Positions 1-64,000 of a stretch of DNA of 64,000 bases are shown here, piece after piece (position 1 is the first letter of the stretch; each line of letters begins with the position of its first letter). Made by a program: the position numbers and the translations under genes. The notes below the pieces were generated by a model, which had not been told where the DNA came from, searched no databases, and saw only the letters and a program-made list of their open reading frames with translations. The stretch is from assembly GCA_902728285.1 (NCBI GenBank), contig CACVBU010000616.1, positions 1,799,309 through 1,863,308 on the forward strand, read 5' to 3'. Source of the stretch: Clytia hemisphaerica. Lineage: Eukaryota > Cnidaria > Hydrozoa > Leptothecata > Clytiidae.

Positions 1-410
1 ATAAATACCTATTTGTTGAATTTAGGAAAAAGTTTTTGCACAATGGAGAACTTATTTTCTCATGATTGTCATCTTCCCCTTGCACTCCTTTTTAGCCAAG
101 ATATCTGAGGGATTTTGAAAAAACCAAAGCCTCGAAAGGTAATTATTTCAATTCTAAAGTCTAATTTTGAATTTCTTACTCTGAGGTGCCAAACCTAAAT
201 TGTTGCCTCCTCGATAAAAGTTTTCGTCAAACAAATTTAAGTTTTTCATGATTTTCTAAAATAACCCCTAAACAATCATTGTTGGGTTCTGCCGTTGGCC
301 AAAATTAAAAAATATGTCATCTCGTCAAATCTAAAAACTTTCGATTTCAGGATTTTTGCTGCTCCCCAAAATAAGTTCTAAGATTGCAATAAACAAGATG
401 GATGGAAATA
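1..410. other. non-coding, nothing recognised
   Basis: AT-rich sequence with stops in all frames. I see no exon, repeat or element boundary that I can support. Confidence 0.5.
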
Positions 411-818
411 CACGCTTTTTATATAAGAATAGTGTACTTTGGATGAGGGTCAAGTATTCTAAAGTACCAAAATTGAAGGTGAAATATTCTTAACGTATTC
501 TTCCATTTTTAGACTTGACTTTTCTACAAACATGAGAAAAGATCAATTTGAGAGTTTTGGACTGAGTGAACATTTGGGTTAAAATTACATTTATAAATTA
601 TTATTTATTAATAACATTTTTACATCATTACTTCCTCAAACCATCAATTTATCTCTAACAAAGGATCCTTTTTTTCTGATAACCAAATTTCAAAATGACA
701 GAAGACTGTGAAAATCTGTGAAATTCACCCTAGAGGGTATTCTTAGGGTATTCTTACGATTTGGCCAATTTTCACCCTGATATTCTTATAGAAGATATTC
801 TTATTTAAAAAAAGCGTG
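411..818. mobile_element. MITE, CACGC-end family, copy 1
   Basis: The left end reads CACGCTTTTTATATAAGAAT and the right end is its inverted counterpart (ATTCTTATTTAAAAAAAGCG then TG), and both ends abut TA, consistent with a TA target duplication. The interior has no coding capacity. Similar ends recur at 61,973-62,189 and, more loosely, at 2,631-2,786 and 63,253-63,619, so this is a dispersed family. The TA duplication suggests a Tc1/mariner-type source, which is inference. Confidence 0.6.
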
Positions 819-820
819 TA

Positions 821-1762
821 CACTTTATAAGGGGGGTACTAGGGTTGGCGGTTGAGGGGTATGTGCGGATGGGACCTCCTTTGAGAGACTGATTTTTGCT
901 GAAAAAGTGAGCCTTAGAGAGGTGAAAAAACCGACCCTTACCGTCTGCACATATCCAGCACCCATTTTTGCTTAAGTACCCCCCCCCCCCGGAAGCTGGG
1001 TGAAAAATTTTTAATATGAGGTTGGGAACATGAGGCTTCCAGACTTTAAAACATACCATTTCTTAGGAAATTAGATCGAAATGATCACAAAATGTTGAAA
1101 ATAAGAACATATTTAGGCTAATTAACCAAAAAGTTAAGAGCGTCCCAAGGCTTCAAAATATTTAACGCTCTTATACAAATAATACTCAGGGAAAAAAAGG
1201 AAGCATTAAGATTAACGTTGTTAAATCCTGTGACGCCCAAATTACTGCCATCTAAATCAATAACATACCTACAGTTATCTGTATACTCTTGGCTACCACA
1301 AAGAAGATGTGTAGGGGTACATTTGACTATTTACACATCGTGTCAAGCAAAAGTGAAAACAGAAGTAATGTAAGTGAAAATCCTCAAATAAAAATCTAAA
1401 CCATTTTTATCACTCAACCTTGTTGTATTTGGCTGGGGGTTAATATAATATGCTGACAAATGACCAATTTTCGAGTTTTTTTTCTCCACCCATTAAATCC
1501 ACTGGAAGTATCGTGAATTTAGTATCTAATAAATATACATGAGGAAATAATCGAACAGATTAATCTGGCATTTTTGTGGATACTTTGATTAAGCATTACT
1601 GAGGAATAATTGGTGGTAATTTAATGGCAAAATGCTTTAAAAATGGCATTCTTAGGTTAAGTTGCCAAATTCCATGATGCCGGTATTCTCACCATATTCT
1701 TAATTTTTTGGCCCACTTCATCATAAATATTCTTAGAAATTATATTATTGTTAAAAAAACGT
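821..1762. other. non-coding spacer
   Basis: No convincing exon. A run of 14 C lies at 977-990. The stretch near 1,650-1,762 repeats the attctta-rich, AAAAAAACGTGTA-ending sequence seen at the right end of the CACGC-end MITEs, so it is probably a decayed relative. Confidence 0.4.
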
Positions 1763-2074
1763 GTAGAAGCCACAGATATCTGTAAAGCCCGAAGGGCTAG
1801 ATTTGCGGCTTTTATCAAAAAGTGAAGCTCATCTTTGGAAGGATTTCCTACCAGAGTCACGTGACTAAAATATGCAATTTCACCGGTTTGAGAGATGTGA
1901 AATAGCGTTTGCCGCCTACGTTTTTTGATCTCGCGCTCCGAAAACAATTAAAATGCTAGATCCTATCCATCGGCACGAAATTTAAAAAGTCAAATATTTG
2001 CTTCACTTTTTTTGCTGGAGAAAGCTTAAAGTTGCCTATCTAGCCCTTCGGGCTTAGATATCTGTGGTAGAAGC
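1763..2074. mobile_element. hAT-type MITE with 8-bp target duplication
   Basis: A 296-bp element (1,771-2,066) has inverted ends beginning CACAGATATCT and continuing into AGCCCGAAGGGCTAGAT, itself a small palindrome. It is flanked on both sides by the identical octamer GTAGAAGC (1,763-1,770 and 2,067-2,074). An 8-bp duplication and CA-starting ends are what hAT transposases leave. There is no coding capacity, so it would need a transposase from elsewhere. Confidence 0.85.
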
Positions 2075-2628
2075 TTGCAACCCAAATTACAGCAAGATCA
2101 GACGGGCGATTATACTGAAAGTTTGCATTTGGGGTAAAATACAGACCATTCTGTAAAATACCAACCGCTCACGTGACTAAATTGAAATTTTGCACACTGT
2201 CAAATGGTCAATATCTATCATTGGTGAAATTTTTAAGGCAAAAGCTCCAGTCAACGCGTATTTTACAGACCTGTCTGCAAAGTATCAAATACTTATGGAA
2301 CGATCTTTTTCTGCTACTAGTCTCTTTCATTTGACAAATCAGCCTTCAAAAATTTCGGTGGTCAAATCCGAACCCACATTTTTCAAATCATCTTCGATTT
2401 TTGACATGTGCGTATTATTTCCCGCTTGCCGTATTACATATTACAAATTTATCCAACTTTTGCCACTGGCATCTCAAGGCCTTGCTTTGAGAGATATGTA
2501 AATGCTGAAACTTATGAGTATCTTTCAAATGCAGCAAAGTCTCTGGAGAAAGTTTTTATACATCCTCTTCAGTACAACCCGTCAGTTTCCGTTTCCAGAA
2601 CAGGAAATATCGGAAGACCGTCTTTTGA
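2075..2628. other. non-coding spacer
   Basis: Several short open frames overlap here (2,190-2,731), but none has a recognisable domain, good codon bias or splice sites. A CACGTGACTAA word near 2,171 also occurs near 1,859. Confidence 0.35.
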
Positions 2629-2788
2629 TACATGTTTTTTCTTTTATAAGCATAACGTTTATAAGCATATGCAGGCTCAGTTTTTGGTACCTAAACAATG
2701 GCTCTATTGTTTGAGAACAATAGAATGCTAAGCATAATGCGAGCCTGATGTAGGGGCAGACACTTGCTTATAAAAAAAAAAACATGTA
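2629..2788. mobile_element. small MITE, CATG-end relative
   Basis: The left end CATGTTTTTTCTTTTATAAG and right end CTTATAAAAAAAAAAACATG are inverted copies of each other and both are bordered by TA. The element is about 156 bp without coding capacity. It resembles the CACGC-end family with CATG instead of CACG. Confidence 0.55.
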
Positions 2789-2882
2789 TTTACTATGGAG
2801 TTTTTTCAAACTTTAATTTTAAATTTTAAAAACGTACAAAACGCAGACCAGATAAAAACGGAGGGAATATATTTTGCGGACC

Positions 2883-3182
2883 GTCAAGTAAACAGTTTCA
2901 AATAGGAATGCGTCAAGTTGGAATACATCGACTTGAAATGTTTCAAATTGAAATGAATCGATCTGGAATACATCAAGTCGGAATACATCAAGTTGGAATG
3001 CGTTAAGTCGGAATGCGTCAAGTTGGAATGCGTTAAGTCGGAATACGTCAAATTGGAATGTCTCAGATTTGAATGCATCAAGTTGAAATGCATCAATTTG
3101 GTTGATTTGGAATACATCAAGGTGGAATGCGTTAAGTCGGAATACACCAATTTGAAATACGTCAAGTTGATTGAAATGCGCC
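2883..3182. repeat. 15-bp minisatellite
   Basis: About 20 degenerate copies of a 15-bp unit close to GTCAAGTTGGAATGC, with the common variant GTTAAGTCGGAATGC. As 15 is a multiple of three and the unit lacks stops, open frames run through it on both strands. They are a by-product of the repeat and I do not call them genes. Confidence 0.85.
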
Positions 3183-3630
3183 ATTCCAAAACGAAAACTG
3201 CATTTCAAGCTGGTGTTCTGCATTTCCAATTCGCCCATTCGATTTTGTCCAGTATATGACGCCATAGAGAACCCTCCCAAGGCCCAGTGAATCAAAACTT
3301 TCAAAAAATGGAAAAATAGACCTTTTCATAAATTACGTCACGAACATCACTTGAGGTATATTCCTCTTAGAATTTACCCAAGAAACAAGTCCACTAGAAT
3401 GTTAGCCATTTCATGTCAGTCTCGAGTTCAATAAGTTTTTTTAAACTAGAAACATGTGCCACATTGACCTTACCCTACCAAATCACTCCTTTAGGTTAAA
3501 AAATAATTTCAAAATTCTCAGGAGACAAATAAAATGAGACAACTTGAGATTCTTAAGAAAATAAAATGTTTACTTTCCATGCGATTAAACGTCATTAAAA
3601 AAATCAAAGTGATGTGTTTATACTGATTAG
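3183..3630. other. non-coding spacer left of the MITE array
   Basis: No exon or repeat recognised between the minisatellite and the array. Confidence 0.4.
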
Positions 3631-6600
3631 CTACAATCAGGGACAAAATATTTGGCACAAAAGGGAAATTCACCGGGGTGTTTTGAAACCACAATCGATT
3701 TGTAAGTGCTCTAAAGTAGGTTCGAAGGGTAGAGTTTTAACTCTGAGTTTTAACGCTAGACTTAAGACTTAGGACCTTAGGATCTGAGGATCCAAAAGTT
3801 CAAAAATGGTCTAGTAGGGCTTGAAATATAGCCTAGAAACCCATAAATCCCTCCCAGATCGAAATACTTGATGAAATCAAGTTGAAGGCCTAAAAATTGA
3901 CATTCTCGCTCGAACTTCAATTTTCGAAAAATTGTAAATTAGCCAAAAGTGCCAATATATTATGACCCTGATTGTCTAAGAAACTGAAAAATGCCAAATT
4001 CTGCTCACCAGGGGGTCTAATTTCAAGTTTCAAGCAATTTTTCGGGCTCAAAATCCGCCTTTTGTCAATTTTAGGGGCTAAAACTTGAAAAAAAGTCAAA
4101 ATTTTCTGAAATTTTCACGTTTTTGACTTTTCGTAAATTGGACCTTTTCAAAAAGTTAAATATTTCACAAAAAATTGATTTTGACCTAATGAAAATGCCT
4201 CAAAATGGTCGGAAAAGGGTTATTCTTCACATTTTTTGGGTTTTCTCCTAATTTTAGACCCCCCGCAGAGCAGATGGCATTTTTAATTTTCAAAGACAAT
4301 CAGGGACAAAATATTTGGCACAAAAGGGAAATTCACCGGGGTGTTTTGAAACCACAATCGATTTGTAAGTGCTCTAAAGTAGGTTCGAAGGGTAGAGTTT
4401 TAACTCTGAGTTTTAACGCGAGACTTAGACTTGGACCTTAGGATCTGAGACCAAGTTCAAAATGGTCTAGTAGGGCTTGAAATATAGCCTAGAAAACCCA
4501 TAAATCCCTCCCAGATCGAATACTTGATGAAATCAAGTTGAAGGCCTGAAAATTGACATTCTCGCTCGAACTTCAATTTTTCGAAAATTGTAAATTAGCC
4601 AAAAGTGCCAATATATTATGACCCTGATTGTCTAAGAAACTGAAAAATGCCAAATTCTGCTCACCAGGGGGTCTAATTTCAAGTTTCAAGCAATTTTTCG
4701 GGCTCAAAATCCGCCTTTTGTCAATTTTAGGGGCTAAAACTGAAAAAAGTCAATTTTCTGAAATTTTCACTTTTGACTTTTCGTAATTGGACCTTTCAAA
4801 AAGTTAAATATTTCACAAAAAATTGATTTTGACCTAATGAAAATGCCTCAAAATGGTCGGAAAAGGGTTATTCTTCACATTTTTTGGGTTTTCTCCTAAT
4901 TTTAGACCCCCCGCAGAGCAGAAATCGGCATTTTTAATTTTCAAAGACAATCAGGGACAAAATATTTGGCACAAAAGGGAAATTCACCGGGTTTTTGAAA
5001 CCACAATCGATTGTAAGTGCTCTAAATAGGTTCGAAGGTAGAGTTTTAAATCGAGTTTTTAACGCTAGACTTAAGACTTAGGACCTTAGGATCTGAGGAT
5101 CCAAAAGTTCAAAAATGGTCTAGTAGGGCTTGAAATATAGCCTAGAAACCCATAAATCCCTCCCAGATCGAAATACTTGATGAAATCAAGTTGAAGGCCT
5201 AAAAATTGACATTCTCGCTCGAACTTCAATTTTCGAAAAATTGTAAATTAGCCAAAAGTGCCAATATATTATGACCCTGATTGTCTAAGAAACTGAAAAA
5301 TGCCAAATTCTGTCACCAGGGGTCTAATTTCAATTTCAAGCAATTTTCGGGCTCAAATCCGCCTTTGTCAATTTTAGGGGCTAAAACTTGAAAAAAAGTC
5401 AAATTTTTGAAATTTTCACGTTTTTGACTTTTCGTAAATTGGACCTTTTCAAAAAGTTAATATTTCACAAAAATGATTTTACCTAATGAAAATGCCTCAA
5501 ATGTCGGAAAAGGGTTTATTCTTCACATTTTTTGGGTTTTCTCCTAATTTTAGACCCCCCGCAGAGCAGAAATCGGCATTTTTAATTTTCAAAGACAATC
5601 AGGGACAAAATATTTGGCACAAAAGGGAAATTCACCGGGGTGTTTTGAAACCACAATCGATTTGTAAGTGCTCTAAAGTAGGTTCGAAGGGTAGAGTTTT
5701 ACCTGAGTTTTAACGCTAGACTTAAGACTTAGGACCTTAGGATCTGAGGATCCAAAAGTTCAAAAATGGTCTAGTAGGGCTTGAAATATAGCCTAGAAAC
5801 CCATAAATCCCTCCCAGATCGAAATACTTGATGACAAGTTGAAGGCCTAAAAATTGACATTCTCGCTCGAACTTCAATTTTCGAAAATTGTAAATTACCA
5901 AAGTCCAATATATTATGACCCTGATTGTCTAAAAACAAATGCCAATTCTGCTCAGCGGGGGGTCTAATTTCAAGTTTCAAGCAATTTTTCGGGCTCAAAA
6001 TCCGCCTTTTGTCATTTTAGGGGCTAAAACTTGAAAAAAAGTCAAAATTCGAAATTTTCACGTTTTTGACTTTTCGTAAATTGGACCTTTTCAAAAAGTT
6101 AAATATTTCACAAAAAATTGATTTTGACCTAATGAAAATGCCTCAAAATGGTCGGAAAAGGGTTATTTTTCACATTTTTTGGGTTTTCTCCTAATTTTAG
6201 ACCCCCCGCAGAGCAGAAATCGGCATTTTTAATTTTCAAAGACTCAGGGACAAATATTTGGCACAAAGGGAAATTCACCGGGGTGTTTGACCACAATCGA
6301 TGTAAGTGTCTAAGTAGGTTCGAAGGTAGAGTTTAACTCTGAGTTTAACGCTAGACTTAAACTTGGACCTTAGGATCTGAGGATCCAAAAGTTCAAAAAT
6401 GGTCTAGTAGGGCTTGAAATATAGCCTAGAAACCCATAAATCCCTCCCAGATCGAAATACTTGATGAAATCAAGTTGAAGGCCTAAAAATTGACATTCTC
6501 GCTCGAACTTCAATTTTCGAAAAATTGTAAATTAGCCAAAAGTGCCAATATATTATGACCCTGATTGTCTAAGAAACTGAAAATGAAAATTCCTGCTCCC

Positions 6601-9600
6601 AGGGTTAATTTCAAGTTTCAAGCATTTTCGGGCTCAAAATCACCTTTTTAATTTAGGGCAAACTTGAAAAAAGTCAAAATTTCTGAAATTTTCACGTTTT
6701 TGACTTTTCGTAAATTGGACCTTTTCAAAAAGTTAAATATTTCACAAAAAATTGATTTTGACCTAATGAAAATGCCTCAAAATGGTCGGAAAAGGGTTAT
6801 TCTTCACATTTTTTGGGTTTTCTCCTAATTTTAGACCCCCCGCAGAGCAGAAATCGGCATTTTTTTTTCAAACATCAGGGACAAAATATTGGCACACAAG
6901 GGAAATTCACCGGGGTTTTTTGAACCCACAATCGATTTAAGTGCTCTAAAGTAGGTTCGAAGGGTAGAGTTTTAACTCTGATTTTAACGCTGACTGAAAA
7001 AGGCTTCGATCTGGGATTCACAAGTTCAAATGGTCTAGTAGGGCTTGAATATAGCCTAGAAACCCAAATCCCTCCCATCGAAATACTTGTGAAACAAGTT
7101 GAAGGCCGAAAATGACATCTCGCTCGAACTTAATTTCGAAATTGTAAATTAGCCAAAATGCCAATATATATGACCCTGATTGTCTAAGAAACTGAAAAAA
7201 TGCCAATTCTGCTCCCAGGGGGTCTATTTCAAGTTTCAAGCAATTTTGGGCTCAAAATCCGCCTTTTGTCAGTTAGGGGCTAAAACTTGAAAAAAAGTCA
7301 AAATTTTCTGAAATTTTCACGTTTTTGACTTTTCGTAAATTGGACCTTTTCAAAAAGTTAAATATTTCACAAAAAATTGATTTTGACCTAATGAAAATGC
7401 TCAAATGGTCGGAAAGGGTTTTCTTCACATTTTTGGGTTTTTCCTAATTTAGACCCCCGCGAGCAAAATCGGCATTTTTAATTTTCAAAGACAATCAGGG
7501 ACAAAATATTTGGCACAAAAGGGAAATTCACCGGGGTGTTTTGAAACCACAATCGATTTGTAAGTGCTCTAAAGTAGGTTCGAAGGGTAGAGTTTTAACT
7601 CTGAGTTTTAACGCTAGACTTAAGACTTAGGACCTTAGGATCTGAGGATCCAAAAGTTCAAAAATGGTCTAGTAGGGCTTGAAATATAGCCTAGAAACCA
7701 TAATCCCTCCCAGATCGAAATACTGATGAATCAAGTTGAAGGCCTAAAATTGACATTCCGCTCGAACTTCAATTTTCGAAAATTGTAATTAGCCAAGTGC
7801 AATATATTATGACCCTGATTGTCTAAGAAACTGAAAAATGCCAAATTCTGCTCACCAGGGGGTCTAATTTCAAGTTTCAAGCAATTTTTCGGGCTCAAAA
7901 TCCGCCTTTTGTCAATTTTAGGGGCTAAAACTTGAAAAAAAGTCAAAATTTTCTGAAATTTTCACGTTTTTGACTTTCGTAAATGGACCTTTCAAAAAGT
8001 TAAATATTTCACAAAAAATGATTTGACCTAAGAAAAATGCTCAATGTCGGAAAGGGTTATTTTCACATTTTTTGGGTTTTCTCCTAATTTTAGACCCCCC
8101 GCAGAGCAGAAATCGGCATTTTTAATTTTCAAAGACAATCAGGGACAAAATATTTGGCACAAAAGGGAAATTCACCGGGGTGTTTTGAAACCACAATCGA
8201 TTTGTAAGTGCTCTAAAGTAGGTTCGAAGGGTAGAGTTTTAACTCTGAGTTTTAACGCTAGACTTAGACTAGGACCTTAGGATCTTAGGATCCAAAGTTC
8301 AAAATGGTCTAGTAGGGCTTGAAATATAGCCTAGAAACCCATAAATCCCTCCCAGATCGAAATACTTGATGAAATCAAGTTGAAGGCCTAAAAATTGACA
8401 TTCTCGCTCGAACTTCAATTTTCGAAAAATTGTAAATACAAATGCCAATATATTATGACCTGATTGTCTAAGAAAACTGAAAATGCCAATTCGCTCACCA
8501 GGGGTCTAATTTCAAGTTTCAAGCAATTTTTCGGGCTCAAAATCCGCCTTTTGTCAATTTTAGGGGCTAAAACTTGAAAAAAAGTCAAAATTTTCTGAAA
8601 TTTTCACGTTTTTGACTTTTCGTAAATTGGACCTTTTCAAAAAGTTAAATATTTCACAAAAAATTGATTTTACCTAATGAAATGACTAAAATGTCGGAAA
8701 AGGGTCTTCACATTTTTTGGGTTTCTCCTAATTTTAGACCCCCGCAGAGCAGAAATCGGATTTTAATTTTCAAGACATCGGACAAAAATTTGGCACAAAA
8801 GGGAATTCACGGGTGTTTTGAAACCACAATCATTTAAGTGCTCAAAGTAGGTTTCGAAGGGTAGAGTTTAACTCTGAGTTTAACGCTAGACTTAAGACTT
8901 AGGAACCTTGGATCTGAGGATCCAAAAGTTCAAAAATGGTCTAGTAGGGCTTGAAATATAGCCTAGAAACCCATAAATCCCTCCCAGATCGAAATACTTG
9001 ATGAAATCAAGTTGAAGGCCTAAAAATTGACATTCTCGCTCGAACTTCAATTTTCGAAAAATTGTAAATTAGCCAAAAGTGCCAATATATTATGACCCTG
9101 ATTGTCTAAGAAACTGAAAAATGCCAAATTCCTCACAGGGGTCTAATCAAGTTTCGCAATTTTCGGGCTCAATCCGCCTTTTGCAATTTTGGGGCTAAAA
9201 CTTGAAAAAAGTCAAAATTTTCTGAAATTTTACGTTTTGACTTTCGTAATTGGACCTTTTCAAAAAGTTAAATATTTTCAAAAAATTGATTTTGACCTAA
9301 TGAAAATGCCTCAAAATGGTCGGAAAAGGGTTATTCTTCACATTTTTTGGGTTTTCTCCTAATTTTAGACCCCCCGCAGAGCAGAAATCGGCATTTTTAA
9401 TTTTCAAAGACAATCAGGGACAAAATATTTGGCACAAAAGGGAAATTCACCGGGGTGTTTTGAAACCACAATCGATTTGTAAGTGCTCTAAAGTAGGTTC
9501 GAAGGGTAGAGTTTTAACTCTGAGTTTTAACGCTAGACTTAAGACTTAGGACCTTAGGATCTGAGGATCCAAAAGTTCAAAAATGGTCTAGTAGGGCTTG

Positions 9601-10520
9601 AAATATAGCCTAGAAACCCATAAATCCCTCCCAGATCGAAATACTTGATGAAATCAGTGAAGGCTAAAATCCAAAAGTTCAAAAATGGTTAGTAGGGCTT
9701 GAAAATAGCCTAGAAACCCATAAATCCCTCCCAGATCGAAATACTTGATGAAATCAAGTTGAAGGCCTAAAAATTGACATTCTCGCTCGAACTTCAATTT
9801 TCGAAAAATTGTAAATTAGCCAAAAGTGCCAATATATTATGACCCTGATTGTCTAAGAAACTGAAAAATGCCAAATTCTGCTCAGCGGGGGGTCTAATTT
9901 CAAGTTTCAAGCAATTTTTCGGGCTCAAAATCCGCCTTTTGTCAATTTTAGGGGCTAAAACTTGAAAAAAAGTCAACATTTTCTGAAATTTTCACGTTTT
10001 TGACTTTTCGTAAATTGGACCTTTTCAAAAAGTTAAATATTTCACAAAAAATTGATTTTGACCTAATGAAAATGCCTCAAAATGGTCGGAAAAGGGTTAT
10101 TTTTCACATTTTTTGGGTTTTCTCCTAATTTTAGACCCCCCGCAGAGCAGAAATCGGCATTTTTAATTTTCAAAGACAATCAGGGACAAAATATTTGGCA
10201 CAAAAGGGAAATTCACCGGGGTGTTTTGAAACCACAATCGATTTGTAAGTGCTCTAAAGTAGGTTCGAAGGGTAGAGTTTTAACTCTGAGTTTTAACGCT
10301 AGACTTAAGACTTAGGACCTTAGGATCTGAGGATCCAAAAGTTCAAAAATGGTCTAGTAGGGCTTGAAATATAGCCTAGAAACCCATAAATCCCTCCCAG
10401 ATCGAAATACTTGATGAAATCAAGTTGAAGGCCTAAAAATTGACATTCTCGCTCGAACTTCAATTTTCGAAAAATTGTAAATTAGCCAAAAGTGCCAATA
10501 TATTATGACCCTGATTGTAG
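3631..10520. repeat. tandem array of a MITE-like unit of about 640 bp
   Basis: Roughly ten and a half head-to-tail copies. The anchor CAGGGACAAAATATTTGGCA occurs at 3638, 4301, 4952, 5600, 6245, 6876, 7496, 8140, about 8778, 9415 and 10191, giving periods of 620-663 bp and one of 776 bp that contains an extra internal duplication near 9,655-9,770. Each period alternates two segments of about 330 bp: one runs from CAGGG to CCCTG, the other from CCCTGATTGTC to GACAATCAGGG, and both have inverted ends. The whole array starts CTACAATCAGGG and ends CCCTGATTGTAG, so it also behaves as one inverted-ended block. CAGGG ends are typical of hAT elements, but I could not find a target duplication. Short open frames inside are repeats of one another and not genes. 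Confidence 0.9.
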
Positions 10521-10558
10521 TACTTATCAAAGAAAAAAATCAGTAAATCACACCCGTG

Positions 10559-11045
10559 TGAAAACTATTATTAATACAATAATGACCGGTTAGTGAGGGC
10601 TGTACTGACTGAGAAAAATTGCCCGAGGTCAAGTGACGACCGAGCTTGCGAGGTTGTTGCGTTGACCGAGGGCAATATCTTCAGTACAGACCGAAAAAAT
10701 TGGGTCAAGCTGGAGTTTCTACAAGGTTTTTGATGATTCGGTTGGTCGTTGAATCTTGAGACAAAGGATTTTATTGCTTTTTCAAAAGAGCGCGTCATCT
10801 CTATTATTTCAAATAACCAATTAGTGAAGTATCTTATAAAAACTCCAGCTCATCCCAAAAAATTAGAGAAATGATGTCAACGCATTGTTTATTCTTTTGA
10901 AAAAGTGACGTCACAATGAATTTTCCTAACGACGGGCAACTCTGGACAATGTAGGCCCGTCGTCGTGCGAAAAGAACCAATTGCATTGCGCAAAAAGTCG
11001 TGTAGCCCGCTTCGAAAAAGTAACCGGTTAACAAAATAATATTAT
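10559..11045. mobile_element. putative short DNA element with ACCGGTTA ends
   Basis: A GC-richer island with weakly inverted ends (ATGACCGGTTAGT on the left, AGTAACCGGTTAACA on the right, each beside an AATAAT-rich tract). It contains an imperfect inverted stretch around GACCGAGCTTGCGAGGTTG. No duplication is seen and the borders are approximate. It sits just beyond the last recognised exon of the minus-strand zinc-knuckle gene. Confidence 0.35.
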
Positions 11046-11096
11046 TAACACAAGCAATCAATTAGCAATATAGGTTATGAAGCAAAGAATACTTAC

Positions 11097-13207
11097 CGTC
11101 CATGAATTGCTCCTCAAAAACGTTCTTGATAGCATCCCCGAACTGGTTGTTGAGGATGCTATTGCCAAACCCTGGTGTTGAAAAGTGACTGAACTGGTAA
11201 CCGTTTTTAGTTTTCTTTCCAAAGAGTGTTACCGAATGCAGACTATGATGTTGATGCAATGTGTGTGACTGAAACAAAAAGCAATGAATAACGTCAAGGT
11301 TAATAATTAAGGGTACAACAGGTACAACCAATCTGTGGAATTTTATGGCTTTTTAAGCGAAGAAACAGAAGAAACAGAAATAAAAAGTGGATTCATTATT
11401 CAAGAATTATCAATCAGTTCTAATGACCAAAATGATTCTTCCACCATTAAACAATTTAAATATTCTTATAAAAATAAAAATGCTGCAAAACTATACAGCG
11501 TACATGTGCAGTCAGTCATAATTTAATTTAACTTCCCAAGGATCATAACCGATAATGCCTTTAAACAATTCCTCGAATGGAAATTTTAATTATGAAAAAA
11601 AAAATTACATTTGTCTCCCAATTATGCCTGACATCGGTGACCTGGGTCATGCCCGCTGGCACGCACTCGATTGGCGGCTTTTTCTTTCGCGTGAACGGGT
11701 GGCCATTGGTACAAACCTTTGAATTATTGGATTTAGCAGAAACGCCGCATTCTTTGCACTTCTAAAGTAAAAGAAGAATAATAGTACTATTTTTTTAAAT
11801 AAAAAGAAACATTAAAAATACTTACAAGGTAATACGAAAACAAGTTGAATAAGGAAGTTAAAATGTCTGCTCAATGAATTAAACGAATATTTAATAAACA
11901 TACTTTCAGTCTCGGTTTAGTGTATAAGTCGACCGGCATCAATTTCTTTACTTTTGCAGGAGGAGCTAATGAAACAAAAAGAAGAAAGGAATATCAATCA
12001 CAGGGAATCATACAGTAAAAAGATTTCTTTGATACTCCTTAGATGAAAAAATGGACTAGAGGGATTTTTTTTCTCCAAAGTTATCAAAGTTATCAGTAAA
12101 TGTATCTTTCTTCCCCTGATACAGCGTATCAAAAAGGTGAAAGAGTGCGAAGAAAAATTTCTTGTCCTCTATATTTTTCTTCTCGTACATTATCAATTTT
12201 TGCGAGCACTCTGTCTCGATGTTGAATATTCCAAACACAATACAGATTGAAGACAGTTTTTACTCCTGAACTATAACGGAATAAAACTTACTGATTTCCA
12301 GATGTTGTCATGTTTCAAATAGTGTTTTAGTGTAACCGTGTAACTGTCAGTCTACAGTCATACAAATAGTCACGTAAGTCAGTCATGTTTCGAGTAGCGT
12401 CAATCCGTCAATTTAAAACATTGAAATGAATTAAAGGAGGTGAACTTTCATCGTTAATGTCTCAAATAAAATTTATTGAGAATCACTGAAAAAAAAATGT
12501 GCGTAGACAAAAGAAGTGAATACTTTCAGAAATTTGAAAAATGGAGATACGAATCGCCTTTTCAACTCATTTTGTTCAAGAGGCTATGAAACACTATGCT
12601 TCTTTGAAACCTTTGATTGAGAAATAATTATAACAACGACTTCTTAAGCATTCATAAAATCTTCTTGCCAAAGTATTCTAGAGTGTGCCGAAAAAAGGTA
12701 AAAGTTCTTCTTTTTCCTCTCAGACAGATTTTTTCTTCCTCAATAATACAATATTACATTGTTTAGTTTTAGGGGGTAATGGAATAGCCCAATGTCTTTT
12801 TATGATCCATTTCATGACGATAAAATTTTTTACTTCGATTCAAGTGAGTTGAATAGTCAGTTCAGTTCAAAAATTTTAGCCTCGTTTTGAGGAAAAACTC
12901 GTCCCAGACCGGGACTCGTTCCCTACATTCACGAAATCGAATTGCACATAAGATGCTTTTACCTTAGGTATTTTCATTTTTGCATGGGGAATCCAACTTA
13001 GCGAGAATCAACTTCCTAAACAAATTTGGCTGATTTGCGAATTTAGATTCCATTAATAAAACACTCAACTTCGCAAATGATCTGATTCGTTAAATTTTCT
13101 GAAAGCAAAAGTTTTTGTAAAGTAAAAGGATTGACAAATTAAGCTCACTGAGCTCATGCCTTACCTGTAGAATCATTTTCATTTATTGGTTGGTTTTCCT
13201 TTTCCAT
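11097..13207 (-). CDS. unrecognised zinc-knuckle protein, four exons, 3' end not found
   Basis: I do not recognise the family. Four minus-strand exons join with consistent phases: 13207-13165 (ATG, MEKENQPINEND, phase 1 donor GTAAGG), 11965-11904 (donor GTATGT), 11761-11609 (donor GTAATT) and 11268-11097 (donor GTAAGT, phase 1). Each acceptor ends in AG after a pyrimidine tract. Exon 3 encodes a C-x2-C-x11-C-x3-H cluster (KCKECG, then VCTNGHPF), followed by basic RKKK, which suggests a small zinc-binding ribbon. Exon 4 encodes an aromatic and Gly-rich segment (FSTPGFGNSILNNQFGDAIK). The open reading in the right phase across three junctions is the main support. Reading through the last donor gives a stop at 11,062. 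The terminal exon may lie beyond the 6.9-kb array, outside or left of it. Function unknown. Confidence 0.5.
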
Positions 13208-15102
13208 TTTCCAGCTTTTTATATATTGTGCTATAAATGATAAAGTAACATTTCAATGGATTTCTAATAAGAAACCAAACTACATGATTTATTGATCATG
13301 GGGGGGGGGACACTCATGCAAAATTTGGTAAGGGGATGTGCCACTGGTCAGAGTCCCCTTTTTTAAGCTATCAATATGTCTGACAGGGTCCCAAAATTGC
13401 TTATTTTCAAGATGTGTTCTGACAAGGTGGACTTTTGGTTATTTTAGACAATTTTCAGGGTTGAAAGGAGAAAAATTTTCAATTCTTCGTCTCCTGTCAG
13501 CCACTTTTTGCCAATTTTCAGCGTGAAAGTGAAAATGGGAAATTTTTTCAATTTTTCTTTCTGACAGGGTCTCAATTTTATCAAAAATACATAATCTGAC
13601 AGGGTCCACTTTTGAAACTCCATCAGCATGCTCGTCAGCGTCATAAAAATTATTAGAAAACAAAGTTCAGATCAAATAGCTTAAAAAGCAGTAAAAAGAA
13701 ATATTAATGGTAAAAAACTCTCCTCAAAGTGCTAGCTACCCTATTATCTAAAGTAAAAGACACCAAAATCAATAATTCATAGGTCCCACCACTTAAAAAA
13801 TTCACATATAAAGCTGACTTTCCAATTCTAAAATGGATGTGCAATCACAATAAACCAGACAATTCAATGACTAAATATTACACATACAAAAAGCATTGGT
13901 TGAATTGCTTCCTGCCTTGGGAGTTTGAATAACCAAAGCAAAAGATATCTTCTGGGTCAACCTACTTGTAATGGATAGGCCCCAGATAAACCCCTACTAA
14001 ATAACCTTTTAATATAACCAGATATGACATAAGCATGTACACACCTTTTTCAGAGGTGAAAGAGTGTATAAGTTGTTAGCATTAGTTTTCTATTTCATAT
14101 TTTTAGCTGCACCAGAAGTAAAATAACACCGTAGAACAGCAGGTGGAAAATCCCTGTAAGCATCACCTAAAGCCCCATCTTAACCTATTTCCATCAGCTG
14201 TAAGTCGAAAATTTTGAGTTTCCACCTGATTGCTTTAAGCCCAAAAATCCAAAACTTCAGGGTGGAGGCACGCTAATGCAAAAGCCATTCAAAGGTTTGT
14301 TGGTATCACCATCTTGAGGCAAGTTTTCTTGGAAAATAAACGAACCTTGTTTTTATTAAATTTCATGTTGTTCCAATTAATAAATCAGCAGACTGTATTT
14401 TCTGGTCAAGATGAACATTTTACAAGAATTTTCGTCATTGGATTGGTTGTTAAACTATTAACACAAAAACTTGTCATCTCCATTGTTTTGAAAAACCAAG
14501 TATATGAGCATCTTATAAAAACTTCTAGACATCTGGTATTTTCCCTAAACAGCCTTAAGTGTATTTTAAATTGCCTTTAACCTATGTTTAGTTGGATAGT
14601 GCAATTTCATAGTTATTAAAAAACTTCTCTTGACGGAAATGTGAAAAAGGCACCACATCCTAAATCTGTCAAACTCAAATGTTTTAACAGGGAGGTCAAG
14701 TAGTTCGTACAAGACAGATATACCAAATAACTGATAGCCAAGGTTCTAAGCTAATAATATTTAAAAGATGTATACTATTAATTAGCTTAGTTGCAAACAA
14801 ACTTGGTAAAAGCATGCTCGCCTTTGCTGAAGACATTTCATATTCCCAAAATAATGAAAGCGTTTGTGTTATCCAAAACCAAAATAACTACATCTACATT
14901 ATTCCCAAGAGCAATAAAAAATGACAAGCTTTTTTTTGGAATATCAACACTTTTGAGGCTTTTTTCTCAATTGGAAGAGAAAGATTTACGTATAAATTTC
15001 CAGAATAGATTAAATGAAATTTTGAGGGGTTAGCAACAATCGAGTTATGCTTAAACCAACCAATAACTATATGTATTTCAAAGAAGATTTAAATTAACTG
15101 CA
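13208..15102. other. intergenic, decayed repeats only
   Basis: 13,378-13,620 has four loose copies of CTGACAGGGTCC followed by AT-rich sequence. 14,400-14,550 resembles 10,730-10,850 (both end in the word ATCTTATAAAAACT), suggesting an old dispersed repeat. A G-run of nine lies near 13,301. No exon supported. Confidence 0.4.
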
Positions 15103-15618
15103 ATCAAAGACTTAGTTTAGGTATAAACTTATTTCTTTTTTTATGATTTTTGTTGGCGAAAAAATGTTGTTGAATTAAAGGGCCGAAAACTTCATTTGAG
15201 TAGATCTGAGTCAACTGATGACCTCCTATAAGCTCTTCAACTTAACAAAAACAACAGATAATCCTTAAAATTCATAACATAACTATTCGAAAACATTATC
15301 TTAAAAAATCTCAATAATCCAAGAAGATAATGAGTTATAAATCATAAAACTATATTATCTGTTACATCAAATTATGAATATTAGAAAAAATTTCACTCTA
15401 AAATTTCTATACCTTCAGAAACATGACTTCATTATTTCCATGTATCTGCTCTCCCTGTTACAGCCTAGGGTCTCTATCTCTTTAAAAATCTTATCGGCAG
15501 TACTCTGACCATATATATTTTTTTGTTTTTTTTGTTTTTGTTTTCATTTTCCATCAAAATTTCGCCAACAAAAATCATAAAAAAAGAAATAAGTTTATAC
15601 CGAAACTATCAAAGACTT
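15103..15618. mobile_element. MITE with 11-bp target duplication (Mutator-like)
   Basis: A 494-bp element (15,114-15,607) has near-perfect inverted ends, AGTTTAGGTATAAACTTATT on the left and the inverse of AGTTTCGGTATAAACTTATT on the right. The match extends through TTTGTTGGCGAAA for about 45 bp. It is flanked by identical ATCAAAGACTT (15,103-15,113 and 15,608-15,618). Duplications of 9-11 bp are characteristic of Mutator-like elements, so that superfamily is the best guess. Non-coding inside. Confidence 0.8.
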
Positions 15619-17117
15619 TTGACAAGTCAACAGTTTCTTTCCCCCTTTCTGCGGGGTTTTTTTCCTAAAAATTTTCCCAAAGGGGGGGGGGGTTGCAGAT
15701 TTTACAAAGGGTCCAATAGAATAATTTGGTCAATTAAGACAGCTCCCACTTTAAGATTATTTGCAATGGCACTTTGTCAATTCTAATCATAAGATGGGAT
15801 GTTGAGTACTATAAAACGAAACGGTCTTTCTGAAACTACAAAGTGGATTTGAGAATTGAGGTTCAAAATGAACGTTGAGTTAATTTACAATCAAGCAGTC
15901 AAATATTTTAGATACAACAGGGAGTAAGCTTATTGGTCTATAATACAATTAGTGATTAATCAGTTTAAGGCCTTTTTTGAAGCTGGGGATGATGTCAGCA
16001 AGCTTATTAAGTTGGTCAGGAAAAGTGTGAAATTTCATGCAATTGTTAAAGCATGATGTTAAAAATGGGGCACAGATATTTGCAGCATCTTATTAATAAA
16101 CATTAAGTTCAAAATAACCTTGAGTACGTCTCGTTCACCTTGGCAAAATCAAAAACCTTGTCTGAGTCTCAAGGGGAATCTTTTCAGTTTCATTAATCCT
16201 ATTGAAATACAAGTTAAAAATATCAGCAGCATGCTCATCAGTTGTATGCAAGATATTATTTTCAAGCAACCTTCCTTCAGCTTTGTAGTAATTTTTGTCT
16301 GAAAATTTTGTTTTAATCAGTAGGGAAATGTCTCCTGATTTTCAAAGTGAAAGATTTTCAAAGTGAAAGATTTTCAAAGTAGAAAATTTAAAAACCCTTC
16401 AGTCAAAAGTTGCTATTTTTCATTTTTCTTTAAATGGATCCATTTTTTAGCTTCCCCTCTTTTGCCCCAATTTTTTCCCCTCTTTCACTTTAGGGATGAC
16501 GTGTAATATGTTGCATGGATGTTGAGTGACGCAATGAAGATACCAAAGTGTCATTTAAACTGAGAGATTTGATACACTGAACCAATTGAACCAAAACATT
16601 AATTGCTTCTTATACAAAACATAACTTTTTTATTACAAAATTGTTAACGTTTTAAACACAAGCAACGTATTCAGAATAATAGAGATAATTATTTTTACAA
16701 CTCACACTTTTTTTATCACATTAAATTGACATCTTGACATTTTAGTCATCTTGTTAGATGTTTTGTTTTGAGCGAGAGTTCTTGCAATATAGTTTATTGT
16801 TCAACTTGGGGAGGGAATGTTTGTAAACATAGAATTTTTTTCATAGCAGTTATTTGGGGGTCGGAGTTAGGCAGGGGGGTCGGAGTTAGGCAGGGCTGTC
16901 GGATTTAGGACCATTCACGGTATAATTTCATCACTTTTCAGCATTTGCGTAAGTTTTAATCATCGATCGTTATGAGATATTGGTCTTGGTTGAGCCACTT
17001 TCTGATGGGGTGGCCAGCTGGCTTTAAACTCCAGCTGAAAGTATGTAAAATATATAAAAAGATGACCTTGGAAGTTTGGTAAAATGACTACTGTGTTTTG
17101 GCGCCGTCCCATATATA
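15619..17117. other. intergenic
   Basis: No gene recognised. 16,335-16,380 has three copies of a 17-bp unit near GATTTTCAAAGTGAAA. 16,855-16,915 has three copies of GTCGGAGTTAGGCAGG-like sequence. Long G and C runs occur near 15,680. Confidence 0.45.
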
Positions 17118-17461
17118 AGGACCCTGCCGACGCACCGGATTTAACGAACACCGGACACGCGAAAGTCCGGTGTAAAATGAGAATTTTTTTACCACCAGAC
17201 AATCTCTACACCGGACTTAAGGAAGTCAGATGTCGAAGAAGGATATTTTTTTCACCAGATGACAATCAAAACACCAGACATGACCAGTCGTCTGGTGGGT
17301 CCGGTGTTTCATAATTTTTTGTTTCATAAATGTCCGGCGTCCAAAATTCCCTGTATGCAACACCGGACTGACGCTAGACTTATTGCGTTCGGTGTAGCGA
17401 AAGGATACTTTTTGCCATATGGACAAATACATCGGACAGTCTGGTGCGTCGGCAGGGTCCT
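17118..17461. mobile_element. MITE packed with CACCGGAC subterminal motifs
   Basis: Inverted ends AGGACCCTGCCGACGCACCG (left) and the inverse of AGGACCCTGCCGACGCACCA (right) bound a 344-bp element. The interior holds about ten copies of ACCGGAC or ACCAGAC in both orientations (for example near 17,130, 17,148, 17,166, 17,209, 17,270, 17,295, 17,362). Such subterminal motif clusters usually bind the transposase. The flanks do not show a clean duplication. An adjoining MITE fragment begins directly to its right. Confidence 0.7.
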
Positions 17462-17463
17462 CA

Positions 17464-17520
17464 TAATAGACCTTTTTTCAAAGAGGATGTCCTGTTGAAT
17501 AATTATGTAGTCCAGCCATA
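17464..17520. mobile_element. partial MITE, ATAGACC-end family
   Basis: This matches one arm of the palindromic element at 26,676-26,859: ATAGACCTTTTTTCAAAGAG, then a shared stretch ending TTATGTAGTCCAGC. Only this arm is present. Confidence 0.65.
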
Positions 17521-17929
17521 AATAGGGGTGACAGTCAAAATTTCAAATTGGTTTTGGCAAAAAGAGACCAGATTATTCTGAAAGCCCTTTTCATTAGAAA
17601 AAAAATGAGGGGTCAGCCAACTTCATAGCTCAAGCGGTTCTCGAGATATGCTCGTTCAAAGTTGCTCAAAATATGTATTTTTATGTGCAATTTTGAAATA
17701 AATTCATAACCTTTTTCAAGCAAAACCTCAAATTGAGAACGGCACCAAAATATGCCAAAAATTGCTTTCTACGAATTTAATTCACAGACAAAAACGACTA
17801 TAACTTTCCATTTAATGAAGCTTTTGACTTGAAATTTTCTGGAGCTCCTCAGCAATCTAATCTAGTTTCATTTACTTTAAGTCTTTACCAATTCAAACAT
17901 ATTTAAAATGCATAAATTAAGGAATAATT

Positions 17930-18740
17930 AATTAAATTATGCGAAAAAATTGTCCTAAAAATCAGAAAAAAGACTTTAACTTCAGTTCTGGCGACCGATT
18001 TTTGTTCAAATTTCATGTAACTAAAATGCAACTCACTAATACATTTTCAGGTGAAAATTCATCCATAATTTATGCAAAACAACATGCTGAGAGATAATTT
18101 ATGCGAGAAATATGTAAATGACCATAATTTCAGTTCTGGCAACCGCTTTATGTTCAAATTTTCAGAGATGCCTCTCATAACTAAAAGACAGCTTACAAAT
18201 ACATTTTAACATATAAATCCATCCCTAATTTATGCAAAACGACATTTTCAGAGATAATTTATGCAAGAAATATGTAAATGACTGTAATTCCAGTTCTGGC
18301 AACCGCTTTTTGTTCAAATTTTCAGAGATGCTTCTCATAACTAAAAGACAGCTTACAAATATATTTTTACATATAAATCCATCCCTAATTTATGCAAAAC
18401 GACATTTTCAGAGATAATTTATGCGAGAAATATGTAAATGACTGTAATTCCAGTTCTGGCAACCGCTTTTTGTTCAAATTTTCAGAGATGCTTCTCATAA
18501 CTAAAAGACAGCTTAAAAATACATTTTTACATAATAAATCCATCCCTAATTTATGCAAAACGACATTTTCAGAGATAATTTATGCGAGAAATATGTAAAT
18601 AACTGTAATTCCAGTTCTGGCGACCGCTTTTTGTTCAAATTTTCAGAGATGCCTCTCATAACTATAAGACAGATCCCAAAAACATTTTTACATATAATTT
18701 ATGCTAAACAACATTTTCAGAGATGGTTTAAGCAAGAAAA
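17930..18740. repeat. 160-bp tandem repeat, about five copies
   Basis: The word TATGCAAAAC recurs at 18071, 18231, 18391 and 18552, giving periods of 160, 160 and 161 bp. Copies include CAGTTCTGGCAACCGCTTTT and TTTTCAGAGATG. The first (17,930-18,070) and last copies are more diverged. Open frames here repeat with the unit and are not genes. Confidence 0.9.
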
Positions 18741-19089
18741 AAAGAGAAAGGCCAATAGAAATTTTGGGGGAAATCCATCAAGTTTTCTTCCGATATGGTA
18801 ATTGTAGAAATTCATGAATAAAATTGTCTTACAATAATGCAAACCATTGATACCACTTTGCCAAATTACATAGCAAGATATGAATTTGTATCCAAACAAT
18901 TCCAAGCTCAGTTACTTTTTATTTATAGTTTAGTTTCTAAAAGCAAAATAAAATGTTTATAATAAAGCTGTACGTAAGAAAGAAATTTCTTCCATTCAAA
19001 GAAAAACAAAGGACTGAAAAGTTGATATTTGACAAAATTAAAAACCACTCGTAGTATATAATAGTCGAACGTGCGCAACGCACTGGGCT

Positions 19090-19729
19090 CAACTTCAGTG
19101 GCTTCAAATTATTCATAGGCCCAATTGTAGACCCCCAGATATTTACCCAATGAACAAGTGTGCCAAATTTCAACCAAATCCGACCATTTTGGAGGCCTGT
19201 AGGCTGCTTCAAAGCTTTAGCCTCGTTTTGGCAAAAAACTCGTCCCTAGGCCCCAAAAATCTAAATTTTTGAAAAATGCAAAAAAGCACCCCCAGATATT
19301 CACCCAAGGAACAAGTGTGCAAAATTTCAGCCAGATCGAACAATTTTTGAAGCCTCCAGGCTGCCCCAAAATTTTAGCCTAGTTTTGGCGAAAAACTCGT
19401 CCCCAGGCCCCAAAAATCAAAATTTTTGAAAAATGAAAAAAACACCCCCAGATATTCACCCAAGGAACAAGTGTGCAAAATTTCAGCCAAATCGAACAAT
19501 TTTTGAAGTCTACAGGCTGCCCCAAAGTTTTAGCCTCGTTTTGGCGAAAACTCGTCCCCAGACCCCAAAAATCAAAATTTTTGAAAAATGAAAAAAACAC
19601 CTCCAGATATTCACCCAAGGAACAAGTGTGCCAAATTTCAGCCAAATCAAACAATTTTTGAAGTCTCCAGGCTGCCCCAAAGTTTTGGGACATACACACA
19701 GACACACAGACACACACACAGACACACAT
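19090..19729. repeat. 157-bp tandem repeat ending in a CA/CAGA microsatellite
   Basis: About four copies of a unit containing CCCCCAGATATTCACCCAAG and GCCTCGTTTTGGCGAAAA; spacings are 155-158 bp. The last copy runs into GGGACATACACACAGACACA and further ACAC repeats (19,687-19,729). A lone related piece (GCCTCGTTTTGAGG) lies near 12,890, so the unit is also dispersed. Confidence 0.85.
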
Positions 19730-19980
19730 TCTCAGATTCTAACTCAACTGAAGTTGAGAATAAGACGAATCACTCTCAATTCTTGCAAAACAAAAGCAAA
19801 TTGTTTTTGGTTATTTTTGTCCGAAAAGAATACGCAGAACCCAAAAAATTCAGCGTTGATACAGTATTTAAATTTCCTTGAAGAATGAGATACAAGAATG
19901 GAAAAAATTTGTATTTATGTTTTTTTGTTTATATTTCAGATTTAGCAACAAAAAGTCAATCAAAATCAATCATGGAAAAA

Positions 19981-21269
19981 TCACTGAAAAAAATTGTTAA
20001 TCGTTCCAAGTTGATTATTTAATAATCCAACAATTAAATTTAAGCCGTCAATGTTCGGCTGTTGTTGCTGTTGCCCAACAACATTAATGTTATTGTAGGG
20101 GTGGTGGTGGTGTTGAACACCTCCACCACGCCAACGTCCACGTCCACGCCCACGCCCTCGTCCACGCCCACGTCCTCGACCTCTATTATGCTGAGCGGCG
20201 ACGATTGGTTGATGATGTTGTTGAGGGACGACGACGGCTGGTTGAACATGTTGTTGAGGGACGACAGCGGCTGGTTGGACATGTTGCTGAGGGACGACAG
20301 CGGCTGGTTGGACATGTTGCTGAGGGACGACGGCTGGTTGGACATGTTGCTGAGGGACGACAGCGGCTGGTTGGACATGTTGCTGAGGGACGACAGCGGC
20401 TGGTTGGACATGTTGCTGAGGGACGACAGCGGCTGGTTGGACATGTTGTTGAGGGACCACCACTGGTTCTGGCTGATCTCCAACTACTGGTTCTGGCTGA
20501 TCTCCAACTACTGGTTCTGGCTGATCTCCAACTACTGGTTCTGGCTGATCTCCAACTACTGGTTCTGGCTGATCATCAACTACTGGTTCTGGCTGATCAT
20601 CAACTACTGGTTCTGGCTGATCATCAACTACTGGTTCTGGCTGATCATCAACTACTGGTTCTGGCTGATCATCAACTACTGGTTCTGGCTGATCATCAAC
20701 TACTGGTTCTGGCTCGTAGGGAACGTATTCTGCAGTAACACCTTCTTCATCTTCATTACCCTAAATAGTTAAGTGATTTTCAATTTCTTTTCGAAAAACT
20801 GCTGCGTTATTAGGGACAGTAACTTTCACTGAAACAAATACTTAATCTTAAACATTACTCTTAAATTACTTTAAATCGTATTAAACTTGGCAAGATAAAA
20901 TTTTGCGTTTACGTGAATTTTCACCCTTTTTGCGTAATTGAAACTCGCCAAATGGTTTGGCAGTTGCTCATTTGTGAAATTAAATCCACGCGAAATTTTT
21001 CGAACTGCTCATTTGCAAAATCAAATCCAAAAAATTTCGCAAATTTTTGACCTTGCGAAATTTAATCATGCGAAGTTTAATCTCACAAAGTTTAATACGA
21101 TTTAAGTAGTAACTAACGAATACTTTACATAATATGGAATTGTGGAAGCATCAGATGCTGGTGATGCTGGTGAATGCAGTTGTGGGTGTTGTAGTGGGTG
21201 TTGTCGATTCATTAGCATATCCAGCAACTCACCATCCTGATAAGGAGGACCTTTTCCATTAGCTGGCAT
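19981..21269 (-). CDS. low-complexity repeat protein, 306 aa, two exons
   Basis: Exon 1 is 21269-21129 (47 codons, starts MPANGKGPPYQDGELLDMLM, donor GTAAAG). Exon 2 is 20760-19981 (acceptor after AACTATTTAG, stop TGA), and the junction is phase 0. Exon 2 begins acidic (GNEDEEGVTAEYVPYE). It then has eleven 24-bp repeats encoding PEPVVDDQ or PEPVVGDQ, seven copies of a PQQHVQPAAVV unit, a GRGRGRGRG stretch ending RWRGGG, an HHHHP run, polyglutamine, and a hydrophobic tail (LNLIVGLLNNQLGTINNFFQ). I do not recognise a family. RGG/RG runs often bind RNA, and the PQQ/HVQP repeats look disordered, so an RNA-granule-type or structural role is possible but unproven. Nearly identical repeat units at DNA level show recent slippage. 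The intron contains a MITE. Confidence 0.6.
20867..21113. mobile_element. MITE in the intron of the repeat-protein gene
   Basis: Inverted ends ACTTTAAATCGTATTAAACT and the inverse of TACTTAAATCGTATTAAACT enclose about 245 bp. The interior is rich in GCGAAATTT-type words in both orientations. Borders are accurate to a few bases; no duplication is certain. Confidence 0.55.
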
Positions 21270-21914
21270 TTTATTACTTATTTATCTTCTAAAAAAAAAG
21301 GAGCAATAATTTAAATAAATGACTTGACTCAGTTTTAGGTAGACTGGAAATTAATTTGAAAAGACATAAGATATGACAGTCTAGAGTCTAGTATTTTATC
21401 TTTTTACTGACACGACTAGACTTGTGCAAGAGTTGCCCCTCCACGCAACCTTGAGTCCACCACACCAACAAACACTGGTGGTCCTTTCATGCACATAAAA
21501 TCATGAGCTCAGATTAATGATATTGGAAAAAGTATTTATGAATAAAGAGGTTGTTCTCAGACTATAAAATTCAAAACATTTCAGATTCAACTTTTTATTC
21601 CAGACCTGCTGTTTCAATACACAATATTTAACACGAGTACTATTTAATACCTTATCAATCTTTCAGTTAAACTCACTTGGAAGGTGAAATTTCAAGTTGA
21701 TATTTTTGGCTTTCAAATTTTTAAATAGCCTGTTCAACATGTTTTTTTTTCACACATCACTAGTGATATATTGAAAGAATTTATTATGGCATGATAATGT
21801 TCTTAAAATTATGTGTATTTATTTCATATTTTGGTCAGTGAGGAAAAAGTTGAGAATATGAATTGTTGTTTGTAACTAAAAAATTATAGTAAACCTCATT
21901 ACTTACATATAAAT
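21270..21914. other. gap between the two minus-strand genes
   Basis: No exon recognised. On the minus strand a consensus donor (GTAAGT at 21,906-21,901) lies nine bases past the stop of the 1,359-aa gene, so a 3'-UTR intron is possible. Confidence 0.4.
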
Positions 21915-24900
21915 TTATTTTTCCAATCCCACTACGCATTCTAGAAACCTTACACGCCCATTCAAATACAGTTCTATCAAAGGCTCAAGAAAATATTCTT
22001 TCTCTGTGATATCATCTTCACTCCCATCATTAAACTCGTAATAAACAAAGAAATCAGGGTTTTCAGGGTCTTTACTTTCCTGATCGACATCTGCAACCTC
22101 ACCTTCCCACCATTTATCAATGTTGTCTTCCTCATAGAGGACTTCTATTTTGGAATCGATAAAATCTGATGAAACAATATTTATTAGAGTCAAGTCATCA
22201 CTTAAAAAATCTTCATAGAGGTTAGCAGTACATGTATCATTTCCTTCTGAGTCACAAAGATGATATTGAATGAGAAATTTTGGGTTTTTTACTGCCCGCC
22301 CTACCTGCCGAATGACTACGCCCCTGTGCCATCCAACTTCCTCATCTCTTTCAGTATAATGACAAACAAGTTTTCCAATTAAATCAGAGGGAATAGAAAT
22401 TATCGGTGACTGTGACTCAGAATTTTTTGAAACTCTTTGCTTCTTAGAGATGTTCTTTTTCGAATTTGTCGCCACTCTCTTTTTATTTTTGGTTTGAATT
22501 TTGACACCCACCTTTTGTTTTCCCTGTTTTTTTTCTTTCTTCCCATTAGTAAGTATTTCTTCTTTTCTTTGTTTCACTATTTCAGTTGACAAAGTTACAG
22601 GCTCAGAAAAGTCAAAATTATCAGTTTTTGGTTCCTCATTAGTTTCCATTTCCTTTTCTTCTATAATTTTCAACAGATTATTTTTAAGTTCCTCAATACT
22701 CTTGTTTTTTCCTTGCGATGTAAGAAAGAAAAGAGATTTATGACATATTGTATTCATTTGGAGGACAGTTTTGCGAAAGTCCAATTGGACCTTTAATGAT
22801 TCTCTTTTGCTTTTAGCAGTATCAAGTTTGCCTAGTTCCTTTTCAATAGTTTCTTTGTCAGTCCACAGCCCATTGCACTTCTCTTGAATTTGCACTGTCA
22901 ATTGTTCCTTAAATGATGCTAGGTTTTCTGCTTTTCTTTTTTTTTCAAGTGCTGCTTGTTTAGTTTTTTCTTCTTTTTCATTGTGAATCTGTTGCTTTCT
23001 TTGAAAAAAAAGCTTTTTTTGTTCTTTTACACTTGTTCTAGCTCTCTCCATTACCATCATAAGATCAGACTTTGATAGATTATCCCTCCAGGCTTTTGTT
23101 TTATTCAAATTGAACATGATGATTCCTTCATACACCATGTCTAGTGCTTTTGGTTTAGCACGTTTAAGGTAATCGAGCATACCAAACGTACGCTCGTTTA
23201 GAGCATTTGATGTTGGCACAGCCACTGCTTCTTGGGAAGTTTCCTCTGAAGGATTATCGTATTTGCCTCCAACTAAATGATCTTCTAACATTCTTTTTGA
23301 GACCACAGTGAAACTGGCAAATATCATTTCAAGTAAAGGTTTAGTCATGGATTCATCATGTTCAAATTGAGAAGTCAATGTTTCAAAAATTGTATCCTTG
23401 TGAATGTGTTTAGGAAAGAGACAATCTGAGCCAAATAAGAAATCAGAGGAATCAGCACTCCACTTTTCAAATTTTTCAACCATTTTTTGATAATTCTTTG
23501 ACATATTCAGGGCAGTTTCCGATTCAACCATCTGTCGCCAAAAAGGACCTGTCACCTTTTTATGTATCAGGCCTAAAGCTCTACAACCCACCTTATAAGC
23601 CAAAACATTTAAATCATGATAGACAGCTGTCAAAAGCCTATTCTCATCGTAACATTCAGAAAAAAAGGCTTGAAGTAGCGAATACAGCTGGAATACTCCA
23701 GCTGCATTCAAAAACAAAATATTAAACCTATTGCCTAAAAATGGGTACAGTGGAATTTCAGTAATGTTGTACTCACTTTTTAAAAAGGTGGCAAAGTGGA
23801 CCATACGTCCACTTTTATCACAACCCCTTTCCTGTACTGATTTGCACACTGTTCTAATAGTGCGGAGACACCCTGACTCCCCGTTAGAATAGCCACCATG
23901 AGCAAGGGACCCTACTTTTTTATCTTTATCATAAAGTAAACCCTCCCAAACTTTCAAAGTGGCTTCAGCTTGATCTGCTAGTCCGACAAGATAATGAAGT
24001 CCGCAAAAGAATTCATTTATATTCTTCAACTTTGACTTTTCTTTATCTGTTAGGTTATCCCATCCCTCTATAATTTGTGGTAAAACAGAGGCTCTATATT
24101 CTATAAAGATGTGATTAAATTTTTTTTGAGTGCTGCAGCGGTCACTCATGAGATTTTTTATTGAACCAAAGACTTTGTTGCTGAAAGATTTGTCAGAGGA
24201 CTTTTTAGATAAATCATCAAGGATATTTTGTAAGACTTTCAATTGCATTTCAGCATCCCCTGAGCTTGTCTCTCTCAGGCCAGCATTGAGAGTTTCACCA
24301 GTTTTAGTTGTAATGTCGTATGATAAGTATGAACGACCTTTTTTTGAAGTGCCATCACTATGCAGGGTATTTAGATCAGAAAAGTTTGTTGCAGAATCAC
24401 TTTCAGAAATCTTTTCCCCAGATAAAACATGAACTAAATGTTGTTGTGCAAGATTCCTGGCCTCAAGAAGCATTCCCTTAGCAAAAGTCACCCCCGGTAG
24501 AACAGGAGCATCTCGCTTGGCAATATTTTTAAGTACTGTTCTAATAACCTCCTTTACTTTGGATGTACCCACACCCATGCATAGGAGGTCTTCATAAACA
24601 GCGCGGATGTCAGCATTGTAACACCCTTTATGAAAAACTTTTATTTCATTACTTTTCATCAAATCTTCTAGCTCTTCCTCGGCAGCAAGTTTTTCATTTT
24701 CTAAAAATTTTACATGATCTATCAAAATTTTGATTTCAGCTTTGAGATTTTCAGTATGAGATTGAAAGCCATTTTCATTAGTTTCACCAAGTTTTTTTTC
24801 AAAGTTTAGTACTTTTTTTTTCAAATCATAGCCCCTTCGCCTATATTTGGTAGATTTGACTAGGGCTTTATCTAGTTTGGCATTCAATTTTTGTATGTAT

Positions 24901-25994
24901 TTTTCATTTTCAGAAGTGCTTTCTGCAATAGAAGACTGAAGGGAACTTATCATTTCATTTTTTTCACACAACTCCTCATTTGCCTCGATCACTTTATCCT
25001 TCTGAAGTTTGATACGTTTGTTGACATTACGTGTCGACAAGTGTCCCAACTTTGATAATGCTTTACTTAAATCAGAGGAAGTTTTCTCACTTTCTATCTG
25101 AAGGCATTTAAGTTCATTCAAATACTTAATCTTGTCTTTACTCTCTTCCTTTAAGGCCTCAAAAAGTAGAAAAACTTTGGATTCCAGATCATTATTTTTT
25201 TCTAATAATAATGATATTGTTTTATCAAATTCTTCACGATTGAAAGTTTCATTTCTGGTTTTACCAAGATTTTTGCTGCTCACGGGACTATCATTTGAAA
25301 CAGTTCGGTTTATACCTGAGGGAACAGGAAAAGAAAATGGCTGGTTTGAAAAGGTGCTTAAATTGTTAGCACGCAAACTTTTTTTATCTTCACTTAACTT
25401 TGTTAGAATTTTTTTGAATCTCTCAAAATGATGGACACACTCAGGAAATAAGGGAATCATACATTCATGAAATTTGCTCCAACTTGGAGTGAAATGATCC
25501 ATAAAGTAGGACTTCAACTCTAAAACAATCCCATTTGTGACAACAACTGACTTGTCATCTTTCGTAATTTCAGCGATGGCATTTTTTAGGCAATCCTTAT
25601 CATTCCCATCAATTTGAGCAGAAGTCAACCCGATAGCACTACACATGGGACCAATTTCTAAAGATGATGATAAACTAACATCACAATCATAGAAATCTGT
25701 TATGTAATTTTCAAGACAGTCTTTGTTTTTCGAAATAAACTTCAAAATCTTTCTTCGAAAATTTGTAGGCTTTTTAATAATCAACGAAACGTCTTTATAA
25801 CACAACAAACTCAGGATTGGGACTAGATTTCCAGAAACAGAGAGTGAATTTTCATCAAGGAAAGACAAAATTTCTGAAAAAATTTTATAACTCACCTTAC
25901 TATTTTTATTCCAAGATTCTGGAAGTTGTTTTTCATACACTATATCTTGGAGATCTTTTTTCGAAAAAAAGTTGTTTACATTTGTGGCCGCCAT
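21915..25994 (-). CDS. 1,359-aa coiled-coil, transposase-like protein with Tudor/chromo-like C-terminus
   Basis: One uninterrupted exon. The start is the ATG of AAAATGGCGGCC, the first in frame. Residues about 260-470 form a long charged coiled coil. Residues about 490-960 look like an RNase H-fold transposase core by pattern only. There is a candidate first acidic residue D547 in LHSDGTSKKG, reminiscent of the DGWTS word of hAT enzymes, and a late E934 in NALNERTFGMLDYLKRAKP, reminiscent of the hAT SERxFS word. A Lys/Glu-rich helix follows (about 985-1,060), then a basic linker. Residues about 1,205-1,265 (IGKLVCHYTERDEEVGWHRG) and 1,285-1,350 (IEVLYEEDNIDKWWEGEV) look like two Tudor/chromo-like barrels that could read chromatin or guide integration. 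No terminal repeats or target duplication were found around it, so it may be a domesticated gene or an element with unrecognised ends. Catalysis is not established. Confidence 0.7.
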   Translation of the reverse strand: MAATNVNNFFSKKDLQDIVYEKQLPESWNKNSKVSYKIFSEILSFLDENSLSVSGNLVPILSLLCYKDVSLIIKKPTNFRRKILKFISKNKDCLENYITDFYDCDVSLSSSLEIGPMCSAIGLTSAQIDGNDKDCLKNAIAEITKDDKSVVVTNGIVLELKSYFMDHFTPSWSKFHECMIPLFPECVHHFERFKKILTKLSEDKKSLRANNLSTFSNQPFSFPVPSGINRTVSNDSPVSSKNLGKTRNETFNREEFDKTISLLLEKNNDLESKVFLLFEALKEESKDKIKYLNELKCLQIESEKTSSDLSKALSKLGHLSTRNVNKRIKLQKDKVIEANEELCEKNEMISSLQSSIAESTSENEKYIQKLNAKLDKALVKSTKYRRRGYDLKKKVLNFEKKLGETNENGFQSHTENLKAEIKILIDHVKFLENEKLAAEEELEDLMKSNEIKVFHKGCYNADIRAVYEDLLCMGVGTSKVKEVIRTVLKNIAKRDAPVLPGVTFAKGMLLEARNLAQQHLVHVLSGEKISESDSATNFSDLNTLHSDGTSKKGRSYLSYDITTKTGETLNAGLRETSSGDAEMQLKVLQNILDDLSKKSSDKSFSNKVFGSIKNLMSDRCSTQKKFNHIFIEYRASVLPQIIEGWDNLTDKEKSKLKNINEFFCGLHYLVGLADQAEATLKVWEGLLYDKDKKVGSLAHGGYSNGESGCLRTIRTVCKSVQERGCDKSGRMVHFATFLKSEYNITEIPLYPFLGNRFNILFLNAAGVFQLYSLLQAFFSECYDENRLLTAVYHDLNVLAYKVGCRALGLIHKKVTGPFWRQMVESETALNMSKNYQKMVEKFEKWSADSSDFLFGSDCLFPKHIHKDTIFETLTSQFEHDESMTKPLLEMIFASFTVVSKRMLEDHLVGGKYDNPSEETSQEAVAVPTSNALNERTFGMLDYLKRAKPKALDMVYEGIIMFNLNKTKAWRDNLSKSDLMMVMERARTSVKEQKKLFFQRKQQIHNEKEEKTKQAALEKKRKAENLASFKEQLTVQIQEKCNGLWTDKETIEKELGKLDTAKSKRESLKVQLDFRKTVLQMNTICHKSLFFLTSQGKNKSIEELKNNLLKIIEEKEMETNEEPKTDNFDFSEPVTLSTEIVKQRKEEILTNGKKEKKQGKQKVGVKIQTKNKKRVATNSKKNISKKQRVSKNSESQSPIISIPSDLIGKLVCHYTERDEEVGWHRGVVIRQVGRAVKNPKFLIQYHLCDSEGNDTCTANLYEDFLSDDLTLINIVSSDFIDSKIEVLYEEDNIDKWWEGEVADVDQESKDPENPDFFVYYEFNDGSEDDITEKEYFLEPLIELYLNGRVRFLECVVGLEK

Positions 25995-26040
25995 TTTAGG
26001 AAGTTTGAAACCAATCAGAAATCGAAAAAAGTCAAATTTT
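25960..26040 (-). promoter_or_regulatory. candidate core promoter with YY1-like initiator and CCAAT
   Basis: Reading the minus strand, the start codon sits in CTAAAATGGCGGCCACAAAT, which matches the animal YY1 translation-initiator element (AAnATGGCGGC). About 20 bases upstream is CTGATTGG, an inverted CCAAT box. Together these resemble a short 5'-UTR housekeeping promoter. Inference from sequence only. Confidence 0.4.
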
Positions 26041-26675
26041 TACGTAATGTTTAATCCGAAAAGAAAAAAATATGTCCGACGAAAAAGTCACTTACCAACC
26101 ACTACAAACCTCTAATTTACCAATGAGCAATTTGAAATCAATAAAAAATAACTTCATAGTGTTGAAGAGGAAGCTTTGGGCTTTCTTTTGATACCCGGCC
26201 TCTACACTGAGACCATGAGATTGATACGATAAAATCGGAAATAGTTTTTCAATTTGGAATTACTTCAAGACGACAGCGATTCACTGTGGAGGCCATAGCT
26301 CAAAAGAAAAACAAGAGCTTCTTCTTTCACAAGAAAAAAACCGCAAGTCACGGGACCGAAATGCTCACGCGGAATGGGAACGAGAGTAAAGGTCATTGTT
26401 TTGAAAATCGGGTGCCGTTTCTTTAATGTAAACAAACATTGCGTCCGAGCTTCGAAAATCACTCGTAGCAAAATAACGAAAGGAGCTAAAGACTTCTGGT
26501 TTTTTGCAGTGCAAAGGTGAGTTAATTCTCTTGAGCTTGGAAAAAAAATGTATCTTTTTTTCTTTCTCTATCATAGAGATATTGTTCCCTTAAACCTTTT
26601 TTTGCCTTTTTTTCTCCCGCGCACTTTTTGTCGCGCGTAAATTCTCCGACTTCCGTCATCCCTACCATAAAAACA
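26041..26675. other. intergenic upstream of the 1,359-aa gene
   Basis: Short open frames only. GTAAGT on the minus strand near 26,090 might be a 5'-UTR donor. Nothing else supported. Confidence 0.35.
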
Positions 26676-26859
26676 ATAGACCTTTTTTTAAAGAAGCAGC
26701 CATGTTGAATAATTATGTAGTCCAGCATAAAAGCAATGATACAGCCATACATAATTACTGTATCATGTATATTTTAAAAATTATGCATGGCTATATCATT
26801 GTTTTTATGCTGGACTACATAATTATTCAACATGGCTGCCTCTTTAAAAAAAGGTCTAT
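26676..26859. mobile_element. palindromic MITE, ATAGACC-end family
   Basis: A near-perfect fold-back: the left arm starts ATAGACCTTTTTTTAAAGAA and the right arm is the inverse of ATAGACCTTTTTTTAAAGAG. Each arm has about 58 paired bases including GCAGCCATGTTGAATAATTA. Partial copies lie at 17,464-17,520 and 31,330-31,430. Confidence 0.8.
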
Positions 26860-26888
26860 GCCATGCATAGTTACTGCATCATGCATAT

Positions 26889-26989
26889 TCAGTTAGGGAA
26901 ACCATCCAGGATCCTGCCATTCTATCAGCCAGCAAAAACTGAATGACACTTGTAAACTTAAGTTTCTTACCATTTTCCATCGAAAACAT
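26889..26989 (-). repeat. 100-bp repeat, inverted partner at 32,094-32,183
   Basis: Read on the minus strand this matches 32,094-32,183: TTTCGATGGAAAATGGTAAG, then AAGTTTACAAGTGTCATT, then GGTTTCCCTAACTGA. The two copies face each other 5.1 kb apart. Confidence 0.75.
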
Positions 26990-28787
26990 TACTACTTCCC
27001 AAAGCCGGAGACCAAAGCAAATGATCTTTCTTTTCTTGATGAGGGCGCCCTTTTAGATCTATTGTTAACTCATTTAAAATGGTGGACAGAGTTGCGGAAT
27101 GACGAAGGCGCCCGCTGCTGCTTCGAGGGTGGTAACGCCAAAACGCCCAATATGACCAGCCAACAGAAGGCGAGTTTGTTGACGCGCGAGTTACGTCATG
27201 CACTCCACCGTAGCGAAAGCGCGAATGACATTTCACAATTATAAGAATATATCTATCTTATGTGCTTAAAGGGAACGACGCATGGTATATTTATGAAATG
27301 CTGATCTAACATTGGCACAAACACCCATACGGAGGAGTATTTAGGAGTGCTGGATCATAACAAAAACCAAAAGTGACTTTATTCCAAAAAATATATTCAA
27401 AAAAGTGAATATAATTTACTATAATGTTCAACAACAACACAAAAAGACTTACATAAAACTAGGGTGGTCAGAGGAAATTTCAAACTTAATTGCAGAATAC
27501 CAAACCAAGTTTAATGGAAAGCCATAACCATCAGAAGAAAAATGAGGGGTCATTTACCTTCCAATTCTTTAAAGTTCCAAAGATATTACATTTTGAAGTT
27601 CAGTTTTTCAAGCATTTTCGTGCACGCATCGCCAGCCATTTTGTACCTTCATTACGGCACCAAAAGCGAAAGTGTTTTATGAAAAAATCCGCGCGAGAGG
27701 TTTGGTGCGAGTTTTATTTTCCGTAGATGTAGCTGAAACGGGGGTAATTACACCATAATCTTTCCCTTAGCGCTTGCCACCGGAAACAGCTTGATTCTTA
27801 CTTTTTTCACATTTGGAAAGAAAAAACATTGTTCTTTCTAAAAATTTCACGTTCGATAACAAAATTTGATTTTTTCAATGAAAAAAACGCATTTTAAGTA
27901 CACAATTTGACTTCCTGAAAAATATACGTTGCTCCAACCAACGAACGTGGTACGTCTCAAAAGCTAAACTATTGCGGGGAACGATGCAAAAAATTCCAGA
28001 TCGATAGCTGTTTCGGGTGGCTAGCGCTTTGGATTTTAGAACCCCCGGATAAAGAATTTTGCCGTGCCGCGAACAAGAAGTTTAAAAAAACTCACCCGCG
28101 AGGACTCATTTTCAAATTTTGAAGGAACATGAAGACATGATGTGCTGATTTTTTCTGCAAAAGAAAGCTGAATAAATTCTCTACACTTTGGAAAAAATAC
28201 TAATGTTAAAAGAGGTTTCCTTCCTTGAGATATGTAAGCTTGAATATTTTTTTTCGAAAATCTATGTTTTGTTACTGCCGCATGCCTAAGGTCCGACATC
28301 CCTAATAAAACTGAAAGAAAAAAAGAATGTCCCAAGAATGTCTTTTTCTTTTGAATGAAATCGAGTGTTTCTATTTTTAAATGAAGACATTCTATTGTGA
28401 ATTTATTCGAAAACTTCTTTGCAATCTTTTTGTTTACATTTTGTCTTCATTCACTTTCGTTTACTGTTGAAAACATAACAAAGTTTTAGCTATACTCTCA
28501 AACCACGTATAACTGTCGGTTAAGCCAATCAGCTTTCGGGCTGACATCAGCATGTATTTCAAAGTATACCATGGAACTACCAGCAACTCCGACCCCTACT
28601 ATAAGTATAGCGCTATTCCCTTTAATTCTATTTGACTTTGAGAGCTTCATGGAAGATGAAAAAGTAGAAAGATGAAAAATGCGCTGATTAATTTTTTTTA
28701 AATAGGTCTGTTCTATCATTGTTGAAAGTTGAAGAAATTTCTACCGACGCATAATTTTTTTACAGCCAATTAAAGGCACAGTCTTCT
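26990..28787. other. intergenic
   Basis: 27,000-27,240 is GC-richer and open on both strands for 60-89 codons, but I recognise no domain. The rest (27,250-28,787) is AT-rich without supported exons. Confidence 0.35.
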
Positions 28788-29998
28788 TCTATATTACTAA
28801 ACGTAGAATGTGAGTGAGCCGTGAGGGGGCTATTATGGATTTTTGAGATGGGGGTTCGAGAGCTACGTGACCGATTTTTTGGTCCGATTTTTTGGTTGGA
28901 TGGTTGGGTGGGTGGTTGAAAACGAAAGCGAAAGTGGTCAGGGGAAGAGTGTGGAAATTAGCGTTATTGTGAAGAAGTCGTTGCAGTGCAAATCTTTCGC
29001 AAATTTAAAAACCCACTTTCCCGTGGAAATAATTGACGTTTTTGGGTTTTTTGGGACCCTTGAGGCACAAGGTACCCGATGACCGCAAAAATTTCAAAAT
29101 TCGCGAATTGACCGTTGACAACATTAGGGGTAAAGGGACCCAATGACGTCACAGATTTGAGAAAAACTTCAAAATGCGATATCTCGAGTTTGAAAAGGAG
29201 TTGGAAGGTTTATCTGGTCTCAGATGTGGAAATATGCTACGACACGCTTTGCTCTGAAGGTCGGGCATATTTTAACATCTGAGACCGCTCCATTGGCCCG
29301 CTCCTTTAGAGCTTTAGCGTGGGCGGCCGCCAATACGCCATCGGAATATCAGATAATTGGAAGGTCGGTGACCCCTCATTCGATCGAGAATTTTGTGGAG
29401 AATAAGATGGGAGGGGTTATAAGGCCTGAGTGCGACTTTGAAATTTGGCTGAATTTTTAGGCGTTTTCAGTTGATGACGTCATCAAAACAGGAAAAATGC
29501 GATATCTCGAGATTGGATAGGTGTTGGGAGGTCGTTGACCCCTCATTGGATCGGAAATTTAAAGGAGAATAAGTTGGCAGGGTAAAAGTGGGTATATAGA
29601 AACTTTCAAAAGTAAATGTATTCAAATTGAGGCCATTTTGAGTCCGATGACGTCATCAAAACCTAAAAAATACAATATCTCGAGTTTGATAAGGATTTAA
29701 GCAATGGATGACCCCTCATTGGATCAGAAATCATCGTGAGAATCTTTTGGCTATATGACAAATTGATTTCAGTGAAGTAAAAAATTTATTAAATTTTCGA
29801 TGACGTCATTTAGGGCCCAAATGACGTCACCAAACATAAAATATGCGATTTTTCGAGCTTCGATGAGTGATAAGTGTTAAAATTTCGTTCTTTGGGTTTA
29901 GAACTCAATCTTATTACCCTCCTTACCCAACATCCAAAGAACTTTTGATGTGTTCAACAACACTCTACTCGGCGGGTGCGACGCCGGGTGACGGCTAG
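28788..29998 (+). mobile_element. non-autonomous Helitron, copy 1
   Basis: The 5' end is TCTATATTACTAAACGTAGA and the 3' end is GGGTGACGGCTAG followed by T. A hairpin CGGCG-loop-CGCCG lies about 8 bases before the terminal CTAG. TC start, CTAG end, subterminal hairpin, no inverted ends and no target duplication are Helitron hallmarks. The 1,211-bp interior has no Rep/helicase coding. It carries degenerate repeats of CCCCTCATTGGATC and five perfect TGACGTCA octamers (near 29,142, 29,474, 29,649, 29,801 and 29,821). Confidence 0.85.
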
Positions 29999-30132
29999 TA
30001 TACTTACTATGTTTGCTATATCATCTAGGCAAAAAACGGTAAAAAAAGACACAAACACAATTTTTTTATGAGTGTGGTTATGATTTTTTTTGATTGCGGC
30101 CGCGTACAGGAACTCGCCAAATGTTCCTAACT

Positions 30133-31319
30133 CGGCAAGTACAAAACGCCTACTACCTACTACTTAATACTTACTACCTACTACTTACTACTTACTACCT
30201 ACTCAGTTTGTATACTTTACAGACCAGAACTCTCCTTCGCTTGTTCGAAATCTCTATTCTAAAAAAATTGGTTTTTCTAATATCTGAATGCTAACACACA
30301 AGTCTGTGCTTTATATTTACTTGAAAAAAGTGTTATTTAAAAGAATATTTAGCATATTTACGTAGTGAGTAAATATTCTCTTCGCCTCATATAAGTATAC
30401 TGAAGTATAAAACAAAAGGCCATCTTGATTTTTTCTTTTTCCTAAACCTACTCTCTCTTATGACTCTTATTCGCTCTTATTATAAGAACTTTCCTTTTTC
30501 CTAAACATACTCCCTCTTATGACTCTTATTATAAGACGATAAGAATAAGAAGAATACACGTAAATGTCTAAAAAAGGCTCTGTAATATAAATAGGGGGTC
30601 AATCTATCTCTATCCTATAAATATTTCTTGGAATTGGTTTGCGAAGCTTTTAATATTCATTAACTGTGTTAATATTTTTATCAAAAATTTCATTTCGTCA
30701 ATACTTTGACATGGTCAAATTGACACCTCTAAAACAGCTCTTTGTAGTATTTTCCTACTGAAAATTTCTACCTTGCGATATTGAAAACATCTTATTGAGC
30801 ACAATAAGAATTTTTGCTACATAGGGTAAAATAAAGTCTACAAAGGTCATATTTAACGACCCTGTTAATAGTTTGGTTCAAAAGGGTCATTTTGTCAATA
30901 AATTTCAAAGACATGTCAAAGGATTTTCAGCTAGTACCAAGTGAAACATAGGGCTCTACTTACTTAAAGTATTAACTTTTTAGATTGATCGATTCTTATA
31001 AATAAAACTGACATGAATAAATAAGTGTGCGAAGGAAATATTTTTCTCTTCTACGAAGAAGTGCGTCTGTAAACTTTATAGAAAAAGCGCGGGAAAAAGT
31101 CATAAACAAAATAAAAGAGAGAAAATATTTTGAAGTCTTCAAAGTACGATAAAAGAAGAAGTTTTAACTTTTTTACCACCAAAGTTTCAGATTTTGCTAA
31201 TTTTAACATGCTGAATATTTTAAAGGTAATTTCGAGCCGTTTTGAGCTATTTTACAGTAGGTAGTAAGTAGTAGGTAGTAAGTATTAAGTAGTAGGTAGT
31301 AGGCGTTTTGTACTTGCCG
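30133..31319. mobile_element. 1.2-kb element with 10-bp target duplication (Mutator-like)
   Basis: The ends are inverted copies starting CGGCAAGTACAAAACGCCTA and continuing through a CTACTTACTACC-type repeat for about 65 bp. The identical decamer GTTCCTAACT flanks both sides (30,123-30,132 and 31,320-31,329). A 10-bp duplication fits Mutator-like elements. The interior shows no transposase. The flanking target is itself an old MITE fragment. Confidence 0.8.
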
Positions 31320-31329
31320 GTTCCTAACT

Positions 31330-31430
31330 GATATTGTAATAATTATGCATGGTTTTATCATCATTGTTTTTCTGCTGGACAACATAATTATTCAACAGGG
31401 TGGCCTCTGTGAAAAAAGGTCTATATAGAC
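31330..31430. mobile_element. partial MITE, ATAGACC-end family
   Basis: Matches the right arm of 26,676-26,859 (ATTATTCAACAGGGTGGCCT, then AAAAAAGGTCTATAT). Its other arm is missing. Confidence 0.6.
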
Positions 31431-32352
31431 AGTATCATAAAGAATGTAATCTAATCGCAACACTGATTTCCGAGGGGGTTTAACTAAAGAATCCTGCATT
31501 TCTAAAAATAGACAAAAAGAACGACAAATTTCATAAAAAACGACATATTTCGCCGTCCACAACCCCGACCGAAAGTGACTGTACCACCCCTAGCGATTCA
31601 TTTCTATTTGTTTATCACGGGAAATAACTACATGTGGTCTAAAAGAACGACAAATTACGCATGCGTGTTACAATGCAGGATCCTTTAGAGGAACAGACTG
31701 TCCCTATCCTAGAATCAGTTGAATAATAATCCTTCCTTTAAATTTTAATATATGTCACATTTTTTATATCAGCGCCAAATTTAATACACTTATTAAAAGG
31801 CAGCAAGGTTTTAACATATCCATGCAGCCATGGAATGAATATACCTTCAATGCCACAGATATCTTGGAATAATGGGCAAAATATAGCAACACTGTCAATA
31901 TAATAGCAAAAAAGTAGAGCCAATATCCATCCAAATAATTTGCCAGAATTTGTGCTTCTTGGCTGTTGCTGTTGGGTTGGGAGTGGTTAGCAATAGTTTT
32001 CGCCCATCTCACCAGACAGGTGTACCTAACAAAGCCAACTTTTCACATACCCTAGAATAGCCTTCTGTTTGAAGATGTATATATGTTTCGATGGGAAATG
32101 GTAAGAAACTTAAGTTTACAAGTGTCATTTAGTTTTTGCTGGCTTATAGAATGGCAGGATCTTGGATGGTTTCCCTAACTGAGCGTCCCCCGCCGAAATG
32201 CGTATCAAAGATTAATGCTGCGAAGAAAAAGCGCTGTATCGTTTACTTGACTCGCAAGCCAAAAAATGCACCGCAAAACTTCCAAAGTTATTCATGAACA
32301 AACCTGGCGCTTTTTAATGAATTATCTTTTTCAAAAACAATGAGAAATTGCC
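31431..32352. other. intergenic
   Basis: No gene recognised. Contains the + strand copy (32,094-32,183) of the 100-bp repeat described at 26,889. Confidence 0.4.
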
Positions 32353-32785
32353 TACTCTTAGGTTCCAAATAAACGGGGGGGTTCGAATAAACGGGGGGGT
32401 TGGAAAATTTTCTCGATTTTAATAAACGGGGGGGCCTAATTGCCGGGGGGGGGGTTGGAAATTGTACTTCTGAAACCCAAAAATGTGACCCTCCAAGCGA
32501 TATCAAAGACACGAAATTGTTACCGGCAACGTAGCGGTAACATTATTGCCAGCAAATTGGCGTATAATTTACCGATCTTGCCGATCTGGTTTAAATCATC
32601 ACCGGCAAATTACCGGCAAATTACCGCTCAATGGTAGACCGGCAATCTGCCGGCTAAATTGCCGATCTTCAGCGCGACTTCAGATTTTTGACAGCGGCAA
32701 ATTATCGGCATGAGCTGATTGCGTCACTTATTTCGGCTGCCGTGAGAATAGTTTGCCTCGTTCTCACGAAAAGTAGCCATTTTAG

Positions 32786-35700
32786 ACATCTATGCATCCA
32801 TGTATCTATGTATCTACACATCCATGTATCTATGTATCTATATATCTACGCATCTATGTATCAATGTATCTACGCATCCATGTATCTATGTACCTAAATA
32901 TCCATGTATCTATGTATCTATGTATCCATGTATCTATGTATCTATGTATCCATGTATCTATGTATCTAAATATCCATGTATCCATGTATCTATGTATCTA
33001 TATATCTACATATCTACGCATCCATGTATCTATGTATCTACATATCTACACATCCATGTATCCATGTATCTATGTATCTATGTATCTACGCATCCATGTA
33101 TATATGTATCTAAATATCCATGTATCTATGTATCTATGTATCTACGCATCCATGTATCTATGTATCTACACATCCATGTATCCATGTATCTATGTATCTA
33201 CGCATCCATGTATTATGTATCTATGTATCTACATATCTACACATCTATGTATCTACATATCCACGTATCTATGTTTCTATGTATCTACATATCTACGCAT
33301 CAATGCATCTATGTATCTATGTATCTATGTATCTACATATCCATGTATCTATGTATCTATGTATCTAAATATCCATGTATCTATGTATCTATGTATCTAT
33401 ATATCTACATATCTATGTATCTATGTATCCACGTATCTATGTATCTACATATCTACGCATCCATGTATCTATGTATCTACATATCTACACATCCATGTAT
33501 CCATGTATCTATGTATCTATGTATCTACGCATCCATGTATCTATGTATCTAAATATCCATGTATCTATGTATCTATGTATCTATATATCTACATATCTAC
33601 GCATCCATGCATCTATGTATCTACATATCAAAGTATCTATATATCAATGTATCTATGTATCTATGTATCTAAATATCTATGTATCTACATATCTATGTAT
33701 CTATGTATCAATGTATCTATGTATCTATGTATCTATGTATCTATGTATCTATATATCCACGTATCTATGTATCTATATATCTACATATCTACGCATCCAT
33801 GTATCTATGTATCTACATATCTACACATCTATGTATTCACGTATCTATGTATCTATGTATCTACGTATCTACGCATCCATGTATCTATGTATCTATATAT
33901 CTACGCATCCATGTATCCATGTATCTATGTATCTATGCATCCATGTATCTATGTATCTATGTATCTATGTATCTACGCATCCATGTATCTATGTATCTAT
34001 ATATCTACGCATCTATGTATCCATGTATCTATGTATCTATGCATCCATGTATCAATGTATCTATGTATCTACGCATCCATGTATCTATGTATCTATGCAT
34101 CCATGTATCTATGTATCTATGTATCTATGTATCTACGCATTCATGTATCTATGTATCTATATATCTACGCATCCATGTATCTATGTATCTACGCATCTAT
34201 GTATCTATGTATCTAAATATCCATGTATCTACATATCAATGTATCTTTGTATCAATGTATCTATGTATCTACGCATCTATGTATCTATGTATCTAAATAT
34301 CCATGTATCTACATATCAATGTATCTTTGTATCAATGTATCTATGTATCTATGTATCTACGCATCTATGTATCTATGTATCTAAATAGCCATGTATCTAC
34401 ATATCAATGTATCTTTGTATCAATGTATCTATGTATCTATGTATCAATGTATCTATGTATCTATGTATCTATATATCCACGTATCTACGTATCTATGTAT
34501 CTATGTATCTACATATCTACACATCTATGTATCTATGTATCTACATATCTACGCATCCATGTATCTATGTATCTACGCATCCATGTATCTATGTATCTAT
34601 ATATCTACGTATCCATGTATCCATGTATCTATGTATCTATGCATCCATGTATCTATGCATCCATGTATCTATGTATCTATGTATCTACGCATCCATGTAT
34701 CTATGTATCTATATATCTACGCATCTATGTATCCATGTATCTATGTATCTATGCATCCATGTATCAATGTATCTATGTATCTACGCATCCATGTATCTAT
34801 GTATCTATGTATCTACGCATCCATGTATCTATGTATCTATATATCTACGCATCCATGTATCCATGTATCTATATATCTACGCATCCATGTATCCATGTAT
34901 CTATGCATCCATTTATCTATGTATCTACGCATCCATGTATCTATGTATCTATATATCTACGCATCCATGTATCCATGTATCTATGTATCTATGTATCTAT
35001 GTATCTACGCATCCATGTATCTATGTATCTATATATCTACGCATCCATGTATCCATGTATCTATGTATCTATATATCTACATATCTACGCATCCATGTAT
35101 CTATGTATCTACATATCTACACATCCATGTATCCATGTATCTATGTATCTACGCATCCATGTATTATGTATCTACATATCTACACATCTATGTATCTACA
35201 TATCCACGTATCTATGTTTCTATGTATCTACATATCTATGCATCAATGCATCTATGTATCTATGTATCTATGTATCTACATATCCATGTATCTATGTATC
35301 TATGTATCTAAATATCCATGTATCTATGTATCTATGTATCTATATATCTACATATCTATGTATCTATGTATCCACGTATCTATGTATCTACATATCTACG
35401 CATCCATGTATCTATGTATCTATGTATCTACATATTTACGCATCCATGTATCTATGTATCTATGTATCTACATATCCATGTATCTATGTATCTACATATC
35501 TACGCATCAATGTATCTATGTATCCATGTATCTATGTATCCATGTATCTACATATCCACGTATCTATGTATCTATGTATCTACGTATCTACGCATCCATG
35601 TATCAATGTATCTATGTATCTACGCATCCATGTATCTATGTACCTATGTATCTATATATCTACATATCCATGTATCTATATATCTATGTATCTATATATC

Positions 35701-36010
35701 TACATATCCATGTATCTATGTATCTATGTATCTATATATCTATGTATCTATGTATCTATGTATCTACATATCCATGTATCTATGTATCTATGTATCTATG
35801 TATCTACATATCTACGCATCCATGTATCTATGTATCTATATATCTACATATCCATGTATCTATGTAACTACGCATCCATGTATCTATGTATCTATGTATC
35901 TACATATCCACGTATCTATGTATCTACGTATCTACATATCTACGCATCCATGTATCTATGTATATATGTATCTACACATCCATGTATCTATGTATCTATG
36001 TATCTATATA
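32786..36010 (+). repeat. 8-bp satellite array, ATCTATGT orientation
   Basis: About 400 units of ATCTATGT with point variants (ATCCATGT, ATCTACGC, ATCTACAT, ATCTATAT, ATCAATGT, ATCTAAAT) in recurring phrases. All three + frames are open because the 24-bp period has no stop, which creates spurious frames of up to 633 codons. Confidence 0.97.
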
Positions 36011-37181
36011 ATCTACGAGGCCCCCCCAGCGGACCCAAAATTCACGCCATCACGCCAAATTTTTTTCGATTTCACGCCATCACGTCTGAAAATTTTGATT
36101 ATCACGATCACGCCAATTTTTTTCGATTTCACGCCATTTCTCCTAGAAAATTTAGTTTTCACGCTCATATTCTCTGGATAAATTCAGTTTTAGACCACGT
36201 TTAGACCCATTGGTATAGATAAAATGCCTTTATAGAAGCTTAATTTTTCTGTCAATCAGTTTTTCGGCATTCTCATGCGCGTAAGTCAAGATTATATCAT
36301 TTTTCCTATCGGAAACACCCGAAAAATCTGGAAGGAATTTGTGACCTCTGTTTTTCTATTTTTAGTAATACACAGGGGTCAAATTCGAGTTTTTTCGGAT
36401 AGGAAAAATGACGTAATCTCGACTTATGCATATCAAAAATTGTTTGACAACTGGTAGGTCATATCAAAGGGCCCCGGTTTGAGGGCTGAGGTATATTTGA
36501 GTAAATTGACAAAGCCCACCATGGTTGGGCAACAGAAAATTGAAATTTGAAGGGCTCAAAGTGCTATTTCAGGACCCATTTCAATTCAATTTGAAAAATA
36601 ATTCATGTAAAAATAATGGAAATCTTTTAAACGCACAAGTAGCTTTTTTGGTAAAAACATGAGGGGCTATGCCCTTTGGCCCCCCCCCGTTGAAATTTTC
36701 AATTCTCGACCCTAATCGTAGCATTTGACTTTATTTTGAAGACTAGCTAGCAACTGCTAAAGACAATTGGAAGTTACAAGGATAAATGGCAAATGAATAA
36801 AACTGTTTGCACCGTTTCTTTTATGTTTTAAAATGAGATCTATAAGAGGCCCCACCATAGTTGGGGCCGACCAAGAAAATTTTGAAATTTAAACCGCCTC
36901 TAAACTAGCTAAAATGGACATGGAATTACGATTCAAGTAATAAATATAATTTTCACGATCACGCTGAACTGCAAATTTCACGCCATCATATGTATTATCT
37001 ATCTATTTAAAGGATTATAATCATGATTCAAAGATAAAAAATGATCCATTGTTTTACTACATATCTAAAACTTCGCAAAAATCCGGGATTTTCAATGAAA
37101 GTTTCAACAGTTTACTACTGAAAAATGTAGTCAACCGTCTATACATTTCAACTGGACACCATACAAGTTCATGCTGCATAG
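36011..37181. other. spacer between the inverted satellite arms
   Basis: Unique sequence at the symmetry centre. It contains several direct copies of TTTCACGCCATCACG (36,050-36,140 and 36,960-36,990), GAGGCCCC words and a C-run near 36,685. No gene or element boundary established. Confidence 0.5.
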
Positions 37182-38931
37182 TGGATATGTACATACATAG
37201 ATGCGTAGATATGTAGATATATAGATACATAGATACATAGATACATGGATAAATGGATGCGTAGATATATAGATACATAGATACATGGATACGTAGATAC
37301 ATAGATACATAGATACATGGATGCGTAGATATGTAGATACATAGATACGTGGATATTACATAGATGTGTAGATATGTAGATATATAGATACATGGATGCG
37401 TAGATATGTAGATACATAGATACATAGATACGTGGATGCGTAGATACGTAGATATATAGATACATGGATATGTAGATACATAGATGTGTAGATATGTAGA
37501 TACATAGATACATAATACATGGATGCGTAGATACATAGATACATGGATACATGGATGTGTAGATATGTAGATACATAGATACATGGATGCGTAGATATGT
37601 AGATATATAGATACATGGATACATGGATACATGGATGCGTAGATACATAGATACATGGATGCATAGATACATAGATACATGGATACATGGATGCGTAGAT
37701 ATATAGATACATAGATACATGGATGCGTAGATACATAGATACATAGATACATAGATGCATAGATACATGGATACATGGATGCGTAGATATATAGATACAT
37801 AGATCCATGGATGCGTAGATATGTAGATACATAGATACATAGATACATGGATATGTAGATACATAGATACATAGATACATGGATATGTAGACACATAGAT
37901 ACATAGATATATAGATACATGGATATGTAGATATATAGATACATAGATATATAGATACATGGATATATAAAGATGTAGATACATAGAAACATAGATACAT
38001 GGATGCGTAGATACATAGATACATTGATACATGGATGCGTAGATATGTAGATACATAGATACATAGATACATGGATACATAGATACATGGATGCGTAGAT
38101 ATGTAGATACATAGATACATGGATATGTAGACACATAGATACATAGATATATAGATACATGGATATGTAGATATATAGATACATAGATATATAGATACAT
38201 GGATATGTAGATATATAGATACATAGATACATAGATACATGGATGCGTAAATACATAGATACATTGATACATGGATGCATAGATATGTAGATACATAGAT
38301 ACATGGATATGTAGATACATGGATACATAGATACATGGATACATGGATACATAGATACATGGATGCGTAGATATGTAGATACATAGATACATGGATATGT
38401 AGACACATAGATACATAGATATATAGATACATGGATATGTAGATATATAGATACATAGATACATAGATACATGGATGCGTAGATACATAGATACATTGAT
38501 ACATGGATGCATAGATATGTAGATACATAGATACATGGATATGTAGATACATGGATACATAGATACATGGATACATGGATACATAGATACATGGATGCGT
38601 AGATATGTAGATATATAGATACATAGATGCATGGATGCGTAGATATGTAGATACATAGATACATAGATACATAGATACATAGATACATGGATACATGGAT
38701 ATTTAGATACATAGATACATAGATACATGGATGCGTAGATATGTAGATACATAGATACATAGATACATAGATGCGTAGATATGTAGATACATAGATACAT
38801 AGATACATAGATGCATGGATGCGTAGATATGTAGATACATAGATACGTGGATATGTAGATACATAGATGTGTAGATATGTAGATACATAGATCCATGGAT
38901 GCGTAGATATGTAGATATATAGATACATAGA
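37182..38931 (-). repeat. 8-bp satellite array, inverted arm, part 1
   Basis: The same octamer on the opposite strand (ACATAGAT reading +). It shares private phrases with the + arm, including a rare one-unit defect (CCATGTATTATGTATC on the minus strand near 37,515). It is interrupted at 38,931 by a Helitron. Confidence 0.97.
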
Positions 38932-39981
38932 CTAGCCGTCACCCGGCGTCGCACCCGCCGAGTAGAGTGTTGTTGAACACATCAAAAGCCCTTTGGATGA
39001 TGGGGGAGTATAAAAAGATCTGATTTGTATATTGTAAGCCCACAGAACGAAATATTATCACTTTTCACTGATCAAAACTCGGAAAACCGCATATTTCATG
39101 TTTGGTGACGTCATTTGGGCCCTAAATGACGTCATCCAAAGGGTAATAAACTTTTCACTTCACTGAAATCAATTTGTCATTCATCCAAAAGATTTTCTCG
39201 ATGATTTCCGATCCAATGAGGGGTCAATCATTGCTTAAATCCTTCTCAAACTCCAGATATCAGATTTTCAGGTTTTGATGACGTCATCGGACCCAAAATG
39301 CCTCAGTTTGATTAAATTCATTTTCGAAAGTTCCTATATACCCACGCTTACCCCTTCCAACCCATTCTCCATTAAATTTCCGATCCAATGAGGGGTCAAC
39401 GACCTCCCAACACCTATCCAATCTCGAGATATCGCATTTTTCCTGTTTTGATGACGTCATCAACTGAAAACGCCTAAAAATTCAGCCAAGTTTCAAAGTC
39501 GCACTCAAGCCATATAAACCCTCCCATCTTATTCCCCATAAAATTATCGATCCAATGAGGGGTCACCGACCTCCCAACTCCTTTTCAAACTCGAGATATC
39601 GCATTTTGAAGTTTTTCCCAAATCTGTGACGTCATTGAGTCCCTTTACCCCTAATGTTGTCAACGGTCAATTCGCGAATTTTGAAATTTTTGCGGTCAAC
39701 GGGTACCTTGTGCCTCAAGGGTCCCAAAAAACCCAAAAACGTCAATTATTTCCACGGGAAAGTGGGTTTTTAAATTTGCGAAAGATTTGCACTGCAACGA
39801 CTTCTTCACAAAAACGCTAATTTTTTTTCACACTCTTCCCCTGACCACTTTCGCTTTCGTTTTCAACCACCCAGCCAACCACCCAACCAAAAAATCGGTC
39901 ACGTAACTCTCGAACCCCCATCTCAAAAATCCATAATGGCCCCCTCACGGCTCACTCACATTCTACGTTTAGTAATATAGA
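38932..39981 (-). mobile_element. non-autonomous Helitron, copy 2, inside the satellite
   Basis: On the minus strand it starts TCTATATTACTAAACGTAGA (39,981) and ends GGGTGACGGCTAG (38,932), with the same CGGCG/CGCCG hairpin as copy 1. The flanks are A on the 5' side and T on the 3' side. Joining the flanks gives an uninterrupted GATACATA register, so there was no target duplication. It is 1,050 bp and similar to copy 1 along its length. Confidence 0.92.
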
Positions 39982-40570
39982 TACATAGATACATGGATAT
40001 GTAGATATATGGATACATAGATACATAGATGCATAGATACATAGATACATAGATACATGGATGCGTAGATATGTAGATACATAGATACATGGATACATAG
40101 ATACATGGATGCGTAGATATGTAGATACATAGATACACAGATACGTAGATATATAGATACATGGATATGTAGATATATAGATACATAGATATATAGATAC
40201 ATGGATGCGTAGATATGTAGATACATAGATACATGGATGTGTAGATACATGGATGCGTAGATATGTAGATACATAGATACATAGATGTGTAGATATGTAG
40301 ATACATAGATCCATGGATGCGTAGATATGTAGATATATAGATACATAGATACATATATACATGGATATATAGATACATAGATACATAGATACATGGATAC
40401 ATGGATGCGTAGATATATAGATACATAGATACACAGATACGTAGATATATAGATGTAGATACATAGATACATGGATGCGTAGATATGTAGATACATAGAT
40501 ACATGGATGCGTAGATATGTAGATACATAGATACATAGATACGTGGATATGTAGATACATAGATATATAG
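39982..40570 (-). repeat. 8-bp satellite array, inverted arm, part 2
   Basis: Continuation of the 37,182-38,931 array on the other side of the Helitron. It decays into GGAATATAGGAATATG at the right end. Confidence 0.95.
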
Positions 40571-41090
40571 GAATATAGGAATATGTACCATATATTGATT
40601 ACGTAATGTTAGAATGTTTTTATTCTTCGTCTACCGGCATCCATAAGGCCGGCAAATTGTCGGCAAATTGTCGGCAAATTACCGGTATCAAACACCCTTC
40701 TAAAAATAGACGTCACGGCTGGTAACCGCAAAGTTCCCGCCTATAGGTTTAAGAAAGAAAAAATTGCTTGATTTCGTGAACCGATAAATTACCGGCTTAA
40801 TTCTATGAGTGAGCGGACGATTATCGACTATTGCCGGCAAATTGGCGGATCATTTTCCGATGTTTGCCGGAAAGATTTTTATGTACTTAAAATCGCTTGG
40901 AGGATCACAAATAAGGTAAAAATAGGCTAAAATCAGGCTATTTAGAGCAAAATAAGGGCCCTTCTCTTTGACAGCTGAAAATATTCTTAGAGATTAATAA
41001 ACGGGGGGGTCCTAATAAGGTCCGGGGGGGTTGGAAAATTTTCGAAAAATTAACAAGCGGGGGGGCCTGTTTATTTGGAACCTAAGAGTA

Positions 41091-41607
41091 AAATTTGAGC
41101 CATAGATGAAAAAATTTGAGCCAAGCCAACCTTGAAAACTAATTTGAAGATCAACTTCCCAAGAAAAAGATCAACAGGGGAGACCCAACCCACCTAGATC
41201 CGCGCACCGCTGGATAGGCTACCGTGAAGTCGGGTAACTTGCATCATTGGAGGGAAACTTACATAGTCATCAAATGACTGACCAACCAAAGCAGCAAAAT
41301 TTCAAAACAAATTAGCTAAGCAGCTCCGTTCGCAGGTTACTCTACCATCTATTAGCTGCGAGTGGAGCTCTAATTTTTTCTTTCAAAAGATTGTTCGCGC
41401 ACTGGTTCCTCATTCACGGACTGGTCTGAATTGCGCTCAAGTCAACAACTTATTATTTTTGATCCATTTTAAAGAGTCAAGCAAGCAAATGTGAAGTAAA
41501 GTAAAAGAAATATCCATTTCAATGGAAACATATGATAATAAAATCGATCTACAAAAATAAAGGTATATAAATGAAACAAAATGAAGAATCGAAGATGAAT
41601 CTTCCTC
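41091..41607. other. intergenic
   Basis: Nothing recognised between the composite element and the reverse transcriptase remnant. Confidence 0.4.
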
Positions 41608-41835
41608 ACAAGTATAGTGAACAAGATATTTGAAAAGATTCTTCTAAATCAAAACAAAGAAACCATCAAGGAGAATATGTCCCTCTTCCAGTGTGGAGGA
41701 AGAAGTGGCAGGGGAATCTGCAATCATATGTTCACAATCCGTGCATTGTGCGACAAAGCCAAATATTTTAATAAAAATTTATACTTATTTTTTACGGGTA
41801 TTAAGAAAAATGTTTCACACACTTTCACAGCATAA
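41608..41835 (+). pseudogene. reverse transcriptase fragment of a non-LTR retrotransposon
   Basis: An open frame of about 72 codons resembles the early fingers/palm part of LINE reverse transcriptases. VNKIFEKILLNQ and SLFQCGGRSGRGICNHMFTI parallel the family pattern (R-x-x-x-I...QxGFrxGRgtxdxIFxLR). KNLYLFFTGIKKNVS corresponds to the block that normally reads L-x-x-xFxDxxKAFD. The catalytic Asp is replaced (FTG for FxD) and the rest of the enzyme is absent, so it is a dead fragment. The first codon of the open stretch is not a real start. Confidence 0.65.
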
Positions 41836-41904
41836 TTTTTGATACGCATTTCGGTGGGATGCTACTGTGACTTACTGTCTTGAAATCATTTCATCTCCAA
41901 AAGT

Positions 41905-42250
41905 CTCTGGTTATAATTAGCAGCGAAAACATTGCGTAATGACTCCACCCATAGCCTGATAGTAGATCACCTTCTCAGCACTTAATTTTTATCTATTGAT
42001 TTTGCTATACCAGTGTACTTGTGTCAGGCTGAAAAATACATACACAATCGCTAGTCTATTTGTCTTTCTCAAACCTTGTCCCTTAATAATGTTTGTATTT
42101 GTGTACTTTTTAATAAGCTCAGCGTATAGAGGCTTAGTTGTTTCCTATATGAAACACTGCAAGATAAAAATTAAACCTGAAAATTGATCTACTATCTGGT
42201 TGTTGTTTGGAGTCATTACGTGATGTTTTCACCGCTTATCATAACTAGAA
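41905..42250. mobile_element. MITE with about 65-bp inverted ends
   Basis: The left arm GGTTATAATTAGCAGCGAAA continues into GTAATGACTCC and GATAGTAGATCA. The right arm is its inverse (TTTTCACCGCTTATCATAAC). The element is about 345 bp with no coding capacity. Flanking duplication unclear. Confidence 0.65.
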
Positions 42251-42494
42251 ATTTACAATCCTGTACAATCTCGTCTTTTCTTACCGTTTTTTGCCTAGAT
42301 ATTACAATACAATATTATAGCAAATACCGGGTGACCTAGAAAAAAGTATTGGTTTGATGGCTAATAAACTGTGTCCTAAATAATGTGAAATTTTAATGAA
42401 TTCTTTTGACGTTGTAAAGAGGAAAATTTGGTATACAACTTTTTAAATTTAGTTCTCAAGTTATAAGCTTTTTTAGTCAAAATGTTGCTTTTGA

Positions 42495-42650
42495 AAAAGT
42501 CCAAAAACATCTTTAAAATGGGATATATCAAATTAATGCAATTCTATGCAGAAAACCTCTTTATTTTCACTATTTTATTGTAAAGAGGTTAATTCTGCAT
42601 AGAATTGCGTTAATTTTATATCCAATTTTAAAGGTGTTTTTGGACTTTTT
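42495..42650. repeat. long fold-back hairpin
   Basis: The arms AAAAAGTCCAAAAACATCTT and its inverse pair for about 70 bases, including TGCAATTCTATGCAGAA, with a short AT-rich loop. Transcribed RNA would form a long hairpin. It is probably the core of a larger MITE. Confidence 0.75.
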
Positions 42651-43163
42651 CGTAACAATTGCGATCAATTAATGATCTCACCTGATTTTTGTAAAATTAT
42701 CCTAACAAAAGTTATGGGGAAAAATAGGAAAACAGATTGTGAGCGATTTTTCAAATAAAATTTAGTAAAAATTGTTAAAGAATGTTTGATTTAATACCCC
42801 TTAAATTTAGATAAATTTTGGACTTTATCAAAAGTGCATTTTGACTTCAAAAACTTATGATTAGTTTCCTACAAAACAAATTTTGGCACAACACATACTA
42901 CATTAGCGATTTGAAAAGACAATGGATTTCTCATACAGCTCCGGGGTCTGGAATCAAATTAGTAATTCCTAACAGGGATATGCCTTTGATTACCGGTCAA
43001 GCCCCTGCTTCTCTCTGTCATTCTTCTTTTTTTGATCCCACCTTGGGATCCAACGAAAAAGTCTCGACTGCGGTCGAGCGATGATGATTTTTTAAATTAA
43101 TTTTAATATTCAATGTTTTATTTTTTATATAAGATTTTATAAGTTTAAAGAATTTAAATAATA
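42651..43163. other. upstream region of AKIP1
   Basis: AT-rich. A TATATAA-like word (43,124-43,134) lies 30-40 bases before the start codon. A 75-codon open frame at 42,857-43,084 has no recognisable domain. Confidence 0.35.
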
Positions 43164-46066
43164 ATGAGTTGTGGAAGACAAGGCTGCAGTTGGCTCACTT
43201 GCACACTTTGCAGAACAAGTCATCAGTCTGCACAAACATTACAAAAAGCTTCACGTAGAAGTATTGAATGGCCAACACAAATTCATCAACCACCCAATGA
43301 ACAAGTAAACAAAATTAAATTGTTATTTACACCTTATAGTTATTCAAACAATATTTTTCTGTCAATTTATGACTTTTTATTAAGGGAATTGTCTGAGAAC
43401 ATTTGTGCCTGAGATAATTGTTCCTTCGGGCAAATGTCCTGGAGCACTTATTCTGCCACAGTCAAATTTGTAATAAAAACATTTGGATGCTGATTTAATT
43501 TCATCATAACAGATGAGAAACACACACATGGAGAGAAGTTAAAGTATTACAAAAAACACTGATTTTATCAAGTCTTTTTCTCTAGGATGGTAGTACAAAC
43601 ATTACAATTGATGATGCCTTTGATGATGTTCTACAATACATGACCACAACTGCACGGCAATGCAAAGTAACTTTATAATATGATGTTTTAGCCCCTCCCC
43701 CCAAATTATTTTTCATTGATTTGAAAATAAATTGTATATTTTTTTGGGAGTTTTGAAAGTTATTATGTAGTCTATTTGTGACTCCTCAAGCAATTTTAAC
43801 TGCCTGACCAATCTAACTGGTTTTGTGGTACAGTATAAGGAGTGGTCTTAGTAGCAATCAAATTTTTGCTTTAGATCAGCCTTCAGATCTTCTAGAAAAT
43901 TAGATTTCAAACTATTCTAGTTGCTTGTAAATCTTCATGGCCACTCATTAGACCAGTCCTGGTTTCTCATTAGGCTAGTCCAGGTTATTCGTTAGATCCG
44001 CCATGGTCTTTCTTTAGTGTTTGTGTGTAACAATTACATCCAAAAAAAAGTTTTGAAAGGATAGAGACCGATATGGGACAGCTCTAATCCTTTAAATACA
44101 TGCTTTGAAATGGCTGCTATTAGGGAGTCAGATTTCTTACTTATTTTTATGATAAAACAAGACAGTAATTAGGGATTGGTGGAAAAGCTATTATGCCAAA
44201 TAATTCATTTTCACTTTCTCCATGCTTATATAATTTGTCTTTATATCTCAGCGTTATCATAGATCAACTTGCAGACAGTTCACACGCGACTCTGACCTTC
44301 TGCATCTAAAAAGGTACCATCAAAATCACAAAACAGCTAATTACAAATCCAATCCGGTAAGTTATCATATAATGCATACAAAGTCAAAATCGTTTATCCA
44401 CATTCTTTCCCCTATGTTAATTTTTAATACTTATACTAGCCGTCACCTAGCGTCGCACCCGCCGAGGAGTAGATAAGCTTAACGTATCATAAACCCTTTG
44501 GATGGTGGGGAGAGTATTAAGATTTGATCTTTAACCTCAAAGTCAAAGAACTAAAAGTTACCACTTTATATGGTTGAAAACTAAAAATATTGCAAATTTA
44601 ATGTTTTAGGGCCAAAAATGACGTCATCGAATGTGCAATAAACTTTTCACTTGACTTAAAATATTTCTTCATTGACCAAATAGATTCTCTTTATGATTTC
44701 TGATACAATGAGGGGTCAATCATTGTTTTAATCCTTGTCAAACTGGAGATATCACTTTTTCTTGTTTTGATGACGTCATCAACTGAAAACGCCTAAAAGT
44801 TCAGCTAAATTTGAAAGTCACACTTAAGCCTCATAACCCCTCCCATCTTATTTTCCATAGAGTTCTCGATCCAATGAAGGGTCAACGACCTCCCAGCTCC
44901 TTTTCAATTGAAGATTTTCCCAAATCTGTGACGTCAACGGTCACTTCGCGAATTTTGGAATTTTTGCGGTCAATGGGTAGCTTATGCCCCAAGGGTCCCA
45001 AAAAAACAAAAAACGTCAATTATTTCCAAGGGAAAGTGAGTTTTTAAATTTGCAATAGATTGACACTTCAACGACTTCTCCCCCAAATTTTCACACTCTT
45101 CCCCTGACCACTTTTGCTTTCGTTTTCAACCACCCATCCAAACAATCGGTCACGTGACTGTCGAACCCCCATCTCAAATATCCATAATGATCCCCTCACG
45201 TCTCACTCGCATTAGACTTTTAGTATATAGATTATTATTCCCAATGGAATTTACTTTACTTTACTTGGAAGTAGAATAGAAGTTAATCATTCTACATTTG
45301 ATAATACTTGGGGTGAAGCTGATTATATTATATGTGTTTTTTAAAGTTGACAAATAAATGTATAATTTTGGATCAGCCCTTTTTTTTTTTAATTTAAAGT
45401 TTCGTTTTTCTTGGATTGAGAGAGTCAGCATTTTGTAAAATTTTCCCTCAATTTGATTCTCTCGAATACTCTCAGGTGCCTGATAAACAGGAGGTTGGGG
45501 GGGGGGGTCGAGATAAACAGGGGGAACAAGGGGGGGGTATTTACAGGGGGATTGGAAATTGTACCTCTAAATACTCCAGAAGAAGGTAATTATAGACTAA
45601 AACCTGGCTATTTATTTTTTCTTGTGCCAGGTGAAAATATTTTCAAAAATTAATAAACCAACGGGTCCTAATTAAGGCCCAGGAGATTGGAAAAAAATCG
45701 AAAAAATTAACATCAGACCAGAAGAGGACGCCCCCTAGAATGGCGATTCGCGCAAAAAATAGATTTAGTTTGCTCTCTCCATTCCATATCAATATTTGTG
45801 ATGAAATGTAACTGGCCAGATTGAATATTGGAAAATTGATAAAATGTTTTTAAATGACTTTTTGAAGATCTTTATCTTTTTTATGACTTTTAATAATAAT
45901 TATTTGAAACTTTATCTTATAGCTGCAAAAAACAGAAGAGGTAAACGTAGAAGTAGCTCCAGGAACATATGCCATTAGTGCAGGTGCTTGGGGCTCTGAT
46001 CGCCAACATACTCATGTTATCCATATTAAAGACAGCCAAACTGTAGACCTCAATTTTGAAATGTGA
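43164..46066 (+). CDS. AKIP1: A-kinase-interacting protein 1, four exons, 156 aa
   Basis: Exons 43164-43304, 43586-43666, 44252-44356 and 45923-46066, all phase 0 with GT/AG borders. Exon 1 has a Cys-rich start then AQTLQKASRRSIEWP, matching the N-terminal helix of vertebrate AKIP1 (RSARLALEVLERAKRRAVDWH-like). Exon 2 (DAFDDVLQYMTTTARQCK) matches its FRTMAEFMDYTSSQC-like helix. Exon 3 starts RYHRS. Exon 4 carries the family's most conserved block, VNVEVAPGTYAISAG, then THVIHIKDSQTVDLNF and the terminus. AKIP1 in vertebrates binds the protein kinase A catalytic subunit and influences its nuclear retention and NF-kB p65. That role here is by homology. It is shorter than the human protein (about 210 aa). 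Intron 3 hosts a Helitron and a G-run MITE. CSPP1 begins about 0.4 kb downstream. Confidence 0.88.
44436..45231 (-). mobile_element. non-autonomous Helitron, copy 3, in AKIP1 intron 3
   Basis: On the minus strand it starts TCTATATACTAAAAGTCTAA (45,231) and ends GGTGACGGCTAG (44,436), flanked by A and T. It is 796 bp, an internally shortened relative of copies 1 and 2. Two full TGACGTCA octamers (near 44,619 and 44,771) and one close variant (44,930) remain. Confidence 0.85.
45467..45715. mobile_element. decayed G-run element in AKIP1 intron 3
   Basis: The left end TACTCTCAGGTGCCTGATAA and the following G-runs resemble the left end of the 32.35-kb composite. The right half (AATAAACCAACGGGTCCTAA) parallels the composite's right end, but the terminal bases are lost. 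Confidence 0.55.
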
Positions 46067-46510
46067 AGACAATCGCATACCGTACTATTTTGTTTTGTAA
46101 AATATGTAAATATTTTTTATTATTATTATTGCAGTCTTTTCCACTTTTTTATATCGCCTCAATTCTCAAATTTTGGATCAGAGTATAACTGTATGCTTAA
46201 ATATTTTGTAATTAGGAAATTATTATGAATTTATTAATAGCAGAATACAATTTTGTACCTTTTTATTTGTTGATTTGAAGGATAAGGGTAGGATCGGGGA
46301 GACTTAAGAAAGGCTCTTAATGCCTCATTATAGTAATTACCTTTCATTATTATCTTCGTCAATTTTGACACATTGTATTTAGATTCATTTAAATTCATAA
46401 AAACAGTTTCTTCTAGCAAGGCTTGTTATAACTTCCTAAAATGTTTTCTTCTCTTTATAGAAGAAAATACAATGTAGAAAGAAACAAAAAACAAACTTTC
46501 ATCCCATAAG

Positions 46511-49500
46511 ATGTCAGTATCCACACTGGAGAACAGGTTCCTTGCAATGGAAGATGATTTTGATAAAATCATTGCATCAAGTAAAGCTACACTACAAAAA
46601 GATAAAGAAGCATTGCAAAAGAGTCCACGGGTTTGTCATTTCATGTCAACTTCGCTTACATTTTTTTTCAGTATATTATTCAAAGTTAAGTCATTACACC
46701 TTTCTTTGACCCATCAGTTTGAGGTATACCTTGAAAATCATGGTAATACATTCTTTTTTCCAACCAACATGATTTCCCCTCTACATAATTGAATAGTTTA
46801 AATAATGTGATATTTCATAGCACCTCTTTATTTCTTTATTCGTTCTTCCAGGATGCAAAATCGATTTTAAAAGATAACAGGTATGTGTAGTGGGTAATTT
46901 CTTTTCAATTTCAATTTCATTTTTGTTGTTGTATCACTTGAGAAGGAGGGATATTATTTACTATTTGACTTACATTGATTTATTCTTTGATCTTCTAAAA
47001 GATGTCATTTGTTATTTCTATCTCTTTCTATTTAGGAATGCCGCTAGTAATGAACCTGCCAAAGGTAAATCAATACCTAAATTTCAATATTTTCTATGTC
47101 TATATTTTTTGTTTGAGAGACTGTAATACCGAATAATAATTAAATAATAATTTATCGCTCAATAATCCAAAGCTTACTCTATTGTTGTAACTTTTTAAAT
47201 CTTTGGTCAAATAGCTCAGACTTAATATAATTTATTTTTATATTTTTAGGTTTTTCATTAAACCTTGGTGGGTACGAAAAACAAACACCAAAACAAAAGC
47301 AACTCCGTGATGAGCGGCAAAGAGAATATAGAAAATATTTATCTGAGGTATTTGATTGTGACAAAATTTCAACCCACAGTTTCTTAATGATTACAACGAA
47401 AACGACCAACCAATCAGTGCTAATTCTTGAAATTATAAAATTTAAACCTTGGTTTTCCAGGATTACCTTATTCTTTTTAGCTGAATTCCAACTTCAAGGC
47501 CATGTTGTAACAAACTATTTTTTCCTGACGATTCTACCACACGATTGTCTCATTTTCATCCTTAAAGATTTGTAAATTTGTATCATATCTTTAAAGTGAC
47601 CAATATAACTTACAAAGCTTTTCATTTGATATTCCATCATAGCATTGATTATGAGTAGTAGTGTGTCATGAATGAACTTTCTTCATCATTTATTTGTAGC
47701 AAATGTCAAAAAGTGGTAGATCAAACACCCATGTCAATAATGACATTCGAAATGAAGAGGCACAGGTAATTAGTTTTTTAAAGTTGTGTTATTATTATAC
47801 TGCACAGAATGATCCTAGTCTTATCTCCTTCTCGCTCCGGTTTTAAAACTCCTCTCTTTCGATGAAGGCCAAAGAGCCTGGCGAAGTTTTCTATTATGGA
47901 CTAGAAAGATATCCAAAATATAATCATAACCGTTGTTAAGAGTCTTAAATGTTGAATGGAACAGAACAGAATATTTTCTAGCAGGTAGAAGATGTGTTTT
48001 TTTTTCAGATATCATAAAAATGATTTTGCTATTTTTTCAGCCGATTTCACGCAAAGAAGGTAAAAAGTCATATCATCATATCACGTAACACAGTTAAATT
48101 TCAGTAAATCATATCACACATGTGGGAACTTGACTGTTCTTTTTACTGTGAAATCATTTCATAAGATTTTGAATTATTAAAAATTGTATACGATTCATAA
48201 TTCTAATTCAGCCTAAATGTTACATTTTTTCGAATTGATAGAATGCTCTATTAAACAAAATCAATGATTCATTTTTCTGTATTTTTGTAGAGTATCGAAG
48301 ACAAATTGATCAGGAGTATAAAGATTTATTGAAGAAAAAACAAGATCAAGAAAAAGTATACAGGTATGATTTTGACGACCAGGCAGTATTCCTGTTGTCA
48401 ATGTTTTGACAAGAAATAATTGTTATTATTGGCTTTTTGCTTTGGATTTGCTTTGCTAGATTGTGGCTTAGAAAAAGATTAAGAAAATGAGAATCTCATA
48501 TTATTTTTTTACCAGCTGTAAGGCAATAGTTTAACTATGATATTTTCTTTTCTAGAGTCCAATTTAATGACGACAATGCTGATAAAGGGTATGCTACGAA
48601 TTCATTGCCAACTGAATTTTTAATATCTCCATCTCATTGGTTAAAAAGTGAAGCTGATTTTACATCAAAAATGCTTTCCAACGATATATAACATAACATC
48701 CTTTGTTTTGAAAGCTATTCTGGTCTGTAAAAATAAACAACTATGATTACTTCGTTGTTTTGTTTTTAGTAATGAAGTCATTGTCTTAGACAGCCGAGAT
48801 AATGACCTCATAGAATTGGTAAGTTTTATAGATTTTATGGTTGAAAATGATGATTCTTCTCCCCTAATTTTTGACAATAATTGTACGCCTCTATAATTGC
48901 GGTTTTTCTCAGATTCATTACAAAAACTTTTCGACTTTTGAATTCGAGCCTGGAGTGGTGCCCAGCATAATTATAAAATGAGTTACGTTTTTTTTTTCAA
49001 TGGAAGCTGAAATCAAGAAGAAGAGGAAAAAGTGCAGAAACAAAAAGGTATTGTGGTCATTTGATACTTGTTTCCTTTTGTAGGGTCAAATAGGATTTGT
49101 ATATGGAAGTATATAAATCAGTGTGAAGATTCGTTTGTCTAAAGCAAGAGAAAATTGCCACGGTAATTTATACTGTTATGTATTTTCCTTATTACGTATT
49201 AAATTTCTTTTAATTTTATTCAGGAGCACTAAATTCAAAGAGATGCGTGGTGATTCATTGGATTATGGAAGGGCCAATTCTGTTCCTCCAAGTGTCCCAC
49301 CCATTCTTGGAGGTGAATATCTCAAATCTCTGCCAGTTCCGCCATGTAGGAGACGGATGATTGATGTCTTTTTCGGATCCACTTTGAAAGTGAAAAATAG
49401 AATTATAACCATAATCTAGCTTGTCGTCACCTGCTGCCCTTGATATTTTTTCCAATTTATAACTGCTATTTTTTGAGACCCGTTAGGATGTTATTAGCCA

Positions 49501-52500
49501 TCTTAAAAATTCTAAATTGATGAAATTGAGAATGTTTTCAATGAATCGAAATTTGATTTCACTTATTTTTTAACAGGAAACAGCAACACTCAATTGAATA
49601 AAACAAAAACAACAGAAATACAAGTTAGAATTGGAAGAACAAATGAAAGAAAATCAATTACTGAAAGCAAAGTGAGTAGTTTTTTATCACTTTAGTTAGA
49701 CTTTGTGCTGGAACGTAAAGTAAGCGAATAAATTTTCGCGCAGACTTTAAAATTTTGTAAAATTAGAGCCTACTAAATTCTGAAAATGGATCCAAGCAAA
49801 ATTTGATCCACTTTAAGGTATTTAGGAGATTTGAACAAATCAATGTTGACCTTCTGAGTCATCAGGACCCCTTTAGGCTCAAAGTCTTTGGTCTGAGAAC
49901 TTTCTTTCGAGATATTTGTTTGGCGAGAATGATCGATCTACGACACACACGTTTCATGGCATCATCTGAAAAAATTGTGTGTCCGAGACTGCAACAAACC
50001 ACCCTAGATCAAATCGATAATTGGTTAGTGAGTGCTTTTTATTTCAAAATATTTAATCAAATTCGAAATTTAAACAACTTGTTCCTATTTTTGATTTTAG
50101 GGAGAAGTTGAAACGGTTAGGACGTGTTACGTCAGATGTGGACGTTGCTGAAATTGAGGTAAAATTTAATCCATTGAAGTACCTTTATATCGGCACTTTT
50201 TACGCCGGCCCTAATTTAACGCCGGCCCTTATTACGCCACAGCCTTATTTTGGGCTTACGCCAATTAGGGCCGTAAATACTGCCAAAACTTGTAAAAATC
50301 GCTTTTCAGGCTTCAAAACAGTAAGTATTAACATGGAGGTAATAAGTAATAGATAGAGAATGAACTCCTTTTATTTCATTGTACCTAATCATCGGAAGCA
50401 AATGGCTCCTTGATTGCAATGGGAAAAATTGATCAATTTTGTGTGCACTCATGGGAATATTTAAGTTCATAAAAAACTGAATAAAAAGATTTTGGAATTT
50501 TAACAACTCTATTGTGAGATAACAGCTATGTTGATCAAAATAAGAAAAAGCTTGCCGTAACAAGCACAAAATCCTATATTTCTAAGGGTCCCCTCTCATA
50601 AAATCATCGATAAATTTCAAAAAGAATTCTATTACGATTAGGTAACCTTTTAATTAATCATCCATCAGAATTTGAAAGCCCCCTCCCTTTCAGACGTAAA
50701 GATTTATTATGAAGAAATGTTTATTTCAATCAGGATAACATTATCACTTCTGTTCTTATAAATTTAGATTTCGGATTTTTGGACCTACCCCGGTGGGGTA
50801 GAGGTCCTATAAATTAACCGATGTCCGTCCGTTCGTTTCGTCCGTCCGTTCGTCCGTCTGTTACCAGCTTTTCTCAGGATTGGCTTATTAGTTTTTTCTG
50901 ATTTTTGGCACAATGATGCAAAATGGCAATGCCCAAAATGTTACGGAGCCCGATTTTGAAAAAAAAAAAAATTTCCGGCTTAAAATGCGGGAAATATGCC
51001 GGAAATCGCCGTTTTTCTGGATTTTCATTGGACTTTTTCCTTATAATTGGTTGTTTTTTCATTCAAAAACATTATTAATAGCAATGCCCACCATCAAGCA
51101 TGTTTTAAATTTCAATAAAATTGATTTTTGAAGCCGGAACTATTTAAAAATCGCCGGAACAACCTATTTTCTCCGGAAAGAATGTATTTCTTGAATTTCT
51201 CGGGCTGTACTTTATAATTTTTTATGAAATTTTGCACACTGATGCAAAATGACAATACCTAAAATGTGACGGATCCCGATTTTCGAAAAACATTTTTTCC
51301 GGCCGAAAATGCCGGAAAACCGGTTTTTTTGGCATTTTCTCGAGATTTCATCATTAGTTTTTCCTGATTTTTTGCACAGAGATGCGTAATAGCAATGCCC
51401 AAAACATGACCGAGTTCGATTTTTGAGAAAAATTCTTTTCTGGTCGAAAATGCCAGAAATATACCGGAAATCGCCGTTTTTGCAGATTTTTATTGGACTT
51501 TTTCATGATATTTCTTTGTTTTTTCACGCAAAATCATTATTGATAACAATGCCAACCATCAAGTATGGTTTAATTGTCAATAAAACTGATTTTTGAAGCC
51601 GGGACTTTCTAAAAATCGCTGGAACAGCCGATTATCGCCGGAAAAAAAGGGTTTTCTTGAATTTCTCGAGCTGTACTTTATATTTTTTCATGAAATTTTG
51701 CACACTGATGCAAAATTGCAATACATAAAATGTGACGGAGCCTGATTTTTGAAGAAGAAAAATTTCGGCCAAAAATGCCGGAAATATGCCGTCAAAACCG
51801 GTTTGTTGCCATTTTGTCGAGATTTCATTAATCGTTTTTCCCGATTTTTGCACAAAGATGTGTATCAGCAATGCCCTAAGTGTGGCTGATTCGGATTTTT
51901 GAGAATCATGTTTTTCCGGCCGAAAATGCCGGAAGTATGCCGGAAATCGCCGTTTTTGCAGATTTGAATTGGGCTTTTTCCATAACTAAAATTTACAATA
52001 AAAATTAAATGTCATCTTTCAGTATTAAACTATTGAAAATCATTGATTTTCGTGAAGTTTTGGATATAGAGTAAAGAAATGGATAGTTTTCATCCTTTAA
52101 TCATGCCTAAAATCCTTTTAAATTAAGAAAAAAATAATGGTCAAAAGTTAACGCCGCTGTTAGGTAAAAATTGCGAAATTTTGGCCCTTTTTACGCCGGC
52201 CCTTATTACGCCACGAGCCCAAAAATAGCGCCAATAAGGGCCGATAAGTTTATTTCTATCGATGCCGAATAAAACAAGTTTTTCAACCAAACCAGTTTGA
52301 ATTGTGGTGAAGAATTTAAATTCACCTACTCTCGGGTACCTAATAGCCGTCCCCCCCCCCGCTAATTAATTTTTCGAAAATTTTCCACCCAGGACATTCT
52401 TATTCCAACCCCCCCGCTTATTAATTTTTGGGAAAATGTTTTTGAAAGTTCCCTTTTTTGTCTTAATTCTGCTGTATTAGCCTCCTTTTCAAACATTTTC

Positions 52501-55500
52501 CACCCAGGACATTTCTATTCCAACCCCCCCGCTTATTAAATTTTGAGATTTTTTCCAACCCCCCTGCTTATTCCAACCCCCCCGGCTATTAGGTACCCGA
52601 GAGTAAATCATCCAAAATTTAGACTTAATGAAATTAATGAAAACTCAAATTTTAAGGAACAGTTAATGTATTTCATAACTGTTTATGTTTTATGTTTAAC
52701 TCAGCTACCGAAAAACAATAAAAACAAATGGGCTTTACCTGTCCACAACAAGATAGACACATCTCCTGGCACCGCCACTACCAATAAAAGAAATGATAGT
52801 GAACGATTAGGTGACAAAGAAGTATCTCCGCACCAACTACCTCATCAACACCAACAACCACAGTATCCAGTCAACAACATGCAACAACCGGTTATCAATC
52901 CTTTCTATCAGCAACCTGTTATTCAGCAACAATACCCTATGGGTGGGCTACCACAACCCGGAATGTATCAAGCTCCTACCATGCAAGCGATGGGCATGAA
53001 CCCTATGGGCATGAACCCTATGATGCAATGGCAAATGGCACCTTCAGCATATCAACCCATGATGCAACCTGGATTTAACGGCAGTGGTGGTGCACAACAA
53101 TTTAAAGGGAACCCCTATCAAAAGAGTGCTGTTGGAGGAGGAGTATCTGACACTGCAGATACTGACAGGAAGAATTCAGCCCGCAACAGAAAACAATGGG
53201 ATGTCCCACCACTCGATTTAGACGGATCTATCAACAAAAATCAAAGTAAGAAGATAAAATTTGAATGCTCGAAGGTTTTACATGATAATTATAAGTTGAT
53301 CTTGAAAAAAACATTTAAAAAACATTTTTATATCAATTTATTTTGTGTAAATCATGGAATAAATTTCTCAGTGCTTTGTAGATAGTGAGATGAGAGACTT
53401 TGTACAAATTATTCTTTTCAATTAAGGTAACTTCTCTTCGAGAACACAACACGATTCTTCCACGACATCTAACAAAATGAACATACCACGTCGGCCGAAT
53501 GTTCAACCGCCTGGTGGAAGTGGCCACAATCTGTTCAACTTACCTCAAACCAACAACAAAAATGTCACTGGAGATGGTGATGAAGCTACACAGAAACGCC
53601 TGAAGCAATTGCAATACCAAAAAGAACTACATTTGCAGGTTCGTTGAACTTTCTTCTTTCTACAAATGAATATTATCCGAAGCCAGCATTGTAGTTCTTA
53701 TCAGCGGATGTTTATTTCACGTATGACACTGTTTGTGAGGCAACATTTTTACAAATCACACTGTTTGTGGGGTAACATTTTCACAATGAAACTGTTTGTG
53801 TGGTAAATCTTTTCAAACATTATTACATTACGATTTATTTCATTGCTGAAACCAATATTCGTTGACCAGCAAAATGTTGTCCTCTTGAAATGTCATCCCT
53901 TTACAGCCTCAATCAGCGGTGGCAATGATTATTTATTCTTTTTGATTATTTTTTTCGCAAGCTGTTCCTTCCTTGTCCTTTTTAATTTTATATTTTTGAA
54001 TTTTTCTAGATGGAGATCAAAAAAGAAAAAGAAGCAAAAGCAAAACGAGAGCATGAAAGGTGAGATTTATAGTTTTTCAATCGATACGTCTGAGCCAAGT
54101 AATAATGCGGAACTCTTGAGTTCTTATTTGTTTTTGTCTATTGTTGTTATTCCAGATTTTTATGTGTTAATAACGAATGAAAGGGTAACTCAATCTTTTT
54201 CAAGAGTTGCAGAAACAAATGCAAGTGAACTTGAAAACGAAAGATATATCTTTATGAGTAGCATAGGCTAAATTTTCCTTCTTCACTTACAGATATGAAC
54301 AGAAACTTGAGCGGGAAATTGAAGCTTACGACCCTTGGGGACGTGAAGGAGCCGGTGCTCCGGTCCGTAATAAAGATGGTCACATTGTTGGTATGTATTT
54401 TTCTATAACTTTGTTCATGATAATTTTTGTGCTTAAGACTCCCTTGTCGGTCTCGGTGTGGTTAGTGAGCAATCTCTGTTTTTTACAGCTCAACGAGTTC
54501 AACTTTTATTGGTTGGCCTTTCTCAGTTCTCAGATGGTTAGAACAATTGTACCGCAAAAAAATTGTCGTTTTGAAGTTAGTGATTGATGGACTCTTCAGC
54601 TGGTTGAAGCTCTCTCATTACACTTTTCTTTTTATGCTAAACTCTTAAGACAGTGTAACGCTATCATTTAATCAAAAGCAACTTTTCAGTCATATCATGA
54701 ACAATTGAACATTCGGGAATTCGAAATCGTTCAATTCGATAACAGGTTCACGTTGCGTTACCTCCAAACCAGCTGGAAAATACGGTTCTTTAACAAATGA
54801 CAAGTTTGATTCAATGACAAGGCTGAAACATTCCATGCGGATTGGTTCCACGACAATAGTGTGCAACGGCTCGACGATAACTGCACGTTTCAGCTCGCCT
54901 ACAACTTCAATCAGCTCTTCAACCACGGGAATCGACTCTATAACAGCAACTTGAATTGGCTCCACGATGACAGTGTGCATTGGCTCTACAACGACGCGAG
55001 ACGAAACTATGGGAACATCATTTATTGGCTCTGCGAACAATACTTGTGACAGATCTTCATTGACGAACAACCTTTTAGCAATCAAAGACTCTTTAACGAA
55101 GGATGGCTTTTCAACGACAAATGAATCATCAATATGAAACGACTCTACATGCAACGGCTCGCTACTGACGCCCGACTCATTCTTAGCGACTGACTTACCA
55201 TTGCAATTCGTTTTCCTCTGAGACTTCAATAATTTTCGTTTTCTCAGCTCCTCCTCTAGTATTTCCAATTTTGCTTCATGTTTTTCGATTTGTAGCTGCA
55301 ATTCACGCTTTCGTTTTTCGTACTGGAGATCATATTGTCTCTCCCAATTTCGACGTTTGATTTCTAACTCGGCACAGTATGCTTCATATTCAGTTCTCAG
55401 TTCTCTGCTCATTAAATTGCGAGAATACACTGCAGTTGTTGACTTTTGACTTGACATCGCCAGGAACGCCTCGGACCAAAAAGGAATTAACTTCTTGATA

Positions 55501-58500
55501 GTTTCCTCTATCCAAAACTCTTTACTTTTGGAATGATATGTCCTTCTTGACGATCTGGATGAATCCATGTTACTGTCGAATCAAAGGTGGCAGCTTCCAA
55601 TATTTAATTACTGTGAAGTGACATGTTGAATAGTGTTTTACTTTAACGGTCCCAAAAAAGAATGACCATTAGTGAGGTGCTGTGTTTACTGACTTCTTTG
55701 ACATAACGAAGACGCTAAAAATAATACAATAATAAACACATAAATATAAGAATACAAAGTAGATTCTAAACACAAGTCAATAGGTAACATAGACAGATAA
55801 GCTATACATAGCAAAATAGAATATGTACAAGAAATAAACTTACTAAAACACTGTGGCACAACACTACATCACGTCACATAAACACTACACAAGCTTCTAC
55901 AAATTTCACAACACATTTTATACATTTACAAATTCTAGCTCAATCTGGCTCAATAATAGCCAAGGGACATGACAAATACATTTGAGAATACTATATACAA
56001 AGAATAATTACTATAATAAAAGTACTTAACTGTACAAACACAGGAGAAGACCAACACACAAAAGATGCAATGTCGAAGGAGAGTGAAATAAAACGATAAT
56101 GAGCTAGTTTACAAAACAATAAAACATAACGCAAATTTAACTGCCTCTAAAAGGTAGTTACAATTTTGGTAGTTATCAGCTTTTGATTAAATTCGTGCCA
56201 AATATTATTGCCGTTGTAGCTACGATATGTGAATAGTCGATTATTGTAAACGCTCAAACCCACAACTTTCTGACACTGACAGGTTTAAAAATGACCAGCA
56301 CTTAACATCATGCTTTCGAATTTCTTGATTAGTTGTCATAGTGAGTTTCGTTTGCTTTTACTCGCCGACTGAAGTTTTGGTTTTATTTTCATCCCATTGA
56401 TTATTATTTTGTCTGTTTATGAATAAATATTGATTTCTTTTTAAAATTTATAATTCAGTTTTTTTCTCGTTTCGAGAGAAGTTGTTCGATGCAAGGCGAT
56501 TATAATCCATTTTGAGTCTCTATTGATCGTGTTGGTTTTATCGTGGGTTCTATACTTAGGGATTTGTCCAGTCTTATTCTAATAAACGATTGGTTAGATT
56601 CTTTTAGAATGAGTGGAGATCTTCTGATCAATAAACGGCGTGAAAAATACAATGACAGTGATTCGGAACATCGGTCCAAGTCCTTGTTAGATTGCATTCG
56701 AAAAATTGAAATGAAAAATGAAAACACGAGCACTACTCTCCAGTTGGAAAATGAAGTTTTAAACGAAAAACTAAAAAAAATGGCTGCTAAGAGACGAGAA
56801 TTGCAGAACAAATGTCGGCTTTTGGAAATTGAAAATCAGACCCTTTGCTCGAAGTTGAATCGATGTATCGAAGTTTTTGATATCATGCGGGCTGACTTAA
56901 ATCAATCTCTTGCTCATAAGAGAATGATGCAAGAAAAATACTCTCTTTTGCTTTAAGATAATCAACAAAAAATCAAGGTGTTAAAATTTATGCTTAGGAG
57001 TAGAATGAATCCTAGAGACTCTTTTGGCCCTCTCAATTGAAAGAAAACTCTCGAGTCACATTTTACGTGGGTTTGTTCAAAGGATAAATTTAGTGTATTT
57101 ATAATGAAATAGATGGTGCATTTTTATATTTACATAATTTACAAACAATGTTGTATATAAAATTAAGAATTCAATAGTATACGTTATTGTTATAAATTGT
57201 ACATTGAAAATTTAACGATAATGTATCCAAAAAAAAACAAAAAAACTTTATAATAATAGGGGCAAACCCTTAGGACCCGTGACGTCTTTAGTGCGACGCA
57301 ACCAAGTTGCATTTTGACGTCATTTTCGATCGATTTTCCCGATTTACGTTTGGAAATCGACTATTTCCACTTAAAAGTCCTCTATATCGTTTTTCGAGAG
57401 CTTTCGGTTGGTATAAGTGGTTTCGAGTTTTATCGAGTTTGAAATTAATTAATTTAGAAATTTTAGAGGTGCTGTGACGTCAGTTTTTGAGTCACAAAAA
57501 AAATTTCCCAGGCCTTAGCGAAAACTCTTCTCGCGAAGAACTCTTTAAAGTTTGGTTGCGTCGCATTAAAGATGTCAAGGGTCCTAAAGGTTTGCCCCTA
57601 CTATAAATATGACCATCCACTTTCTGCTAAGATTCGATCTAGCCTAGTTTTATTTTCTACTCTGTAAATTTTCCGAAATTTAATAAAATTTGAACATATG
57701 GATTGATCAAGCGGAAAAATTTACTTTTTTATAAATTTGGTTGACAATGGATTCGGAAAAATGTTGTGCAGATAATGCCCGTGCTCAAATATTGATGGAT
57801 TAAGAAATTATGAAAAAGAAAACACATCAACTTTGTATTGAAACTGTTTTTCAAAAAAACTTTGGGTCTGCATTTTAAACTTTGTTTGAAATAATGTAGG
57901 CTTACAGAATTTTTCCCGATTTAATGATGTTATTTTTTCTTTTCCTTTAAGAAATAAATACCTCTATTTTCAGATATAAAATTTGCCTTTCTTAACTTCT
58001 TCCCCTAGTTAGTTATTTAAAAGATTCACTTTCTAAACTTCTTTCTATTAAAATGGTATTGTTTAACGTATCTCCTACCATTTTGCTTACGCAGCATTTT
58101 TAAACTAAAGAATGAACCAACTTTTGAGAAATTCTTTTATCAATTCTGTTTTGTCAGTATAAGTCTCGTGCCTACTTCATAAACCACACGAAAGAATATT
58201 TTTTACTATTTTGTAGCGAATCTGAAGAACTACCAGAATGATCATGACAGCCCTGGCAAACCACAAGATCACCAGTACCAACAACAACAACTCCAGCAAG
58301 ATATGCATTCTGGTGGTGAAGAAAGTCCTCTCATGAAAGCACTTAACGAATCACAAAATAAAGGCACTCTTGCCAACACCTACAGAAGCCCCAACTCCAG
58401 TATGAATGCTGGGCAAAGTAAGTATTCACTGATGTTTTGTACCATTTTCTATATCTACTCTCGGGTACCTAATAGCTGGGGGGATTGGAATAAGCGGGGG

Positions 58501-61500
58501 GGGGGTTGGAAAAAATCTCAAAACCTAATAAGCGGGGGAGGGGGTTGGAATAAAAATGTCCTGTGTGGAAAATTTTTGAAAAGGAGGCTAATACAGCAGA
58601 ATTAGGACAAAAAGGGAACTTTCAAAAACATTTTGACAAAAATTAATAAGCGGGGGGGGGGGGGTTGGAATAAGAATGTCCTGGGTGGAAAATTTTCGAA
58701 AAATTAATTAGCGGGGGGGGGACGGCTATTAGGTACCCGAGAGTAAGTTGATATGAAAAATGTTCGATATTGCAGTCGATTGCGGTGCCTTAGTCTTTTG
58801 AAATATGAATTTTTTTTCCAGACCACAAATCACCAAAAACATATGCACGAGGTGCTGCTCTCAAAGAACTCAAAGGAATCGGTTCAAAGGTAAGACTACT
58901 TTTATCTAGTTCGCTGAAAAATAGTAGGACCCTCCAGGAGTACGACTTAAGACAATCGTAAAATAGATTTTGATGATGACAGTCAGTTCAAAATATTATC
59001 AGTAGTCAAATGTGTTATAGGTCGTCCTGGTGAATGACTAATAAATGTCAATTATTATCAAAACGTCCGGTTGTTCATAGACCTTTCCATAACAGCCCCT
59101 TTCATCTAAATATCCTCACAAAAACGGATGTTTAACCCTCAATTCTTTCTTCTTCATCCGAAACACTCGCCTAAAAACTCATATTTCACACCCATTTAAA
59201 AAAGTTTCCCTCGATCCACCGTTCAAGCATTTGCTAATTGAAAATGGAATTCTTTAAAACCCTGTAGGTGCTACTTTAGGTTCCTTGTCGAACATTAAAA
59301 TAAATATCAAAATATTTTATTTGATTATCGTGTCCCGACTGCCTTATGTAAAGCAATTTCTATGGGCTATATCTTCGAAAATTTCAATGTTGCTTGATGA
59401 TAGTCCATTACAGCATGAACATATAAACGACTGGACATCCATCTCCTTTGTTATTTTGTAGAAAGGGCTGCTAGCTTCGTTGCCGCCTCGTTAAAAGCAT
59501 AAAATGAAACAATAAATTTTGATGATATACCACTTGGGAATACCTTGCTAACAACGTCAAAACCTCGACAAAAGTCTCTGTTGTTCTACTTTTCTCAAGT
59601 CTTTCATCTATATCATAACAAAGATAACAGAGGCAAAATCATCGTCAGCTTTTCAAAACTCCGACTAATATTTTTAAATTTTGACTTAAAAGTGTCGATT
59701 AATTTTAGAGAGTGTCACATTCTAATTTTGATATTCTTATGACACAGGCTCTCAACTTTGGCAAGCTATTTTTTTCAAGTCATAAAAAAAATTATTGGAG
59801 TGATAAAAGGGATTCAAAAGTATACACGCAGTTGAAATTCTGCATTTCAGAATAGAAAAATGTTGATAAAATATATTGCAAACTTGTGGAAAAATTCGAG
59901 AATAATTTTTTTGTGCATTAGGAGTAATGTTTAAGCTCTATCAATCATTTTACCTAAATAATTCAAAGAAATAAAATTATGACGGAATATTGTCGGGATT
60001 TTCATACCAATTTTGAAATACAGGCGGCAACGAAGCTCGCTTCAAAGAGACAATAAAAGATGGATGTCCATTCGTTTATATGTTCATGATTACAGTAAGG
60101 AAAGTTTTCAAAATTACCAAACTTATAACATTGTTTTTTGCCTTGTTCTTAGAGTCCACGTGATCAAGTAGAGCAAGACGAGTATAAATCATTTCTTCGA
60201 CAACAAGTATGAACATTTACTTTTTTTCACTCCCGTTACCTTTCTCACGGATAAGGTTCGGTACTTTAGGGAATCTGCAGATATAGATGACTGCCCAAGC
60301 GATTTAAAGTACCTGAAAACCGGACCGGTCTTTAGACGGTATTTTAAGGGCCGGTAAAAGTTTACCAAAGGGACGCTACGAGTTCACTTAATTTAGCGAC
60401 AGTCAAACGAGCAGCCAAGGAGCGGTCAAATGAGCACCTACAAGCACCTACGGGTGGTCTTAAGACCGATTTAAATAAAAAATTTGAGTAAGAGCACTAG
60501 GCTGCTCGTAACGTACCAAGACCGGTACAATTTTCATGTACTTTAAGTTGCTTGGGGAGTCACAATGGCTTCTGGCTTTTTAACAATTCACCTCTTTTTA
60601 TTTGCTTTCTTGACTAAAGCTAGAAATTCACATTCTCAGTGACAACGGCAGCATATTAGGTTACGCATGAAACGTCGGAACTTGGGAATCATTTTGAGAT
60701 ATATGAAAAAGTTTCCAACACTATTAAAGAATATAGCTTCAATGCAGAATGACTCTGCAAACTGAAATTGAAGTTGCAAAGGTGTCGTCAAGTTATTTAT
60801 CTGGTCAATTGCGTCATTTTTAGAAAACAACTCTAAGTCCATCAAATTAAGGGGTGCTTCTGTAACGCAGATACCTAAATCGGTGATCGCCAAAAGTAAC
60901 AAGAGAAAATGATATGTGCTCATTTTTTTCAAGTGTTTCCGGTTACTGGTGATGATATAACAAATAATCAATGAGTTGCATATGATTCCTGTGAGTTTTA
61001 TAACGAATGCAAAATACAAGTTGAAAATGCCAACATAGCCTAATGGCTCATAATAGCCTGATCCTGAACCAGATCCACTGAAACTATCATTCCGGGAGTC
61101 TTCCACCTCTGATGTTTGATTTGACCATTCTTGATCTCCTGATATGTAAATATCTTCGCCTGACATGACACAGTCACTAAAAAAAAGTAGGCTTGCTTCG
61201 ACCTTCTTCAAAATTTCATCAGTCAAATTGATGGTAGGTCACGTTGATGATCCTTTTAAGCAGTAAATCTTTAAGCTATTTTGTTGAGGCTTTTGTTTTA
61301 AATATATATTAAAGTTATATACTATTGTCGAATGAAGTTTAATAATGTGTTTTATTTCAATACTAATAGTTTCACGCCGTGGAGACAATCATCAGTTGAA
61401 AATAAATTATTTTTTTAACTACTAGAGTTCGTTTTAAATGTTTACGAAGAACAATGTACTGGTTTCTTTTGACAACAATTGACGGCAGTCTTTTATTAAA

Positions 61501-63891
61501 GTTATAAAAAGAACATCCTGCTAAAGCCCGTGTTTTTTTTAATCAAGAATAAGATAAACATTTCCTCCTTCTTTTTTGCCTTTCAATAATCGACGTCAAG
61601 GAAACTTTTTCATATGTTTATTTAGATTTTTTGTAGAAAATGTCTTTACGTTCCTCTTTGGTTCAAAGAATTCGACTGCGAAAAAAATTTTTTGTTCATT
61701 TTCATAGCTCATTAATAAAAAATACCAACAGCCGGTATCTTTCGGCTTTGTCTTATGATCTTCTTCGTGACTACTGTGATTTAGTTATCAAAAGAAATCC
61801 GCTGAAAATAAAAAGGGCCAGTGCAGTCTGTTTCTCTATAACATACCCTTCATTCTGACATTTTTCCTAAACCTTATTAGGGGATGCTTGGAAAAAAGGA
61901 GGCAACAATAAAGTTTCAATTTGGCACAAACTTTTAAAATAGTTTGGGTTAATACTTTCAACGTTAGTGAAACACGCTTTTTTTTATAAAATTAAAATAC
62001 ACTTTATAAGAATGCTGAAAATGATGAATGATTTATGCTTGAGACGTATGTACTAAATGTTAAATCTAGTCTGAATTAGGATTCTAACTTAGGAATGCTT
62101 GTAGGAATACTTTAGAATGATTTCCCCAAAAAGTTAAGAATATCCATGATGAAATGGATTTACACCATTCTTGTAAAAAAAAAGGCGTGTATTGAAAAAT
62201 CAATTTCTGCTTAATTTCAAATAGGTTCTTATAATTTTCGTGTTTCATTACATCCTTAGGTTGAAGAGAAACAACGAAAAGCCGATGAAGCAAAGGAAAA
62301 AGCAAGACTGGAAGAGGAAAAAGAGGTTCATAATGAATTATTAATCATTCCATATTAGGTGGCCTAATCTTGGAAAGAAATAGCTTTTCCACAACTGTTT
62401 GGTGTAACCGAAATATTTACCAACCAATTCAATTCATAATTCATGCACTGCAATGTTTTGTGGAAGTAGTATTTATTTAGTCTTCTCAAAGGTGCCATAA
62501 GTTAAGTTGAACGGTTTTAAAGAGTGGTTTTAAAGCATGGTTTTGGTCTTTAAAGAGTGATTACTATTAACTGATTAACGGGAAGATTCGGCCAACATTC
62601 TAAAAATTGTCAGTTAATCTAATCTAATCTAATCTTAACCTATTTGTGTTGCAGGCAAAACGTATTGAAGAACAACAGAGAAAAATGAAAGAAGAATACG
62701 GAAAAGAGAAAGAATTACAGCGTCAAAAGGAAGAAGAGGTACTCTGATTTCCACCCTCCTCATAAACGCAGTGTAATGGTAGAGCAGCCGGCTACGGTGT
62801 GCAAGGTCATGGGTTCAATTCTTAGCCGGGTCATACAAAAGATTTCATACTTAGTACAAAAATGGTATTTGATACCCATCTTTATGATGCTCAGCAATTA
62901 AGAGAGGCATCAAGGGTAAGTAGAGGAATCCAGGGAGAAAGAGTGGCACCCTCCCCTACATTCCGGTTTATAGGCTATAGAGGAGCCTTTGGGTTGCCTC
63001 TGACTTCAGTCGCATACTTAGTTACTAGTTACACATACGTTTCTATAACCCATCCTACTGGGTATAAAGAAATTCCTTAACAATGGGCCCTGCTATTGTT
63101 CCTAGTCAAAGATGGGCTTTGATTTTTTTCCAATTACACTTTATCTTGTTGGTTGTACTGATTACTTAGAATAAGGAAGCTTTTTAGCTATTGTCATGAC
63201 TCTACAATATAATTTTCATCTGATATTTTCCTCGTACTGATGAAAACAAATACACGTTTTTTTTTATTATAACACCTAAAATTTGGCTGAGCCTGGATGT
63301 GCTTTTTTTCGGCAGTTTTCAGCCTAAAATGTTCTTAAATGCGTTACTTTTTAATTTTTCAGACTACTCTAAATCGACAATATCATGCAAAATAAAGAGC
63401 ACTTAAAATTGGTGAAATTTGGACAATATTTGACTCTCGATTTTAGAAAATCCATCCCTAAGTTCGGTTAAAACTGCTTGAAAAGAGGAAAAAATTGTAG
63501 TTTCTTGTCATTTTTTTTCCAAACTGAAGCTGGGCATGTTCTTACGATGGTCTTAATTTTTCGACGAATTTCAGCCTCAATGTTCTTATAAACTGGGTTA
63601 TAATAAAAAATAAAACATGTATCCATATGGTGACAGGAAATTATCATTATAGCTAAGTGATATTAGAGAAACCTAACACCGGCTTCGTTTGATATCTTTT
63701 GTTTGTCTTTATAACAAAAGTGAACCGTCTCTTATTCAAAGGTGCGAAAAAAGAATGAAGAACTCAAAATGATGGCTGATAAGAAACGTTTTGCAGAGGA
63801 AGCAAAACAAAAACAAATTGACGCAGAAATGGAACAAGAGCTGAAAAGACAGGCTCAATTGAAGCTACAACAACAGCAAAACCAAGAAGCG
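46511..63891 (+). CDS. CSPP1: centrosome and spindle pole-associated protein 1, 23 exons, 3' end outside
   Basis: Exons: 46511-46630, 46852-46880, 47036-47064, 47250-47347, 47700-47765, 48041-48059, 48291-48363, 48556-48588, 48770-48818, 49007-49047, 49224-49312 (end uncertain), 49577 or 49616-49671, 50101-50158, 52705-53245, 53427-53638, 54010-54059, 54293-54390, 58217-58417, 58822-58889, 60153-60206, 62260-62325, 62655-62738, 63742-63891. Phases agree at all but one junction (exon 11/12). A 5'-UTR acceptor ends at 46,460. Diagnostic CSPP1 features: N-terminal DDFDKIIASSKATLQKDKEA; GFSLNLGGYEKQTPKQ with DERQREYRKYLSE and EYRRQIDQEYKDLL; the YDPWGREGAGAPVRNKDGHI block; then DEYKSFLRQQ and a long Glu/Lys/Arg coiled coil (exons 21-23). 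Exon 14 is Gln/Pro/Met-rich. CSPP1 acts at centrosomes, spindle and ciliary axoneme microtubules. About 770 codons are present against about 1,200 in human. Confidence 0.9.
50781..50866. repeat. near-palindrome followed by GTCCG microsatellite
   Basis: GGACCTACCCCGGTGGGG and its near-inverse form a short stem, followed about 20 bases later by repeated GTCCGTCCGTTCG. Confidence 0.75.
50870..51985. repeat. 466-bp tandem repeat, about 2.4 copies
   Basis: Anchor words (TTGCACACTGATGCAAAAT, GGCAATGCCCAAAA) recur at 50,907/51,373/51,851 and 51,232/51,697, a period of 465-478 bp. Copies are rich in ATGCCGGAAATCGCCG. Confidence 0.8.
52327..52605. mobile_element. G-run MITE in CSPP1 intron 13, TA duplication
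   Basis: CTCTCGGGTACCTAATAGCC on the left (52,329) and its inverse on the right (to 52,603), each next to TA. Inside are C-runs of 7-10 (G-runs on the minus strand) spaced by TTATTCCAA. Highly similar to 58,456-58,745 in opposite orientation. Confidence 0.85.
54690..55568 (-). CDS. unrecognised 292-aa protein nested in CSPP1 intron 17
   Basis: A single open exon from ATG (55,568) to TGA (54,690), antisense to CSPP1. I do not recognise a family. Residues about 1-60 are Ser/Arg-rich with aromatic residues (KSKEFWIEETIKKLIPFW). Residues about 60-115 form a charged coiled coil (RRNWERQYDLQYEKRKRELQ...). A Lys-rich linker and an acidic tail follow. Residues about 195-265 repeat VVVEPMHTVIVEPIQVA-type units, alternately hydrophobic and EP-containing, encoded by near-repeat DNA (GGCTCnACGA words on + strand). 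No membrane segment. The length, coiled coil and codon use argue for a real gene, possibly lineage-specific. An alternative is a chance frame within repeat-derived DNA. Confidence 0.5.
   Translation of the reverse strand: MDSSRSSRRTYHSKSKEFWIEETIKKLIPFWSEAFLAMSSQKSTTAVYSRNLMSRELRTEYEAYCAELEIKRRNWERQYDLQYEKRKRELQLQIEKHEAKLEILEEELRKRKLLKSQRKTNCNGKSVAKNESGVSSEPLHVESFHIDDSFVVEKPSFVKESLIAKRLFVNEDLSQVLFAEPINDVPIVSSRVVVEPMHTVIVEPIQVAVIESIPVVEELIEVVGELKRAVIVEPLHTIVVEPIRMECFSLVIESNLSFVKEPYFPAGLEVTQREPVIELNDFEFPNVQLFMI
56609..56956 (+). CDS. unrecognised 115-aa coiled-coil protein nested in CSPP1 intron 17
   Basis: I take the ATG at 56,609 (MSGDLLINKRREKYNDSDSE). It follows CTTTTAG, so it may be preceded by a 5' exon. 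Residues 25-110 are a heptad-rich coiled coil (LQLENEVLNEKLKKMAAKRR, LLEIENQTLCSKL). The stop is TAA; beyond it the frame continues for 28 codons (DNQQKIKVLKFMLRSRMNPR...) before TGA, so the first stop could be a disabling mutation. Same strand as CSPP1, but no phase-matched splice sites make it a cassette exon. Function unknown. Confidence 0.45.
   Translation: MSGDLLINKRREKYNDSDSEHRSKSLLDCIRKIEMKNENTSTTLQLENEVLNEKLKKMAAKRRELQNKCRLLEIENQTLCSKLNRCIEVFDIMRADLNQSLAHKRMMQEKYSLLL
57257..57600. mobile_element. MITE with GGGGCAAACC ends and TA duplication
   Basis: A 340-bp element (57,259-57,598). The left end GGGGCAAACCCTTAGGACCC continues to GCGACGCAACCAA; the right end is its inverse, and both are bordered by TA. 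It includes a TGACGTCA octamer near 57,476. Likely a Tc1/mariner-type non-autonomous element. Confidence 0.85.
58456..58745. mobile_element. G-run MITE in CSPP1 intron 18, TA duplication
   Basis: The same inverted ends as 52,327-52,605 (CTCTCGGGTACCTAATAGC), bordered by TA. The + strand carries G-runs of 8-11 spaced by TTGGAATAA or AAAATTAATAAGC. The orientation is inverted relative to the intron 13 copy, so the two copies are complementary across about 6 kb of the CSPP1 pre-mRNA. Confidence 0.85.
59407..60095. mobile_element. MITE with 7-bp duplication ATTACAG, CSPP1 intron 19
   Basis: A 675-bp element (59,414-60,088) has inverted ends CATGAACATATAAACG plus about 60 more matching bases (TGGACATCCATC, AGCTTCGTTGCCGCCT). 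Both sides carry ATTACAG. The interior is non-coding. The 7-8 bp duplication points loosely to hAT or P-type enzymes. Confidence 0.75.
60286..60565. mobile_element. MITE related to the inner satellite-bearing element
   Basis: Inverted ends GACTGCCCAAGCGATTTAAA and the inverse of GACTCCCCAAGCAACTTAAA, followed inward by ACCGGACCGGTC-type words. The ends resemble TGTGAYCCTCCAAGCGAT of the 32,484-40,909 element. Confidence 0.65.
60636..61166 (-). pseudogene. rhodopsin-type GPCR lacking TM3 to TM6, CSPP1 intron 20
   Basis: A single-exon frame of 176 codons from ATG at 61,166 (MSGEDIYISG). The N-tail is acidic, with NQT, NDS and later NLT glycosylation sites and a GSGSGSG run. TM1 is about residues 45-68 (ending LTGIICNSLIICYI, with the conserved Asn). 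TM2 has the class A word LAITDLGI (LAxxD). After about 45 residues the sequence goes straight to a TM7-like segment with NFFIY in the NPxxY place, and a helix-8-like KFRRFMRNLICCRC. TM3, DRY, TM4, TM5 and TM6 are missing with no frame disruption. It is antisense to CSPP1 and probably a retro- or tandem-duplicated receptor that suffered an in-frame deletion. Whether the two-plus-one-helix protein is made or useful is unknown. Confidence 0.6.
61640..61858 (+). CDS. hypothetical small protein, 72 aa
   Basis: ATG at 61,640, just after TTTTTTGTAG, to TGA at 61,858. Basic (about 16 Lys/Arg), for example LVQRIRLRKKFFVHFHSS. No family recognised; it lies in CSPP1 intron 20 on the same strand. It may be a chance frame. 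Confidence 0.2.
   Translation: MSLRSSLVQRIRLRKKFFVHFHSSLIKNTNSRYLSALSYDLLRDYCDLVIKRNPLKIKRASAVCFSITYPSF
61973..62191. mobile_element. MITE, CACGC-end family, copy 2
   Basis: The left end CACGCTTTTTTTTATAAAAT and the inverse right end (TGTAAAAAAAAAGGCGTG) match the element at 411-818. TA is present only on the right side. Confidence 0.5.
62765..63081 (+). repeat. tRNA-derived SINE, CSPP1 intron 22
   Basis: The head has tRNA-like polymerase III promoter boxes: TAATGGTAGAGCAG (A box) and GGTTCAATTCT (B box), about 35 bases apart. The body continues CATACAAAAGATTTCATAC and ATGCTCAGCAATTAAGAG, a body type I associate with marine-invertebrate SINEs. No poly-A tail. It is not a functional tRNA, because the acceptor stem does not close. 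Confidence 0.65.
63251..63621. mobile_element. MITE, CACG/CATG-end relative
   Basis: The left end CACGTTTTTTTTTATTATAA and right end TTATAATAAAAAATAAAACA then TG are inverted, both next to TA. The interior has repeated TTTTCAGCCTAAAATGTTCTT. Confidence 0.5.
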
Positions 63892-64000
63892 GTATGTGAA
63901 CTCTTACTCTGTACCAGAGTGTATCTCACGTTTATCGCTTCGTAGTACACTCTGTGTGCATTGTCTGTTTGATAAAAATTTTCCCGTACGGAGACCTCTG

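Follow-up and report, generated by a model that had tools for sequence, protein, structure and literature searches.

A foldback-type transposon with mirror-image satellite arms in Clytia hemisphaerica, and a proposed origin of its arms

Kilobases of an 8-bp satellite lie in opposite orientations inside two concentric pairs of inverted ends at one locus of Clytia hemisphaerica, within the 64,000-nucleotide stretch of DNA analysed here (the window). What carries this satellite, and from where was it obtained? To answer these questions, the locus was compared with related copies in the 417-Mb assembly to which the window belongs.

Architecture of the locus and its landing site

Both pairs of inverted ends are present where the original prediction had placed them. 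The outer 22-mers (32353–32374 and 41069–41090) match with 0 mismatches, which none of 100 shuffles achieved; for the inner 18-mers (32484–32501 and 40892–40909), with up to three mismatches allowed, one of 100 shuffles equalled the match count. The satellite is located by TRF at 32788–36015 in one orientation and at 37193–38931 and 39977–40570 in the opposite one, in agreement with the predicted arms of 3.2 kb, then 1.7 and 0.6 kb. The features are as follows (window coordinates, strand and basis).

32353–41090, no strand: outer MITE with ends TACTCTTAGG.../...CCTAAGAGTA and TA at both edges, split by the inner element (end matches, alignment to MITE copies)
32482–32483, no strand: left copy of the target duplication AA of the inner element (flank comparison, empty site)
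32484–40909, plus strand: inner transposon, a satellite copy of family A, 8,426 bp (paired ends, arms, flanks)
32484–32787, plus strand: left terminal segment of family A, 304 bp, starting with TGTGACCCTCCAAGCGAT (breakpoint at 304 relative to satellite-free copies)
32788–36009, plus strand: left satellite arm of (ATCTATGT)n and variant units, higher-order period 32 bp (TRF, copy comparison)
36016–36984, plus strand: insertion with TTTCACGCCATCACG-like repeats, among the copies read in the window copy only (centre alignment)
36985–37191, plus strand: core fragment of 207 bp, a cut-down piece of the family C interior (matches to other copies)
37193–38931, minus strand: right satellite arm, part 1, 1.7 kb (TRF, copy comparison)
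38932–39976, minus strand: Helitron-like dispersed repeat inside the right arm, 1,045 bp, with CTAG at one end (relatives at 28793–29998 and 44432–45231)
39977–40570, minus strand: right satellite arm, part 2, 0.6 kb (TRF)
40584–40909, minus strand: right terminal segment of family A, 326 bp, with the minus-strand end TGTGATCCTCCAAGCGAT (segment comparison)
40910–40911, no strand: right copy of the target duplication AA of the inner element (flank comparison, empty site)
52327–52605, no strand: short MITE without satellite, relative of the outer shell (sequence similarity)
58456–58745, no strand: short MITE without satellite, relative of the outer shell (sequence similarity)

The centre between the arms, predicted as 1.2 kb of unique sequence, is a composite. 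Its first 969 bp are private to the window copy among the copies read; only positions 970–1176, a 207-bp core, match other copies. The right arm is split into 1.7 and 0.6 kb by the insertion of the Helitron-like repeat. Helitrons start with 5' TC, end with 3' CTRR and a hairpin, and insert between A and T without duplication. On the minus strand, the repeat at 38932–39976 ends in CTAG followed by T; its opposite end does not start with TC. The satellite itself is not considered to contain genes, since the ORFs there are merely unbroken reading through the repeat. No Pfam match was obtained for five other ORFs of the window, and no Rfam match in the window at gathering scores.

By its structure (short, non-coding, with inverted ends and TA at the edges, as in Tc1/mariner-type MITEs), the outer shell is classified as an ordinary, common MITE. 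Its end has 1881 + 1859 matches genome-wide and, among the matches listed, at least 20 pairs face each other at 273–327 bp; without the inserted element the MITE is about 300–310 bp long. Each of the six MITE copies read can be aligned with both halves of the outer shell, and none contains satellite. Five have the empty site CCCAAAAATAAGG, with one AA fewer, and the sixth has a variant of CCCAAAAATAAGG. Evidently, a family A transposon jumped into this MITE and doubled the AA. The view of both shells as one nested carrier was rejected on account of the pair spacing and the satellite-free copies: the outer shell is the landing site. Short satellite-free relatives had been predicted in the window for both shells; those of the outer shell are there (listed above), whereas no relative of the inner 18-base end occurs in the window at up to three mismatches. 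Short relatives of the inner end are present elsewhere in the genome.

Satellite-bearing family A and its long relatives

The 18-base inner end, belonging to the TGTGAYCCTCCAAGCGAT ends of family A, has 37 exact matches in the genome, including 11 inverted pairs. Nine of these 11 paired copies contain inverted satellite arms, (+) then (-), composed of the 8-bp unit and 0.95–3.2 kb long. Identical 2-bp flanks border nine of the 11 pairs (chance about 3e-9, assuming independence) and eight of the nine with satellite; the two without matching flanks are C487 and C937, at the latter of which one left base was read. The original description of the locus as a travelling satellite thus has good support.

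The left terminal segment of family A is represented by 24 rows: 12 satellite loci, eight loci where GAC|TTTTCAC forms a junction without satellite, and four partial or second pieces. The satellite directly follows GAC in 10 of the 12 satellite loci, replacing the family A interior at the same base. There are 27 rows for the right segment, and in nine of these the sequence continues beyond the break at 327 on the satellite side. At C493 and C244 the right junction is unlike the others, which may reflect more than one event. Beyond the junction, the satellite-free copies have unrelated sequence, and so the satellite was apparently acquired by family A; of the predicted alternatives, acquisition or expansion inside an element, the former is supported for this family.

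The mean identity among satellite copies (n = 10) is 98.8% for the left segment and 99.0% for the right, against 96.7% and 96.9% when they are compared with other family A copies, among which C493 and C680 were placed. The separation is imperfect: the right segment of C937 is up to 99.4% identical to those of the satellite copies, and tree supports are low. Replacement at the same base in 10 of 12 loci and identity of about 99% point to one founder and a recent spread.

For a comparison of the arms, the first 150 units from each shell were aligned as unit strings. Between copies (36 pairs; nine of the 11 satellite copies, all but C252 and C493), scores are 19.5–81.7 for left arms and 20.7–56.3 for right arms; the control, six shuffles of one pair only, gave 8.8–16.1. 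Left–right scores within a copy are 12.8–51.9, four of the 11 copies falling inside the shuffle range. With long inverted arms of tandem repeats in variable number and a flanking target duplication, the satellite-bearing family A copies are structurally foldback transposons, a known kind. Their 2-bp duplication differs from the approximately 9-bp one of Mutator-like elements (MULEs).

Two paired family A copies, of 13.0 and 19.4 kb, contain neither a satellite run nor the core, and code for pieces of a DUF7869-type protein. A spliced reading of the C937 copy matches DUF7869 (E=4.5e-18), the domain lying between the family A ends, and pieces of its ORFs are also found in C404, C374, C731 and C391. 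The gene reads as though it contained introns, which points to no more than a eukaryotic source; the nematode SL1 22-mer is without an exact match in the assembly. Because these long copies share the family A ends and encode DUF7869 pieces, they are the likely transposase source, and this protein is the putative transposase of family A. No literature on DUF7869 was found in a search that covered few subscription papers.

Families B and C and the origin of the arms

Two further families, B and C, also have this satellite next to their ends; no similarity among the ends of the three families was detected at E 1e-3. Family B has target duplications of 9 bp, AACCAAAAT at C193 and AAAACAAAC at C544 (two of the two loci read at both ends), the length found in MULEs. 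Among the matches listed, a 32-base satellite word has none in the paired family B copies C40, C558 and C612, so not every copy of this family carries satellite. Family C has 17 end matches and five close pairs in which the two ends differ, four spaced at 10.8–14.3 kb and one at 1.1 kb. Its GAA-type end finishes in TATCTATTG(G/A)ATATCTATG. At C338, the one family C copy with both ends read, the flanks showed no recognisable match, and at C49, C760 and C862 the satellite beside the family C end is evidenced by no more than the final bases of the search word. There are at least 91 MULE-domain matches in the genome (150 of 157 candidates scored). None of those listed lies inside a paired copy of family B or C, and a MULE transposase was not retained as a candidate owner of these families; one match, C594:2891341, is 8.2 kb from an unpaired family C end, a weak association.

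The core links family A to family C. It was found between the arms in seven of the 11 family A satellite copies as a piece of the family C interior, and was undetectable in the other four (C34, C716, C252 and C796); core pieces are located inside the family C copies C338, C649, C760 and C862. C493 combines in a single element family A ends, 101 bp of a family C end (98%), satellite and reversed core, and could be an intermediate. Most likely, judging from these shared sequences, family A captured both arms and core from family C.

We consider it probable overall that family A, served by a DUF7869-type protein, took arms and core once, as a block, from the foldback family C and then spread. The family A satellite copy would be a non-autonomous DNA transposon of the cut-and-paste type with 2-bp A/T target duplications, its coding interior having been swapped for mirror-image 8-bp satellite arms, mostly around a small core. 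Its transposase would probably be provided by the longer satellite-free relative. Family C, with different ends, the same satellite beside them and the same core inside, would be the donor in this single event, for which a plausible route is the repair of a broken or excised family A copy by copying the middle of a family C copy. The satellite-bearing form would then have transposed to nine or more sites, its arms meanwhile being lengthened, shortened and interrupted by insertions, and the window copy would have landed in the common MITE. Directly observed are the architecture, the copies, their target duplications, the common junction and the shared satellite and core; transposition and capture, the identity of the transposase, the direction from family C to family A, the repair route and any present activity are inferences from sequence.

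A transposon donor is not needed if each family gained its arms independently from an ordinary chromosomal satellite, repair of an excised or broken element copying the same array strand from both 3' ends before joining. This would account for the inward-pointing arms in nine of nine paired satellite copies, and in 10 of 12 family A loci the satellite is joined straight to A, with no family B or C end sequence. A one-way array of about 4 kb is indeed present at C133, but its first part is a family C end and it leads into the core (96% over 156 bp), and so is not an independent array. As the core of seven of 11 family A satellite copies also matches the family C interior, we regard this explanation as unlikely. 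Even less probable is a satellite palindrome that is itself mobile and inserts into other transposons. The arms are indeed associated with three kinds of ends, and C493 has satellite and core reversed and at another place within family A; in the other copies, however, the family A interior has been lost, not interrupted, and the family A junctions show no ends or duplications belonging to the palindrome itself. The missing interior and the left breakpoint common to 10 of 12 loci fit one replacement better than repeated insertion.

Growth from within, by tandem duplication of subterminal sequence in A and separately in B and C, is a route that PMC4079207, PMC3169594 and PMC3573991 discuss for the own ends of foldback elements (compare Tetris and Galileo). 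Neither long family A copy has a satellite run, the satellite begins at an abrupt breakpoint, and the same 8-bp unit adjoins mutually dissimilar ends. The abrupt common junction led us to reject this origin for family A, where it is largely refuted; for family C, with its GAA-type end, it may still apply. Overall, internal growth is very improbable. An assembly artefact, with satellite reads collapsed or mis-joined, is least credible of all: the arms are repetitive, C487 contains 465 N, the C680 locus stops at a contig end and C252 reads like low quality, yet nine paired copies at different sites have the same order of parts and different flanks, eight with their own matching 2-bp flanks.

Capture from family C may be one instance of a wider pattern. 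Since members of family B have the same arms, the satellite behaves as a module common to transposon families, and its association with three unlike sets of ends suggests that arms can pass between transposon kinds. Whether foldback arms are a transferable module, one 8-bp satellite handed as a mirror-image pair among at least three families with unlike ends and target duplications, is in our opinion evenly balanced. If they are, several unrelated transposases can be enlisted to disperse a satellite over a genome, and a foldback structure can emerge by a single capture instead of the gradual growth of an element's own ends.

Comparison with known foldback and satellite-bearing transposons

These observations bear on how foldback transposons gain their arms and how satellites scatter over chromosomes. 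One assembly holds the satellite-free relative, the satellite-bearing derivative, the putative donor family and the possible intermediate C493, which makes arm capture, as an alternative to growth of an element's own ends, directly testable in this genome. A DUF7869-type protein is also linked to a transposon whose ends are inverted and whose target duplications are 2 bp long. The derivative copies, about 99% alike at their ends, are young enough that presence/absence differences among individuals may be sought.

Inverted arms made of short direct repeats are characteristic of the Drosophila FB and plant FARE/Tnr8 foldback elements. Both are mentioned in PMC3169594, and are likened to the present arms by description. 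That paper describes Tm1, a Mutator/foldback family of root-knot nematodes with composite inverted ends containing approximately 14-bp tandem repeats in variable number. Tm1 resembles the set of families A, B and C in its asymmetric extreme ends, 9-bp duplications, and long coding and short relatives. Its repeat is described there for one family, whereas here the arms consist of an 8-bp unit, reach 3.2 kb and accompany three kinds of ends, and one family, unlike Tm1, has 2-bp duplications and a DUF7869-coding relative.

Tetris of Drosophila virilis, as portrayed in PMC4079207, is like family A a non-autonomous foldback element with tandem repeats within its inverted ends and a link between transposon and satellite. 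Its repeats of approximately 220 bp are thought to derive from its own end, whereas the satellite of family A is foreign. Galileo, also from Drosophila, shares with family A long, internally repetitive inverted ends, arms that change independently, and chimeric copies; it differs (PMC3573991) by a P-superfamily transposase and by having one subfamily with up to three tandem repeats of approximately 210 bp. Exchange in Galileo takes place within the element, and here between families with unlike ends. Satellite-like repeats borne by Helentrons in the Pacific oyster are likewise arrays dispersed by a mobile element (PMC7492417); the carriers described here have inverted ends, target duplications and mirror-image arms instead. 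No description of one satellite serving as the arms of several end families was found among the titles and abstract openings listed, in a search covering few subscription papers; what is new here is a single satellite arm common to three end families, together with a DUF7869 vehicle.

The satellite and its two shells

The locus had been predicted to be a nested transposon shell, in which two concentric pairs of inverted ends carry an inverted 8-bp satellite. The outer 22-base and inner 18-base ends lie exactly at the predicted positions, and satellite in opposite orientations is present between both pairs.

Features of the window
32353-41090, outer shell
32484-40909, inner element, family A (8,426 bp)
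32484-32787, left segment, the left terminal 304 bp of family A
36985-37191, core, between the satellite arms
3633-10518, tandem array of about 10 copies, unit near 645 bp, copies roughly 91-100% similar to one another
21915-26039, minus strand, 1,374-codon ORF, no Pfam match
28793-29998, 38932-39976 and 44432-45231, Helitron-like dispersed repeat, GACGTCATC-rich, with CTAG at the end; one copy is located in the right satellite arm

The satellite unit is ATCTATGT with variants. Eleven satellite copies were divided into 4,660 units, of which 4,253 have a length of 8 bases and 1,435 are identical to ATCTATGT; the strongest period is a 32-bp higher-order one in three of the four copies tested. 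A 29-base satellite word has 443 matches in the genome (232 inside the 13 family A elements examined) and a second word, of 32 bases, has 149. Places are taken from the matches listed, at most 100 per word, up to contig C244 for the former and part of C649 for the latter. The SL1 22-mer has no exact match in the 417-Mb assembly, which speaks against a nematode.

The outer end has 1881 forward and 1859 reverse matches in the 417-Mb assembly (at most two mismatches), and 20 facing pairs are spaced at 273-327 bp among the roughly 100 matches listed. Both halves of the outer shell align with all six such short copies read. The insertion point reads CCCAAAAATAAGG in five of these and ACCAGAAAATAAGG in the sixth; the window reads ...CCCAAAAA, inner element, AATAAGG..., and AA is thus doubled compared with the MITE copies. 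The outer shell does not carry the satellite, as had been proposed; it is a common MITE hit by the inner element.

Family A with and without satellite

The 18-base family A end has 37 exact matches in the genome, and 89 + 85 with one mismatch allowed. Twenty-two of the exact ends are arranged as 11 inverted pairs with spacings of 3.5-19.4 kb, and every pair combines a CCC-type with a TCC-type end. All 11 regions were read, the window copy among them. Satellite is found inside nine, always with a (+) left arm and a (-) right arm independent of the orientation of the element (9/9), and is absent from two (contigs C404 and C937). The 2-bp flanks are identical and composed of A/T only in nine pairs; they do not match at C487, nor at C937, as judged there on the single left base read. 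Satellite adjoins the left segment at three more loci: C493, C244, in which the left end is truncated, and C680, which is cut off by the end of its contig. C13, C74, C170, C245, C361, C290 and C398 (L032-L038) hold short family A relatives, about 0.5-0.7 kb in length, whose ends include TGTGACCCCCCAAGCGAT and TGTGACCCTCCAAACGAT.

An interior of about 11 kb is largely common to C404 and C937, and parts of it also occur in C374, C731, C391, C850 and C700; neither a satellite run nor the core was found in C404 or C937. A spliced reading of C937 matches DUF7869 (E=4.5e-18), and from its position this protein is a putative family A transposase. A Ser/Pro-rich ORF on the opposite strand of the long copy has no Pfam match. 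C937 (L011-L012) also contains a 7.9-kb insertion (oriented element positions about 10607-18494) with an ORF matching Tesmin/TSO1-like CXC at E=2.6e-4, below Pfam's cut-off.

The 304-bp left segment gives 24 rows genome-wide: 12 satellite loci, eight loci in which TTTTCAC... begins where satellite begins in the former, and four partial or second-piece rows (C643, C679, C184 and C540). GAC is followed directly by satellite in 10 of the 12 satellite loci. Eight of these 10 junctions are clean (in one of them the first unit differs by a single base), the one at C335 has a short disturbance and the one at C680 is noisy at the contig end. Of the remaining two loci, C252 looks noisy at the junction and C493 is unlike the others. 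The right segment gives 27 rows, nine of which continue beyond position 327, where the break lies, into sequence on the satellite side. Among ten satellite copies the terminal segments have mean identities of 98.8% (left) and 99.0% (right), versus 96.7% and 96.9% with the other copies compared, which include C493 and C680; the right segment of C937 is as near to the satellite copies as those are to one another. The shared breakpoint and high terminal identity are best explained by a single founder and recent spread.

Families B and C and the source of the core

The ends of families A, B and C have no mutual similarity at E 1e-3. The family B end, GGGTTACGACATAAGTTGGCGCC, has 25 genome matches. 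Duplications of 9 bp were found at both loci with both ends read: C193, where both ends are followed by satellite, and C544, with satellite after the right end and a different sequence after the left. At C185 the end is present on a single side. The paired copies on C40, C558 and C612 have no match to the 32-base word among the matches listed, so the satellite is probably not carried by every B copy.

The family C end, GGATAGA(G/A)TGCC(T/A)CG..., has 17 matches and forms five close pairs, each with two unlike ends (C261, 1.1 kb; C338, 10.9 kb; C649, 14.3 kb; C760, 12.7 kb; C862, 10.8 kb). Its GAA-type end continues into ATATCTATG with 0 mismatches at five loci, and satellite adjoining the end was read directly at C338 and C649. 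For C338, the sole copy read at both ends, no match between the flanks was recognised.

The core occurs in seven of the 11 family A satellite copies, as the 207-bp version of the window or in a longer form (764 bp in C325), and is absent from C34, C716, C252 and C796. The last (L009) has a second inverted tandem array, of a GGGAGGCGGGAGGCTGAAAACGAAAGT-like unit, between its satellite arms (about 2.6 kb); this surrounds a centre of about 1.4 kb, one foldback-like structure nested inside another.

With 40 of 1,555 candidates scored, near relatives of parts of the core were found inside C338, C649, C760 and C862, and also in C578 and C788; a high-copy repeat at about core positions 398-708 is the source of most weaker matches. 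In C578, C788 and C338 the core sequence goes on where the A copies switch to satellite. The A core is therefore a shortened piece of family C. In C133 a family C end comes first, then satellite in a single orientation over about 4 kb, and after it core sequence. The C493 locus, a possible intermediate, is an A shell around satellite, the core in reversed orientation and a 101-bp stretch of family C end at 98% identity.

Possible mechanism and related foldback elements

When the gap repair of a cut-and-paste element is interrupted, the product can be an element whose interior has been replaced while about 300 bp remain at either end. If such repair copied a C element, satellite arms and core would enter A together as a block. 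The arms have since diverged copy by copy, with the order of satellite units still partly collinear between copies.

By its structure, the family A satellite element is a foldback transposon. Among the published elements compared, the nearest precedents are Tm1 (PMC3169594), Tetris (PMC4079207) and Galileo (PMC3573991), for which the passages cited discuss growth of an element's own ends or exchange within a family. The present case differs from these, as described there, in that a single short satellite forms the arms on three kinds of ends, with unlike duplications.
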